From Haloarchaeobius iranensis (GTDB lineage Archaea > Halobacteriota > Halobacteria > Halobacteriales > Natrialbaceae), in contig NZ_FNIA01000024.1 of NCBI RefSeq assembly GCF_900103505.1, positions 1 to 47,068 on the forward strand: a DNA stretch of 47,068 nt. The letters are read 5' to 3'. How positions within the stretch are numbered: the first letter of the stretch is position 1; each line of letters starts with the position of its first letter. Below, piece by piece: positions 1-47,068 of the stretch. Position numbers and translations under genes: made by a program. The notes under the pieces were generated by a model, which was not told the origin of the DNA, made no database searches, and worked only from the letters and a program-made list of their open reading frames with translations.

Positions 1-262
1 GCCGGTCGAACGATTTGTAGAGTGTGGTGAAGTCAGGCATATCGTCCGGATCTAGGCCAAGTCCGTCACAAATCTCGGTCATGTACTGTAGCCGATTCGG
101 TGTTTCACGGTAGCTGTGGCCGTCTTCGAGCCGGAAACAATGGAGAACGACGTGCTTCCAGCGGGCGAACCCGCCGCTGGCGGGCTCGCCCGCGTGCTTT
201 CCCAACGCTTGTTTGACTAGCTGCCGACACTGCTCAACGAAGTCGAGGAGATCAACTTCCAT
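1..262 (-). CDS. IS5-type transposase, N-terminal part (runs off window)
   Basis: The minus-strand frame opens with ATG at 262 and stays open to the window edge, giving about 87 residues that begin MEVDLLDFVEQCRQLVKQAL and contain the RWKHVVLHCFRLEDGHSYRE and LQYMTEICDGLGLDPDDMP stretches. These are typical of the N-terminus of haloarchaeal IS5-family (ISH) transposases, the DDE enzymes that cut and paste the element. The catalytic part lies outside the window, so whether the copy is intact cannot be judged. The element ends at the inverted repeat at 319-336, just upstream of this start, inside a Tat-protein gene. Confidence 0.88.
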   Translation of the reverse strand, partial: MEVDLLDFVEQCRQLVKQALGKHAGEPASGGFARWKHVVLHCFRLEDGHSYRETPNRLQYMTEICDGLGLDPDDMPDFTTLYKSFDR

Positions 263-318
263 AGCCAGAATCGATTTCCTCGGCTTCGCCCTTCTAACCC
301 GTGACAACCGTCGATTAG

Positions 319-336
319 ATCGCTATTCAACACGGC
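319..336. repeat. Terminal inverted repeat of the left IS5-type element
   Basis: Read on the minus strand this is GCCGTGTTGAATAGCGAT. It matches 15 of 18 bases of the repeat at 46753-46770 (GCTGTGTTGAATCGCCAT), which lies just past a transposase stop codon, and it resembles 1087-1104. Its place between the transposase start (262) and the interrupted Tat gene fits the outer end of the element. Confidence 0.7.
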
Positions 337-495
337 ACGTGAATCTCGAATCGAGCCGACAGCAGTGCCGGACCCTGCGACGAGCCCTATTCCAGTGACC
401 GTCCCACTGGTGGCTTTCAGAATGTCACGTCGATTGGTTTCGATACCTGCTCTTTCGGTCTGTGCTTCGCCATCTTCTGACTTGTACTCTGTCAT
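337..495 (-). pseudogene. 5' fragment of a Tat-exported protein gene, cut by an IS
   Basis: ATG at 495 starts a protein beginning MTEYKSEDGEAQTERAG, followed by a twin-arginine leader (NRRDILKATSG, then a hydrophobic Gly/Ala/Val stretch). The frame runs into the IS inverted repeat after about 53 codons, and the rest of its open frame is IS sequence read antisense. The mature domain is lost, so its function cannot be told. The leader shows that the original product was meant for Tat export across the membrane. The upstream 496-667 stretch is very AT-rich and could hold its promoter. Confidence 0.6.
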
Positions 496-667
496 AATTT
501 GAGTACACTCAGAAGTTTGTCGTAGTATATAATTTATATTTTTATTATAGAAATTAACAATTTTATAGAGTGTAATATTATACGGGAGCATTGGAGAGAC
601 AACACATAAACAGTAAATGTGTATTAATGTACGCCCCCTAACGAAAACAAATATATCTCAAGCAACA
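496..667. other. AT-rich intergenic stretch
   Basis: This stretch is strikingly rich in A and T for a haloarchaeal genome, with runs such as tatataatttatatttttat and several TATA-like hexamers on both strands. It separates the minus-strand Tat stub from a plus-strand small membrane ORF, so it plausibly holds divergent promoters. The composition also suits recently acquired or non-coding DNA. No RNA gene was recognised. Confidence 0.5.
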
Positions 668-835
668 ATGCTAGAATTATTATTATATTTCTCTCTTTGC
701 GTTCTTTTGATACTCCTGGGTATCTCGCTGGGTAAGCAAATCCAATACCGGCCGATCTGGACGCAACTAATCACACCAAGCGAACCGAGATTAGCGCAGC
801 AATCAACGGGCAACGAACAGGTTCGAATCTTCTGA
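668..835 (+). CDS. Possible small membrane protein (55 aa)
   Basis: The frame from ATG 668 encodes MLELLLYFSLCVLLILLGIS followed by LGKQIQYRPIW and a polar tail. This is one strongly hydrophobic helix near the N-terminus, so a membrane anchor or a signal-like peptide. It lies directly after AT-rich DNA with TATA-like motifs and before a decayed coding stretch. It may be the intact start of a longer, frameshifted gene rather than a complete gene. No family is recognised. Confidence 0.3.
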   Translation: MLELLLYFSLCVLLILLGISLGKQIQYRPIWTQLITPSEPRLAQQSTGNEQVRIF

Positions 836-1086
836 GCCGACAGAATCATGGGTCGCCTGGAACGACCAGCTTCAGAGCTTCCAGCTGGCACCGATTCCGT
901 CGACCTCGAACGGCCGTGGCAGCTTCCGACGAGTACCACGACCGGGTTGCCCAGCTCTTCCAGCAGGCCAGCGGGCTCGAGGACGGTATCACGTTGACGA
1001 GCCATATGCTAAAACACAGCCGGGACGCCGTCGGCGCCATCCTCCACGACGAATCTTAACCACCGGGGCAGGTATCGGTTAAGACG
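836..1086 (+). pseudogene. Decayed coding remnant
   Basis: No single frame is open. The frame ending at the TAA at 1057-1059 reads SDEYHDRVAQLFQQASGLED and continues to HSRDAVGAILHDES, which has the amphipathic, acidic look of a real haloarchaeal C-terminus. Its upstream half reads better in another frame (ESWVAWNDQLQSFQLAPIPS). This suggests a frameshifted or truncated gene between the membrane ORF and the IS remnant. The parent gene is not recognised. Confidence 0.25.
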
Positions 1087-1364
1087 GCACTGGTGAATCG
1101 CCATACTGCGAGTGGTTTTACTGTGTCACGGCTCGCTTGGTGTTGTGAACGACACACTTCAGTACGAGTTCACGAAATTCTCGGTACCGGGTTCGCGCAC
1201 GCACGGCGTCACTGTGCGTGCGCTTGATCGTCGAGAAGACCGTCTCACATATCGAGCTCTGTCGGTAGCGAGGTCCATCGACCGGCGCGTTGTGCGCGTG
1301 GTCGATGGGAAGAAAAATGCGGTGCTTAATCAGCGGTCTCACGTCTTCTTCTCTGAGTCCCCTG
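1087..1364 (-). pseudogene. IS5-type element remnant (transposase C-terminus)
   Basis: An inverted-repeat-like end (GCACTGGTGAATCGCCAT) at 1087-1104 is followed on the minus strand by the last ~80 codons of a transposase, stopping at 1118. The frame contains VRPLIKHRIF, DHAHNAPVDGPRYRQSS, ETVFSTIKRT and REFRELVLKCVVHN, the conserved C-terminal block also present in the copy at 46784-47068. The remainder is gone, and the sequence has drifted (for example CVVHNTKRAVTQ against CVVYNIKRAVKQ). It is an old dead copy whose insertion or deletion removed the start of the neighbouring plus-strand gene. Confidence 0.8.
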
Positions 1365-1583
1365 GAAGACCCCGATTCAGCTTCGGCCCTCCGGCAGGGG
1401 TACCAGTGCGCGCAGTACGGGCTCAGGACCGTCGGGTTCTGGGCTGCAGTGAGCCTCCCGTTCGTCCACCTGCCCCTGCTTCTCACCGGTCTCGACTCGA
1501 CTGCCGACCTGCTTGCCTTCGGCGTCCTGCTACTGTCGAACCTGGTCGCCCTCTTTGTCGGTCACCCGCACGATTCCCCCTGA
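1365..1583 (+). pseudogene. Truncated small membrane protein, start lost at IS junction
   Basis: The plus frame encodes YGLRTVGFWAAVSLPFVHLP, then LLTGLDST and a second hydrophobic segment (LLAFGVLLLSNLVALFVGH), ending HDSP. Two transmembrane helices separated by a short loop, with an arginine just before the first, match a small membrane protein of a kind common in haloarchaea, recognised from memory. No ATG lies between the IS remnant and the first helix; the only in-frame ATGs lie inside the remnant. The original start was therefore probably deleted. An alternative start codon near 1365-1400 remains possible, in which case it may still be expressed. Confidence 0.4.
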
Positions 1584-1614
1584 ACGGTTCCACCCACGTC
1601 ATCTGCTCGGGTTC

Positions 1615-3258
1615 TCACGACGACGGCAGGGCGAGGATGACGGCTGCACCCCCGAGCTCGCTCTCGTCGAACGAGAGTTCACCGCCGAGCGCCTGCACTG
1701 CCCAGCTTGTCCCCCACAGCCCCAGACTGCTCGCGTGGTCGTGTGGTTCCTCCCCGCCGCCCTCGATGGCGGATCGCTCCGCCGCCGGAATCCCCGGGCC
1801 GTCGTCGGCGACGACGACGCGGATGCCCTCCGGGGTTTCGGTGCCCCGCACCTCGACCGTCGGTCGCTCGGCATCGTTGTGTTCGACGGCGTTCTCCACC
1901 AGGTTGCTGACTGCGTATCGCAGCAGTGCCGGGTCCAGCGAGACCGATACCCCCGGGACTGAGACGGTCGTGTCCACCCGGTCTGGCCCCGGGATGGCTT
2001 CCTCGACGACGGACGTGACGATGCCATCGAGCGCCTGCGGTTCTGTCGGCGACTCTCGTTCGTCCATGAGCGTCTCGATCCGCCTTGCGTTCGTGCTCAG
2101 TGCTTCGAGCTCGGCGGCGATGTCGACGATGGTGTCGAGATGCTCGTGGTCGGAGGTATCGGCCTCGATGGCGGCCTCGGCACGGGCCCCGATGACGCTG
2201 AGGTCGTTCCGGATGTTGTGCCGCAGAATCCGGTTGAGGACCTCGATACGTTGGCGTTTGATCTCGCGGCCCGTGACGTCCAGTAGTGTTACCGTCCGCC
2301 CGAGTTCGTGGCCACGCCTGTCCGTCAGCGTCGACACACGTGGGTCGAACCGCCTGTACCCCTGGTCGGTCCACTGTTCGACAGTCTCCCGTTCACGCAA
2401 CGTGTCGAGACCGACGTCGAGCACATCGTCGAGTTCCATGCCCACGATGTCGGCACCGAACAGGTGTTCGCCCTGCTGGTTGGTCCGGATGACCGACCCG
2501 TCGCGGTCGACGACGAGGAACGCCTCGCTCATCGTGTCGACGACTGCTCGTTCGCCGAGCGCGCCGGTCGCCGGTCGCCTGGTCAACACGTCGTACCGAC
2601 GGACGGAGAGGGGAAAGAGGGCCGCGGTGGCCAACAGGGTGAGACTGGTGAGCCCCGCAGTGGAGAGGAGGTTCAGAATCGCGTTCGCCTGGCTCCCCAA
2701 CAGCAAGAAGACGATCGGTGAGACGACGCTTCCCCCGTTCGTCAGCGAGGTCCCGCCGTGGCGATACGTCGATACGAGGACGATCCCGCCCGCGGTGAGA
2801 ACGGCGGCGAGAATACCGAGCACCAGGAGTGACCCGACGAAGCTCGTGACTGACAGCCAGCCCTCGGGGATGATTCCGGTCAGTTCGGAGCCGAAGACGC
2901 CGAGCATCGAGGCGGCCAGAAGAATCGCGACTGACACCCGCGGCGGCGTGACGACCGCCCCGCGCCCGGCGTAACGGAGGGCGAACACTGTCCACGGGAC
3001 CGAGACGGCGACGAGTGCCATCAACGGGACACCCCCCACCGCCGCCGTCGAACCGATCCGTTCCACGATAGGGTAGGCGAGGGCGACGGCCGTGAACGTG
3101 ACCGTCGTCCCGAGGAACGGCACCACCAGATCAGAGAACTCCTCGCCGGAACGCAGACCGCTCGAACGGGCCACCACGACTGCGGTCCATCCGCTCACGG
3201 CGGCGGCGAGAACCGCGATGAGGGCCGTCGGGCTGACGCCGAGAACGGTCACTGTCAT
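1615..3258 (-). CDS. Membrane-bound histidine kinase (7TM-like, PAS, HisKA, HATPase)
   Basis: A 547-residue sensor kinase that autophosphorylates a histidine and would pass the phosphate to a response regulator. The first ~220 residues form about seven hydrophobic helices. A PAS-like domain follows (about 235-330; AFLVVDRDGSVIRTNQQGEH), then the phosphoacceptor box LNRILRHNIRN (His near 347) and an ATPase domain with N-box (NLVENAVEHN), G1 (DDGPGIP) and a G2 variant LGLWGTSWAVQALGG. The start at 3258 is chosen over one 12 codons upstream because GGAGG sits six bases before this ATG. No response regulator is adjacent. It is transcribed away from the kinase/Bat pair at 3727-6365. Confidence 0.9.
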   Translation of the reverse strand: MTVTVLGVSPTALIAVLAAAVSGWTAVVVARSSGLRSGEEFSDLVVPFLGTTVTFTAVALAYPIVERIGSTAAVGGVPLMALVAVSVPWTVFALRYAGRGAVVTPPRVSVAILLAASMLGVFGSELTGIIPEGWLSVTSFVGSLLVLGILAAVLTAGGIVLVSTYRHGGTSLTNGGSVVSPIVFLLLGSQANAILNLLSTAGLTSLTLLATAALFPLSVRRYDVLTRRPATGALGERAVVDTMSEAFLVVDRDGSVIRTNQQGEHLFGADIVGMELDDVLDVGLDTLRERETVEQWTDQGYRRFDPRVSTLTDRRGHELGRTVTLLDVTGREIKRQRIEVLNRILRHNIRNDLSVIGARAEAAIEADTSDHEHLDTIVDIAAELEALSTNARRIETLMDERESPTEPQALDGIVTSVVEEAIPGPDRVDTTVSVPGVSVSLDPALLRYAVSNLVENAVEHNDAERPTVEVRGTETPEGIRVVVADDGPGIPAAERSAIEGGGEEPHDHASSLGLWGTSWAVQALGGELSFDESELGGAAVILALPSS

Positions 3259-3726
3259 ACCGCCTCCCTCGAAACCCTGAGTTAAACCATCCACGATACC
3301 GGTCGTCGTAGCTCCGTCGTCCGTTCCTCGCCGCAGTTCCGGCTATCAGAGACACTGGGGAACGCTGGCCGGACAACCGACGCACGGAGCGTCAGCCGTC
3401 CCCTGACACCGGAGATCGAACCGCCGTGACTGCGGCCGGCAATCGAGGGACGCTCGCGGCGTATCTGGCGTCGGCAGCCGGCAGTCGCTCCGGTGGCGAG
3501 GCCGGTCCTCGTCCGTGCGCGCAATCGAGCCCACAGATAGCGGGGAGAAACTACTCCGGTACCGCTCTAGGGCGGGACTCGTTGTTACTAGAAGGAACTT
3601 CTATCAAGGTACGGGAACATGCTCGGTGTACGGATGAACCTTTCAGCCGATCGCCCTGGAACTCGCCCGACATGGCGGTCGTCGTACAGGTGGGCTCGAC
3701 ACGGCCGGCGAGGAGGGAGATAACTC
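3259..3726. other. Divergent intergenic region between kinase genes
   Basis: I see no convincing gene here. The open frames have the wrong composition (Arg, Ser and Pro rich) for haloarchaeal proteins. The notable items are the perfect 6-bp-arm palindrome at 3589-3603 and GGAGG before the start at 3727. The region probably carries the promoters of the two divergent transcription units. Confidence 0.5.
3589..3603. promoter_or_regulatory. Palindrome TAGAAG-GAA-CTTCTA, possible operator
   Basis: Two perfect 6-bp inverted arms surround a 3-base centre, about 125 nt before the start at 3727, in the divergent region between kinase genes. The low-GC arms stand out locally. It could bind a dimeric winged-helix regulator such as the one encoded at 6522-6899, but this is only inference. 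Confidence 0.35.
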
Positions 3727-4761
3727 GTGGACGGCCCACCCGGCGACGCTGACGGCAGGGTGTCGGTGCCTCTCGACGCCGTTCCCGACCCGTCGCTCCG
3801 GTACGAGGTTCGTGAGGACGGCCCCGTGGTGACGCACACGAACCGGGCCTTCGATGCGACGTTCGGACAGCCTCAGGCCGGAACGCCGCTCCGGGAGTGT
3901 CTGAACGAGGAGCCCGTCGGGCTCGACGCCGATGTCGCGAGTGGCATCTGTTCGGCCCTGGCCGAAACTGGGACCGTCGACGTGACTAGCCAGTCGTCGG
4001 CCGAGGGCGCGTTGCGGCTCCGGGCCGTCGATTCGGCTGATTCGAACGACGACGAGGGGCTCCTCACGCTGGCGGCGGTCGAATCGGACGCGGAGAACTC
4101 CATCGGTGTCGAGAACATCGCGACGGTCGTCAGTCACGACCTCCGGAACCCGCTCGATGTCGCCAAGGCACACCTCCGTGCTGCCCGCGAACGCGGCGAC
4201 GCGGAGCACTTCGACCGCGTCGACGAAGCCCACGACAGGATGGAGCGAATCATCGAGGACGTGCTCACGCTGGCACGCGGCGACGGGACCATCACTCCCT
4301 CAGAACCCGTCGCCCTCGATGACGTCGCGCGGGACGCCTGGTCGACAGTCGACACGAACGACGCGTCGCTCGGCGTGTCGTCCGACCTGCCGACCGTGGA
4401 AGCCGACCAGTCGCGACTCCAGCGGTTGTTCGAGAACCTGTTTCGGAACGCCATGGAGCATGGCTCGACGGGCCCTCGTGCGACCGAGTCGAACGAGGAA
4501 AGCCCGGCGGGGTCTTCACTCGCCGTCCGGGTCGGTACGACGGCCGACGGCGGGTTCTTCGTCGCCGACGACGGCGTCGGCATCCCCGAGGGGGACCGCC
4601 ACCGCGTGTTCGAACCGGGCTACAGTTCGAGCGACAGGGGTGCCGGTCTGGGCCTCACTATCGTCGAACGCATCGCCGAGGCCCACGGCTGGGCGGTCTC
4701 GATTCCCGCGGCGTCGGACGGTGGAGCGCGGTTCGAGTTCCACACGAACAGCACGGAGTGA
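3727..4761 (+). CDS. Soluble PAS histidine kinase
   Basis: A 344-residue kinase without membrane helices. Residues ~15-115 look like a PAS domain (VVTHTNRAFDATFG). The HisKA box is VVSHDLRNPLDVAK with His137, of the classical SHDLRNPL type rather than the RHNVRN type of the other kinases here. The ATPase domain shows the N-box NLFRNAMEH (237-245), G1 DDGVGIP (281-287) and G2 GAGLGL (305-310). The start is GTG at 3727, preceded by gaggaggga about ten bases upstream. The next gene overlaps by four bases if its GTG start is used, so kinase and Bat-like regulator are probably co-translated and act in one pathway. Confidence 0.9.
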   Translation: MDGPPGDADGRVSVPLDAVPDPSLRYEVREDGPVVTHTNRAFDATFGQPQAGTPLRECLNEEPVGLDADVASGICSALAETGTVDVTSQSSAEGALRLRAVDSADSNDDEGLLTLAAVESDAENSIGVENIATVVSHDLRNPLDVAKAHLRAARERGDAEHFDRVDEAHDRMERIIEDVLTLARGDGTITPSEPVALDDVARDAWSTVDTNDASLGVSSDLPTVEADQSRLQRLFENLFRNAMEHGSTGPRATESNEESPAGSSLAVRVGTTADGGFFVADDGVGIPEGDRHRVFEPGYSSSDRGAGLGLTIVERIAEAHGWAVSIPAASDGGARFEFHTNSTE

Positions 4762-6365
4762 GAGAGGACCGGGAACTAACGCGCCAGCACGAGGCGCGGC
4801 GTACGCGGAGCGAACACGGATTCAGCATGAAGGAACACCTGCGAAACGCACCGATAGGCGTCCTCGAAACGACAACCGACGGAGTCGTGCAGGCGGCCAA
4901 CGACGTTGCCACGACGCTCCTGGAGCTCGACGGTTCGGCCCTCGAATCACCGATTCAGTCGGTGTTTCCGAAATCGGCCACCGGGTCACTGCGGGACGGA
5001 TTCGGCGGCGACAGCCCCGACGAACAGTCGTTCGAGGAGTACTATCCCCGGATCGACCGCTGGCTGGCTGTCGACGTAGTTCCGGCCGACGAGCACGTCC
5101 ACGTGTACGTCCGCGACCGGAACAGTCACCACGAGCGTCGCCAACGGGTCGAGGCGCTGGAACGGCGACTGGAGCGGATGGAAACCATCGACGACCTCGT
5201 CGGAACAGTGCTCAGACAGGTCATCGAGGCGTCCGGACGCGAGGAGGTCTCACGAACGATCTGTGAGGGACTCGGGACGACAGACCTGTACGAGTTCGCC
5301 TGGCTCGGCGAACGGGACCTGACCGACGGCCACCTGCAGGTCGTCGCCGCTGCCGGCGAGGCCCCCGAGGTCCGGGACCAGCTCGTCGAGCATCTCGGGA
5401 CCGACGCCGGGCTCCCGGAACAGGCGGCCGTGCGGACGGAGGAGACGCAGGTCGTACAGACGCTCGCGGACGACGACGACATTCCCCGGCAGGTCCGACG
5501 CGCCGCGTTCGGCCGGGGGCTGCAGTCCTGTATCGTGGTGCCGCTCGCGTATCGCGACACGGTGTACGGTGTGCTCGGCGTGTACGCCGCTCGCGAGGAT
5601 GGGTTCAACGAACAGGAACAGGCGAGCCTGGAGACACTGGGTGCCGTCGGCGGGTTCGCAATCAACGCGATTCGGCAGGAGGAACTCCTGTTCGCCGACA
5701 CCGTCACGGAGCTGACGCTCGAGGTCCGCGACGACGACCTCCCCCTGGCCAGCGTCGCTGACGAGGAGCGGTCGGTCGCGCTCTCCGGCGCCGTACACCG
5801 CGACGACGACACGGTGGTGTGTTACGTTCGCGTGGCGGGCGGTGGCGACACCGTCGAGGAACTCGCCGGCCACGACGAGGTGTTCGATGCACGGGTCGTC
5901 AGCGACGAGGACGACCTCCTGGAGGTCGAACTGAGTGGCCAGACAGCCGTCGCACGACTCGTCGCACAGGGGGCGACCGTCACGAGTGCCACGTACAGCG
6001 CAGGCGGTGCCCGCATCGTCGCAGAGGTCCCCTCGGACGTGGAACTCAGGCGACTCGTCGGCGGCGTCGACAGCGTGGTCGCAGGCACGGACGTCGTCGG
6101 GAAGGCCGAGACACAGCGCGACCCGGAGAGCGTGGACGCGTTCCGGAGTGACCTGAAGGAGGCCCTCACCGACAGGCAACTCCAGGTGCTCCGGACTGCA
6201 TACCTCTCCGACTACTTCACGTCGCCCCGTGGGAGCTCGTCCGAGGAGATCGCCGACGCTCTCGACGTGACCGGGCCGACCATCCTCTACCACCTGCGGC
6301 GCGGCCAGCGGAAGCTTCTGGAATCCTTCTTCGAGACGGACCCGGAGACGCCGACCGACCGATGA
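4758..6365 (+). CDS. Bat-like transcription activator (PAS-GAF-HTH_10)
   Basis: A 535-residue regulator resembling the bacterio-opsin activator family. It has a PAS-like N-terminus (APIGVLETTTDGVVQAANDV), a linker helix (~125-150), a GAF domain (~150-300; IVVPLAYRDTVYGVLGVYAA), a Bat-specific middle region and a C-terminal HTH (LTDRQLQVLRTAYLSDYF, then SSSEEIADALDVTGPTILYH). Such proteins sense redox or light cues and bind promoters. The GTG at 4758 overlaps the kinase stop (GTGA), favouring translational coupling. ATG 4827 is an alternative start and lies right before the PAS domain. The partner signal is likely relayed from the upstream kinase, though this family has no receiver domain. Confidence 0.88.
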   Translation: MREDRELTRQHEARRTRSEHGFSMKEHLRNAPIGVLETTTDGVVQAANDVATTLLELDGSALESPIQSVFPKSATGSLRDGFGGDSPDEQSFEEYYPRIDRWLAVDVVPADEHVHVYVRDRNSHHERRQRVEALERRLERMETIDDLVGTVLRQVIEASGREEVSRTICEGLGTTDLYEFAWLGERDLTDGHLQVVAAAGEAPEVRDQLVEHLGTDAGLPEQAAVRTEETQVVQTLADDDDIPRQVRRAAFGRGLQSCIVVPLAYRDTVYGVLGVYAAREDGFNEQEQASLETLGAVGGFAINAIRQEELLFADTVTELTLEVRDDDLPLASVADEERSVALSGAVHRDDDTVVCYVRVAGGGDTVEELAGHDEVFDARVVSDEDDLLEVELSGQTAVARLVAQGATVTSATYSAGGARIVAEVPSDVELRRLVGGVDSVVAGTDVVGKAETQRDPESVDAFRSDLKEALTDRQLQVLRTAYLSDYFTSPRGSSSEEIADALDVTGPTILYHLRRGQRKLLESFFETDPETPTDR

Positions 6366-6521
6366 GTTCACCGGCTGCTTCCCGTGTTGGACTCTCCAGC
6401 GCCTCGCAGCAGCGGGGGGCTCGACGCCCCAATCTGTATTACTAGAGCCCGGTTCGCACGGCGGTTCCGATTGATAGCGTCTCCCTACACGGCGGAGTCC
6501 GCCAAAGTGAGAGGCACGACG

Positions 6522-6899
6522 ATGTCGAACTCCGCACTCGAGAAGCGACCGAAGAAGAACGCGAAGCCGTCGAACAGCCGCCCCGGGCTCAGCCGCGAGA
6601 AGGAGCCGAGCGTCGACCCGGACGAACTCCTCTCCCTGCTGAGCGACGACCACGCCCGAGCCATCCTGAAGGTGATCAGCGAGCAGGGGCGACCGGCGAG
6701 GACCATCGCGGAACGACTCGACCTGTCGCGGGCGACGGTCTACCGCCGTCTCAACCGGCTCGAGGACGCCGGGCTCGTCGACACGACGATGGCCTATCAT
6801 TCGGAGGGCCACCACCGCAAACACTACTTCGCGGAGCTGAACGAGTTCCGGCTGTCGTTCGACGGTGGCGACGTCGCCGTCGAGACGACCACCGTCTGA
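6522..6899 (+). CDS. Winged-helix transcription regulator (ArsR-like)
   Basis: 125 residues. The first ~30 are basic and polar. A winged helix follows (DPDELLSLLSDDHARAILKV, then RPARTIAERLDLSRATVYRR as the recognition helix, then AGLVDTTMAYHSEGHHRKHY as the wing). The fold and the LSDDHARAIL opening are typical of haloarchaeal HTH_20/ArsR-like repressors. ATG 6522 is chosen because upstream in-frame codons are basic and Pro/Ser rich, unlike coding sequence; GAGG lies 9-10 bases before it. It follows the Bat-like gene in the same direction after ~155 nt, so it may belong to the same regulatory locus. Its ligand is not evident. Confidence 0.8.
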   Translation: MSNSALEKRPKKNAKPSNSRPGLSREKEPSVDPDELLSLLSDDHARAILKVISEQGRPARTIAERLDLSRATVYRRLNRLEDAGLVDTTMAYHSEGHHRKHYFAELNEFRLSFDGGDVAVETTTV

Positions 6900-6980
6900 G
6901 CTCCCCCGACGTCGAGCTGGCTGCGCACGTGGGAGGGACTCGCCCGTTGAGGGCGGCCCCGAAACTCCGGGGTAGTCTGC

Positions 6981-7160
6981 TCAGCTGACGGCCCGCCGTG
7001 CGACGAGGGCGACGGCGAATACGGCGACTGCCACGCCGATGACTGTCGGAACTGTCTGTCCGGAGCCCCACTCCCACCCGAGGAACTGGGTACCGACGAT
7101 GGCGACGACGGCAACGAGTACTCCGAGTGCCGTTCCGCTGACCGACCGTGACCGTAGCAT
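6981..7160 (-). CDS. Small two-helix membrane protein
   Basis: 59 residues from ATG 7160: MLRSRSVSGTALGVLVAVVA and IVGTQFLGWEWGSGQ form the first hydrophobic helix and a short polar loop with aromatic residues; VPTVIGVAVAVFAVALVARR forms the second. A longer version from ATG 7187 adds nine residues (MPPATEVRC) with a cysteine. Both ends carry arginines, suggesting an N-in/C-in hairpin. The family is unknown, but two-helix mini-membrane proteins are common in haloarchaea. Confidence 0.6.
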   Translation of the reverse strand: MLRSRSVSGTALGVLVAVVAIVGTQFLGWEWGSGQTVPTVIGVAVAVFAVALVARRAVS

Positions 7161-7464
7161 GCACCGAACTTCGGTGGCTGGAGGCATCAAAGGTGAGGCC
7201 GCGTCTCGTCGGTGGAAACGGTGGACGGGTGCTCCCTCCCTCCCCCGAATGGGTGCTCTGGTCGAAAACTGTCGTATCGAGCTTCACTACCGAGCCCGGG
7301 ACAGAAAGCTGCCCCTGTCACAGTCGAGCGACCCGTAGTCCGCCAACGCAGGCGGAGTCTCCTGAACTCGTCCGCTGGCTGTTCGGCACAGAAGTCACTC
7401 GCTCGGTAGCTGTCTGAAAGAACGAAAGCCGACTATCGCTACGAACGACAGGCGGACGGTGTCG

Positions 7465-7671
7465 TTACTTGCGGGTGAGGTTCGATGCGCGGGGTCCCTT
7501 CGGGGACGATTCGATGTCGAACTCGACTTCCTGCCCCTCCTCGAGGTCGGGACCGCCGACGTCCTCCATGTGGAAGAACACGTCTTCGTCGTCGTCAACA
7601 GCGTCGTCGTCAGTCGATATGAACCCGTAGCCGCCTGTGTCGTTGAAGAAGTCAACTTTGCCGGTTGCCAT
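7465..7671 (-). CDS. cspA: Cold-shock domain protein
   Basis: 68 residues with the full cold-shock OB fold: ATGKVDFFNDTGGYGFIST carries the RNP1-like aromatic patch (YGFI), and DEDVFFHMEDV carries RNP2 (VFFH). The C-terminus is typical (GPRASNLTRK). These proteins bind single-stranded RNA or DNA and act as RNA chaperones. Length and acidity match haloarchaeal CspA. ATG 7671 gives the canonical start; ATG 7680, three codons upstream, is less likely. It is divergent from the small zinc protein at 7825, sharing about 150 nt of intergenic DNA. Confidence 0.95.
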   Translation of the reverse strand: MATGKVDFFNDTGGYGFISTDDDAVDDDEDVFFHMEDVGGPDLEEGQEVEFDIESSPKGPRASNLTRK

Positions 7672-7786
7672 TACAACCATACGTTGAGTGGTCAGAGGGA
7701 TAACCCTTGCGAGTGTGGCGTTACCACGATTGGACTCCAAGCGCCGGCGCTGTTGCTCGGCACCGTATCTTGCAGTGGCAGACAGG

Positions 7787-7793
7787 TATTTAA
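7787..7793 (+). promoter_or_regulatory. TATA element TATTTAA for the zinc-protein gene
   Basis: The box lies 35 nt before ATG 7825, predicting a transcript start near 7815-7818 and a leader of about 7-10 nt. This is the short-leader arrangement typical of haloarchaea. Confidence 0.5.
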
Positions 7794-7824
7794 CGGGCCG
7801 CCCCAAGGTGTGACATGCATCGCC

Positions 7825-8088
7825 ATGAAACCGTGCCACAACTGCCAGACGGTCATCGACGAGTATCTCCTGGACAAAAAACTCGAACCTCTTCGCGAGC
7901 TCACGGCCGACGACTTCAACATCTGTGCGGACTGCGTCACAATCGACATCGATTCGTGCGTGGCGTGTGGCGGCGCGGTGTACGTCCCCGAGACCGTTTC
8001 CCCGGACTACTGCCCTGCGTGCCGGTCAGACATCATCGAGCAGACCGGCCAGGACCCGGGCTGGACGCGCGACCACGTGTCGACCTGA
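7825..8088 (+). CDS. Small zinc-binding protein, multiple CxxC
   Basis: 87 residues. Four CxxC pairs are visible: CHNC near the N-terminus, then CADC, CVAC and CPAC between residues ~36 and 72, separated by acidic linkers (TADDFNI, GGAVYVPETVSPDY). This fits one or two zinc ribbons, likely mediating protein or nucleic-acid contacts. A TATA element at 7787-7793 supports the start. The gene is divergent from cspA, and a T-rich stretch (ccttttatcc) near 8110 may end its transcript. No specific family was identified. Confidence 0.75.
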   Translation: MKPCHNCQTVIDEYLLDKKLEPLRELTADDFNICADCVTIDIDSCVACGGAVYVPETVSPDYCPACRSDIIEQTGQDPGWTRDHVST

Positions 8089-8165
8089 ACGGCACACCGA
8101 CTCGTCCGACCTTTTATCCAGTCACCTGACCGAGGCGTAGCATCATATAACGGGATTTCCGGGGG

Positions 8166-9344
8166 TCAGAACCCGAAAATCGGTACGAACCGGAAGCAGA
8201 GATACGCGCCGAGCGTCGCGATAGCGGGCACGATGTTCTGCATCAGGACGACCCGTGCCGTCGTCGCCGGGTTGAACAGGCTCGCCGCACTCGGGATGTC
8301 TTCCGGTTCCTCTTCGCCGATCGGGGGTAGCTCCTCGCCCTCCTCGTCGGCCGCCAGCGCATTCACGGTTACCGGCGGGGCCTCATCGCTGGAGACGGCC
8401 TCGGGGACGGTCATCGGTCTGGTCGCCCGTCCCCAGCCGAGGCCGACGATGGACATCGTCGCGATGATGACGAAGCTCGCCGGAATCCCCAGCGCCGAGA
8501 GGAAGATCACGAGCGTCGAACTGACGGACGCGACGACGATGGCGGCCGTCAGCGGGAGCTCCGTGATGTCGCTCCCCATCGTCTCCAGGGTCCGTCTCGC
8601 GATGGTGAACGCCCCGATGGTGACGGCGACACCGCCGAAGATGATCGCCGGGTTCATCGACAGTTCACCGCTGCCCACCAGCGGCGCGACGGCGTTGGCG
8701 ATGTTCGAGGTGCCGGAGCTGAACGCCATCAGACAGCCGATCGCGACGACGGTTATCGTTCCGACCAGCTCGCGGCGGTTCGTGGTCCGGTGGAGGCGTG
8801 GAATCGGCACCAGCCCCGAGTGGTCGACGTCGAACAGCGGGCCGCTGCTGCGTTCCATCGCCACGAACCGGTTGAGTCGCGCGTAGAAGTAGCGGCCGAT
8901 GATAAGCGACACCCAGAACCCGATGATCGGCGAGACGATCCACCAGGTGAGTATCTCGGCCATGACGGCGAGGTCCAGGACGCCGCCAGCGAGGCCCAGT
9001 CCAGCGATGGCGCCGACGGCGGTCATCGACGTCGAGGCTGGCACGCCGAAGAGGTTGCCCATGAGCAGCGCGACGCCGATGAAGAACAGCACCGCGATGG
9101 AGGATTCGAGCGTGAAGACGCTCGTGTTGACGACGAGTTCCCTCCCGAGCTTCGTCACGACGTTCCGGCCGACGGTCCAGGCACCGATGAAGAAGAACAC
9201 CCCCATCAGCGCTGCGGCGGCCGTCTTCGATATTGCGTCTGCGCCGACGGCTGGCCCGAAGGCCGGGCCCGTCGTCGAGCCACCGATGTTGTAGGCCACG
9301 AACATCGCGACGAGGACGCCGACGACGAGGAGTGCCTCGACCAT
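8166..9344 (-). CDS. PiT-family inorganic phosphate permease
   Basis: 392 residues with about ten membrane helices in two related halves. The family signature appears twice in modified form: YNIGGSTTGPAFGPAVGADA near the N-terminus and SSGTSNIANAVAPLVGSG in the second half (compare GANDVANA in bacterial PitA). Transport is expected to be cation-coupled phosphate uptake. A large acidic hydrophilic loop follows the second signature (TVNALAADEEGEELPPIGEE). The start ATG at 9344 overlaps the stop of the upstream ETV-repeat gene (TGATG), so the two are translationally coupled. Substrate specificity (phosphate or sulfate) is assigned by family only. Confidence 0.9.
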   Translation of the reverse strand: MVEALLVVGVLVAMFVAYNIGGSTTGPAFGPAVGADAISKTAAAALMGVFFFIGAWTVGRNVVTKLGRELVVNTSVFTLESSIAVLFFIGVALLMGNLFGVPASTSMTAVGAIAGLGLAGGVLDLAVMAEILTWWIVSPIIGFWVSLIIGRYFYARLNRFVAMERSSGPLFDVDHSGLVPIPRLHRTTNRRELVGTITVVAIGCLMAFSSGTSNIANAVAPLVGSGELSMNPAIIFGGVAVTIGAFTIARRTLETMGSDITELPLTAAIVVASVSSTLVIFLSALGIPASFVIIATMSIVGLGWGRATRPMTVPEAVSSDEAPPVTVNALAADEEGEELPPIGEEEPEDIPSAASLFNPATTARVVLMQNIVPAIATLGAYLCFRFVPIFGF

Positions 9345-10279
9345 CAGTCAGCTTCCTCAGCTGGGTCGGCGTCCTTCGTGTCCGATTTCTCTGCGTCTTC
9401 GGCGTCCTCGTCCTCCCAGACCTCAGTCGCGTCCTCGTCTTCCCACTCCTCCTCCGAGGTCGCATCCCCGGACTGACCGGCAGCCACGACGTCGTCCCGC
9501 TCCGCGGATTCTCCCGCCCCATCGTCGTGTGCTTCGAGTTCCCGCTCCAGCGTCTCTTCGACGGTCTTCTCGACCGTCTCGCCGACGGTCTCCTCGACGG
9601 TTTCACCCACGGTTTCCTCGACCGTCTCGCTGACTTTCTCCTCGACTGTCTCGCCGACGGTCTCCTCGACGGTTTCACCGACCTTCTCCTCGACGGTTTC
9701 TTCGACTGTCTCTCCAACTGTCTTCTCGACGGTCTCGCCCACTGTCTCCTCGACAGTTTCCTCGACGGTCTCGCCGACCTTCTCCTCGACGGTTTCACCG
9801 ACCTTCGCCTCGACTGTCTCGTTCACGGTCTCGCCGACGGTTTCCTCGACGGTTTCCTCGACCGTCTTCTCGACCGTCTCGCCGACCTTCGCTTCCACGG
9901 TCTCCTCGACACTATCGTTCACCGTCTTCTCGACAGTCTCGCCGACGGTCTTCTCGACGGTTTCCTCGACCGAGCTCCCGACCGTCTCCTCGACAGTGTC
10001 CTTGACGGTTTCGTCGACGGTCTTCTCGACCGTCTCACCGACCTTCTCGTCGACGGTTTCGTCGACCGTCTCCTCGACGGTCTCCTTGACGGCCGTGGTC
10101 ATCCAGTCGGGGTCGAACCGTGCCATCTTCCACACGACGTGGATGACGTACGATATCAGGACCCCGAAGCCGAAGGCCAGCCCGATGGCGTTGCCTGCGA
10201 CCACGATCAGCCCGACCGAAACCGCTATCAGAAGTCCGTAGACGAGATCGACGATGGAGTCGACCCGACTTGGGTTCAC
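9344..10279 (-). CDS. Two-helix membrane protein with long ETV repeat domain
   Basis: 311 residues from GTG 10279. Residues ~8-50 form two hydrophobic helices (LVYGLLIAVSVGLIVVAGNA and LAFGFGVLISYVIHVVW). From about residue 64 to 247 the protein is made almost wholly of ETVEETV, GETVEKTV and ETVEAKV units, a four-residue period that would form a long, highly charged helix or coiled coil. The last ~60 residues are acidic and disordered (EEEWEDEDATEVWEDEDAED). It is coupled to the phosphate permease by TGATG. It may act as a cytoplasmic scaffold or regulator of the permease, much as accessory proteins do for other transporters, but that is inference. Repeat number is likely to vary between strains. 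Confidence 0.8.
   Translation of the reverse strand: MNPSRVDSIVDLVYGLLIAVSVGLIVVAGNAIGLAFGFGVLISYVIHVVWKMARFDPDWMTTAVKETVEETVDETVDEKVGETVEKTVDETVKDTVEETVGSSVEETVEKTVGETVEKTVNDSVEETVEAKVGETVEKTVEETVEETVGETVNETVEAKVGETVEEKVGETVEETVEETVGETVEKTVGETVEETVEEKVGETVEETVGETVEEKVSETVEETVGETVEETVGETVEKTVEETLERELEAHDDGAGESAERDDVVAAGQSGDATSEEEWEDEDATEVWEDEDAEDAEKSDTKDADPAEEAD
9548..10092. repeat. 12-bp-period tandem coding repeat (Glu-Thr-Val units)
   Basis: About 45 degenerate copies of a 12-base unit encoding (E/G/D)-(E/K/T)-T-V. On the plus strand it reads as variants of gtctcctcgacg. Synonymous and near-synonymous variation between units (tcgacggtt, tcgaccgtc, ccgacggtc) shows that the protein repeat, not the DNA, is conserved. 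Confidence 0.85.
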
Positions 10280-10510
10280 AGCCCACCCGGGAGTGCCCCG
10301 GGTCGGTCAGATGCGAGCGTAGTCCGTCGGCGATCGAATACTGAAAAATTCACGTACACATTGTAGCTGCCTGCGAGTCAAGTAGTTTCGCAAAGCAGGA
10401 CAGTGGTGCACGGAGCAGTCGCGGCCGGGAATCGCGAGCGGACCACGTGCGGAAGACGGTTCGACGCGAGATGCCCGCTCTCGCCACAATTGCAGTGTCG
10501 CTGTATTCCT
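10280..10510. other. Intergenic region, likely promoter of the ETV-repeat/permease pair
   Basis: Convincing coding frames are lacking. A minus-strand A/T run (GAATTTTTCA, about 10341-10350) could be the TATA element of the ETV gene, which would give a leader of about 40 nt. A G/C-rich self-complementary stretch lies close to the GTG start (about 10280-10300). The remainder shows nothing recognisable. Confidence 0.35.
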
Positions 10511-11443
10511 TCAAAACGAAGGCGAGGACTCCCCAGTTTCGAGTTCGGCCTCGACGCGCCCGAGCACATCTTCGAGGGAGACACCCTCTCGCTCGACTCG
10601 TCTGAGCTGTGCTTCGACGGCTGGCTCGAGCTGTGGACTCAGGATGAACAGGGCCGCGCCGGTCGCAGTCGCCCGGAGCACCCACTGCGTGAGCGAGGGG
10701 ACCGGTGGTGTGGTGACGTCGGTCCGGACCGCTGCCACCCGCCACGCCTGTTCCCGACCTTCGGTCATCGAGCGCAGCGTCAGTGATTCGTCGAGTCGGC
10801 CGAACAGTTCGTCGACGTCGTCGACGCCAGGGGCGTACAGGCCGGCGAGGGCCCGCTGTTGAGCGTCCACGACCCCGGCGAGGATGGCGTCGATGGCGCG
10901 GTGGTCGTCGTACTTCCGGTGCCTGTCGGGGTCGATACCCACCGCTTCGAGGCTGAGTGCGAGGTCGTAGTTGATGTGGGCGTTCACGCCGAGGAACGCG
11001 TCCTGCATGATGAGGGTCTCGTCGTTGACCGCTGCCCCGAAGGCGACACGCCAGGGGTCGGGGACCGCCGTGACGTCGCCGCGTTCGAAGGCGAGGAACG
11101 CCCGGCGATAGTAGTCGGCGAAGGTGACCAGATACCGGCGCATCCACTCGGGGTCGGCGAACCGGCCTTCTTCGATGCCTTCGCGGACTCGCCCCGTCAT
11201 CCTGACGTAGATGGTCAGGAAGACGGCCCTGCGGTCGTCGCGCTGGCGGAGCCGCGACTCCAGTCGCCCGAGCCGCTGTTCGGCATCGCCGACCGACTCG
11301 AACGGTGTCTCGACGAGTTCGACCAGTGATGGGTCCGGAGAGGGAGGCGGGGCGAACCGTCCCGGGTCACCCCGGAACGCGTGCCAGATGGCTCTGAGCT
11401 CTGTCGGTCCGACGAGTCGCGCGGTCGTCGAGAGGCCTGCCAT
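10511..11443 (-). CDS. DUF5995 family protein
   Basis: 310 residues from ATG 11443. The middle carries the features I associate with DUF5995: a helix with FLTIYVRMTGRVREGIEEGR, then FADPEWMRRYLVTFADYYRR, then PDPWRVAFGAA and LIMQDAFLGVNAHINYDLAL with a conserved NAHIN/D motif. Several His and Asp residues in the helical core suggest a buried polar or metal site, but no activity is known to me. The last 50 residues include a hydrophobic stretch (WVLRATATGAALFILSP) that could touch the membrane. Upstream in-frame codons (to 11614) are Arg/Pro rich and were not taken as coding. Confidence 0.8.
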   Translation of the reverse strand: MAGLSTTARLVGPTELRAIWHAFRGDPGRFAPPPSPDPSLVELVETPFESVGDAEQRLGRLESRLRQRDDRRAVFLTIYVRMTGRVREGIEEGRFADPEWMRRYLVTFADYYRRAFLAFERGDVTAVPDPWRVAFGAAVNDETLIMQDAFLGVNAHINYDLALSLEAVGIDPDRHRKYDDHRAIDAILAGVVDAQQRALAGLYAPGVDDVDELFGRLDESLTLRSMTEGREQAWRVAAVRTDVTTPPVPSLTQWVLRATATGAALFILSPQLEPAVEAQLRRVEREGVSLEDVLGRVEAELETGESSPSF

Positions 11444-11614
11444 CCGGGATTCCTGCGCGAGGGTTCTCGTCCCCGGGGCAAAAAGGTCGACCCGGCTGTG
11501 GCTCACGTGACACTTCCGGCTACGAGGGGCCGGGATCACCTGCTTCGGTCGCGGGACGCCTGCGATCTCCTTCGAGCCCCGGTAGCTCGTTCCCATCGAC
11601 GGGCCAGAGTTCAC

Positions 11615-11774
11615 GGAGTTGCAAGCGACGGCCTACCGCCGCAGGCGTGAGAGGGAGACAGCTACATCGACGGCGGTGAGGGACGCACGCAGTGGCCACC
11701 GCTGGGTCTGCCAGCTTCGCCCGGTATCCCAAACCCGAGCGATTATTCGGGCCGGGCTCTAAATCCCTCGCAAT
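11615..11774 (+). promoter_or_regulatory. Promoter region of the Old Yellow Enzyme gene
   Basis: An A/T element (gattatt, 11741-11747) lies about 30 nt before ATG 11775, predicting a nearly leaderless transcript. The remainder of the gap shows no gene. Confidence 0.4.
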
Positions 11775-12890
11775 ATGCTGTTCGACTCCACCTCGCTTGG
11801 CGACCTGACGCTGGACAACCGTGTTGGCCTGGCTCCGATGACGAGAGTGAGTGCGATGGCTGACGGCTGCGCGAACGACAGGATGGCCCAGTACTACGCG
11901 AAGTTCGCCGAGGGCGGGTTCTCGTTTCTCGTGACTGAGGGCACGTACACCGACAACGCCTACAGCAAGGGCTATCGGAAGCAGCCCGGGCTCGTCACCG
12001 ATGATCACGTCGACGCCTGGACACAGGTCACTGATGCCGTGCACGACGCCGGCGGGGCGATCTTCGCGCAACTGATGCACAGCGGTGCCCAGAACCAGGG
12101 GATGCCACAGGATTCCGACCAGGAAACCATCGCGCCCTCGGCAGTCCAGCCGGAGGGCGAGAAGAACCCGGCCTACGGTGGTGACGGGCCGTATCCCGAG
12201 CCGAAGAAGGCCACCAAGGAAGACCTCGAAACTGCACGCGAGGGCTTCGTCGCGTCGGCGCTGAACGCTCACGAGGCCGGCTTCGACGGGGTGGAACTGC
12301 ACGCCGCGAACGGCTACCTGCTCAACGAGTTCCTCTCGGACAAGATGAACCGGCGTGACGACGAGTACGGGGGTGCGCCGGAAGCGCGCGTGCGGTATCC
12401 CGCCGAAGTCGTCGAGGCGGTCGCTGCGGCGGTCCCCGACGACTTCGTCGTGGGCGTCCGTGTATCGCAGTCGATGGTGACCGACTACGGCTACGTCTGG
12501 CCCGAAGGCGAAGCGGCAGCGGCCGTGTTCTTCGAGGCGCTCTCGTCTGCCGGGGCGGACTACATCCACACGACCGAACGCTACGCCACGGAGCCGACGT
12601 TCGGGGACGACGGGCCGTCCCTCGCGGAAGCCGCAGTCGAGTACGTCACCGACGACACGGTCGTCATCGCCAACGGTAACCTGGGCACGCCCGAGGCGGC
12701 ACGCCAGGTACTCGACGACGGGGCAGACCTCCTGACCCTCGGGACGAGTGCGCTCGCGAACCCCGACTGGCCGACGCGGGTCGCGGCGGGCGAGGAGCTC
12801 GCACAGTTCGACCGGTCGCGGCTGCTGGAACCGAAGGCGACGATCGGCGACGAGGAACTCCTGATAGACGCCTCGGCCGTCGACGACTGA
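11775..12890 (+). CDS. NADH:flavin oxidoreductase, Old Yellow Enzyme family
   Basis: 371 residues forming an FMN-binding TIM barrel. Visible family marks are the N-terminal LGDLTLDNRVGLAPMTR, EGTYTDNAYSKGY, IFAQLMHSGAQ (Gln/His near the flavin), and FDGVELHAANGYLLNEFLS with SDKMNRRDDEYGG, a hallmark block of the family. The C-terminal phosphate-binding part is VIANGNLGTP and DLLTLGTSALANPDWP. These enzymes reduce activated C=C bonds using NAD(P)H; the physiological substrate is unknown. Length is normal and no Fe-S cysteine cluster is present, so it is the classical single-domain type. It stands alone between an intergenic promoter and a dehydrogenase remnant. Confidence 0.92.
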   Translation: MLFDSTSLGDLTLDNRVGLAPMTRVSAMADGCANDRMAQYYAKFAEGGFSFLVTEGTYTDNAYSKGYRKQPGLVTDDHVDAWTQVTDAVHDAGGAIFAQLMHSGAQNQGMPQDSDQETIAPSAVQPEGEKNPAYGGDGPYPEPKKATKEDLETAREGFVASALNAHEAGFDGVELHAANGYLLNEFLSDKMNRRDDEYGGAPEARVRYPAEVVEAVAAAVPDDFVVGVRVSQSMVTDYGYVWPEGEAAAAVFFEALSSAGADYIHTTERYATEPTFGDDGPSLAEAAVEYVTDDTVVIANGNLGTPEAARQVLDDGADLLTLGTSALANPDWPTRVAAGEELAQFDRSRLLEPKATIGDEELLIDASAVDD

Positions 12891-13059
12891 GCCGTCGAAG
12901 CGGAGTCCACCGTACAGAGCCCGAGGAATCGCGTTCCGGTCTCGCCACCACGCCAGTTGTGCGCGCGAGTCCGTTCGTCGCTGTCTAGCCGATATTCGCT
13001 CGTGGCGCGTCACCGGCTGTCGACAGTCTCACCGGTACCGACCCAGCTCGCTGTCGGAG
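12891..13059. other. Intergenic, no gene seen
   Basis: No plausible frame was found on either strand. It separates the oxidoreductase from a dehydrogenase remnant on the opposite strand and may be part of the same decayed gene. Confidence 0.4.
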
Positions 13060-13155
13060 TCAGAGGGTCACGACGAACTTCCCGATGTAGCCGCCCGTCA
13101 CCTCGAAGAACGCCCTCGGCGACTGGGGCATGCTCCGGTCGATAAGGCCGCCATG
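13060..13155 (-). pseudogene. 3' remnant of a zinc-type alcohol dehydrogenase/quinone reductase
   Basis: Ending at the stop 13060-13062, the minus frame reads GLIDRSMPQSPRAFFEVTGG and YIGKFVVTL. This is the closing helix and strand of medium-chain dehydrogenases (compare ...IDRSMPLAEAPEAF...YIGKFVV). Nothing upstream on this strand continues it, because the six-PAS kinase promoter and start occupy that DNA. It is a scar of a deleted gene. Confidence 0.45.
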
Positions 13156-13184
13156 CCAGCGGGACAGAGTCGGCTGTGGGGAAC

Positions 13185-13195
13185 TTTGAAAAATA
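13185..13195 (+). promoter_or_regulatory. TATA element of the six-PAS kinase gene
   Basis: The run tttgaaaaata is centred about 25 nt before ATG 13215, so the transcript would start at or near the A of the start codon. This supports 13215 rather than the GTG at 13176 as the translation start. Confidence 0.55.
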
Positions 13196-13214
13196 CCGCA
13201 CACGACGTGCTTGT

Positions 13215-16200
13215 ATGGCAAGCGATGGCGGCAGGCGTCTCCAGCTGCTGGTCGCTGATGGCGATGCCGCGTTCGTCGATGCCACGGAAGATGCTATCGG
13301 AGAAGCGTATCCGGGGGTCGACGTCGAAACGGTCACGACCGGTGAAGGGGCGATACGACGGGCTAGGAACGGTGACGCGCTTGATGGAGTCCTCGTCGGC
13401 GAGACGCTGGAGCGGCCCATCGGCGTTATCGAACACCTCGACACAGTGACCGACCTCCCGGTCGTGTACCTCACCGACGGGTTCGACGACTGGAGGGCCG
13501 TCGCAGACGCCGTCGAGGCAGGCGCGGACGACTACTTTCCCCGGACCACGTCGAGCGCACAGTACGAGGTCGTCATTGGAGTCCTCGCGAACGATCCCCG
13601 GACGGATTCCGCTCCGACCGACATCCAGGGGGAGTCTCGAGCCTCTGGCCACTTGGAGCGCTCTTCGGTCCGAGATGAGTCGTTCGACCGGACTTCCCGC
13701 GCGGTGTTCGAGCACGTCAGCGACGGCCTGATCGTCCACGACGCCGCCACTGGTGAGATTCTCGACGTCAACCAGCGGTTCTGCGAGTTGAACGGCTACG
13801 ACCGCGCGGAACTGGTCGGCCAGGACATCGGACTCGTGACCCCGCCCGACGAGGAGTACAGTTACGAGGCCGCCCAGGAGAAGATCGAGGCCGCCCGCGA
13901 GGAGGGCCCGCAACTGTTCGAGTGGCGCAACCAACGCAAGGACGGTGAGACCTTCCCCGTCGAGGTCCACCTCTCGGTCGTCCATTTCGGTGACGAGGCG
14001 CGTGTACTCGGTTCCGTGCGGGACATCTCCGAGCGCAAGCAGCGCGAACGCGAGTTCGAACAAATCTTCAACGCAGTTCAAGACGCTATCGGGGTGTTCG
14101 ATCCGGAGACGCTGGACCTCCTGGACGCCAACGAAGCGTACCTCGACATGCTGGGATACGAGGAGCTCGAGAGCCTCCGAGATGCGGGCGTGGAAGGACT
14201 CAGTGTTGCCGAAGAGGGATACACGCTCGAGCGGGGTCGAGAGATTCACCAGCGGGTCGCCGACTCCGGCGAACCGGCGGTGCTCGAGTGGCGGGGGGAA
14301 ACGAAAGACGGGGAACGACGCTGGCTCGAGGTGAAGGTCGCTCCGGCCAGGATCCGTGGCGAGTCGGTCACGATCGCGATCAACCGCGACGTAACCGAGC
14401 GCAAGGAACGTGAACGGGAACTCAGGGAGAACGAGCGCCGGCTCGGGCTGATCGCAGAGCACATCGACGAGATCATCTACCTCGCGTCGGGCGATTACTC
14501 CGAGATTCTGTACGTCAACCCGGCCTACGAAGAGATCTACGGCCGCTCCGTCGAGGAGCTCTACGAGGACCCCCGGTCGTTCGTCGAGGCTGCCCACCCG
14601 GCGGACCGGGAGCGGTACGAGGCTGACGTCCGGACGCTCATCGAGGATATCGAGACGGGTGATACGGAGGACGCATACGGGGGCGAGTACCGGATCGAAC
14701 GGGATGGGGAGGTCCGGTGGGTGACCGTCACCCGGTTCCCGATCGAAGACGAGCTGGGTACCGTCGATCGGATCGTCGGGCGAGTACGGGATATCACCGA
14801 GCGAAAGCGGCGCGAGCGTGAGTACGAGCAGATCTTCAACGGTGTCAACGACGGGGTCACGATCCACGACCCGGACACCGGCGAGATACTCGACGCCAAC
14901 GAGACGTACCTCGACATCTTCGCGTACGATACCGTCGAAACGGTTCAGGAACTCGGTATCGAGGGACTCAGCGTCACCGAGGAGGGGTACACCGCGGAGC
15001 GGGCGCGGGCGCTCGTCACCGGCGTCGCGTCGAGCGGGGAGCCGAGGACCGTCGAGTGGCGGATCGAAACGGCGGACGGCGAACAGCGCTGGTTCGAATC
15101 GACGATGGCACCTGCGGAAATCAGCGGGGAGACACGAGTGCTCGCCATCCAGCGGGACATCACGGAACGGAAGCGCCGCGAGCGCGAGTACGAGCAGATA
15201 TTCAACGGTGTCAACGACGGAATCGCCATCCAGGACCCCGAGACCGCCGAGGTGCTCGATGTCAACCGGACGTACGTCGAGCGGCTCGGCTACGGGAGCG
15301 CCGAGGAAGCCCTGGAACAGGGATACGAAGGGCTGACTGCGACCGGGGCCGGCTACACGAAGGCGACGGCGCGGGAACTGTGTCACCGAGTCATGGAGAC
15401 GGGCGAGCCTGAGACGGTGGAGTGGCAACTCGAAACCAAGGCGGGCGACAGGCTGTGGATCGAAGCGACGGTGAGCCCGGCGGTCATCGGCGGCGAGGAC
15501 CGCATCATCTCGATCCAGCGGGATATCACGGAACAGCGCCAGCTCGAACGACGGCTGCGGACCATCGCGGAGCGCATCGACGAGGTCGTCTACCTGACGA
15601 ACGGCGACCTATCCGAAGCGCTCTACGTCAATTCGGCGTACGCAGATGTCTTCGGCCGTTCGGTCGACGAACTCTACGAGGACCCGGAGACGTACTTCGA
15701 GCCCGTCGTCCCCGAGGACAGGGACGCGTTCGAGTCCGTGGTGGCCGAGATGAGGGACGGCATCGAATCAGGTGAGCCCGCCGAAAGATACGAATTCGAG
15801 TACCGGATCCGACGTCCCGACGGCGAGGTACGGCGGGTAGAAACGACCAGCTATCCAGTCCTCGGTGAAACGAGCGATTCCCACCGGTACGTGAACGTCA
15901 CGGAGGACGTCACCGGGCGTCGCGCCCGCGAGCAACGACTGTCGGTCCTCAATCGGGTTCTCCGGCACAACGTACGCAACGGCCTCGATGTCGTCCTCGC
16001 GCACGCCGACCGCATCGGGGACGACGACGTCCGGGCCGAAATCCGTGACCAGGCGAGGGACCTCCTCGAACTGAGCATGAAAGCCAGGGAGGCAGAGGAG
16101 GTCATGGCGGCAACCACCGACACGCCGGACACGATCGACCTCACGGCGGTGGCCGAACGCGTCGTCGACCGGTTCCAGTCCAGTGACCACTCCGGCGAAA

Positions 16201-16553
16201 TAACGCTTGATTGCCCTCGCGAGCTGCGGACTCCATCCCATCGGACGGTGATTCGACGGGTCCTCATAGAACTGCTCGAAAACGCGCTCACGCACAGCGA
16301 TAAGGACACGCCGCAAGTCGAAATCAGTGTTCGACGACACGCGAAAGCGGGGGTCGAGATCGCGATCGCCGACGACGGGCCGGGAATCCCCGAGCAGGAA
16401 CGGCAGATCCTGACGAACGGGACCGAGACCCAACTCGAACACGGGCGGGGAATCGGGCTCTGGTTCGTCAACTGGGCCGTCACACAGTTGGGCGGCGATC
16501 TGTACTACCGGCCGAACACCCCGGAAGGCAGCGTCGTCACGATTCGCCTCTAG
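13215..16553 (+). CDS. Receiver-like/six-PAS histidine kinase
   Basis: A 1112-residue soluble kinase. Residues ~8-110 resemble a response-regulator receiver (LQLLVADGDAAF, then VVYLTDG and AGADDYFPR), but the phosphoacceptor aspartate position is Gly62 (GVLVGETLERP) and the conserved Lys is Arg. Six PAS domains follow (about 160-275, 285-400, 405-535, 545-660, 670-785, 790-920), most closed by an ITERK(R)-type linker. PAS2, 4 and 5 resemble each other (EQIFNGVNDG), as do PAS3 and 6 (DE(I/V)(I/V)YL..GD.SE.LYVN). The HisKA box is LNRVLRHNVRN; the ATPase domain has LLENALTHS, DDGPGIP and GRGIGLWFVNWAVTQLGG. No membrane segment is present. The next gene, a sensor-like membrane protein, lies downstream in the same direction. 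Confidence 0.93.
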   Translation: MASDGGRRLQLLVADGDAAFVDATEDAIGEAYPGVDVETVTTGEGAIRRARNGDALDGVLVGETLERPIGVIEHLDTVTDLPVVYLTDGFDDWRAVADAVEAGADDYFPRTTSSAQYEVVIGVLANDPRTDSAPTDIQGESRASGHLERSSVRDESFDRTSRAVFEHVSDGLIVHDAATGEILDVNQRFCELNGYDRAELVGQDIGLVTPPDEEYSYEAAQEKIEAAREEGPQLFEWRNQRKDGETFPVEVHLSVVHFGDEARVLGSVRDISERKQREREFEQIFNAVQDAIGVFDPETLDLLDANEAYLDMLGYEELESLRDAGVEGLSVAEEGYTLERGREIHQRVADSGEPAVLEWRGETKDGERRWLEVKVAPARIRGESVTIAINRDVTERKERERELRENERRLGLIAEHIDEIIYLASGDYSEILYVNPAYEEIYGRSVEELYEDPRSFVEAAHPADRERYEADVRTLIEDIETGDTEDAYGGEYRIERDGEVRWVTVTRFPIEDELGTVDRIVGRVRDITERKRREREYEQIFNGVNDGVTIHDPDTGEILDANETYLDIFAYDTVETVQELGIEGLSVTEEGYTAERARALVTGVASSGEPRTVEWRIETADGEQRWFESTMAPAEISGETRVLAIQRDITERKRREREYEQIFNGVNDGIAIQDPETAEVLDVNRTYVERLGYGSAEEALEQGYEGLTATGAGYTKATARELCHRVMETGEPETVEWQLETKAGDRLWIEATVSPAVIGGEDRIISIQRDITEQRQLERRLRTIAERIDEVVYLTNGDLSEALYVNSAYADVFGRSVDELYEDPETYFEPVVPEDRDAFESVVAEMRDGIESGEPAERYEFEYRIRRPDGEVRRVETTSYPVLGETSDSHRYVNVTEDVTGRRAREQRLSVLNRVLRHNVRNGLDVVLAHADRIGDDDVRAEIRDQARDLLELSMKAREAEEVMAATTDTPDTIDLTAVAERVVDRFQSSDHSGEITLDCPRELRTPSHRTVIRRVLIELLENALTHSDKDTPQVEISVRRHAKAGVEIAIADDGPGIPEQERQILTNGTETQLEHGRGIGLWFVNWAVTQLGGDLYYRPNTPEGSVVTIRL

Positions 16554-16765
16554 GGAGGCTCGAGGAGCCGGGGGCCTGCTCCCAGCGCAGTCGCACCACG
16601 GGCTCGACGCCCGGACCGAGTTTCCGTCGACCACCGCGATTCGAGCCGGGTCCACCACTGGCGGCTACGCGCCCGAACGTCTCTCGGATACGACGGTCTC
16701 GCGGGTGTTTCAGGCGATGCAACGGTGGCTTCCACTATTTGTCACGTGAACTGCTCTTCCCGTCT
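16554..16765 (+). promoter_or_regulatory. Intergenic region with TATA element for the sensor-domain gene
   Basis: No gene was seen. The element actattt (16734-16740) sits about 28 nt before ATG 16766, again pointing to a leaderless start. The GC-rich 16556-16640 stretch may help terminate the kinase transcript. Confidence 0.4.
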
Positions 16766-17449
16766 ATGAGGGCCCACACCACAGGACGAACCAGCAGTTC
16801 GCTACTCGGTCGGATCTTCGGGGTCGCTGTCGACCGTCAGACCTACAGGAACGCACTGTACCTCCTGCTACGGTTCCCCCTCGGCATCGTCTACCTGACC
16901 GTTTTCGTCACGTTGCTCTCGGTGGGCGTATCGCTCGTGCCACTGCTCGTTGGCGTTCCGATCCTCGCGGGTGTGCTCGCAGTCGCCGGCTACGTCGGTG
17001 TCATCGAGGCCGCACTCCTACGAACCTTGGTCGGACGGGAGGCCGCGTGGACACCGACGAGCCCGAACGACACCCCGATCGTCCCGTACCTCAAACAGGT
17101 CGCGACAGAGCCGCACAATTACCTGTTCCTGATTCTGGCGTTCGTCTCTTTCGTGACCGGAAATACCCTGTTCGTGGCTCTCGTGGTCTGGTTTGCGCTC
17201 TCGCTCAGTTTCGTTATCGCGCCGGCGGTCTACCGGGTCGAGGGCGTCCAGTACTTCAACGTCGCTGGACCGGTCGACCTCGGTATCGTCACGGTCACTG
17301 AATCACAACTGATCGTCGATACCCTGCCGGAGGCGCTGTTGGTCTCACTGGTTGGCATCGTCAGCACGGTCATCGGTCTCCACCTCGTCAACCTCACGAC
17401 ACGGGTCTACGCCGACATCACCGCGGCAGTGCTGTCCACCTCAGAGTGA
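16766..17449 (+). CDS. Putative sensor-domain membrane protein
   Basis: 227 residues with four or five hydrophobic helices. The opening QTYRNALYLLLRFPLGIVYL, followed by TVFVTLLSVGVSLVPLLVGV, strongly resembles the 'putative sensor' domain (Sensor, PF13796) that precedes kinases in many haloarchaea and actinobacteria. The central soluble loop (REAAWTPTSPNDTPIVPYLK) is followed by two further helices (LFLILAFVSFVTGNTLFVAL) and a C-terminal one. It carries no kinase domain itself. The adjacent six-PAS kinase could take its signal, but there is no overlap or fusion to prove it. ATG 16766 is favoured over an upstream TTG (16739) by the TATA spacing. Confidence 0.7.
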   Translation: MRAHTTGRTSSSLLGRIFGVAVDRQTYRNALYLLLRFPLGIVYLTVFVTLLSVGVSLVPLLVGVPILAGVLAVAGYVGVIEAALLRTLVGREAAWTPTSPNDTPIVPYLKQVATEPHNYLFLILAFVSFVTGNTLFVALVVWFALSLSFVIAPAVYRVEGVQYFNVAGPVDLGIVTVTESQLIVDTLPEALLVSLVGIVSTVIGLHLVNLTTRVYADITAAVLSTSE

Positions 17450-17537
17450 TTGAGTGAACGGCCAGAGCCGCTGCGACCACTGCAGCTTCTTGCTGGGGAC
17501 CGTTGCTCGTTTCACGTCCTGACACACGCGGTCCATG

Positions 17538-17543
17538 TTTAAA
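17538..17543 (+). promoter_or_regulatory. TATA element TTTAAA before the lipoprotein gene
   Basis: Lies about 38 nt before ATG 17579, predicting a transcript start near 17567 and a leader of around 12 nt. Confidence 0.45.
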
Positions 17544-17578
17544 GGGACGCATCGTCTCAGATGAACTGCTACTGCCAT

Positions 17579-18079
17579 ATGAGTCCAGAGGAACGCCGCA
17601 CACACAGGTCGATTGCGAGACGGCAGGTCCTCGCGGCTGGCGGGGCCGCGATCCTGACCGCTACCGCCGGATGCTCGACGGTCCTCGACTTCGTCGGCGA
17701 CCGGATACTCGAGGAAGTCAACATCCTGAATCAACTGAACCGGGAGATCAGCGGGTCGATCGAGGTTGTCGGCCCTACGGGAGCGACCCTTCTCGATACT
17801 GCATTCACAGCTCCCTCGACGGAAGCCGATAACGAGAGCAACATCGTCGCGTATTCCGACGTATGGACCGACGCGGGGAGTTACGCGGTGAGCATCGTGC
17901 TCACCGATATCGAACTCGAGGGCGTTTCACAGGCGAGTCGCGAGATAACCATCGACGATACCGAAGCGGATATGCTCGCCATCTCTATCGGGTCCGGCGA
18001 CGAAACCGAGCCCATCGCTTTCCGCGTGGGCGAGTCGTTCTCCGAGTTCGGTCAGACGAGCGAGAACGGGAGTCAGTGA
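17579..18079 (+). CDS. Tat-type lipoprotein, function unknown
   Basis: 166 residues. The leader has a twin-arginine motif (IARRQVLAAGGA) and a lipobox ending TATAGC, so the mature protein would be anchored by its N-terminal cysteine on the outside of the membrane. The mature part is a small acidic beta-rich domain (SGSIEVVGPTGATLLDTAFT, AGSYAVSIVLTDIELEGV, ASREITIDDTEADMLAISIG) that resembles CARDB or Ig-like haloarchaeal lipoproteins. It is convergent with the kinase at 18186-19877. No function can be assigned. Confidence 0.75.
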   Translation: MSPEERRTHRSIARRQVLAAGGAAILTATAGCSTVLDFVGDRILEEVNILNQLNREISGSIEVVGPTGATLLDTAFTAPSTEADNESNIVAYSDVWTDAGSYAVSIVLTDIELEGVSQASREITIDDTEADMLAISIGSGDETEPIAFRVGESFSEFGQTSENGSQ

Positions 18080-18185
18080 AGCACTCGACGGGGGAGCCGG
18101 TTGGCTACCTGACTCTGAACCGGGTCGGGGGCACGCCCCGAAGCCCTCTGCCTGCTCGGCCTGGAGATATCTGCGGGGGCGTGGG

Positions 18186-19877
18186 TTACTCACTCCCCCG
18201 GTTCTGGCTCCCCCTGGACAGTTCGGTCTCGTCCAGTCTTTCGAACCCGTGGAACGCAACGACGACGGCCGTCCCCTCCGAGTTTGCGCGCTCGAATTGG
18301 AGTTCGGCCCCAAGTTGGCTGACAGCCCAGTTGACGAACCACAGTCCGACACCGAGCCCGTGTCGATGCTGTGACTCACCAGTTCCTGTCAGGAGGTCAC
18401 GTTCCCGGTCCGGAATCCCGGGACCGTCGTCGACGACCCGAAGCTGTGGTGTTCCGTCGGTGGCCGTGTCCACTTCGATTTCGACCCTGGCGGGAGCGGC
18501 CGAATGAACGAGAGCGTTTTCGACGAGTTCCGTCGCAAGCCGCTGAACGACGGTCCGATGAGAGACGAGCCGGAGCCGTTCCGGTGCGGAAACTGAGATC
18601 TCGGCGTCGGGGTGTTCTTCGCGGGCATTCGTCGCCACAGTTCGGACCACGGCCACCAGGTCGATCGGTGACGGGGACCCAACGGTGTCGGTCATCACCG
18701 CTTCGGCGTCCCGCGCTTTCTGACTGATCGAAAGAAGGTCGTGGGCACTCTCCTGAATCGCGGTTCGATGTGCGTCAGCTTCGATACAGTCGGCGTGTGC
18801 AAGGATCACGTCCAACTTGTTCTGCACGTTGTGCCGGAGGACGCGGTTGAGGACGGAGAGACGCTGCTCTCGCGTGCGCTCGTCCGTGATGTCTCGAAGG
18901 AGAACCGTCCTCGCGACTGGCGCGCTGTCGCTGTCAGCGCCTTCCCCGTCGACAGCTGAGACGGTGTACTGAAATCGCCGACGTCCCTTCGCAGTTCGAA
19001 GCGTTACTGTCTCGGTCGTTCCAGGCGACAGGTCCGCCCCGCTCATCCCCTCGATGACTGACGGTATCGGCGTGCCTATCATCGACTGCGTCGAGCGATC
19101 GAACAGGTCCGCTGCCGTCGCGTTTGTATCCAGGATGTGGCCGTCCCAGTCGACGACGACTACAGCTTCCTGTAGCTCTTCGAAGACCCGGGACCGAGCC
19201 ACGTAATCCGCCTTCGGGAACCCGATCAACACAGGGTACCGTCGGAGTGTAACCCCCAACAACAGCCCGGACAGCAACAGCCCACCGGTTACCCCGTCGA
19301 GGATCTGGTTCCCGTCGATCCACAGACCGACGACGTACGGTGCGGAGACGGCCCCGAGCTGAGCGACGAGTTGCATCTTCGAGATCCGGTCGTGATCCCA
19401 CGCGTATCTGAGAAAGAGGGCAGCTGCGTACACGTATACGAGGAACAGCAGGAGAAGTTCGGTGCCGATAAACGATGCAATCGAACGTTCTACGGTTTCC
19501 TGAGAGCCCCCACGGCCGACGGTGACGGCCGCGCCGACCAGCGGCAGCGCGAGCAGCACGAACATCCCTATCCTGCCGCGGGTCAAGTTGGTCCCGCGAC
19601 CCGTGTATCCGAGCACGTACACGAGCCAGAGTGCGGGGACGAAGACGAGGGGGAGAATCTGTGCAAGACCAGCGAGACCCCCGCCGACGGGCCACGAATG
19701 TGGGAATTCAGAAACGAACGACAGGGTTGCCCACAGTAGTAGTCCCCCGGACATAGCGGCGAAGGCCGTCGCATTCGGTCGGTCTCGCTTCGCTACTGCA
19801 CGCCACGTCACCACTGCTAGCAGGACGACAGCGACACTATCGAGTGCGAGCGAGGCTACAAGAGTTGAAGGTATCAT
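18186..19877 (-). CDS. Membrane histidine kinase (7TM-like, PAS, HisKA, HATPase)
   Basis: 563 residues from ATG 19877 (MIPSTLVASLALDS). About seven helices occupy the first 215 residues, followed by a PAS domain (~228-325; LQEAVVVVDWDGHILDTNAT), the H-box LNRVLRHNVQN (His near 349) and an ATPase domain with LVENALVHS, DDGPGIP and GLGVGLWFVNWAVSQLGAEL. The architecture matches the kinase at 1615-3258, but the sequences differ widely. An upstream ATG at 19931 is possible; a TTTTTAAG element at 19986-19993 (minus strand) predicts a transcript start near 19963, giving either start a leader. No response regulator is encoded nearby. It separates the signalling block from the tubulin/AAA cluster. 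Confidence 0.9.
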   Translation of the reverse strand: MIPSTLVASLALDSVAVVLLAVVTWRAVAKRDRPNATAFAAMSGGLLLWATLSFVSEFPHSWPVGGGLAGLAQILPLVFVPALWLVYVLGYTGRGTNLTRGRIGMFVLLALPLVGAAVTVGRGGSQETVERSIASFIGTELLLLFLVYVYAAALFLRYAWDHDRISKMQLVAQLGAVSAPYVVGLWIDGNQILDGVTGGLLLSGLLLGVTLRRYPVLIGFPKADYVARSRVFEELQEAVVVVDWDGHILDTNATAADLFDRSTQSMIGTPIPSVIEGMSGADLSPGTTETVTLRTAKGRRRFQYTVSAVDGEGADSDSAPVARTVLLRDITDERTREQRLSVLNRVLRHNVQNKLDVILAHADCIEADAHRTAIQESAHDLLSISQKARDAEAVMTDTVGSPSPIDLVAVVRTVATNAREEHPDAEISVSAPERLRLVSHRTVVQRLATELVENALVHSAAPARVEIEVDTATDGTPQLRVVDDGPGIPDRERDLLTGTGESQHRHGLGVGLWFVNWAVSQLGAELQFERANSEGTAVVVAFHGFERLDETELSRGSQNRGSE

Positions 19878-20057
19878 ATCGTTGTTTGGCGTCTGTGGGG
19901 TTACTCGAGTACTAGTTTCCAGATTATGCATTCCCGTCGCAGGACCTGTCGGAAGTTCTCTGATAGCTAGCTTCCCCGGTGTGAACTTAAAAACACAGCC
20001 GGTGTTTCTGATAGAGAAGGTCACTGCAACACCGAACGGGGTTCGGGGTCGACGGCA

Positions 20058-20411
20058 TCATTCGATCCGGTCGTCGGCTGGCCGGTACCATGAGTACGAA
20101 CTTGATGTCCCTCTAGATGCGGTTCTCGAGGTTCTACTTTCGACCAACCGGTTCGAAGACGTCGCGAACATTATCCAGTCTACAGCTACCGACTCCTCGG
20201 GGCGGGTCTCTCGTTCCTTGTGCTCGGCGAGCGCTTCGGCGTATGTCGAAACGTCTCGGAGCTGCTCCGGGCTCGACTCGTTGAGCGTGTTGACGATCTC
20301 CGTCGGGAGATTCGCCGGTGGGTCGGTGGTTCGGAGGAAATCGGTTGCTCCCTTTAACACAGGCACTGATTCCAGAGTACTGTTGGGTAAGACGTTGTCG
20401 CCGGTTTCCAT
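20058..20411 (-). CDS. Small conserved haloarchaeal protein
   Basis: 117 residues from ATG 20411. The central stretch LPTEIVNTLNESSPEQLRDV followed by STYAEALAEHKERE is a pattern I recognise from small haloarchaeal proteins of unknown function (pairs of helices, often LP.E(V/I)...L..L.PEQLR). The C-terminal third is basic and Ser/Arg rich (SNRLVESRTSRTASRGTSSS) and may be partly decayed or disordered. A slightly longer start at 20429 exists. It follows the AAA genes on the same strand after ~260 nt, so it may be the last gene of that unit or unrelated. Confidence 0.55.
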   Translation of the reverse strand: METGDNVLPNSTLESVPVLKGATDFLRTTDPPANLPTEIVNTLNESSPEQLRDVSTYAEALAEHKERETRPEESVAVDWIMFATSSNRLVESRTSRTASRGTSSSYSWYRPADDRIE

Positions 20412-20429
20412 ATCCGCTGGCTGTACCAC

Positions 20430-20669
20430 TACTCGAGATTTCGAAGACGAGAATCGAGACCTTGTCGAGTCAATTTCCCAATGCGGACCGAATACGACCT
20501 CTCATCTGGAGCGGTGTACGTACTAAGGCGACGACGTGGAACGCGGCGTCTCCAAACAACCTGCCAAGATGCTCTGGTAGCTGACCTGTGGCCAGGGTCT
20601 CGAAAACTGAAACGCTGCTAGTGGAGACCAACACCGATAGCGCTGGAGCTGAACGACGCCTCTACGCGC
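20430..20669. other. Intergenic, no gene seen
   Basis: About 240 bases lie between the small protein gene and the AAA ATPase gene. No convincing frame or RNA structure was found. It may hold the terminator of the AAA gene and the promoter of the small gene. Confidence 0.4.
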
Positions 20670-22442
20670 TCACTGCTGGCCCAGGGACTCGTCATCCGAC
20701 CGCACCTGCTGGTTGATCTCTTCGAGGGCGGTAAGGAAGTCCACTTGTTGGATCTCCGTTCGGCCGGAACGAAGTGCAGCGTACCCGGCTTCGGTGCAGA
20801 CGGCGGCAATGTCCGCGCCGCTCAAGTCGCTCGATCTTTCGGCTAACCCATTGAGATCGATATCATCGGTGGTCACGAGGTCATCCATCCTGGCCCTGAA
20901 TATTTCCCGTCGTGCCTCCAGTCCCGGTAGCGGCACCTCGATTTTCCGGTCGAAGCGCCCGGGTCGTAAAATTGCATCATCAAGGCGGTTGATTCGGTTC
21001 GTCGCCGCCATCACCCGGACATCTGATTGCTCCTCAAACCCATCCATTTCCGACAGAAGCTGGAGCATCGTTCGATAGATCTCCTCAGTGCCTTCGTTGG
21101 CGCCTGCAGCGCGTTTAGCCGCGATGGCGTCAATCTCGTCGATGAATATGATGGCAGGACGCTGCCGTCTGGCGTACTCGAAGCAGTCTCGTACTAGCTC
21201 GGCCCCCTCTCCGAGGTATGCCCTGGCGAGTTCCGGCCCCGCGAGCTTGATGAACGTCGCGCCAGTATCGTTCGCCACTGCGCGAGCAAGCATCGTCTTC
21301 CCCGTGCCCGGGGGACCATACAGCAGCACGCCGTCGGGGGGAGTAATACCAATCTCCTCGAACTGTCCAGGATCGATGAGGGGATCACGGACGGCCTCGC
21401 GGACTTTCCGCTTCTGATCATCCAGACCACCTATATCATCGAAACAGGTATCTGGGGAGTCATCCACGACCATTGCAGTGATACGATCGTCGATGTCCGA
21501 GTCTTCATCCGTCTCGCCGACTGTGACTTTGTCCTGGTCGAACTCCTCGTATGAAACCGTTAGTCTCTCCCAGAGGTCTCCGCCGATCTCAATCCCGTAG
21601 GTCTCACCCGAGTAATCGTAGAACACGCGCTCGAGTCGCTCGTCTGGATCGAGAGCTACGTCAGTGACACACCGGGAGGTCGCTCCAGGTTGAATCTCAG
21701 GTTTGGGTTTATAACCCTCGATCGAAACATCCGCGTCGGTTATGAAACCACCACTGACTGTTCCGACCTCTGTATGCTGGTAGCCCTGTGTATCGACAAA
21801 GGTGTGCTCATCGTACCACCACTGGGTCGTCTGGTGTCCGATGTTCTCGACATCAAATGTCAGTAGCATAATCTCTTTCTCCGGGATGTCAGTAATAATG
21901 TTAGTCAGGGTAACCTCGAAGTTCTCACTAGAGGCTGTTGGGTCTGCCTCGGAGTTCTCGGTTGTACTATCCGTCTCATCGCTCTCCTCGTCTCCTGGTT
22001 TAGTCGGGGTAGAAAGTCCGATGGCCGCTGGATCGAGTTCTAAATCACCCACGTCTGCGTCTTGGAGGTCAAGCTCGTACTCAGCGTCGCCATACTGGTA
22101 ATGAATACGGGCTGGCTCCCGTCCAGCTGGGATCTGAACGTCGGTTACGCAACGGACTCGTGCATCGGGAACTATCTCAGGCTTTGTTCGCAAATCACCT
22201 TCGACTTCCAAGTCCGGATCACCGTACCCTCCATAGGTGAGTTCGCTGGGCGGATGCTGGTACCCCTCGTCGTCGATAAAGACGCTTTCGTCGTACCACC
22301 ACTGGAGGATTTGATCGGTGCTGTTCGTAACTTCAAGCACGAACACGAATGCGTCTCTGTCTCCTTCCAGCCGATCCGTCCTGACGAACCCTTCGAGTTC
22401 AACGCGAAAACAATTACCCTCCACCGTTGGCCGTATACACAT
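20670..22442 (-). CDS. PAN-like AAA ATPase with two N-terminal beta-sandwich domains
   Basis: 590 residues. Two repeated domains (~8-130 and ~172-290) share WWYDE(S/H).F(I/V)D..GYQH and PEI.P.A..RCVTDV; they look like DUF4352-type beta sandwiches joined by an acidic Ser/Thr linker. The AAA module follows: FDDIGGLDDQ, Walker A GPPGTGKT (376-383), pore loop AYLG (408-411), Walker B IIFIDE (431-436), sensor ATN (480-482), arginine finger region RPGRFDR (493-499) and a C-terminal helical domain. The C-terminus (DESLGQQ) lacks the HbYX tail used by PAN to open the proteasome, and no OB domain is seen. It is therefore more likely an unfoldase or remodeller of its own targets. A TATA-like run at 22466-22480 gives a near-leaderless start. 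Confidence 0.88.
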   Translation of the reverse strand: MCIRPTVEGNCFRVELEGFVRTDRLEGDRDAFVFVLEVTNSTDQILQWWYDESVFIDDEGYQHPPSELTYGGYGDPDLEVEGDLRTKPEIVPDARVRCVTDVQIPAGREPARIHYQYGDAEYELDLQDADVGDLELDPAAIGLSTPTKPGDEESDETDSTTENSEADPTASSENFEVTLTNIITDIPEKEIMLLTFDVENIGHQTTQWWYDEHTFVDTQGYQHTEVGTVSGGFITDADVSIEGYKPKPEIQPGATSRCVTDVALDPDERLERVFYDYSGETYGIEIGGDLWERLTVSYEEFDQDKVTVGETDEDSDIDDRITAMVVDDSPDTCFDDIGGLDDQKRKVREAVRDPLIDPGQFEEIGITPPDGVLLYGPPGTGKTMLARAVANDTGATFIKLAGPELARAYLGEGAELVRDCFEYARRQRPAIIFIDEIDAIAAKRAAGANEGTEEIYRTMLQLLSEMDGFEEQSDVRVMAATNRINRLDDAILRPGRFDRKIEVPLPGLEARREIFRARMDDLVTTDDIDLNGLAERSSDLSGADIAAVCTEAGYAALRSGRTEIQQVDFLTALEEINQQVRSDDESLGQQ

Positions 22443-22465
22443 CTCGAATTCTAATTTGTCACCGT

Positions 22466-22480
22466 GGCTAAAATAACTAA
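22466..22480 (-). promoter_or_regulatory. TATA element of the double-sandwich AAA gene
   Basis: Read on the minus strand: TTAGTTATTTTAGCC. It is centred about 31 nt before ATG 22442, predicting a leader of only a few bases. The two AAA genes therefore have separate promoters in addition to any read-through. Confidence 0.5.
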
Positions 22481-22631
22481 TCTCTCGACTCCAGCACCAC
22501 GCGACGGGTCGGCGCTACTCCTCGGACACCTCGACTCACCACTGTGGGCCCACCTAAACGAAGCAATCCCTGCCCCAGAGGGACCCCTTCCGGGCTTGCG
22601 CTCGCGCTTCAGGCCCCGCGACTAAGAAGCC

Positions 22632-24071
22632 TCAGGACTGTTTCTGTCGCGCTTGTTCTTCGGCGTTGATCGACTGTACGGCGCCGACGAGATCGATCTG
22701 CGTCACGGACTTGCGGCTCTCCCGGATGGCCGTATATCCAGCTTCGGTGCAAGTCGCCTCGATGTCAGCCCCGGTGAACCCGTCGGTGATACTGGCCAAC
22801 TCCTCGTAGTCAATGTCGCTTGTGGTTTCGACGCCGCGAAGATGCACCTGGAAGATCTGTTCTCGAGCCGCCGTGTCTGGCTTGGGGACCTCAACGAGCC
22901 GGTCGAAACGACCCGGTCGCAAAATGGCTTGATCAAGCACGTCGAACCGGTTCGTGGCAGCGACAACCCGAACATTGCCATAGTTGTCGAAGCCGTCCAT
23001 CACGGACAGTAACTGCATCAGCGTCCGCTGGACCTCCTCACTCCCGGAACTCTCCCCCGCACTCCGTTGTCGTGCAATGGCGTCAATCTCGTCGATGAAC
23101 ACGACCGCGGGACTCCGCCGGTCGGCAACATCAAACACCTCCCGGACCATCTGAGCGCCCTCACCGACGTACTTCCGGACGAGCTCGGACCCGGCCATCC
23201 GTATAAACGACGCATCCGTGCTGGCGGCGACCGCCTTCGCGAGCATCGTCTTCCCCGTCCCCGGCGGGCCGTGCAACAGGACGCCATTCGGTGGCTCGAT
23301 TCCAATCTCTGTGAACCGGTCGGGATTCGCCAACGGCTCCTCGATAACTTCACGGACCCGCTGGGTCACGTCCTCGAGACCACCGACATCCTCGAAGCCA
23401 ACCGACGGCCTGCTCTCGGTTTCCATTGACCGAATACGAGTATCGACCTTCTCAGTCAGCACCTTCGCAATGACGCCGTCATCGAGTGCGACCCGCGACC
23501 CGGGCTCCAAGTCTGCGGAGAGGCGGGATGGGGCGGCGACGAGCGTGCCATGACCTCCGGCCCCCTGATCGATAATGACGCCGTCTCGTGTAACCGTCTC
23601 CACTACCGCGATATCGTAGGGGCCGTCGAAGTCAGTAGCCTCCATATCTCCCTCGACGAAATCCTTCGGGTGCGTGCGGAGGAACTCGATCTGTTTGGGC
23701 GAGAGCTCGAACGTGAACCGCTCGCCCTTGTAATCGTGCCGTATCTCGAGTGGTGCCATCTCCGAATCAAGTTGACCGATGTCGGTGACACACCGGGACG
23801 TCCAGTATCGAGGGATTTTGGGACTCGTCCACCAGTCCGTGGGTAGGTGACCCGCATCTCCAGTCTCACCAGAGACCACGTCACCGAGTTCGTGCTCGGT
23901 GCCGTCAGCGTCAATCAACACCATTTCGTCATACCGCCAGACGTGCTCCTCGTCGCCGTGGTTCTCGGCCTCGAAGACCAGCAACGAAACCTCGACGTGG
24001 CCGATGGTCCGGTCGAGGATTCCTGCAAACGTTACTTCTAAGTTCTCGCTCTTCGCGACGGGATACTCCAT
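22632..24071 (-). CDS. PAN-like AAA ATPase with beta-sandwich and OB domains
   Basis: 479 residues. Residues ~8-125 form one beta-sandwich domain related to the two in the neighbouring AAA protein (VWRYDEMVLIDADGTEHE, SRCVTDI). Residues ~148-207 look like the OB domain of PAN/Rpt ATPases (DIAVVETVTRDGVIIDQGA, GSRVALDD). The AAA module shows FEDVGGLEDV, GPPGTGKT (268-275), pore loop YVGEG (301-305), VVFIDE (323-328), AATN (371-374) and RPGRFDR. The C-terminus (EEQARQKQS) again lacks HbYX. It probably forms a hexamer on its own or with the neighbour and would remodel proteins of this cluster. A TTTTAATTA element at 24101-24112 precedes it. The 190-nt gap to the next AAA gene holds that gene's promoter. 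Confidence 0.9.
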   Translation of the reverse strand: MEYPVAKSENLEVTFAGILDRTIGHVEVSLLVFEAENHGDEEHVWRYDEMVLIDADGTEHELGDVVSGETGDAGHLPTDWWTSPKIPRYWTSRCVTDIGQLDSEMAPLEIRHDYKGERFTFELSPKQIEFLRTHPKDFVEGDMEATDFDGPYDIAVVETVTRDGVIIDQGAGGHGTLVAAPSRLSADLEPGSRVALDDGVIAKVLTEKVDTRIRSMETESRPSVGFEDVGGLEDVTQRVREVIEEPLANPDRFTEIGIEPPNGVLLHGPPGTGKTMLAKAVAASTDASFIRMAGSELVRKYVGEGAQMVREVFDVADRRSPAVVFIDEIDAIARQRSAGESSGSEEVQRTLMQLLSVMDGFDNYGNVRVVAATNRFDVLDQAILRPGRFDRLVEVPKPDTAAREQIFQVHLRGVETTSDIDYEELASITDGFTGADIEATCTEAGYTAIRESRKSVTQIDLVGAVQSINAEEQARQKQS

Positions 24072-24100
24072 CTGTCAACCTATCTGAGTCTATCGGAGGT

Positions 24101-24112
24101 GGTAATTAAAAC
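24101..24112 (-). promoter_or_regulatory. TATA element of the OB-domain AAA gene
   Basis: Minus-strand TTTTAATTACC centred about 35 nt before ATG 24071, giving a predicted leader of about 10 nt. It is the clearest promoter in this part of the window. Confidence 0.55.
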
Positions 24113-24212
24113 ATGTGTCCGACGAACATTCCCTGCCGTCTCGCCATCGCAACCAACAGCCACCACGGGAGCTAGTGCCAGCTGATGGCCTCAGCCCGTA
24201 CCGCTGGGCCGC

Positions 24213-25073
24213 TCACAGCTTCGGCATGTCGTCGTCGATACTGCTCTTCTCGTCCGACGACCCACCAATCCCGGGCGTTCCAAGGTTCTCCTCCGAACCG
24301 TCCTCTTCGGTTTCTCCGGAGTCCTCCTCGGGTTCGGCAACCTCGTTCTTCACCGACGATTCGAGCCGGTCGAGTTCGGTGAGGGCGACGGAATCGTCGA
24401 CACGTCTGCGAGCCCGGGAGAACGCTGGCTCAATCGCGTCCCACGACACCGATTGCGGCCGCCTGAAGTAGACGATGGTAGCTCCTAGGACAGTCCCCGT
24501 AAGCCCGACGAGACTCAAGACTGTCGGGTTGGCAAACGGCCCGGTATCGCCTGCCGGCTGTGCACGCTCGTGCCACGGATTCGCCGCAATGTCAGCCGTC
24601 GGTTCGTAGCGCTGGGAGAGCCGTTGTCCCCGCTGCGTGTAGGTGACCGAAATCCACGCGGCGTCGACTGTGGTCGGCTCGAGCGTCTCCAGCGCCACCT
24701 GGAACTGGATGGTGATGGTCTCACCGGGGTCCAAGCGGTCGGTCTCGAAACCACCCCTCCCGACGGGCGTCACGTTCACCTCCTGGTTGCTCGGTATAAT
24801 CGTTGTCCTGAAACTGTCCGGAACGACGAGTGTCTCGTCGGCCCGACCGACATCAATCTGGACGTCACGGAGCGCACTGTCTGTGGCTGCCACGGTCACG
24901 TTCACGGTGGCGGTCTGAGCCGGGGACGAGGGGTCGTACTGTGCCGAGACGTTCACCTCCTCCATTGACGTGACCGACCGATTCTCTGTGGTATCGGCCG
25001 CGACGATACCGCCGGCCAGGATGACGACCAATAGCCCAACTACCACCGTGAGGCGAGTGGCAACTCCGCTCAT
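24213..25073 (-). CDS. Two-pass membrane protein coupled to the tubulin-like gene
   Basis: 286 residues from ATG 25073, whose ATGA overlaps the stop of the tubulin-like gene. Residues ~7-27 form a signal anchor (RLTVVVGLLVVILAGGIVAA). About 150 extracellular residues form an Ig/CARDB-like beta sandwich (TATVNVTVAATDSALRDVQI, DPGETITIQFQVALETLEPT). A second helix (VLSLVGLTGTVLGATIVYF) ends in RRPQS, and a highly acidic cytoplasmic tail follows (EPEEDSGETEEDGSEENLGT). The tight coupling makes it the likely membrane partner of the GTPase; its cytoplasmic tail could recruit filaments or the chaperones. No enzyme motif is visible. Confidence 0.85.
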   Translation of the reverse strand: MSGVATRLTVVVGLLVVILAGGIVAADTTENRSVTSMEEVNVSAQYDPSSPAQTATVNVTVAATDSALRDVQIDVGRADETLVVPDSFRTTIIPSNQEVNVTPVGRGGFETDRLDPGETITIQFQVALETLEPTTVDAAWISVTYTQRGQRLSQRYEPTADIAANPWHERAQPAGDTGPFANPTVLSLVGLTGTVLGATIVYFRRPQSVSWDAIEPAFSRARRRVDDSVALTELDRLESSVKNEVAEPEEDSGETEEDGSEENLGTPGIGGSSDEKSSIDDDMPKL

Positions 25074-27481
25074 TGCTCGCCTCCGTCCTCGACGAGCGGC
25101 CCCGAACCGGGGCGTTCGCCCGCGATACCTTTCGAGGGCGAGGCGTTCAGCGAGCGGTTCGACGCGAAGAGTTCCGGATAGGCGATGCGAGAGTCCAGGT
25201 CGACCGGTTCGCCGAACAGGTCCTGGAGACTGCCATCCTGCCACTCTCTCGTGATGTGGTGGTACTCGGACGCGTTGTCCAGTCGGATCTCATCGAAGAG
25301 CGTCACCAGCGTGATCGAGAACGGGGAATCGACCTCGTCGATGGTCAACCGGCCCCGGATATCTCGTCCGGCCAGCGTGGTCCTGACGGCGGACTCGGAG
25401 AGGAACTGTCGATTCTGGGCATTCGAGATGGTCGCCAGGGTCTCACCCGGATGGTTGTGGCGCTCGATATTGTCCTCGAGTGGTTCTTCGAGTCGGTTCT
25501 CGAGTGCGTAGCGGAGGTGCTCGACCAGGGACTGGCGGTCGATCACCCGTGCCTCAACGAGCTCCGTGAGGTCCGAGGCCGTGGTGATGGTTTCACGGCT
25601 GACCTCGTCGAGTGCGTCGACATTGAGGGGGAGCTGTGCGATTCGACCGTACGATCCGTCGAGCACGGTCTCGGAGATGCTCTCGATTGCCTGCTCGCGG
25701 TCGGTGATCCGGTTTTGGATCTCCGACTGCCGAGATTCCTGTTCTTCCAGGTCGTCCTCCAGGGTCTCGACATGGGTGGTGAGCTTTTCCTCGATGTCGG
25801 CGAGGCATTGGTTCGTCAGCGTCTCCATCGCGTTCTGCTGGGCGACGTACCGATCACGGAGTGCTCGCAGCTCCGCCAGCACGTCTTCGAGTTCCTCTTT
25901 GCTTTGCTTGAGGGACCGACGCTTCCTGAAATGGTAGGACTTGGTGTCCTCTATTCGTGCTTCGATTGCCTGGAGCGAGTCGGCGAGATACGGTTCCAGG
26001 GACTGTTCGAACACCTGGACGGGCGCATCACTCACTCGGTCGAGGGAGACATCCACGTCGTCTGCGTTCTTCTCACAGATGTCTTCGACGCGACTCTGGA
26101 AGTCATTCTCGGCGATGCGGTCGCGCAGCTTCGACCGGGCGAGGGTGAAGAAGACGAACTGTGCGAGGATCTCCTGTGGCGTCTCGTCGTCCGCGGCAGC
26201 ACTCGACTCGGAGACACTGGACGCGTAGGTCTTCGCTTCGCTGGTCAGCGTCGCCGCCTCGCCCTGCTCGAGGCGCACTGCATCGAGACGTTGGCGTGCC
26301 CGGTCGAATGCCGAGGCGACTCGTGAACTGACGACCGTAACGTCCTCCGGGCTGGGTTCCTCAGTCACCGGCATCTCGTCGAGGGCTTGGTAAGCCTGGA
26401 TTCGCTGCTCGAGGCTGTCGATTCGGTTCTCGACCTCGGTCAGAGTCTCGCGGAGTTGGTCGAGTTGCTCAGTGATGTCGAAGTACCGCTTGGCGTCGTC
26501 GATCGGGGCGCGGACGTCGACTGTGTCGAACGTGTAGAGGCGTTCGGTGAGCACGTCCTCGAAGAGGTTCTCGATGCCATCGTCGACGAGCGTGCATCCC
26601 ACCACGACCGACGAGATGGCGTAGTTGACGCCCTCGATGTAGCTGTTCGTCTCTTCGCCCCCGGGAGTGGATGCGTCGCTCCGCTCCTCGTCGACGGGCA
26701 TCACGAACAGCGCATCCAGCGGGGGAGAGTCGCAGGTGAAGGTGTTGGTGCGGAGTGCGGACACCTTCGTTGGGTCAGGGGCCGCTGGCATGTTGACCTC
26801 CATCGGATACGAGGCTTGCATGTCCTGTTGGAGGGTATCGAGGTCCAACAGCGACGCCATCTCTCGGAGGACGATGTTCGAGTTGAGGTAGTAGGCTGGG
26901 TTGGGACCAGGGACCGTCCGCTGTGGGAGGCTGAGTTCGGATACACAGGCGATGCCGAGGAGACGCGCGTCGACCTCGACACTATCGGATATATCTGACA
27001 CTATCTGGTCGAGCATGACGCTCATCAGTGGATACATGCCAGCCCCTGTACCTCCTGCGACCGACGCACAGAGCCAGACGGTCAGCTCGTCGTCCTGCGT
27101 CGTATCGATTGCTGAGCGGATGGTCGAAGTCAACTGGCGGTAGATTCGGTGACTGTGGTACTCGAAGTAGAACCGACCGTTCTTCGGGTCTCGGACTGAC
27201 CCCTGGTTTGCGAGCTCGAGGTCCTCGGATAACCACTTGATCGACCCGTTCTTCTTGAGGCGGTTGAATATCTGCCCCATCCGGTTGTCCTTCTGGAGTT
27301 GCAGTACCTCGAAGTCCCGTGGGAACTCGTCGGTGGGTATCGAGCCGCTGTCGATGACTGCGAACTTCCAGCGTTCGCCGACGCCAGCGTTCGAGACCCG
27401 TCTATCGACGGTCTGTGCGGCACGGTAGCCACCGGTGCCGACGGACACGAACACGTGCTTCCTCGTTGTTTCACTGGGCAT
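25070..27481 (-). CDS. Tubulin/FtsZ-like GTPase with coiled-coil region
   Basis: 803 residues. The N-terminal GTPase part has the first nucleotide loop as VFVSVGTGGYRAAQTV (GTGG, 15-18), FAVIDSGSIPT after it, and the tubulin signature loop CASVAGGTGAGMYPLM (GGTGAG, 143-148). This matches the Tubulin_2-type ('tubulin-like', PF13809) family rather than the cell-division FtsZ. I could not identify a canonical T7 loop. Residues ~334-367 and ~500-605 are predicted coiled coil (LEDVLAELRALRDRYVAQQN). The last ~190 residues are globular. The start ATG 27481 has AGGAG nine bases upstream, so it is not leaderless and the transcript must begin upstream, probably at or before 27788. ATGA coupling to the membrane protein downstream suggests a membrane-linked polymer. 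Confidence 0.88.
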   Translation of the reverse strand: MPSETTRKHVFVSVGTGGYRAAQTVDRRVSNAGVGERWKFAVIDSGSIPTDEFPRDFEVLQLQKDNRMGQIFNRLKKNGSIKWLSEDLELANQGSVRDPKNGRFYFEYHSHRIYRQLTSTIRSAIDTTQDDELTVWLCASVAGGTGAGMYPLMSVMLDQIVSDISDSVEVDARLLGIACVSELSLPQRTVPGPNPAYYLNSNIVLREMASLLDLDTLQQDMQASYPMEVNMPAAPDPTKVSALRTNTFTCDSPPLDALFVMPVDEERSDASTPGGEETNSYIEGVNYAISSVVVGCTLVDDGIENLFEDVLTERLYTFDTVDVRAPIDDAKRYFDITEQLDQLRETLTEVENRIDSLEQRIQAYQALDEMPVTEEPSPEDVTVVSSRVASAFDRARQRLDAVRLEQGEAATLTSEAKTYASSVSESSAAADDETPQEILAQFVFFTLARSKLRDRIAENDFQSRVEDICEKNADDVDVSLDRVSDAPVQVFEQSLEPYLADSLQAIEARIEDTKSYHFRKRRSLKQSKEELEDVLAELRALRDRYVAQQNAMETLTNQCLADIEEKLTTHVETLEDDLEEQESRQSEIQNRITDREQAIESISETVLDGSYGRIAQLPLNVDALDEVSRETITTASDLTELVEARVIDRQSLVEHLRYALENRLEEPLEDNIERHNHPGETLATISNAQNRQFLSESAVRTTLAGRDIRGRLTIDEVDSPFSITLVTLFDEIRLDNASEYHHITREWQDGSLQDLFGEPVDLDSRIAYPELFASNRSLNASPSKGIAGERPGSGPLVEDGGEQ

Positions 27482-27788
27482 CTTCGGATACTCCTATCTC
27501 AACAGACTCCCCAAGGTCTGACTCCCACCAGTTGCCGACTCGGGCGGGTTTGGTTCCGGGCGCTGTTGCAGTCTGTAGCGGCCCGCTCAGATAGAAGCGG
27601 CTAGAGCGTGCTGTATCGAAATGATGGGTACTCTGGGCCGAGCGACTTGGTATGTTGCCAGCAGACGTAGTCCGGAGTCGGTGTCCTGGCTGCGTACGTG
27701 GGACTGAAACGGTGTGTTTGGTGCCCGCTGGGGAGTTCTGAGTTGAGTCAGATTCCGGTCGATGTCGAACTGGTTGATTCTCTGCCAT
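27471..27788 (-). CDS. Possible small protein or leader upstream of the tubulin-like gene
   Basis: A 105-residue frame that ends 11 nt inside the tubulin-like gene. The first two-thirds is basic, Ser/Thr/Pro rich and not very haloarchaeal (NSPAGTKHTVSVPRTQPGHR); the last part (GNWWESDLGESVEIGVSEDA) is acidic and plausible. Third-position GC is only moderate, so this may simply be a long 5' leader. No TATA was found immediately before 27481, and the AGGAG site lies within this frame, so the region is transcribed in any case. Low confidence as a protein. Confidence 0.3.
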   Translation of the reverse strand: MAENQPVRHRPESDSTQNSPAGTKHTVSVPRTQPGHRLRTTSAGNIPSRSAQSTHHFDTARSSRFYLSGPLQTATAPGTKPARVGNWWESDLGESVEIGVSEDAQ

Positions 27789-27961
27789 TATGGTTCGTGC
27801 GTATCGATGAGAAACAGTAGCAGGCCACTCTGCTGTGGCGTGCGAAAACCAGACTGAATGGTACTGTCGGTAAGGGTATCGCCCACAGGGCTGGTCGCCA
27901 AAACAGTGGCCGACCCTACACGTCCCAAACGCTTATTTCAGTTCGATTGATGGTCCCCACC
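27789..27961. other. Divergent promoter region between the tubulin-like and HEAT-like units
   Basis: Free of genes. On the plus strand an A/T element (ttatttc, 27933-27939) lies about 26 nt before the ATG at 27962 and would drive the HEAT-like pair. No strong TATA was found on the minus strand, where the transcript for the tubulin unit must begin. Confidence 0.4.
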
Positions 27962-28057
27962 ATGCTGTTTAGAGTCTCTCAGAACGATGTCGGTCACGCG
28001 CCATCCCGTACCGGATGGGAGCTGCCGCGGGCGTTCTGCATCGTACATGCAGAGTGA
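27962..28057 (+). CDS. Candidate leaderless upstream ORF (31 aa)
   Basis: The predicted transcript start coincides with ATG 27962, which opens a 31-codon frame (MLFRVSQNDVGHAPS...HAE). Its TGA at 28055-28057 overlaps the ATG at 28047 of the HEAT-like gene in another frame. A leaderless ribosome would therefore translate this peptide and could re-initiate at 28047. The peptide has no recognised similarity. The arrangement may be regulatory or accidental. Confidence 0.3.
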   Translation: MLFRVSQNDVGHAPSRTGWELPRAFCIVHAE

Positions 28058-30839
28058 CCAAGCACCCTATCTCGACTCCGATCCTGACCCGCTGGCTGTG
28101 TTGTCTCACCTCGAAGCGGCGATCGAACACACTGCCCCCGAAGTCTTCGACCGTGAGACGGATGACGTCTCCGCGAGCGACCGGATGGCGGCCACCGGAG
28201 CAGTTGCTACCACGGCCGCGGAGCATCCGCTTGCAGCTTCACAATGCGCCCCCCAGCTTCTCACAGTTCTCACCCACGTTACCACCGCCACGGAAACCGA
28301 AGCCTCGCTCACCCAAGGGGAGCGCCAGCGATTAGTACGAGAACTCTGTGGTGCCCTCCGTGACATCGCTACTGAGACCCCATCAGCGGTCTACGACCAT
28401 CTCACCGACCTCCAAACGCTCCTAGCAGCCGACGCCCTCGAAGCGAGAGCTGTCGCAGCAGAGGTCCTCGCACAGGCGGCCGACGAGTATCCCGCCCAAT
28501 TCCAGCACCCCGACGCCGTTCTCAGTGCTACACTCGGCGACTCGCTTGTCTCGATACAGAGACACGGCGCAGACATCGCCGCCACGCTTTGCGCGGAATG
28601 GCCAGCCGAGGTATCCGCGAACATCCCAACACTCATCGACCTGCTCGACGCTGCCGACGACGACCTTCGACAGAAAGCAGCAAACGCAATCCACGAGATC
28701 AGCATCGTCACTCCCAGTCGCGTCGCAGAAGACACAGACGTCTTGGGCGCTCACTTACGCGATAGCGACGGCCACTTTCGCTCCCTCATCATACTCGTCT
28801 TTCTCGAACTCGCAGAGGTCGACCACGAGGCCATCTGGAACTACGCAGACGATATCAGATGGAATCTGACGCAGAGCCACGAATCAGCCCGAGAGCGAGC
28901 AGGCGTGTTGCTCGCTCGACTCTCGATTCTGTCGACAGAGAAACTACCAACACTCGTGGATATCCTCGAGACTGCGCTCAAAGTCGAAACCACCGAAAGT
29001 CTCTCTATTCCCGTACAGCAGTTGGCGAACATTCATCCGGCACCCGCCACGGAGCTGTACGACCTGCTCCTCCAGGAAGCCACAGGCGAAGATTGGGAAC
29101 TCGACACACGGGAAGACTTCATCATCGCTGCCTACTGGATTACCGAAGCCACTGACGCTGTCCCAGCCGAGGAGACACTAGAGCGACTGAAACCTGTCCT
29201 TTCGTCCGAGCACGCAGCCCTCCGTGCGGCCGTCGCACTACTATACTTGGAAGTACACGAAATCGCGCCAACGAAGGTAGAGAACACCCTGCGCGCTCCT
29301 GGTGAAGCGGCGTCCGAAGATCTTACCGAACTCGCTTGGATCGATACCGATGCGTTCGACGAGCAGGCCACGGCGCCAGTACTGAAACAGATACAATCAC
29401 AGGCCGAATCCAAGGTCGGTGAAGTCGACACTACACCGCCAGATACAGCTGACCTGATCGAACCGACGTACACCTGGGCACGAAAGGAGAACCCTTCGGT
29501 GGTGCTACAACGTGCAGTGGACGCGATGCAGCGTGAGGACCGAACGGTGCTTGCTGAGATTGATGAGGTCGTTTCGTATCTCAGCCGGAACTCGAGAGTC
29601 ACGCAGCGTGTAGCCATCCGTGTCTTCTACCTGGCGAGCCTGAAACACCCCCAGCAGGCTGCTCGGCATCTCGATGAGGTGTTGGACCTTACCACCAGTC
29701 CGTTTACACAGATCCGGCGATCCGCCCTCTGGATCGTCTTGACTCTCGTTGATAATAACCCAAAGCCTGTCGTTGAAAACCCCGAGCCGTTCCTCGATGG
29801 GCTCACGCACGAGGATAGACTCACCCGTCAAGCAGCGGCGTGGACCCTGGTAGAGATCAGTTCACGCGAGACGTCCGGCCTCGCGGCAGTTGTCGACCAG
29901 TTGATCGCAGCAATCGAGACGGAGCACGTGCTGAGTAGTTTCGCCGTTGAGGTTGTCCTAGCGGACATCGTCGCCACGAATCCAGAAAGCCTTCAACCAC
30001 ACACCGGGCCGCTGCTAGAGAAGTTACAGTTGGGGCTTCGAGCCGACCCTGACGAATTCAAGACGGTCGATTCACTGGTTGACTTAGAGACTACAGAGGC
30101 CGAAGACGAAATCTCACTGTCACTGTTTCCCATGAAGGAATTCCTAAACGACCAGAACCGCATTGATGAACGTCCACTGATGTCTGCCCTCCTGTCCCTG
30201 TTCTTGTTCGACTCATCACTCAGCGTAAAACACAGTGACGGCATTCGTGACCTTCTGGGCGGGGCTGCCAGAGATACGAAACAGGGGTTGTGGCTGCTCG
30301 GGCTCACGGCCAGAGCAGGCGAACCGGGCGTAGCGGAATTCGCTGAGGACATCTCTACGCTTTTGCTGACCGAAAAGGCCCTCAACCCACAAGTGACCGA
30401 AGAGCTCGCAGACTGTCTCGTTTCAGTTACTGACGTCATCCCTGCTGCATTCGTTCCGTGGGTGGATGAACTGATATCGAGACTGTTAGAGATCGAAGAG
30501 ACAGCAGCGACGGATGCAGACCACCACGGTCTCGTAACCGCGCTCCTTGGACTTATCTCGGCGTGTCTCACAGAGATGGACCCGGAGAGATATCCAACAC
30601 CAGATCGGTTCCTCGCGTTTCTCAAGTATGATGACGATGCTGGGAAACACGCAACCAGTATCCTCGGACGATTAGTCGACACGTATCCGTCAGAAGGTGG
30701 CGAGGCACGGGAAGCAATCGTCGAATGGTGTGCCAGTAGTCAAGACACTGCGGACTTGGTTGGGGCCGTCGAGTTTCTAACCAGGACTGGCTCGGTATCG
30801 ACGCTCAACGAGACCTTCGAAACGGCCCATGAAGACTGA
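28047..30839 (+). CDS. HEAT-like alpha-helical repeat protein 1
   Basis: 930 residues (950 if ATG 27987 is used; that extension is Arg/Ser rich and unlike the rest, so 28047 is preferred). It is built almost wholly of paired amphipathic helices of about 40 residues, for example ARAVAAEVLAQAADEYPAQF, DDDLRQKAANAIHEISIVTP, AAWTLVEISSRETSG and VTEELADCLVSVTDVIPAAF. These HEAT/ARM-like solenoids act as scaffolds or adaptors; no catalytic motif is seen. The stop overlaps the next gene by 11 nt, so both proteins are probably made together and may pair. Codon use is less GC-rich by eye than in the flanking kinases. Confidence 0.85.
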   Translation: MQSDQAPYLDSDPDPLAVLSHLEAAIEHTAPEVFDRETDDVSASDRMAATGAVATTAAEHPLAASQCAPQLLTVLTHVTTATETEASLTQGERQRLVRELCGALRDIATETPSAVYDHLTDLQTLLAADALEARAVAAEVLAQAADEYPAQFQHPDAVLSATLGDSLVSIQRHGADIAATLCAEWPAEVSANIPTLIDLLDAADDDLRQKAANAIHEISIVTPSRVAEDTDVLGAHLRDSDGHFRSLIILVFLELAEVDHEAIWNYADDIRWNLTQSHESARERAGVLLARLSILSTEKLPTLVDILETALKVETTESLSIPVQQLANIHPAPATELYDLLLQEATGEDWELDTREDFIIAAYWITEATDAVPAEETLERLKPVLSSEHAALRAAVALLYLEVHEIAPTKVENTLRAPGEAASEDLTELAWIDTDAFDEQATAPVLKQIQSQAESKVGEVDTTPPDTADLIEPTYTWARKENPSVVLQRAVDAMQREDRTVLAEIDEVVSYLSRNSRVTQRVAIRVFYLASLKHPQQAARHLDEVLDLTTSPFTQIRRSALWIVLTLVDNNPKPVVENPEPFLDGLTHEDRLTRQAAAWTLVEISSRETSGLAAVVDQLIAAIETEHVLSSFAVEVVLADIVATNPESLQPHTGPLLEKLQLGLRADPDEFKTVDSLVDLETTEAEDEISLSLFPMKEFLNDQNRIDERPLMSALLSLFLFDSSLSVKHSDGIRDLLGGAARDTKQGLWLLGLTARAGEPGVAEFAEDISTLLLTEKALNPQVTEELADCLVSVTDVIPAAFVPWVDELISRLLEIEETAATDADHHGLVTALLGLISACLTEMDPERYPTPDRFLAFLKYDDDAGKHATSILGRLVDTYPSEGGEAREAIVEWCASSQDTADLVGAVEFLTRTGSVSTLNETFETAHED

Positions 30840-33825
30840 AAACCCGCGTCGAACGGCAAGAGAGCTCGCACTGCAAGCTTCGCGGAATCCCGACCTCTCC
30901 CAAGCGGAGCTGCGAGAAGCATTTGACCTGCTCGAAACCGACCTACGCGGTGATTCAGCGTTCGAGGCCGTTGAAATCCGGAAATATGCCGCGGAGACGA
31001 TTCTCGCAGTTAGCTTCGAGCAGACAGCGGCCGTCACGGAGTACACTGACCGACTCATTACACAGATTAAGACCCAACAGGAGGTTCTGACACAGTCTCC
31101 CGTCGTGTACGAATCGACGAGTCTCATCAGTACCCTCATCAACGTACAGGAGTCCTTGCTGCAGGCGATGAAAGAGGTTGCTCGGACAACGCCGGCTGCA
31201 GTACGGGAGTCTATCGAGGCTCTCGTCCCGGTGTTCGCAGAGGATGGAATGTACCCTGAGCTCACCTCGGCGTTCCTCAATCTGGTTGACGTCTTCGTTA
31301 TCAGTGAGAAGAACGCGGTCGACATCGACCCGTCGCGATTCTGGGGTCTCGTCGGCGCAGGCGACGAGTCACTGACTGCAAGCGCTCTCGGCCTCCTCCA
31401 ATCCCTGCACAAACATGGCCGTATGAGTGTCCTCTCGGACAAGCAGACACTCGTCGAGGAGCTCGAGACAGGGTCGCCGTCAGGGCGACGTGCTGCAGCC
31501 GAGTTAGTCAAAGTCGCCGTCGTCGAGTCTGGTCCAGACGGACTGCGGGACCTGCAAGAAGCGCTTGAGTCGCAACTCGAAGCCTCGAACGTCGAGGTAC
31601 GGCTGTCCGCGCTTTTCGCGCTGTTTGTCTTCCCGAACATCAAGAAATCAGCGTACGAACCAGAGGTCGAGAGTGGGCTGGCGGCGATTGCTGACTCAGA
31701 CCCGGAAGCACAGAAGGCAGCCGTGGACGTGTTCTCGGACTTCGCGGATGTCGCTCCAATCACACGAGTCCCAATCGAGGCGTTGGTCTCGTTGCTCAAT
31801 TCCGACGATCAGGTAACCACGATATCGGTGAGGATACTCCTGGGAGAAATTGCGGAACGGCAGCCCGAGAAGGTAGCTGAGTATCTTGGCGCGTTCGCCG
31901 AACCGATCGGGAACAGTGGCTACAGCGAGCGCAGTAAATTCACGTCGCTCTCGATTATCTACCAGCTGGCGATGCAGGACCCTGGGTTGGTCGTGCCAGT
32001 CGTTCCGACAGTTGCGAATGAAATCGGCGGGAGCAGTGCTATGCACCAGGGGCATCAGCGACGCGTGAAGTCCCAAACCGAACTGTATTCGCACGCAACC
32101 GACGCCGATCCACATCTTAAACACAGCAGTGAAACCATCCGCTCGTCACGCGTCTTCTCCTCCTTAGTCGGCCGGTCGGGGTTCGATGTCGAGTGGGAGT
32201 TGCTCCCGGAGTATCTTGCCGTGCTAATCTTGCTACGGGTCTCCCAAGACGAAATTCGACCGGTTGCGGAGGTGTCCTCGGAGATCGTGTCCGGGGTTAA
32301 CTCCCCTTCCGAGAAAGTCCGGAGCACGACGATCTCGATCCTCAGTTCGATCACCGAGTCCCATTCGCATCAGGTCTCCCCCCATCTTGGATTTATCCTC
32401 GATTCGATCACGCAATCTGGAGGCGACAGCCAGACGTTGGACCAGACGGACCTTCGTGGACTCTTCGTCATCTTCAGGACCGTCATCGACTCGTCTGAGG
32501 CGTGGTGGTTGTCCTCCCGCGACCTCGACAAGTTCTTCATACTACTTGACGCCGAGTTCGACGACAGTGTCGCATACCCGAGCCTTGGCAGACGACTTGC
32601 GCTCCGTATCCTGACGAGTCTGCTCTTTCGGTTGCTCATTGAATCATCGACGCTTGGAAGTAGTCCCGGCGACGGGGGCGACGCAGAACACGACCTCGAG
32701 GAGTCGAACAGCACCGACACTCCGTCATTGAACCCAGACACGATCCGAGAGGAGATCAGTGAGAAGCGCATTCAGGACCTGGTTGCCCTCGGCGAGGCAG
32801 GCTCACTGTACGAACGAGAGAAAGTCCTCAAAATCCTCTTTCTGGTCACTCCCAGCAGCTGCGAGCAGATTGTCCCCCACGTGTCGACCTGTGCAGAGTG
32901 GGGACGCGAGACAGCACCCGACCGCGCCTTGGACCCCGACAAAGACGTGGCACTGGATGCGGATGTTACGGCCGAGCAGGTCGAAGACACCGACGGGAAT
33001 GCCAACCTCCGCAGGCTCGGGCCGCACCTGAGCAGTGACATTGACACTGTTCGAGCGAAATTGGGCAATCTCTACATGGCCGTCGGCAATGCACAACCAA
33101 CCGCACTCGTCCCAGTACTCGACACCCTCCTCGACCTGGCAGCGGACACTGATCCAGAGGTGTCCCAGACTGCGCTGTCTGCACTTGAGGAGGCTCTCGT
33201 TGCCCACCGAGCACTCAGCACGGACCTCATGGAGACGGTAACGTCACAACTGATACATGGTGACCCGGAGGTCGAAGAAGAAGCTGCGCACCTCCTTTCT
33301 GTCGCCGTCTCGGAGGCGACCGAACCGGCCACAGCCGAGATGTCCGTCATCACGGTCGCATTCAAGCAAGCATCGTCTGTTGCTGCCCGCCTGTTCCTCG
33401 CACGCTCGATATCGATCATCGCTGAAAGCCATCCAAGCGAAGTCATCTCCATAAGCTCTCATCTCACCACCGAGCTCGAAGCCGCCATCCCAGACACACT
33501 CCAGCAGCGCGACACCGATTACAAGACGGGCGGTGCGGACTTGCTGGGAGCCGACCGCACCCACAACATGGTGCTCGTCCGTCGATACCTCTACCGTGCA
33601 TTGGAACACTGCCTCTCGGTCCCTGAACTCACGGACCAGTGGTCCCCACAAGTGTTACAGGACATCATCAGGGCTGCTCCCGAGATAGCCCCCACCGCTG
33701 CCCGACGCTACGTCGCATACCACGAGGATGCGTCCGGGGACCTGATGACTCCCGACGAACTCGCCTCTAGTCTCGAAACCGACATCCAAGAACGAACCAA
33801 AGCAATCCTCCAGAACGAACTCTAA
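30829..33825 (+). CDS. HEAT-like alpha-helical repeat protein 2
   Basis: 998 residues of the same helical repeat type: EVRLSALFALFVFPNIKKSA, DPEAQKAAVDVFSDFADVAP, TISVRILLGEIAERQPEKVA, DPEVSQTALSALEEALVAHR and DPEVEEEAAHLLSVAVSEAT. Helix pairs end in short Asp/Pro loops, as in HEAT repeats. A low-complexity acidic segment (~620-650) interrupts the solenoid. It overlaps the upstream HEAT-like gene by 11 nt and has a similar size, suggesting an ancient duplication followed by strong divergence. It is convergent with the zinc-site protein gene, only 30 nt away, with a small hairpin between. It is likely a scaffold subunit; partners are unknown. Confidence 0.85.
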   Translation: MKTENPRRTARELALQASRNPDLSQAELREAFDLLETDLRGDSAFEAVEIRKYAAETILAVSFEQTAAVTEYTDRLITQIKTQQEVLTQSPVVYESTSLISTLINVQESLLQAMKEVARTTPAAVRESIEALVPVFAEDGMYPELTSAFLNLVDVFVISEKNAVDIDPSRFWGLVGAGDESLTASALGLLQSLHKHGRMSVLSDKQTLVEELETGSPSGRRAAAELVKVAVVESGPDGLRDLQEALESQLEASNVEVRLSALFALFVFPNIKKSAYEPEVESGLAAIADSDPEAQKAAVDVFSDFADVAPITRVPIEALVSLLNSDDQVTTISVRILLGEIAERQPEKVAEYLGAFAEPIGNSGYSERSKFTSLSIIYQLAMQDPGLVVPVVPTVANEIGGSSAMHQGHQRRVKSQTELYSHATDADPHLKHSSETIRSSRVFSSLVGRSGFDVEWELLPEYLAVLILLRVSQDEIRPVAEVSSEIVSGVNSPSEKVRSTTISILSSITESHSHQVSPHLGFILDSITQSGGDSQTLDQTDLRGLFVIFRTVIDSSEAWWLSSRDLDKFFILLDAEFDDSVAYPSLGRRLALRILTSLLFRLLIESSTLGSSPGDGGDAEHDLEESNSTDTPSLNPDTIREEISEKRIQDLVALGEAGSLYEREKVLKILFLVTPSSCEQIVPHVSTCAEWGRETAPDRALDPDKDVALDADVTAEQVEDTDGNANLRRLGPHLSSDIDTVRAKLGNLYMAVGNAQPTALVPVLDTLLDLAADTDPEVSQTALSALEEALVAHRALSTDLMETVTSQLIHGDPEVEEEAAHLLSVAVSEATEPATAEMSVITVAFKQASSVAARLFLARSISIIAESHPSEVISISSHLTTELEAAIPDTLQQRDTDYKTGGADLLGADRTHNMVLVRRYLYRALEHCLSVPELTDQWSPQVLQDIIRAAPEIAPTAARRYVAYHEDASGDLMTPDELASSLETDIQERTKAILQNEL

Positions 33826-33829
33826 CCCC

Positions 33830-33842
33830 GGACTCGGAGTCC
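33830..33842. terminator. Small hairpin between convergent genes
   Basis: GGACT-CGG-AGTCC forms a perfect 5-bp stem in the 30-nt gap between the HEAT-like gene and the opposing gene, so it could end either transcript. There is no T run after it; haloarchaeal terminators are poorly defined, so this is tentative. Confidence 0.3.
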
Positions 33843-33855
33843 TGGATTCGCTTGC

Positions 33856-35160
33856 CTAGACGGCGTGGCGTGCACCGAGTAACCGAGCGTTGTCGATGTA
33901 CATACTCGCGCCACAGCCATCGACGCCGCAGTTCCCACCGGTCGTCTGCCTGCACAGTGGGCATTCTATCCGCGTCGGGGTCGAGACGAGCTGGCGGATG
34001 ATACTATCGAGGACGTACGCGTGCTGCCACACTCGATGGTACTGCCACGTGTCCCCCCGCCATTCTACAGGCTGATTCCGGATTGCTGGGTTCACCAGCC
34101 ACCGTCTCGCCCCATCGGGGAGTTGATACACTGCGCCACCGAATCCTCCCGGGAACGAGAACCCACCGTGGACGAGCCGACTCAACGGGTCGCTGTGCTC
34201 TTCCCATAGCTGCCAACTCCGTTGTTCGCCATCGTCCGACTGCGTCGCCCTGAGCGGCAGGTCGAGCAGCGGAAGTGCTATCTCACGGAGGGTGCGTGCC
34301 TGCCCTAGTGCCGACGGTTCGTTCATTACGCTCTTTAGTTCGCCAAAGAGGCGAGAGCGCGTGGTCGATGCCGGGTTCGAGAGCCGGTCCCGTGTCTCCA
34401 ACTCCGAGAGTGCTTCCACCGCCTGGTCCAGCCTGCTATCGATATCTATCTCCTCGACCGGTCGCGTCTCGAACGCCGCCCGCGTGACTGGGGCGACGAG
34501 ATACGGGATATCTAACGCCGCGTTCGCAACTGCCTCTGCCGTCAGCCGGTTGTACTCGCTTGCAATCGACACCAACTCCGCATAGATGTGGTCCGCCGAG
34601 TCTGGTGTCTGTGCGTCGAGGTCGACGGAGTCGACAGCTTGCTCGATCGTCCGTCGCGCGCTGGCCGGAGCGTCCCTATCAGCCACCAGGACATCGATCT
34701 CGTCCTGAATGTGGGCGTCGTCTTCCAACAGGGAGTACGCGAGGAACTTATCCACCTGCTCGAGAGGATACCGGACCTGGCCGAACAGCGTCTCGATGGT
34801 ATCGTAGTACGCCCGTGCCGTCGCGAGTGCATCGTCGGGGTCGTGTCTGCCCTTGAGTGCATCGTACACTAATCGGCCAGCTTCTCGTTTGAGGAGCCGG
34901 ACGTTCCGCATCAAACCGAACCGTTGTCGGCGACCGTGGAGTAACTCCTCTCGGAACGATACGACCTGGAGCCGCGCCATCGACTCGAGATTTCCGGGGT
35001 CGATTGTGATCTGGAACGTGCTGTCACTCGGCCGAGCGAGCGCCGCGAACTGCTGGTTCTCGAACCAGTGTTCGTAGCCGCTGCCTGATCCACTATCGCT
35101 GTCGGCGACCGAGGTCGCTGCAAGCCCGAATCGATACCTCTCCCGCCCGTAGTCGCTCAT
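33856..35160 (-). CDS. Unrecognised helical protein with C-terminal zinc site
   Basis: 434 residues. The N-terminal ~50 are polar (SVADSDSGSGSGYEHWFENQ), then a long helical body follows (SFREELLHGRRQRFGLMRNV; DTIETLFGQVRYPLEQVDKF; EYNRLTAEAVANAALDIPYL). A mixed region comes next with many Trp (RRWLVNPAIRNQPVEWRGDT). The C-terminus holds CPLC and CGVDGC (C-X2-C-X8-C-X4-C), a treble-clef or ribbon-like zinc site, followed by MYIDNARLL. No family is recognised. Its start overlaps the stop of the upstream 165-residue gene (ATGA), so the two are co-translated. The zinc tip may bind another cluster component. Confidence 0.75.
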   Translation of the reverse strand: MSDYGRERYRFGLAATSVADSDSGSGSGYEHWFENQQFAALARPSDSTFQITIDPGNLESMARLQVVSFREELLHGRRQRFGLMRNVRLLKREAGRLVYDALKGRHDPDDALATARAYYDTIETLFGQVRYPLEQVDKFLAYSLLEDDAHIQDEIDVLVADRDAPASARRTIEQAVDSVDLDAQTPDSADHIYAELVSIASEYNRLTAEAVANAALDIPYLVAPVTRAAFETRPVEEIDIDSRLDQAVEALSELETRDRLSNPASTTRSRLFGELKSVMNEPSALGQARTLREIALPLLDLPLRATQSDDGEQRSWQLWEEHSDPLSRLVHGGFSFPGGFGGAVYQLPDGARRWLVNPAIRNQPVEWRGDTWQYHRVWQHAYVLDSIIRQLVSTPTRIECPLCRQTTGGNCGVDGCGASMYIDNARLLGARHAV

Positions 35161-35654
35161 CTGTCCTCGGCGTTCTTGAGGTCGGCCAGGACGGCTTCGA
35201 CATCGTCGATGGCGAGCTCCGACTCCTGGATGAACTCGTAGAGTTCAACAGCGTTCGACGGTCGCTGGGTGTCCGATGATTCTGTCGCCGTGGCCGTGCT
35301 CCCGAGAGCTCCCGTTCTGCTGGGCTGGGCCGTCACCGACGTATCCTGTTCTCCGTCGTCGGTCATTCGTTGTTCGATGTCTGCCCGAAGGGTCGTCGTG
35401 AGCTCCGCTCGGAGAGCCGGTTCGTCTTCGGTCGCCGCAAGCGGCCCCGTCAGGTCGAGCTCTTCGATGACTGACCCAGCGACGTCGATGACATCGTCGA
35501 CGTCGTTTGCCGTTGTCACCCGCATGGTGTCGAGTTCCGGGTCGCCCGCGATTCTCGTGGCCAGCATCCGCGCCTCGGATTCGCCGATGCCGTCGTAGCT
35601 CTGGATGATCGCTGTCCAGGTCCGTACGAGTCCCGGGGCAATTGATCGGATCAT
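35157..35654 (-). CDS. Unrecognised 165-residue protein
   Basis: Begins MIRSIAPGLVRTWTAIIQSY. The next part, DGIGESEARMLATRIAGDPE, looks like a helix-hairpin-helix-style turn (G-I-G-x-x-x-A), which is only suggestive. A helical region (VIDVAGSVIEELDLTGPLAA; LRAELTTTLRADIEQRM) follows, then a disordered Ser/Thr-rich linker and a short C-terminal helix (AVELYEFIQESELAIDDVEA). It is coupled to the zinc-site gene by a 4-nt overlap. It is probably an adaptor working with that protein. No enzymatic motif is visible. Confidence 0.7.
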   Translation of the reverse strand: MIRSIAPGLVRTWTAIIQSYDGIGESEARMLATRIAGDPELDTMRVTTANDVDDVIDVAGSVIEELDLTGPLAATEDEPALRAELTTTLRADIEQRMTDDGEQDTSVTAQPSRTGALGSTATATESSDTQRPSNAVELYEFIQESELAIDDVEAVLADLKNAEDR

Positions 35655-35754
35655 TCACGATCACCGTCCCCTGAGGGCCTCCTTTGTGTTGCAGCGGGGC
35701 CGGGAGAGTGTGGGGTGTGCGTTGGTTGCATTGGTGTATACTCGTGTTCGGAGA

Positions 35755-35772
35755 CTTGTGAAAGTGCATGTA
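35755..35772. repeat. 18-bp element, copy A (CTTRTGAAARTGCAYGTA)
   Basis: cttgtgaaagtgcatgta. It matches copy B (36738-36755) at 15 of 18 positions, the three differences all being transitions. It lies about 100 nt upstream of the 165-residue gene and includes an ATG that opens a frame starting MHFHK on the minus strand. Copy B lies just upstream of the next gene to the right. Possible shared operator or promoter element, or a remnant of a duplicated leader peptide. Confidence 0.4.
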
Positions 35773-35778
35773 ACACCA

Positions 35779-36711
35779 TCACATACTCACCCGTGGCTTG
35801 AGCTCGTACTCGAATCGAATCACCGTCTCGGACGTACTGGTCTCATCCGTGTATACCGGCGTCCAGTCGACATCCCCTCCCTCGCTCACGTCGGTGAAGT
35901 CCACCGTGTTCGTGGGCTTTCGATCGGTCGACTCAACCGCGACATTCGAGCACAACATGAGCAACGCGTTGTTGAGCCCATATTCGTTCGTGACGGTCAG
36001 GTCGCCACGGATACTGGCTTTGATTGTGAAGCCTTTCATCGTCCCGGAGAGTTCCTCGGCTTCATATGGTCCGAACTCCTCGAATTCGACCGTCGGAAGG
36101 CCATTCAGAGGGATTTCGTCCGTGAATCGTTCATCCTCACTCGAGTCCACCTCCAGGTCGTAGAAATCAGCGGTCTTTGCGTACCAGTACGCCTTCAGCG
36201 GCCGATTGGTCACCTTGAACCCGGGGTCGTACGACCAGTCGCTGGTCTTGTCGTTGATATACGCGACGACCCGGGCGACAATCGGATCGACCGGGGCGTG
36301 GAATGGGTCCACGAGCCAATCGAGCACAGCGGGAACCCGAACGAGTAGCGGATCGCCCGGTCGATTGACCTTCGGAACCGTGTACGCGCCGCCATGCTGG
36401 AGTGTGGGTTCGAAGTGGCCGGCATCCGAGAGGTCGCCGCCTGTCACGTCTTCCCGATCTTGGAAACTGGGGAACGAGAGCACTCTATCCGCAACCTCAC
36501 CTTTGCGGAGCACAACCTTCCGTGCGGCTTGAAGCGAGAGGTACGTATCCCGTTTCTTTGGGTTCCCGAACGTTCGCTTCCAGAACTGGTTCCGGTAGGG
36601 ACTCGGCGTGAACCTCTGCCAGTCCCAGAGTGCGCCACCTGGAGTGAGAAGAGAGTGGTCGCTCGACTCAGTCATCGGCCCGATCACACGTACGAACGAT
36701 TCCCATGACAT
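35779..36711 (-). CDS. Unrecognised 310-residue protein
   Basis: From ATG 36711: MSWESFVRVIGPMTESSDHS, then DWQRFTPSPYRNQFWKRTFG, RDTYLSLQAARKVVLRKGEV and, later, a beta-rich half (FTIKASIRGDLTVTNEYGLN, DETSTSETVIRFEYELKPRV). The mix of basic and aromatic residues in the first third is unusual for a haloarchaeal protein. No known fold is recognised; a two-domain protein with a beta-sandwich-like C-terminus is plausible. An A/T stretch (CATAAGTTACTTATTCC, 36726-36742 on the minus strand) gives a near-leaderless start. It reads in the same direction as the two unknown proteins downstream and could be a third member of their set. Confidence 0.7.
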   Translation of the reverse strand: MSWESFVRVIGPMTESSDHSLLTPGGALWDWQRFTPSPYRNQFWKRTFGNPKKRDTYLSLQAARKVVLRKGEVADRVLSFPSFQDREDVTGGDLSDAGHFEPTLQHGGAYTVPKVNRPGDPLLVRVPAVLDWLVDPFHAPVDPIVARVVAYINDKTSDWSYDPGFKVTNRPLKAYWYAKTADFYDLEVDSSEDERFTDEIPLNGLPTVEFEEFGPYEAEELSGTMKGFTIKASIRGDLTVTNEYGLNNALLMLCSNVAVESTDRKPTNTVDFTDVSEGGDVDWTPVYTDETSTSETVIRFEYELKPRVSM

Positions 36712-36737
36712 CTCCCGCAAGTGGCTGGAATAAGTAA

Positions 36738-36755
36738 CTTATGAAAATGCACGTA
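36738..36755. repeat. 18-bp element, copy B
   Basis: cttatgaaaatgcacgta. Partner of 35755-35772. On the minus strand it contains a GTG (36752) opening a 22-codon frame (MHFHKLLIPATCG...) that ends inside the 310-residue gene. The position just ahead of that gene, next to its A/T promoter element, favours a regulatory role. Confidence 0.4.
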
Positions 36756-37152
36756 CACTACCGGGACGGTGCGACAGCGCTGGCAGCTCTGCACGTGGGC
36801 GAGCGGTCGGATTTGAATCGAGGTCAGAATAATACCACACGAAACCCAATTATCCGGGCTGATACGCCCGACCGCTTGTACTGGTGAAGCGAGTGATATC
36901 ACACCGCAGGTTGTCAATTTCCGTCAGTCCACGTAAAAACAACCTGTGTTCGTCGCACCGAAGAACACTCAGTCCCCCTCATTCGGTCGGCTCACGGTCG
37001 GAAACACATCCAGTACCTGGCCCGTGCCTAGAGCATTCGTGACGGCCAACAGCAACCTGACACCCACCAGTTGGCTGTTCACAGGGCAGTGGAGCAACAG
37101 ATCCTGCTGTCTCTCCCTACCCAAACCACCAACACACCCGACCGATGAGATC
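36756..37152. other. Divergent intergenic region
   Basis: About 400 bases lie between the minus-strand unit and the ubiquitin-like gene. A plus-strand A/T run (gtaaaaaca, about 36933-36941) could be a TATA element with a leader of nearly 200 nt. The open plus-strand frame before 37153 is Ser/Thr/Pro rich and lacks acidic residues, so it is not taken as coding. No RNA gene was recognised. Confidence 0.4.
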
Positions 37153-37377
37153 ATGAAAGTCCCAATATCGATCGACGACGAGACGTTCAACATCACCGAT
37201 GACACGACCGTCGCAGACCTCAAACGGCGAGTCGGTTGCAACGATGACTATGCACTCGTGTACAGAGATGACCAGACAGTACTGGTTCTCGACGACGACG
37301 CCATCGTGGCTGACCACGTCGAACCGCAAACCACCCTAGAAGTCCACCCGCTCTCAGACAACTATGTCTTCCGCTGA
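37153..37377 (+). CDS. Ubiquitin-like beta-grasp protein
   Basis: 74 residues with the order expected of a ubiquitin fold: an N-terminal beta hairpin (MKVPISIDDETFNITDD), a helix (TVADLKRRVG), then strands and turns (YALVYRDDQTVLVLDDDAIV, ADHV) and a last strand (TTLEVHPLSDNYVFR). The pattern resembles small prokaryotic ubiquitin-like proteins such as YukD-type and ThiS-type folds. The C-terminus ends VFR and has no Gly-Gly, so it is not ready for classical conjugation. The stop overlaps the ATG of the E2-like gene by one base (TGATG), a strong sign of a functional pair. Fold assignment is by pattern only; a structure prediction would settle it. Confidence 0.7.
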   Translation: MKVPISIDDETFNITDDTTVADLKRRVGCNDDYALVYRDDQTVLVLDDDAIVADHVEPQTTLEVHPLSDNYVFR

Positions 37378-37784
37378 TGACTTCCGGACGTGTCCTCGCG
37401 GACATCGCCGAGCTTGCGAGCGTGTTGCGAGAGCGATCCAACACGCAACTCACCTACGATGTCCAAGACTCCAGCTTCGTAGAGATCGGGCACTTCAGAT
37501 TTCCCGATGGCTGGCAAACGACGGACGGAACCCGGGTCGGCGCAATCCGGTTCGAGCTTCCAGCATCGTATCCAAACATGCCACCGTCAGTCGCTGTTCC
37601 AGCGGGCATGCGTTACCAGGGTCAACGGACCCAGGCCATGCAACCTACCCGAGCGTGGCCGCCCGAGAACTGGGTTGCCTTCGAGCCGGACTACGGCCAG
37701 TGGAATCCGGCAGCCGATGGCCTTTTAACGGCGCTTGCGGCCATCGAACGACGGCTGCGCGACCCTCAACCGAAAACACTGTGA
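37377..37784 (+). CDS. E2/UBC-fold protein lacking the catalytic cysteine
   Basis: 135 residues. The N-terminal helix (RVLADIAELASVL) and beta meander are followed by IRFELPASYPNMPPSVAVPA, which fits the E2 'YPxxPP' strand region. The C-terminal QWNPAADGLLTALAAIERRL then RDPQP matches the E2 block QWSPAL....LLSI..LL.DPNP. In E2s the catalytic Cys lies eight residues before this Trp; here that residue is Ala, and the whole protein has no cysteine. It therefore resembles inactive E2 variants (UEV/RWD-like) that bind ubiquitin-like partners. Its partner is probably the overlapping ubiquitin-like protein. I see no E1 or JAB gene in the window. Confidence 0.72.
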   Translation: MTSGRVLADIAELASVLRERSNTQLTYDVQDSSFVEIGHFRFPDGWQTTDGTRVGAIRFELPASYPNMPPSVAVPAGMRYQGQRTQAMQPTRAWPPENWVAFEPDYGQWNPAADGLLTALAAIERRLRDPQPKTL

Positions 37785-37973
37785 CACCCATCTGGCGATC
37801 GAACCGGGCGCTCGACTACTCTCGCCTCTTCGCCAGCAAACAGGAACATAGCAGGGAGGCCAAGGCAAGGTATAGTTAGTTCAACTGTCGCCCTCGTGCG
37901 ACGTCACTTGGGTCGTAACCACATCGACCCAACCACCTTGCTATCGCACTACCTTCATCGCGAACGGAATCGC
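37785..37973 (+). promoter_or_regulatory. Intergenic with TATA-like element
   Basis: Contains a TATA-like run (ggtatagttag, 37869-37879) about 25-30 nt before 37898 and no convincing gene. A GTG at 37896 is in frame with the next gene and would add 26 basic residues. The acidic, conserved start at 37974 is preferred. Confidence 0.35.
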
Positions 37974-38366
37974 ATGTCACTCGACTGGCCCGAAACTTTC
38001 GACCGAACACCACCCGACAACCGCGAACCGTATCCACACCATTTCCAAGTCTCGTTGGAGCGCGCCTTCGGGAACGTCGTCACCCAAGTCGACCGATTGG
38101 AAGGCGCGGAGTTAATCGCTATCGAGACCGCTTCCGGAGCAACTGCCGGTCCACCAGCCACGACGGGCGATATCGAGAACCCGGGCGTCGTGGTGCGGTT
38201 CAGGAACGACGGTGTCGTGTATGCCGTCCCCTGTGACCGGTGGGCTGCACTTCGCGACAACGTCCAGGCGGTCGCCAAGTACCTCGAAGCGAAGCGCGCC
38301 CTCGACAGATACGGGGTCGAAACGCTCACCGACGAGTTCGCAACCCAGAAGGTCAGACTCGACTGA
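37974..38366 (+). CDS. J-domain-protein N-terminal-like domain, without a J domain
   Basis: 130 residues. LDWPETFDRTPPDNREPYPH opens the protein and is followed by FQVSLERAFGNVV, ENPGVVVRFRNDGVVYAVPC and DRWAALRDNVQAVAKYLEAK. This matches, from memory, the N-terminal domain of a group of plasmid, phage and archaeal J-domain proteins (LDWP..W.RT, DPG...., CD.....RDN..A). In those proteins an HPD-containing J domain follows; here the protein ends where it would begin, and no HPD motif is present. The next gene's ATG overlaps the stop by one base. Given the GrpE and Hsp70 genes downstream, it may be a client adaptor of the local Hsp70, though it cannot stimulate ATPase like a J protein. Confidence 0.6.
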   Translation: MSLDWPETFDRTPPDNREPYPHHFQVSLERAFGNVVTQVDRLEGAELIAIETASGATAGPPATTGDIENPGVVVRFRNDGVVYAVPCDRWAALRDNVQAVAKYLEAKRALDRYGVETLTDEFATQKVRLD

Positions 38367-39409
38367 TGCCTGACAACGCTCCGAGCAACGATCCGCGAAA
38401 TCACCCCTCGCCGCAGCACGGCTACGAGCGTACTGCCTGTCGAGCGGACGGTGGGCGGTCGACTCGTGGCTGGGCAGACGGGTTCGACGGCTGGGCCGCC
38501 GCAGCGAAACCGGAGTCGACCGACGCCGAGTACAGTCGAAGCTTCCACTGGTGTCACGCCGGCGAGCGTCGAGAGCTGACGCTCTCGATCCCCGTTGGCA
38601 CGTACGACTACTGCGTGAATCGCGCGCGCACCGGCGACTACAGACAGTACGTCGTCGACCCGCTCCAGGAGCCGTTCATCGCCACTGTCGCCGAGGATAT
38701 CGAGGAGACCATGCCCGGAGGGACCGCGCGAGACACGGTCACCAGCTGTGTGCGATTCGTTCAGAGCCTCGAGTACATCCGCGACCGCGAGGACACGGGT
38801 CACGAGGCCTACCCGAAGTACCCGGTCGAGACGCTGGTGCATCAACGCGGCGACTGTGAGGACGGGACGTTACTGCTGTGTGCCCTCCTGGAGACACTCG
38901 GCTACGACACGGCGGTGCTGGTCCTCCCAGCCCACCACCACATGGTTGCTGGCGTCGCGTGTGACTGGGGTCACGGGGCCAGCGTCACCCATCAAGGCAC
39001 CCAGTTCTTCACCGTCGAGACGACCACCAGTGGCTGGGATATCGGCGAGCTTGACCCACAGTTCCAGGGGTCGCCCGTGGACGTGCACCGCCCGGACGAT
39101 ACGCCGATACTCGTCCACCAGTGGGACGCCACCCCGACAACGGAGACCGGTGTGACCGTCACCGTCCACGCTGCAAACTTCGGAAGTGCACCCGTCGAGG
39201 ATGTCCAAGTCCGCTTCCTGTTCGAACGTCGGAACGGAACCATAGCAGAGCGTGTCTGGTTGGGCGACGGTAGTCGAACGCTCGCGGCCGGCGAGTCCAC
39301 GCAGTTCATCCGTGATATCGTGCCGCCACCGGACTTGCAACTCCGTGGGCGATGTCGCCTCATCGCTGCTGGCGCGCTCCACGACGAAAGCGAGAGCGAG
39401 TGGCACTGA
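38366..39409 (+). CDS. Transglutaminase-like protein with C-terminal Ig-like domain
   Basis: 347 residues. After a polar N-terminus, residues ~100-230 form a transglutaminase/protease-like core: YPVETLVHQRGDCEDGTLLL with Cys164 in the GDCED motif, AHHHMVAGVAC with His192, and FTVETTTSGWDIGEL with Glu218 as the likely third residue. The C-terminal ~90 residues (TGVTVTVHAANFGSAPVEDV) look like a CARDB/Ig domain. Such Cys-His-acid folds cut or cross-link peptide bonds. No signal peptide is present, so it acts inside the cell and could cleave or modify cluster components, perhaps the ubiquitin-like protein. It is coupled to the preceding gene (TGATG) and 42 nt before the GrpE-like gene. Confidence 0.83.
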   Translation: MPDNAPSNDPRNHPSPQHGYERTACRADGGRSTRGWADGFDGWAAAAKPESTDAEYSRSFHWCHAGERRELTLSIPVGTYDYCVNRARTGDYRQYVVDPLQEPFIATVAEDIEETMPGGTARDTVTSCVRFVQSLEYIRDREDTGHEAYPKYPVETLVHQRGDCEDGTLLLCALLETLGYDTAVLVLPAHHHMVAGVACDWGHGASVTHQGTQFFTVETTTSGWDIGELDPQFQGSPVDVHRPDDTPILVHQWDATPTTETGVTVTVHAANFGSAPVEDVQVRFLFERRNGTIAERVWLGDGSRTLAAGESTQFIRDIVPPPDLQLRGRCRLIAAGALHDESESEWH

Positions 39410-39451
39410 CTGACCGACCACGCGATACCACAATTCGAAACGAGAGATACA

Positions 39452-40900
39452 ATGTCCGAAAATCGACGAAACCAGACCGACCCTGACGGGGCCGAATCGA
39501 TGACCGACGACGACGAAAACGAACAAGCCGACACCCAGGCACCGGAATCCACAGAACGCGTCGACCAGCAGGCACCGCTCGGTGACGTGGGGGAGCGGAG
39601 CATCGACGGCGACAAATGGCGACAGCGACTCGCCCAACTGAAAGTCGACAGGGCTATCGCCACATCCGACGAACAGAAGAAAGCGCTCACTGACAAGATC
39701 GAAGACCTCAGAGCGCGGATGCACGACGCTGGCGTGCCTACTGACGCCCCCGATGGAGAACCCAGTACGGACACCGAATCACCCGACAAGTCCACCGATT
39801 CACAATACCAACCCACCGAGCAACATCCCATCGACGCCGATGACGACAACGAGGAGGGAGCGACGGACTCGACGGGAGCTGCCGGCTCGGACTCACCCGG
39901 GTCGTCGAGCGACGCGGACTCCGTCCCCGGGAAGTCGCAACACCAGATGGGAGCTGAGGGGACGGCCAGTGCCGACTCGCCGAGCGAACTCACGTCGGAC
40001 AGCAACACCACCTCACAGGCCCAGTCTGAGGAGGCACAACAGCCCGACCAGTCACCCGAAGACGGCATTGACCGGGAACGTGCTACGGACTCGGAGCAAG
40101 AACCAACCGAAGCGCGCTCTCCTCGGGACCAGGACGTTAGCCAGACGCCCGAGCCCGATGCCTCACCAACTAATCCCACGCCCGACCCAAACGAGTCCAC
40201 TCCTGAACGTGCTCCGAGCCCGACATCCACTCCAACCGAGAACACGCAGGAAACGGATTTCGAGGACACGCAGGACACCGATTCCGACCCGGACCCCGAC
40301 TCGGGACCGAAACTCGAGTCACTCGAAGAGTCCGATGCCGGGGCAGATGACCGCGCGGATTCACATCCCACGTCGAATGCACACCTGTCACTCCGTGACG
40401 ACCGTGGGGGAGAGTCGACACCATCCAACGACCAGCGGAACGACGCGACCAGCAGAACCGAAACTCTCGCTGAGGAGGTCTCGGTGCTCCAGACTCAGCT
40501 CGAGACCCTCGGGACGACAGTCGACGAGTATCGCCAGAAGAACGAGCGCGAACACGAAATCCTCCAGAAAGAAGCTGTCGAACAACTCGGTGAGCGCATG
40601 CTTCGGGTCCGCGACACGTTGAACCGTGCTATCGAGTACAACGAGTTCGACGACGACCAGGCCGCGATGCTCGAAGCAGTCGTCACGAAGTTCGACCAAC
40701 AGTTCACCGCTGGTGCCATCGACAAAATCGATCCGGACCCTGGCGACGAGGTCGACGACCTCCGCCATGCACTGGCGGGACCGCGCGAAGAGACGACTAC
40801 CGTTCCCCCAGGCTGTATCATCCGTGTCGAATCCCCCGGCTTCGAGATCGACGGCTACCCGTTACAGGAAGCGGAAGTCATCGCCGCAAAGCGGAAGTAA
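39452..40900 (+). CDS. GrpE-like protein with long acidic extension
   Basis: 482 residues. The last ~140 residues match GrpE: a coiled-coil dimer helix (EEVSVLQTQLETLGTTVDEY; LGERMLRVRDTLNRAIEYNE), a helix bundle, and the beta head ending PGCIIRVESPGFEIDGYPLQ then EAEVIAAKRK (compare GrpE ...PG.V..V..PGY......L.PA.V.V). GrpE exchanges ADP for ATP on Hsp70. About 340 residues before it are an acidic, Ser/Thr/Pro-rich disordered stretch with one short helix (~50-90). The extension is several times longer than in normal GrpE. Together with the J-like domain upstream and the Hsp70 at 42411, this gives a dedicated chaperone set. GAGA before ATG 39452 is a weak ribosome site. Confidence 0.82.
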   Translation: MSENRRNQTDPDGAESMTDDDENEQADTQAPESTERVDQQAPLGDVGERSIDGDKWRQRLAQLKVDRAIATSDEQKKALTDKIEDLRARMHDAGVPTDAPDGEPSTDTESPDKSTDSQYQPTEQHPIDADDDNEEGATDSTGAAGSDSPGSSSDADSVPGKSQHQMGAEGTASADSPSELTSDSNTTSQAQSEEAQQPDQSPEDGIDRERATDSEQEPTEARSPRDQDVSQTPEPDASPTNPTPDPNESTPERAPSPTSTPTENTQETDFEDTQDTDSDPDPDSGPKLESLEESDAGADDRADSHPTSNAHLSLRDDRGGESTPSNDQRNDATSRTETLAEEVSVLQTQLETLGTTVDEYRQKNEREHEILQKEAVEQLGERMLRVRDTLNRAIEYNEFDDDQAAMLEAVVTKFDQQFTAGAIDKIDPDPGDEVDDLRHALAGPREETTTVPPGCIIRVESPGFEIDGYPLQEAEVIAAKRK

Positions 40901-41101
40901 TCACGGTATCAGCGCCCTGGGGCGAACGGTTGTCGTCGTACTCGGTCCGGGGTTCGCTGAACGGATCGACACTACTTGTTGGTCGGACGCTGGGTGACTG
41001 GTACGCGGGATTCGACGCTGGCGTCGTATACGGTATTTAAACTCGACTCTGGGTGGGATGTGAGCAGTCACCTTGCATAAGCAGTCCGAACACCAGCATG
41101 C
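40901..41101 (+). promoter_or_regulatory. Promoter region of the VWA gene
   Basis: Two TATA-like runs are visible: GTATTTAAAC (41032-41041) and gcataagc (41075-41082). The second lies about 25 nt before ATG 41102 and would give a leaderless transcript; the first would give a leader of about 40 nt. The VWA and Hsp70 genes may therefore be transcribed separately from the GrpE-like gene. Confidence 0.45.
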
Positions 41102-42319
41102 ATGAGCGTGGAAATAGACGCCGAACTGAGTCAAGCACTTCCGGCCGGCAGCGGCCGGACGACGCTCGCGGCAACGATCATCCCTACTGACAAACAACAG
41201 CCGACGAAACGACACATCGCTGTCGTGGTCGACGTGAGCGGGTCGATGTCGAAGGACGTCGCGTTCGTCGACGACACGCCCGCAAAGATCGAACTGGCCC
41301 GCCAAGGCGTCGCGAAGCTCCTGACCGAGATGCACGAGGACGACCAGCTCAGCATCATCGCGTTCGACTCTACCCCTGACGTCTTGGTGCCGATGACCGA
41401 GTGGGGAAACGCAGACCACGACCAGATTGAGACCACGGTCACCGGCACGCCGGGCTCGGGGTACGACGGTGCCCTGGACGCCGGCGGCGGGACGAACATC
41501 AAGCGCGCAATCCAGACCGCAGCCCAGCAGTTCACGGCGGACGGCGACGGCGTCGTGAGCAAGGATATCGTCCTCCTGTCCGACGGGATGGACCGCCGTG
41601 ACCTCGACGAGTTCAGACAGCAGGCCGATACGCTGGATTCGAAGGGTATTACCGTCAGTGCAGGCGGAATCGGCCGGTCTTACAACGAAGACGTCCTCCT
41701 GGCGCTCACGAATGGGACTGGTGGGTCGGCCGAGCATCTGGAAGCGCCACGTGACATCGAGTCGTTCCTCCACGACAAAGCCCAAGATGCCCGAGACACC
41801 GTGGCACCTAACCCCCAGCTCCGCTTCGAGTTCGCCGACGGCTTCAGAATCGCCCCCGGCGAGCCGGCGTACCTCACCGAACCGCAGGCGACTTCGGAAC
41901 CGGTCTCGACTGACGGCAGCACCGCTGTTGTCGACCTCCCGAAACTCACCGCCGGAGAACGCATCCGCCTCACCGTCGAGGTGCTCGGCGGTCACAAGTC
42001 CACGGGCATGATTTATCCGATGGCCGAACTCTTCGTGGAGGACGACGCCGTGTTGGCCTCGACGGCAGTCGAGGTCCGATACGAGGATGACCCGACGAAG
42101 CGTCTGGACATCGAGAAGGAGCGCCTGAGTGGCGACATCACGACAGACATCATCGACCCGGAGGTCGAGAAAGCAACCATCGAGTCCCGCATCGACAGCA
42201 TCGAACACGACCGCAGCTGGAAACACCTCGCGGCCGTCCTCCGTAAGCGACTGGCGGACGCCGAAGCCACGGGCGGGAACATCGCCGTCTCGAAAGCGAA
42301 GTACGACCCCGACGACTAG
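41102..42319 (+). CDS. VWA-domain protein with intact MIDAS
   Basis: 405 residues. After a short beta region (SVEIDAELSQALPAG), residues ~36-205 form a von Willebrand A domain with the full metal-ion site: DVSGS (D44, S46, S48), GGGTNIK (T131) and LLSDGMD (D161). The rest is a beta-rich domain (ELTVEVLGG-like; RIRLTVEVLGGHKSTGMIYP) and a C-terminal helical tail (EVEKATIESRIDSIEHDRSW). VWA domains of this type bind protein ligands through a bound Mg2+. VWA genes have been linked by gene context to a family of FtsZ/tubulin-like proteins in a predicted membrane-remodelling system, which matches the gene set here. Confidence 0.92.
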   Translation: MSVEIDAELSQALPAGSGRTTLAATIIPTDKQQPTKRHIAVVVDVSGSMSKDVAFVDDTPAKIELARQGVAKLLTEMHEDDQLSIIAFDSTPDVLVPMTEWGNADHDQIETTVTGTPGSGYDGALDAGGGTNIKRAIQTAAQQFTADGDGVVSKDIVLLSDGMDRRDLDEFRQQADTLDSKGITVSAGGIGRSYNEDVLLALTNGTGGSAEHLEAPRDIESFLHDKAQDARDTVAPNPQLRFEFADGFRIAPGEPAYLTEPQATSEPVSTDGSTAVVDLPKLTAGERIRLTVEVLGGHKSTGMIYPMAELFVEDDAVLASTAVEVRYEDDPTKRLDIEKERLSGDITTDIIDPEVEKATIESRIDSIEHDRSWKHLAAVLRKRLADAEATGGNIAVSKAKYDPDD

Positions 42320-42410
42320 ACCTTCCCTGTCGCGGTTTATCGTCCTCGAATCACTCGGATATCAGTCGGAGTCAGACCGTTGATGTCCCTGTCCCATTGT
42401 TCGATTGCCG
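42320..42410. other. Short intergenic gap before the Hsp70-like gene
   Basis: About 90 bases. A weak A/T run (ggtttatcg, about 42334-42342) could serve as a TATA element. No gene is seen. Confidence 0.3.
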
Positions 42411-44090
42411 ATGAGCTACTTAGGAATCGACCTCGGGACGACTCGCAGTGGTGTCGCGGTTGTCGAAGCCGACGACCCAACGCTGTTACAGAACAACGCT
42501 GGTGACCGACTGACCCCGTCAGTCGTGTACTATCGAGACGACGACGACGACGTTCTCGTGGGGAAGCCAGCGAAGAACAAGCAGAAAGAGCAGAACGACC
42601 GCATCGTCACCGACGCGAAGCGTCGGATGGGCGACGACCACGTGTACGCAATCGACGGAGAGGAGTACACGCCAGCAGCGGTCTCGTCAGAGGTGCTCAA
42701 GCAGCTGAAGGACGACGCAGAGGAGTTCGAGGATGACATCTCGGGTGCCCACATCACGGTGCCGGCGTACTTCACGGTCGACCAGAAGGGAGCCGTCAGG
42801 GAGGCCGCCGAAATCGCCGGGTTCGATGAGATTGACCTCCTCCACGAACCGACTGCTGCCGCCATCGGTCACGGGTTCGACCAGGAGATGAACGAGACGG
42901 TATTCGTCTACGACTTCGGTGGTGGAACCCTCGACATCTCGCTGATGGATGTCGAGGGTAACAGCTTCGACATCCTCGCGACCAGCGGCGACACCACCCT
43001 CGGTGGCATCGACTTCACCGAGGCAATCATGGACCTGTTGGCCGACGAGTTCGAACAGAACAACGGCATCGACCTGCGCTCGGACCCAGAAGCTAGAGAG
43101 AGCCTCCGCGCCGAAGCGGAGCAGGCCAAGATCGACCTCTCCGGGCGCGAGGAGACAGAGATTAGCGCACCGCTCCTCGGTCAGATCGACGACGAGGTCG
43201 TCGGGATCACCGAACGTGTCCTGCGTCGCTCCGAGTTCGAGTCTGCCGCCTCCGGACTGCTGGACCGCGCCATCGATCCCGTCGAGGATGCGCTCAAGAA
43301 GGCCGATATGGATGCCGAAGACGTCGACACGGTCCTCCTCGTCGGTGGGTCGTCGAAGATTCCAGCGGTGCAGGAACAGCTCACTGACTTCTTCGGTTTC
43401 GAGCCGACGAAGACCAACGACCTCGCCAAGGTGGTCGCGAAGGGCGCAGCCATCGTGGCCGACCTCGAGGACGGCATCGATGAGAAGTACGTCTGCCCCG
43501 AGTGCCCGCAAGGGTTCGACTACTTCGACGACCTCAACGATCACCTCTCGACGCACGACCCGGACGACGGCATCGCGTGCCCGTACTGTGATGAGGTCTT
43601 GGATACGAAGGGCGACCGCGAGGACCACATCGGCCTTGAGCACCCCGGAGAACTCGGTAGCGGCGGTGAAGAAGGCGGGAAGTATCCCACTGGAAAGAAG
43701 AAGATTCTATCGCGGTCGCTCGGCACTGACCTGGTCGGTGCACGCATGGATATCCTCATCGAGGAGGGGTCCGAACTGCCTGCCACTGCAACAGAACGGT
43801 ACGTGCCGACCGCCGACGACCCTGAACAGATTCCGGTCCACGTCTACCAGGGCGAGGACGTGGAGAACCTCTACTCGAATGAGAAGCTGAAGGACTGGTA
43901 CGTTGAGGATATCCCGGAGACGGAGAGTGGCCGTCCGACCATCGCTGTGACGTTCGAAATCGACGACGACGGCCTGCTCGAGGTGAGTGCAGAACTTGTC
44001 GACAGCGATAAGAGCGTGTCTACGACGGTCGACAGAATCACTGGCAGCCGGTCAAACGGTACGTCGAAGGGCCCCGCTGACGACGACTAG
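42411..44090 (+). CDS. Hsp70 (DnaK-like) with two C2H2 zinc fingers in the interdomain linker
   Basis: 559 residues. The nucleotide-binding domain is complete: SYLGIDLGTTRSGVAVVEA, GAHITVPAYF, EPTAAAIGHGF, VYDFGGGTLDISL, GDTTLGGIDF and VLLVGGSSKIP. In place of the usual hydrophobic linker come two classical zinc fingers, C362-X2-C365-X12-H378-X3-H382 and C390-X2-C393-X12-H406-X4-H411. The beta substrate-binding domain follows (LSRSLGTDLVGARMDIL, VHVYQGEDVENLY, IAVTFEIDDDGLLEVSAEL). The alpha-helical lid is missing, since the protein ends about 20 residues later. So this is not the housekeeping DnaK. Zinc fingers at the allosteric hinge could sense zinc or a protein partner. ATG 42411 is preferred over an in-frame TTG two codons upstream. 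Confidence 0.93.
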   Translation: MSYLGIDLGTTRSGVAVVEADDPTLLQNNAGDRLTPSVVYYRDDDDDVLVGKPAKNKQKEQNDRIVTDAKRRMGDDHVYAIDGEEYTPAAVSSEVLKQLKDDAEEFEDDISGAHITVPAYFTVDQKGAVREAAEIAGFDEIDLLHEPTAAAIGHGFDQEMNETVFVYDFGGGTLDISLMDVEGNSFDILATSGDTTLGGIDFTEAIMDLLADEFEQNNGIDLRSDPEARESLRAEAEQAKIDLSGREETEISAPLLGQIDDEVVGITERVLRRSEFESAASGLLDRAIDPVEDALKKADMDAEDVDTVLLVGGSSKIPAVQEQLTDFFGFEPTKTNDLAKVVAKGAAIVADLEDGIDEKYVCPECPQGFDYFDDLNDHLSTHDPDDGIACPYCDEVLDTKGDREDHIGLEHPGELGSGGEEGGKYPTGKKKILSRSLGTDLVGARMDILIEEGSELPATATERYVPTADDPEQIPVHVYQGEDVENLYSNEKLKDWYVEDIPETESGRPTIAVTFEIDDDGLLEVSAELVDSDKSVSTTVDRITGSRSNGTSKGPADDD

Positions 44091-44324
44091 AGTACGTCCT
44101 CGTCGAACGTTGTCGTGTAGATGTCACTACCAGGCATCTGAGTACGCTCCGAGGCGGTCGCCTGCTTGACGAACCCCTCACCCGACAGGGGTCAATAAAC
44201 TCACAGTAGTGGCACCACACTTAACCAACTGCCTCGGAGCGGATTAACCAACATGTAGCTAATTTAGGGTTGAGCGGCGGGAAGTTCGGGGACGCCACTG
44301 TACTAAGAAAACCCCCAACGCAGG
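44091..44324. other. Intergenic after the Hsp70 gene
   Basis: About 230 bases with no gene. It holds the hairpin at 44173-44192 and an inverted CTCCGAGG/CCTCGGAG pair (around 44148 and 44232). This is the end of the cluster and separates it from minus-strand genes. Confidence 0.5.
44173..44192 (+). terminator. Hairpin, candidate terminator of the Hsp70 unit
   Basis: ACCCCT and AGGGGT form a 6-bp stem with an 8-base loop, about 83 nt after the Hsp70 stop. It is followed by aataaac rather than a T run, so the assignment is tentative. Confidence 0.35.
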
Positions 44325-44543
44325 TTAGCCCGTGATTCTGAGTTCGTCGTCGACTCGGTAGAGGTAGCCCCGCATCTCGAGAACTTCGAGTGCTTCCTTG
44401 GCATCAGCAGTAGTAAATCCTTCAGCCTCGAGTATCTTGAGCGCTGATTGCTCTCCGAATTCCTGAGACTCATCTGTTCTGTCTTTGATCACAGCGAGGG
44501 CCTCCTCTGCGAACGGGGGAATCGGAGTAGAACCGCCGTCCAT
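44325..44543 (-). CDS. Small winged-helix-like protein
   Basis: 72 residues. DRTDESQEFGEQSALKILEA, EGFTTADAKEALEVLEMRGY and LYRVDDELRITG form a helix-turn-helix-like unit followed by a two-stranded wing, so it may bind DNA or a protein. The N-terminal ten residues are Pro/Gly rich. An AGGAA sits three bases before the ATG. It lies between the end of the cluster and the beta-propeller gene, on the minus strand, and could regulate either. No specific family is recognised. Confidence 0.6.
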   Translation of the reverse strand: MDGGSTPIPPFAEEALAVIKDRTDESQEFGEQSALKILEAEGFTTADAKEALEVLEMRGYLYRVDDELRITG

Positions 44544-44789
44544 GTTCCTATTTCCCCCGACGTTGTGACTGCAATGTAGTAGTGATACCGACTCCGGAAC
44601 GTTTCTGGAGTACTTGTTCTATGACTGTGAGTTCCATCTCGAACGACAAAATGACGGACAAGTTGGTGAGCTATAATCTAGTACCTTGACAACGACGAGG
44701 AGTTCAACCGGTGCTACGATTCACAGTGACACCTGAACTCAATGTGGGACGCGGCTTCGCTCGACTGATAGGACAGACAGTGCTGGGAG
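44544..44789. other. Intergenic, no gene seen
   Basis: About 245 bases, moderately AT-rich. It contains A/T runs (ctataatctag, about 44669-44680) that could be promoter parts, but I found no coding frame or clear hairpin. Confidence 0.4.
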
Positions 44790-46007
44790 CTAGCTATCCT
44801 GTGCGGGCACGTCACCGATGGCACCAAGAGCATCTATGCGGTTCGATGTGAAGAATACGGCCCCGTCAACCAGTACCGGTTGTGAAGTCACACTGTTATG
44901 AAAGCCCGGATCGAATCCGTAGTACCATCGCATCTCGCCCGATTCGCGATCGAACGCGCTGATCGTTTTCTTATCGGGTGCGAATTCGGGTGTCTTGACC
45001 GGGAAAACAACCGTCTCGGTTCCAACGCAGAGGCCTGCTTCGTCTGCTTGAGTATCGCGATGCCATCGTTCTGTTCCAGTTTCACTGTCGATTGCGACGG
45101 CACCGGAGTCGCCGCTAACGAAGACGGTCCCGTCGTCGACAGCAACGGTCCGGTAGACGTCGTAGCTGTCGTTGTCGAATGAATAGAGTTGGCGTAACTG
45201 GTCGCCGGTCTCCCTGTCGTATATGATTAGCGTTCGGTTATCGTCTACGAAGATTCCATCCTCCGTTACGACAGGTGCGGCCGACTCGGGTGCGGCCGTG
45301 AGTTCGGTCCGCCAGTGCTCAGAACCATCCTCCATTGAGAGCGCAACGAGATACGGTGCTTCATCTACTTCCCCCACGGCGAACACGCGGCCATCGTATA
45401 CTGCGGGGGCGGGAAAGATATCACGTACTGTGTTTGTTTCCCAGCGTTTCTCTCCGGTCGCTGCCTCGAAGGCTTCAATAGCGGTGTCGGAAGCAATCAG
45501 GACGGTCCCGGTTGATTCTTCCGCGACGAGAAGTTCCGGGTGATCAAGTCCGTTCGTCGTTTTTGTCCAGACTTGCTCGCCCGTCTGGGAATCGAGCGCG
45601 ACGAGTTCCGTCTCGTACGCCACAATAAACAAATCGTCGACGAAAACACTTCCTGGGGACTCGCTTCCACCGAGGGTGGTCCGCCATTGTTCAGTCCCGT
45701 CCTGTGCATCAAGCGCGATCGCACTTCCATCGCGGCTGGAGTCGAAGTTCGTCATGTACACTGTCCCGTCGGAGACCACCGGCTGCCAGCGTGTGAAAGC
45801 GTCCGATGTCCAAGCGAGGTTTCCGTTTGCTGGAGCGGAGACATCCGGTGAGAACGTATTGGCACCGTCAACTCCGTACTGTGTCCACTCCCCAGTTGGT
45901 TCCTCCGGCAGAGGCCTGTCCGAGTGTGACGATAGGAACATCGACAGACAACCCGAGAGTGTACTCGCGCCAACAACCACCGTCGACAGGAGAGCCCTTC
46001 GTTTCAC
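44790..46007 (-). CDS. PQQ-type beta-propeller lipoprotein
   Basis: 405 residues from GTG 46007. The N-terminus (KRRALLSTVVVGASTLSGC) is a Tat-like lipoprotein leader with a Cys at the end of the lipobox, so the protein is anchored outside the cell. The body consists of repeated blades of the PQQ/YVTN type (AIALDAQDGTEQWRTTLGGS; LVALDSQTGEQVWTKTTNGL; AFEAATGEKRWETNTVRDIF; AIDSETGTERWHRDTQADEA; AFDRESGEMRWYYGFDPGFH). The acidic blades carry no clear PQQ or metal site. Such proteins usually act as extracellular binding or assembly factors. The gene is preceded by a long AT run (46028-46042) and is leaderless. It is not obviously linked to the cluster. Confidence 0.9.
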   Translation of the reverse strand: MKRRALLSTVVVGASTLSGCLSMFLSSHSDRPLPEEPTGEWTQYGVDGANTFSPDVSAPANGNLAWTSDAFTRWQPVVSDGTVYMTNFDSSRDGSAIALDAQDGTEQWRTTLGGSESPGSVFVDDLFIVAYETELVALDSQTGEQVWTKTTNGLDHPELLVAEESTGTVLIASDTAIEAFEAATGEKRWETNTVRDIFPAPAVYDGRVFAVGEVDEAPYLVALSMEDGSEHWRTELTAAPESAAPVVTEDGIFVDDNRTLIIYDRETGDQLRQLYSFDNDSYDVYRTVAVDDGTVFVSGDSGAVAIDSETGTERWHRDTQADEAGLCVGTETVVFPVKTPEFAPDKKTISAFDRESGEMRWYYGFDPGFHNSVTSQPVLVDGAVFFTSNRIDALGAIGDVPAQDS

Positions 46008-46027
46008 GGACAGGACTAAAAATTGTT

Positions 46028-46042
46028 GATATATATATATAT
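46028..46042 (-). promoter_or_regulatory. AT dinucleotide run acting as TATA element
   Basis: An almost perfect (AT)n tract lies about 29 nt before the GTG at 46007, placing the predicted transcript start on the start codon. Length variation in such a tract could alter promoter strength. Confidence 0.55.
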
Positions 46043-46090
46043 GTTTTCTGGATGGCAGCACAATCAAATCCCAACGACGAACTTCGGAGG

Positions 46091-46752
46091 TCAGTCAGGG
46101 GTGTTCTCGAATTGAATCGTTACTCTATCTCCATGGTTCAGGCTCTGCGCTACGTCGTCTGGGTTGCAAAGACGGAGGAACAGACACCCGTCGCCGGCGT
46201 CGACGACACGAACCTGATGAGTCCCGAAACCTGACTCCTCTCTGTCGGTGAGAGTCTCCTCGAAGCGGGAAAGCCGTGACTCGAGCTCGTCGACGTGGTC
46301 GAGAATATCCGTATCCTCGCTTTCGACAGGCGAATCAGTATACTGGGACGCAGATTCTGACTTCGATAGTTCTGGGGCTGATTGCTGAAACCGGGTCCTG
46401 AGCGAGGAGACATCGAGACCCTCTGCCTCGAGCCTGATTTCACTCCGTTCGACGTCGGGGAATGCTCTCTCAGTGTCGATGAACGAGCCGAGGCTACTCC
46501 CGCACCCACTCTTGGGGGCGAAAAACTGACGCGAGAGGTCGCTCCCATCGCTCGTCGACGTCCGCCGGCTCGGGGGGCCACGTGTCGCCGCTGCGTTAGC
46601 GTCGCCAGTGTCGTCCGGCACTGAATTGGGATCGTCCTCCGGAGCGAGATGTTCGCTGTACACCTCCACGAGAGTCGCCTGCCGGGCATAGACATCCGCC
46701 GGCGGCGCCTCGACACGGTCCGGTTCACGTCCGGTGATGACAGTTTCGAGGG
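46091..46752 (-). pseudogene. Gene truncated at its 5' end by the right IS5-type element
   Basis: The minus frame is open from the IS boundary to the stop at 46091 and reads REPDRVEAPPADVYARQATL, then VEVYSEHLAPEDDPNSVPDD, a long disordered acidic part, a helix (DILDHVDELESRLSRFEETL) and a C-terminal strand-rich part (GTHQVRVVDAGDGCLFLRLC, then LNHGDRVTIQF). The N-terminus lies beyond the IS. GTG 46669 could still serve as a start, but the upstream codons are also protein-like, so the gene was longer. No family is recognised. Confidence 0.45.
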
Positions 46753-46770
46753 GCTGTGTTGAATCGCCAT
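46753..46770. repeat. Terminal inverted repeat of the right IS5-type element
   Basis: GCTGTGTTGAATCGCCAT, the best-preserved copy of this repeat in the window. It lies 14 nt beyond the transposase stop and at the breakpoint of the truncated gene. See also 319-336 and 1087-1104. Confidence 0.75.
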
Positions 46771-46783
46771 AAGGCGGTGGATT

Positions 46784-47068
46784 TCACTGTTTGACGGCAC
46801 GCTTGATGTTGTAGACGACACACATCAGAGCGATTTCTCGGAACTCGCGGAACCAGGAACGCGCTCGCACGGCGAAGCCGAGCGAGCGCTTGACAGCCGA
46901 GTTCACGGTCTCGGTCATAGAGCGCTGATTGTAGCGCTGTTCGTCGATTCTGGCGTTATGCGCGTGATCAGACGGTGCGAAGATGCGATGTTTGATGAGC
47001 GGGCGAATCCCGAGGTCACGAAGGGATTCGCGGAGCGACTGCTTGTCATAGCCTTTATCGGCGGCAAG
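46784..47068 (-). CDS. IS5-type transposase, C-terminal part (runs off window)
   Basis: The minus frame stops at 46784-46786 and is open to the window edge. It reads LAADKGYDKQSLRESLRDLG, then IRPLIKHRIFAPSDHAHNAR, DEQRYNQRSMTETVNSAVKR and FREFREIALMCVVYNIKRAV. The AADKGYD and the E in RSMTETV belong to the DDE catalytic region of IS5-family transposases, so this copy looks intact here. It is oriented like the N-terminal fragment at 1-262 and may be a copy of the same element. Confidence 0.92.
   Translation of the reverse strand, partial: LAADKGYDKQSLRESLRDLGIRPLIKHRIFAPSDHAHNARIDEQRYNQRSMTETVNSAVKRSLGFAVRARSWFREFREIALMCVVYNIKRAVKQ

Follow-up and report, generated by a model that had tools for sequence, protein, structure and literature searches.

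Two overlapping genes of Haloarchaeobius iranensis raise the question of why a ubiquitin-like protein (UBL) without a terminal glycine and an E2-fold protein without cysteine should be kept side by side. Both lie in a stretch of DNA of 47,068 nucleotides, which was analysed as a whole and is called the window here. Features of the window are listed in Table 1.

Table 1. Genes and sites of the window, with their coordinates
Feature	Position	Strand	Remarks
Tubulin_2 protein, 803 aa	25070..27481	-	Homologue near 5/5 two-E2 operons and near Hsp70/vWA modules
434-aa protein, no Pfam match	33856..35160	-	Homologues adjoin the operons of Halolamina pelagica and G392
313-aa protein, no Pfam match	35779..36720	-	Divergent neighbour of the UBL; homologue near 5/5 two-E2 operons
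UBL, UBL1-type beta-grasp, 74 aa	37153..37377	+	C-terminus ...DNYVFR, versus ...DNxVFG(G)x in relatives
Arg74 codon CGC	37372..37374	+	Gly (GGN) in 19/19 complete-operon UBLs
UEV-like, Cys-less E2/UBC-fold protein, E2a type, 135 aa	37377..37784	+	
Small protein conserved in haloarchaea, 130 aa, no Pfam family	37974..38366	+	
Transglutaminase-like protein	38366..39409	+	Candidate catalytic residues GDCED...HHHM...ET
GrpE domain after long acidic N-terminal region	39452..40900	+	Pfam E 8.5e-17
vWA-domain protein	41102..42319	+	Pfam E 3.4e-15
Hsp70 (DnaK), two C2H2 zinc fingers	42405..44090	+	

The overlapping UBL and E2-like genes

The two open reading frames share a single base, as the first-pass annotation had stated; it is the A at 37377, within the sequence TGATG. 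The same annotation had described the first product as a beta-grasp protein without Gly-Gly, and it had proposed structure prediction of each protein as a check. The predicted UBL structure is indeed a beta-grasp (pLDDT 82.8 from a small alignment), with best matches among ubiquitin variants (Z 10.4). The C-terminus of the protein reads ...PLSDNYVFR. Its sole Gly is residue 28, so that processing of whatever kind would not uncover a Gly at the C-terminus, and with Arg74 in place of Gly the residue for E1 adenylation is missing.

Structure prediction of the second protein gave a UBC fold (pLDDT 87.5, again from a small alignment), and there is no Cys among its 135 residues, in agreement with the earlier description. 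Its top structural match was BubB (PDB 9eae chain C, Z 12.2), below which came UBC enzymes and the Tsg101 UEV. The Bub (bacterial ubiquitination-like) pathway, with BubA, BubB and BubCD, has reportedly been described by Ye et al. in 2026 and by Gong et al. in 2025. The closeness to UEV-type proteins that had been suspected was also recovered by profile comparison, in which the Vps23 UEV was the best PDB match of the E2 family (E 1.7e-4). The window E2, a predicted UBC-fold protein without the catalytic Cys, is UEV-like in that respect.

When the window proteins by themselves were searched against Pfam, PADLOC and PDB sequences, any matches were sub-threshold. The UBL matched Pfam SAMP2 at E 4.5e-4 (21 bits, below the cut-off of 27). 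A profile comparison with Prok-E2 families had been suggested beforehand, and the window E2 matched Prok-E2_E (PF14462) at E 6.7e-4 (19.9 bits, below the cut-off of 25); matches to this family were obtained for 9 of the 16 members of the E2 family, with E values up to 0.05.

One detail of the annotation did not survive alignment. It had placed Ala at the catalytic Cys position; when Cys-bearing relatives were aligned, however, the catalytic column was occupied by Glu103 (W99-V-A-F-E103 versus W/F-x-K-x-C). Ala101 sits two residues before it, and the assignment was rejected.

Complete haloarchaeal operons and the parts lost from the window

Among the haloarchaeal genomes and named records searched we found 14 complete operons comprising a UBL, an E2 and a JAB-E1 fusion (G365, G246 = Natribaculum luteum, G040 = Haloferax marisrubri, Halolamina pelagica, G392, G176, G335, G289, G364, G295, G143, G402 = Natrinema sp. 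SYSU A 869, G391 and Salinigranum marinum). The counts do not include the JAB-E1 locus of G070, which belongs to a different type; its UBL ends in GC and its E2 is Cys-less. All 14 operons encode at least one Cys-bearing E2, the Cys adjoining a conserved Trp-x-Pro block, and C-terminal Phe-Gly is present in each of their 19 UBLs, some of them short-tailed (VFG, VFGGA, PFG, IFGTDRWSPL and others). The best solved match of the JAB-E1 proteins was Citrobacter BubCD (E 1.6e-24), with both domains covered.

The gene order UBL1-E2a-UBL2-E2b-JAB-E1 was observed in five of the 14 operons (G365, G246, G040, H. pelagica and G392). In all five, E2b carries KYCIH and E2a is without Cys, having Ser or Asp there; the motif M-x-P-x-R is private to E2a. 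The window E2 retains this signature (M88-x-P90-x-R92) together with W99, and E2 relatives from other genera match it at E 1e-18 to 1e-23. It falls within the Cys-less E2a clade with support of 93/90, under the 95% mark. The UBL tree was unresolved; the UBL tail DNYVFR resembles the UBL1 tail DNNVFGG, with GGN changed to CGC. On sequence comparison, the window pair descends from UBL1-E2a and has lost UBL2, E2b, JAB-E1 and the terminal Gly (...VFG to ...VFR).

A search for Cys in homologues had also been called for, and its outcome is divided: every complete operon has an E2 with the residue, E2b in the two-E2 operons, and E2a and one of the two E2s of G176 are without it. The idea that the pair was retained after losing its chemistry is partly supported. 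The chemistry is absent and, as described below, selection is purifying; however, the Cys is missing already from the E2a paralogue of five complete operons, so it was absent before the other losses. A joint loss of the E2 Cys and the UBL Gly was rejected on the same ground.

At a completeness of 99.9%, the window genome encodes one ThiF protein (307 aa, UbaA-sized, on another contig) and one separate Prok-JAB protein, neither of them near the pair; no JAB-E1 fusion or dedicated E1 was found in it. Remnants of UBL2, E2b or JAB-E1 were not detected in the window. An ordinary SAMP2-like or Prok-E2 system with its E1 elsewhere in the genome would account for the sub-threshold SAMP2 and Prok-E2_E matches and for the UbaA-like E1 on the other contig. 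SAMP2-type function requires a C-terminal Gly-Gly, however, and its absence here already contradicts such a reading; the nearest relatives of the pair are, moreover, operon UBLs and E2s, not SAMPs. We find this explanation hardly credible.

Some of the complete operons sit on haloarchaeal plasmids. With E2a features retained in the pair, it is conceivable that the Gly-less UBL and Cys-less E2 act as a decoy or inhibitor, occupying partners of the complete UBL systems of plasmids or competitors. No complete operon was found in the window genome or in the genus sample, which speaks against such a role, and we consider it very improbable.

Further observations were made on individual operons. In G176 a single UBL is accompanied by a Cys-bearing E2 and a Cys-less one, the latter of uncertain tree position; the two E2 genes overlap each other 3' of the UBL (L017 9464-10263), possibly an independent pairing of the two kinds. 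The JAB-E1 proteins of two-E2 operons (L030 11208-13106, L014 1697-3736, L028 11235-13028) have a hydrophobic C-terminal stretch with basic residues after it, judged by eye to be a putative membrane anchor. UBL2 of Halolamina pelagica (L028 10430-10810) is broken by a frameshift in the assembly. The complete operon on the Salinigranum marinum plasmid (L135) adjoins genes for 7-deazaguanine biosynthesis and tRNA-guanine transglycosylase, making this locus a possible DNA-modification island. A scan of genome contigs with the Cys-less E2 alignment gave three loci, two of them previously found, and G124 and G258 gave weak E2 matches, with E values of about 1e-3. A scan of viral contigs recovered no relative.

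Selection on the pair and its gene neighbourhood

The sister species G214 has the entire region at 90.8% DNA identity, and the UBL ends in VFR in both species. Between the two, dN/dS was 0.28 for the UBL and 0.15 for the E2, and neither gene contained indels. The overlapping alternative frames gave dN/dS values of 1.8 and 3.1; flanking intergenic DNA was 81-87% identical. Frames that are kept in the sister species, at dN/dS values low against those of the alternative frames, show that the ORF pair is not due to chance. Both the UBL and the E2 gene are under purifying selection.

In the class sample a clear UBL-E2 pair without JAB-E1 was found only in the window genome and G214; all further UBL-E2 pairs found in the family are accompanied by JAB-E1. 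The state without UBL2, E2b, JAB-E1 and terminal Gly is limited to these two closely related species, so the time of retention may be short. Together with the disappearance of all other conjugation genes, this narrow occurrence would fit a decaying leftover, on its way out and without present function. We regard decay as unlikely, since the frames are intact and indel-free in both species, silent change per site is several times amino-acid change, and E2a-specific residues have been retained despite about 35% identity to relatives.

The surroundings of the pair recur in part beside the two-E2 operons. Each of these five operons has homologues of the Tubulin_2 protein and the 313-aa protein no more than about 20 kb away, and in G365 the 313-aa gene is divergent from and adjacent to UBL1, the same arrangement as in the window. 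The operon of Natribaculum is followed by a MoxR-vWA pair and a tubulin-like gene. In the window, two adjacent HEAT/armadillo-repeat proteins (950 and 998 aa, 27987-33825) are encoded between Tubulin_2 and the UBL-E2 pair, and two adjacent AAA ATPases (20670-24071) are encoded beside the Tubulin_2 gene.

Downstream of the pair, the 130-aa gene probably starts the next transcription unit. Of 382 genomes of haloarchaea, 78 have a member of its protein family, for the most part at a distance from the Hsp70/vWA module. The Hsp70 zinc fingers lie at residues about 362-415; the homologues of G238 and G033 retain Cys pairs at this place and that of G030 lacks them (homologues compared include L104 6778-8418 and L106 14091-15725). 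The transglutaminase-GrpE-vWA-Hsp70 module recurs near Tubulin_2 in G238, G030 and G033 (in G030 the Tubulin_2-like gene was identified by eye), each time without a UBL-E2 pair; the presumed tie of the window pair to this module rests on adjacency.

The transglutaminase-like gene is located two genes downstream of the pair, with its candidate catalytic residues intact, and the genome encodes an E1-like protein elsewhere. Conjugation might proceed by another route, with the transglutaminase-like enzyme attaching the UBL or the housekeeping UbaA-type E1 activating it. This seems to us quite improbable: there is no Gly near the UBL C-terminus for processing to expose, the E2 has no Cys, and the module is found in genomes that do not have the pair.

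We consider it probable that the pair, as the UBL1-E2a part of a Bub-like operon, was kept as a non-covalent UBL·UEV adaptor module after the conjugation half was lost. Its ancestor was a haloarchaeal Bub-like operon containing UBL1-E2a and a conjugation half made up of UBL2, a Cys-bearing E2b and a JAB-E1 fusion. The window lineage lost this half and the terminal glycine of the UBL and kept UBL1-E2a. Non-covalent binding between the UBL and the E2 is predicted from the overlapping gene pair; E2a would act as a UEV, holding its own UBL, and probably also a further client, without covalent chemistry. The UBL·E2a complex may then have an adaptor role within the neighbouring Tubulin_2 / Hsp70-GrpE-vWA-transglutaminase machinery. 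In the complete two-E2 operons, E2a could be the non-catalytic partner of E2b, as Mms2 is beside Ubc13. Our analysis suggests that the pair now works as a binding pair in a chaperone- and tubulin-associated gene cluster.

Comparison with known systems

There are NTP-dependent conflict systems with tubulin, with Hsp70 or GrpE, or with a complete Ubl system among their parts (Kaur et al., 2020; PMC7159879). The window neighbourhood is similar in having Tubulin_2, Hsp70, GrpE, vWA and two AAA proteins. It differs in that its UBL part is inactive and in the GTPase/GAP1 or VMAP components that define those systems: Pfam scans of the window gave no match to DO-GTPase/GAP1 or VMAP, and no MoxR-vWA-VMAP core was identified there. 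The resemblance to these systems is one of shared components.

Bub operons have been named previously (PMC13373217). The likeness of the window E2 to BubB is one of fold comparison, BubB not being alignable by sequence. The JAB-E1 of the complete haloarchaeal operons matches BubCD, whereas the window has neither BubCD nor the terminal Gly of the UBL. Some of the complete operons have two UBL-E2 pairs, and all have a Cys-bearing E2.

Cys-less E2-fold proteins beside UBLs have been known in bacteria since 2006, when operon type 6e was described as containing a (poly)Ubl, a Cys-less E2/RWD-like protein and a JAB-E1 fusion (Iyer, Burroughs and Aravind, 2006; PMC1779556). As in type 6e, the window UBL adjoins a Cys-less E2-fold protein, and in the relatives of the window the JAB is fused N-terminally to E1. 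Unlike type 6e, the window locus is without JAB-E1, its UBL is single and Gly-less, and its host is a haloarchaeon; the two-E2 relatives differ in adding a second, Cys-bearing E2. Set against a complete Bub-like or type 6e operon, the window has the E2-fold protein with its UBL and is without the adjacent E1 and the C-terminal Gly.

No description of complete haloarchaeal UBL-E2-JAB-E1 operons was found in the searchable literature. As far as that literature shows, two things are new: complete haloarchaeal operons with paired Cys-bearing and Cys-less E2s, and a derivative without any conjugation parts, yet under selection. Together they offer a natural before-and-after comparison for the passage from a ubiquitin system to a binding module. 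Before, a catalytic and a non-catalytic E2 stand side by side; after, in a close derivative, the chemistry is gone and selection continues.

The window E2 is like the UEV proteins (Tsg101/Vps23, Mms2/Ube2V) in having a UBC fold without the catalytic Cys. It differs from them in being prokaryotic and in its gene overlapping that of its own UBL, and the likeness is one of fold and sequence. The time of origin and the binding targets of UEV-like proteins become testable in an archaeon. More broadly, and only as a tentative proposal, the Bub-like two-pair operons of Haloarchaea might be a prokaryotic counterpart of Ubc13-Mms2, with the UEV-like pair of one lineage now possibly a purely non-covalent tubulin/Hsp70/vWA adaptor.

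Follow-up and report, generated by a model that had tools for sequence, protein, structure and literature searches.

Our analysis of a haloarchaeal contig almost certainly identifies an Hsp70 (P0001) that carries two C2H2 zinc fingers at the linker between its two domains, lacks the helical lid, and represents an architecture conserved in related proteins. The window analyzed is one entire contig, C52, which is 47,068 bases long and comes from a haloarchaeal draft assembly in 73 contigs. The initial annotation had described the gene as an Hsp70 with two fingers at the linker and no lid, and this was borne out by the domain matches and by an insert of 78 residues where the alignment gives E. 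coli DnaK 11, between DnaK positions 382 and 394 (Table 1). P0001 belongs to the Hsp70 superfamily, matching Pfam HSP70 (PF00012) at 2.1e-114 and 383 bits against a cut-off of 20.6. It fell below the DnaK equivalog thresholds of NCBIfam, with 391.2 bits against 648 and 374.9 bits against 822.55. The closest solved relative, Geobacillus DnaK, covered residues 3-351 and 435-545, and the C terminus lies only 14 residues past the substrate-binding beta domain (SBD beta), so that the lid is absent. The structure matches shown for the AlphaFold2 model of the whole protein (18 sequences; mean pLDDT, 76.8) were Hsp70s. A different contig of this genome (L001) encodes an ordinary DnaK next to a J-domain gene; P0001 is 47% identical to this DnaK in the nucleotide-binding domain (NBD) and 32% identical in the SBD beta.

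Table 1. Coordinates in the window of the Hsp70 gene, its predicted parts, and the linked genes
Feature	Coordinates	Strand	Evidence and remarks
Lidless Hsp70 carrying two C2H2 fingers (P0001)	42411..44090	+	559 aa; ATG at 42411, stop at 44090
Hsp70 NBD, aa 1-352	42411..43466	+	ATPase residues complete
C2H2 finger 1 (C362, C365, H378, H382)	43494..43556	+	Pfam, pattern, homologues, profile, AlphaFold2
C2H2 finger 2 (C390, C393, H406, H411)	43578..43643	+	Pattern, homologues, profile, AlphaFold2; PF00096 alone misses finger 2
Low-confidence stretch rich in Gly and Glu, with the degraded remnant of the linker (KKK replacing LLD of VLLLD)	43644..43703	+	Alignment, AlphaFold2
SBD beta, aa 432-545	43704..44045	+	Structure-relative match, alignment
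vWA protein; MIDAS-type residues D44, S46, S48, T131, D161 invariant in 5 aligned	41102..42319	+	Linked in 7/8
Exchange factor of GrpE type; N-terminal region long and polar	39452..40900	+	Pfam GrpE 8.5e-17, aa 322-479; linked in 8/8
Transglutaminase/peptidase-like protein; C165, H191/H193, E219 invariant in 3 aligned	38363..39409	+	Pfam matches sub-cut-off; linked in 7/8
Small conserved protein, no family	37896..38366	+	Linked in 4/8
Tubulin_2 (FtsZl1-type) protein	25070..27481	-	Pfam 1.9e-7; within about 20 kb in 7/8
Membrane protein adjoining tubulin-like gene	24213..25244	-	Signal/TM segments by eye; related genes in G214, G238, G033, G030

The fingers sit just N-terminal of the linker remnant, with the spacings C362-x2-C365-x12-H378-x3-H382 and C390-x2-C393-x12-H406-x4-H411. 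Pfam zf-C2H2 (PF00096) matched P0001 at residues 360-382 (2.4e-6; 28.1 bits; cut-off, 25.2) and detected finger 1 only; in the whole-genome scan the score was 23.9 bits, which is under the cut-off. Finger 2 is supported by its pattern, by homologues and by the profile, and not by PF00096 on its own. A chance origin of the pattern was rejected by shuffling five inserts 20,000 times each: the two patterns never appeared together, and one pattern appeared in 28-51 cases. A finger-module profile made from six loci retrieved C2H2 proteins from the PDB, among them Aart (3.6e-35), PRDM9, CTCF and TFIIIA. AlphaFold2 predicted beta-beta-alpha units at residues 357-381 and 388-410 of P0001 (block pLDDT, 59-71), and the same two units were obtained when the finger module was modeled alone (6 sequences; pLDDT, 76.9). 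When the predicted module was compared with the PDB using Foldseek, the top matches were C2H2 proteins, with a best E value of 3.6e-3, a TM score of about 0.4 and none at or below 0.001; the C2H2 proteins among the matches shown were nearly all DNA-binding. Judged by the conserved ligands and the predicted beta-beta-alpha fold, the two units are C2H2 fingers, and zinc binding is predicted for them. The pLDDT fell below 50 at aa 412-431, the stretch joining the fingers to the linker remnant, which in the model is probably a flexible tether.

Classical fingers such as those of Zif268 and CTCF share with the module the ligands, the x12 spacing, a Phe/Leu core in most first fingers and the predicted beta-beta-alpha fold; unlike them, the fingers described here are acidic, have no TGEKP linker and are embedded in a chaperone. 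Elsewhere in the same genome, the product of a gene at L147:1483-2616 (G000:C71) has, as judged by eye, a single C2H2 finger at its N terminus, followed by repeats and an HNH-like end, and this gene is a possible source of the fingers.

We examined the distribution of the protein with a profile of the fingers and the substrate domain. Seven matches were found in 391 Halobacteria genomes (E values up to 1e-38), six of them fingered and one (G030) fingerless; the clade is therefore rare. Among all 125 available genomes of the family to which the window belongs, three scored 305-331 bits and the rest 118 or less. The plasmid collection added Haloplanus rubicundus pCBA1112-01, which together with the seven genome-scan members makes up the eight clade members; plasmid p117 of Halorubrum sp. 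BOL3-1 corresponds to G202, and both plasmids are complete records. The plasmid search gave 80 matching records; among the 20 listed, 2 spanned 80% or more of the query with the fingers included, and the remaining 18 matched in the substrate domain only. The clade thus consists of eight haloarchaeal Hsp70s, with fingers at one shared position in seven: two fingers in six members, one of the CxC type in G229 and none in G030. The initial annotation had asked whether other Hsp70s carry such insertions and whether the finger residues are conserved. Both were found to be so in 7/8 members, where the ligands are kept; Cx1C, Cx2C, Cx4C and Hx3-4H loops vary, and x12 is constant. Over the x12 residues, five two-finger members showed 31% pairwise identity (74/240), G214 being omitted as a near-copy of the window; the identity of the ligands in this comparison follows from the search pattern itself.

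Searches elsewhere gave little. A phylum sample yielded no new clade member (3/294 matched, all already in the clade set), and a scan of genome contigs with the single protein as the query found no relative. The scan of genome contigs with the vWA alignment recovered one clade member, from Halorubellus salinus, its other matches being distant vWA proteins of bacteria; Bacteria were covered for the finger architecture by the genome-contig scans and the plasmid collection. A virus-borne origin was without support: the viral contig scan confirmed none, and none of the 33 records that matched in the phages collection spanned 80% of the query, those among the matches listed covering the substrate domain only. 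Since the window is one contig of a draft assembly, an assembly error or a recent nonfunctional domain insertion had to be considered, the former having been named by the initial annotation as one finding that would overturn its reading. Either is highly improbable. The matching architecture occurs on two complete plasmid records, in a single-contig 3.04-Mb genome and in other independent genomes, so it is not an assembly fusion; moreover, the fingers of the window and G214 differ over 57 codons by 6 silent changes and 1 replacement.

In the tree, the eight Hsp70s formed one clade (100/100) apart from DnaK and other lidless Hsp70s. A weakly supported branch (75/12) set the seven fingered members apart, so a gain of the fingers after G030 would take one change; the end branch of G030 is long. 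Three further haloarchaeal Hsp70s without a lid (L042:4863-6449, L044:1-1578 and L045:4107-5669), all fingerless, formed a clade of their own (100/98).

Nine ATPase residues (D8, T11, T12, K70, P143, E171, D194, T199 and D201) were kept in all eight clade members, and the ATPase domain of P0001 accordingly looks to be in working order. Three further residues were replaced in each of the eight: R151 (by K/T), R167 (by D/E/H/T) and Q378 (by V/Y/M). The linker motif VLLLD was likewise lost in 8/8, with D393 alone staying in 3/8. R151 serves as a relay between the Hsp70 domains; R167 and Q378 are J-domain contact residues, and their replacement also sets the clade apart from DnaK. As passages of PMC8215388 describe, D35 of DnaJ hydrogen-bonds R167 and Q378, which thus hold the aspartate of the J-domain HPD motif, and linker residues 386-393 raise the ATPase activity 40-fold. 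Bacterial Hsp70s avoid indels at domain-domain contacts (sections of PMC8910936, in which the word "linker" does not occur), so an insertion at the linker is unusual.

The fingerless G030 shows the losses of R151, R167, Q378 and VLLLD too. The loss of the J-site therefore came with the clade and not with the fingers, which would be either a later refinement or a feature lost in G030. The initial annotation had suggested that a sensor at the linker could rewire the Hsp70 cycle: a rewired cycle gains support, since the linker motif and the three residues are replaced in 8/8, but G030 and the probably flexible tether tell against the fingers as the cause. Loss of the lid alone does not explain the changes either, since L042, L044 and L045 keep R151, R167, Q378 and a VVLLD-like linker. 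In the substrate pocket, V436, I438 and I472 are still hydrophobic, and I401 is replaced by Thr in 8/8, so the choice of clients by the clade Hsp70s may be altered.

The Hsp70 gene belongs to a linked gene set (Table 1), in which the pairing of FtsZl1 (Tubulin_2) with vWA was found in 7/8 members. G229 is the exception, without linked vWA, transglutaminase-like and tubulin-like genes. The family of the membrane protein beside the tubulin-like gene was found in five genomes. No J-domain gene (PF00226) was found near the cluster in any of seven genomes, and none was found on the contig of the cluster in six of the seven; in the single-contig G033, the nearest one lies about 380 kb away. All genomes tested encode a canonical DnaJ at another location. 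The transglutaminase-like gene was rejected as a marker of the whole set because 11 further haloarchaeal loci carry it without the other parts nearby; two of the lidless Hsp70 loci, L042 and L045, were also without other parts.

Several other genes were observed. At least 11 more haloarchaeal proteins of the transglutaminase-like family (L109-L119) are encoded outside the gene set. After the Tubulin_2 gene, at 20670-24071 on the minus strand and thus opposite to the Hsp70 operon, lie two genes for AAA proteins (AAA and AAA_lid_3 matches), and BOL3-1 and G229 have related AAA genes in the vicinity of their clade members. Beside the tubulin-like gene, two overlapping genes (27987-30839 and 30829-33825, plus strand) encode very long proteins with HEAT/adaptin repeats, which are shared with G214. 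The operon starts with a small protein (36946-37377) with a sub-cut-off match to ubiquitin-like SAMP2 (E, 0.0021), and a transposase-like gene fragment, recognized by eye, lies at the contig end (46784-47068, minus strand).

The lost helper-docking site together with the fingers suggests that this Hsp70 is recruited to its targets by another route. As a plausible but still tentative reading, we propose that it is an Hsp70 dedicated to a vWA/FtsZ-like (Tubulin_2) gene set of haloarchaea, independent of J-proteins and with fingers that recruit in cis. The Hsp70 would cycle with its own linked GrpE and without a J-protein. Because the ATPase appears intact and a GrpE gene is nearby, yet the J-site and the linker coupling are gone, the finger pair may replace the targeting role of the J-protein: on its flexible tether between the domains, it would do in cis what a J-protein does in trans, namely, bring the Hsp70 to a partner. 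That partner would probably be a protein of the same gene set, since the finger module is strongly acidic and has no TGEKP linkers. ATP turnover might then remodel or gate the assembly of a vWA/tubulin-like complex near the membrane. Without a lid, the protein would bind clients fast and weakly, and finger avidity could supply the dwell time. Recruitment through the fingers is itself a tentative part of the proposal. G229 has one finger and none of the linked vWA, transglutaminase-like and tubulin-like genes; G030, although fingerless, carries the gene set and shares the losses, so the system does not require the fingers and cis recruitment is not universal. Against J-protein independence, the canonical DnaJ encoded elsewhere in every tested genome could act through an altered interface. 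The wider claim, that this is an Hsp70 branch without J-proteins that kept GrpE and in which a zinc-finger pair at the hinge recruits the ATPase to one vWA/FtsZ-like assembly, is one we regard as rather doubtful.

DNA binding and sensing by the fingers are both possible. Tandem fingers could bind DNA or RNA and so tether the chaperone to a transcript, an invader or a plasmid, a reading that draws on the finger profile and fold, which are nearest to DNA-binding tandem fingers, and from the presence of the gene set on plasmids in Halorubrum sp. BOL3-1 and Haloplanus rubicundus. However, most solved C2H2 structures bind DNA, which biases the PDB matches, and a TGEKP-type linker is absent, with an inter-finger spacing that varies from 4 to 10 residues. 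The net charge of the module was -4 to -13 in the six members computed and -6 to -13 for two-finger modules. Haloarchaeal proteins are acidic in general (per residue, -0.11 to -0.25 for the fingers and -0.13 to -0.16 for the whole proteins of the same members), so this charge is weak evidence against nucleic acid binding. On balance, we consider such a tether unlikely. An allosteric sensor, with fingers that fold or unfold in response to zinc, redox state or a ligand and thereby switch the coupling between the ATP state and the substrate domain, is quite unlikely. The initial annotation had suggested a zinc or protein sensor, and its location was correct: the insert lies exactly at the coupling element, and the linker and R151 are changed in 8/8. 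Nevertheless, fingerless G030 has the same coupling losses, a classical C2H2 ligand set usually forms a stable structural zinc site and not a reversible sensor, and nothing found shows sensing of zinc or of a protein. A low-confidence, probably flexible stretch also fits recruitment by a module on a tether better than allosteric sensing by a stiff one.

The gene set as a whole may serve in membrane remodeling (parts of PMC2875224) or in biological conflict (parts of PMC7159879). The latter would be an anti-invader system of the type of Kaur et al. 2020, with tubulin, vWA and HSP70/GrpE assembling when an invader is sensed, and would be compatible with recruitment through the fingers. The sections of PMC7159879 consulted describe GTPase-centric (GAP1-N2) neighborhoods with tubulin and vWA in one theme and HSP70 and GrpE in another, and the patchy distribution and plasmid carriage fit such a role. 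Those themes, however, do not overlap, and they have a GTPase among their components and, typically, a DnaJ domain, whereas the window combines tubulin, vWA, Hsp70 and GrpE, with neither a GTPase nor DnaJ found. Pfam scans of 30 window proteins, several of them without any family, gave no GTPase/GAP1 or OmpA-like match, and PADLOC gave no match for 10 window proteins, the Hsp70 included. A conflict role is possible but less likely than not. The FtsZl1-vWA sets of Makarova and Koonin 2010 (parts of PMC2875224) share with the window Tubulin_2/FtsZl1, vWA and membrane proteins; their GTPase and OmpA parts were not found in these Pfam scans. DnaK, GrpE and Hsp70 have 0 occurrences in the main text of PMC2875224.

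In the usual view, an Hsp70 needs J-proteins to reach its targets and to trigger its ATPase, and its coupling needs a short conserved linker. A natural clade with intact ATPase residues, a GrpE gene, a replaced linker, an erased J-site and fingers at the hinge would test which parts of the Hsp70 cycle are indispensable, and it would also offer a handle on the untested archaeal FtsZl1/vWA gene sets. Compared with canonical haloarchaeal or bacterial DnaK, P0001 shares the NBD fold, the ATPase residues and the SBD beta and differs in the two fingers at the linker and in lacking the lid, VLLLD, R151, R167 and Q378. L042, L044 and L045 are likewise lidless specialized paralogues but, unlike P0001, are fingerless, with a normal-looking J-site and linker. 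HscC, another specialized paralogue, which has its own J-proteins and has lost GrpE contacts (passages of PMC8215388), shows the reverse of the pattern in the finger clade. In the literature searched, which included few subscription papers, we found no description of the finger-bearing Hsp70 and none of an Hsp70 run by an exchange factor and a cis adaptor. Read from sequence, the finger-bearing Hsp70 is a real, conserved and rare protein, a new arrangement of known parts. A different association of GrpE with Hsp70 was seen in Halomicrobium sp. LC1Hm (plasmid pLC1Hm-01; L100:11974-15456), where the product of a 3.5-kb "grpE" gene also matches the Hsp70 substrate domain and, at about 1,160 residues, may be a fusion of GrpE with Hsp70; G059, G114 and G041 contain related open frames, each ~1,180 residues long.
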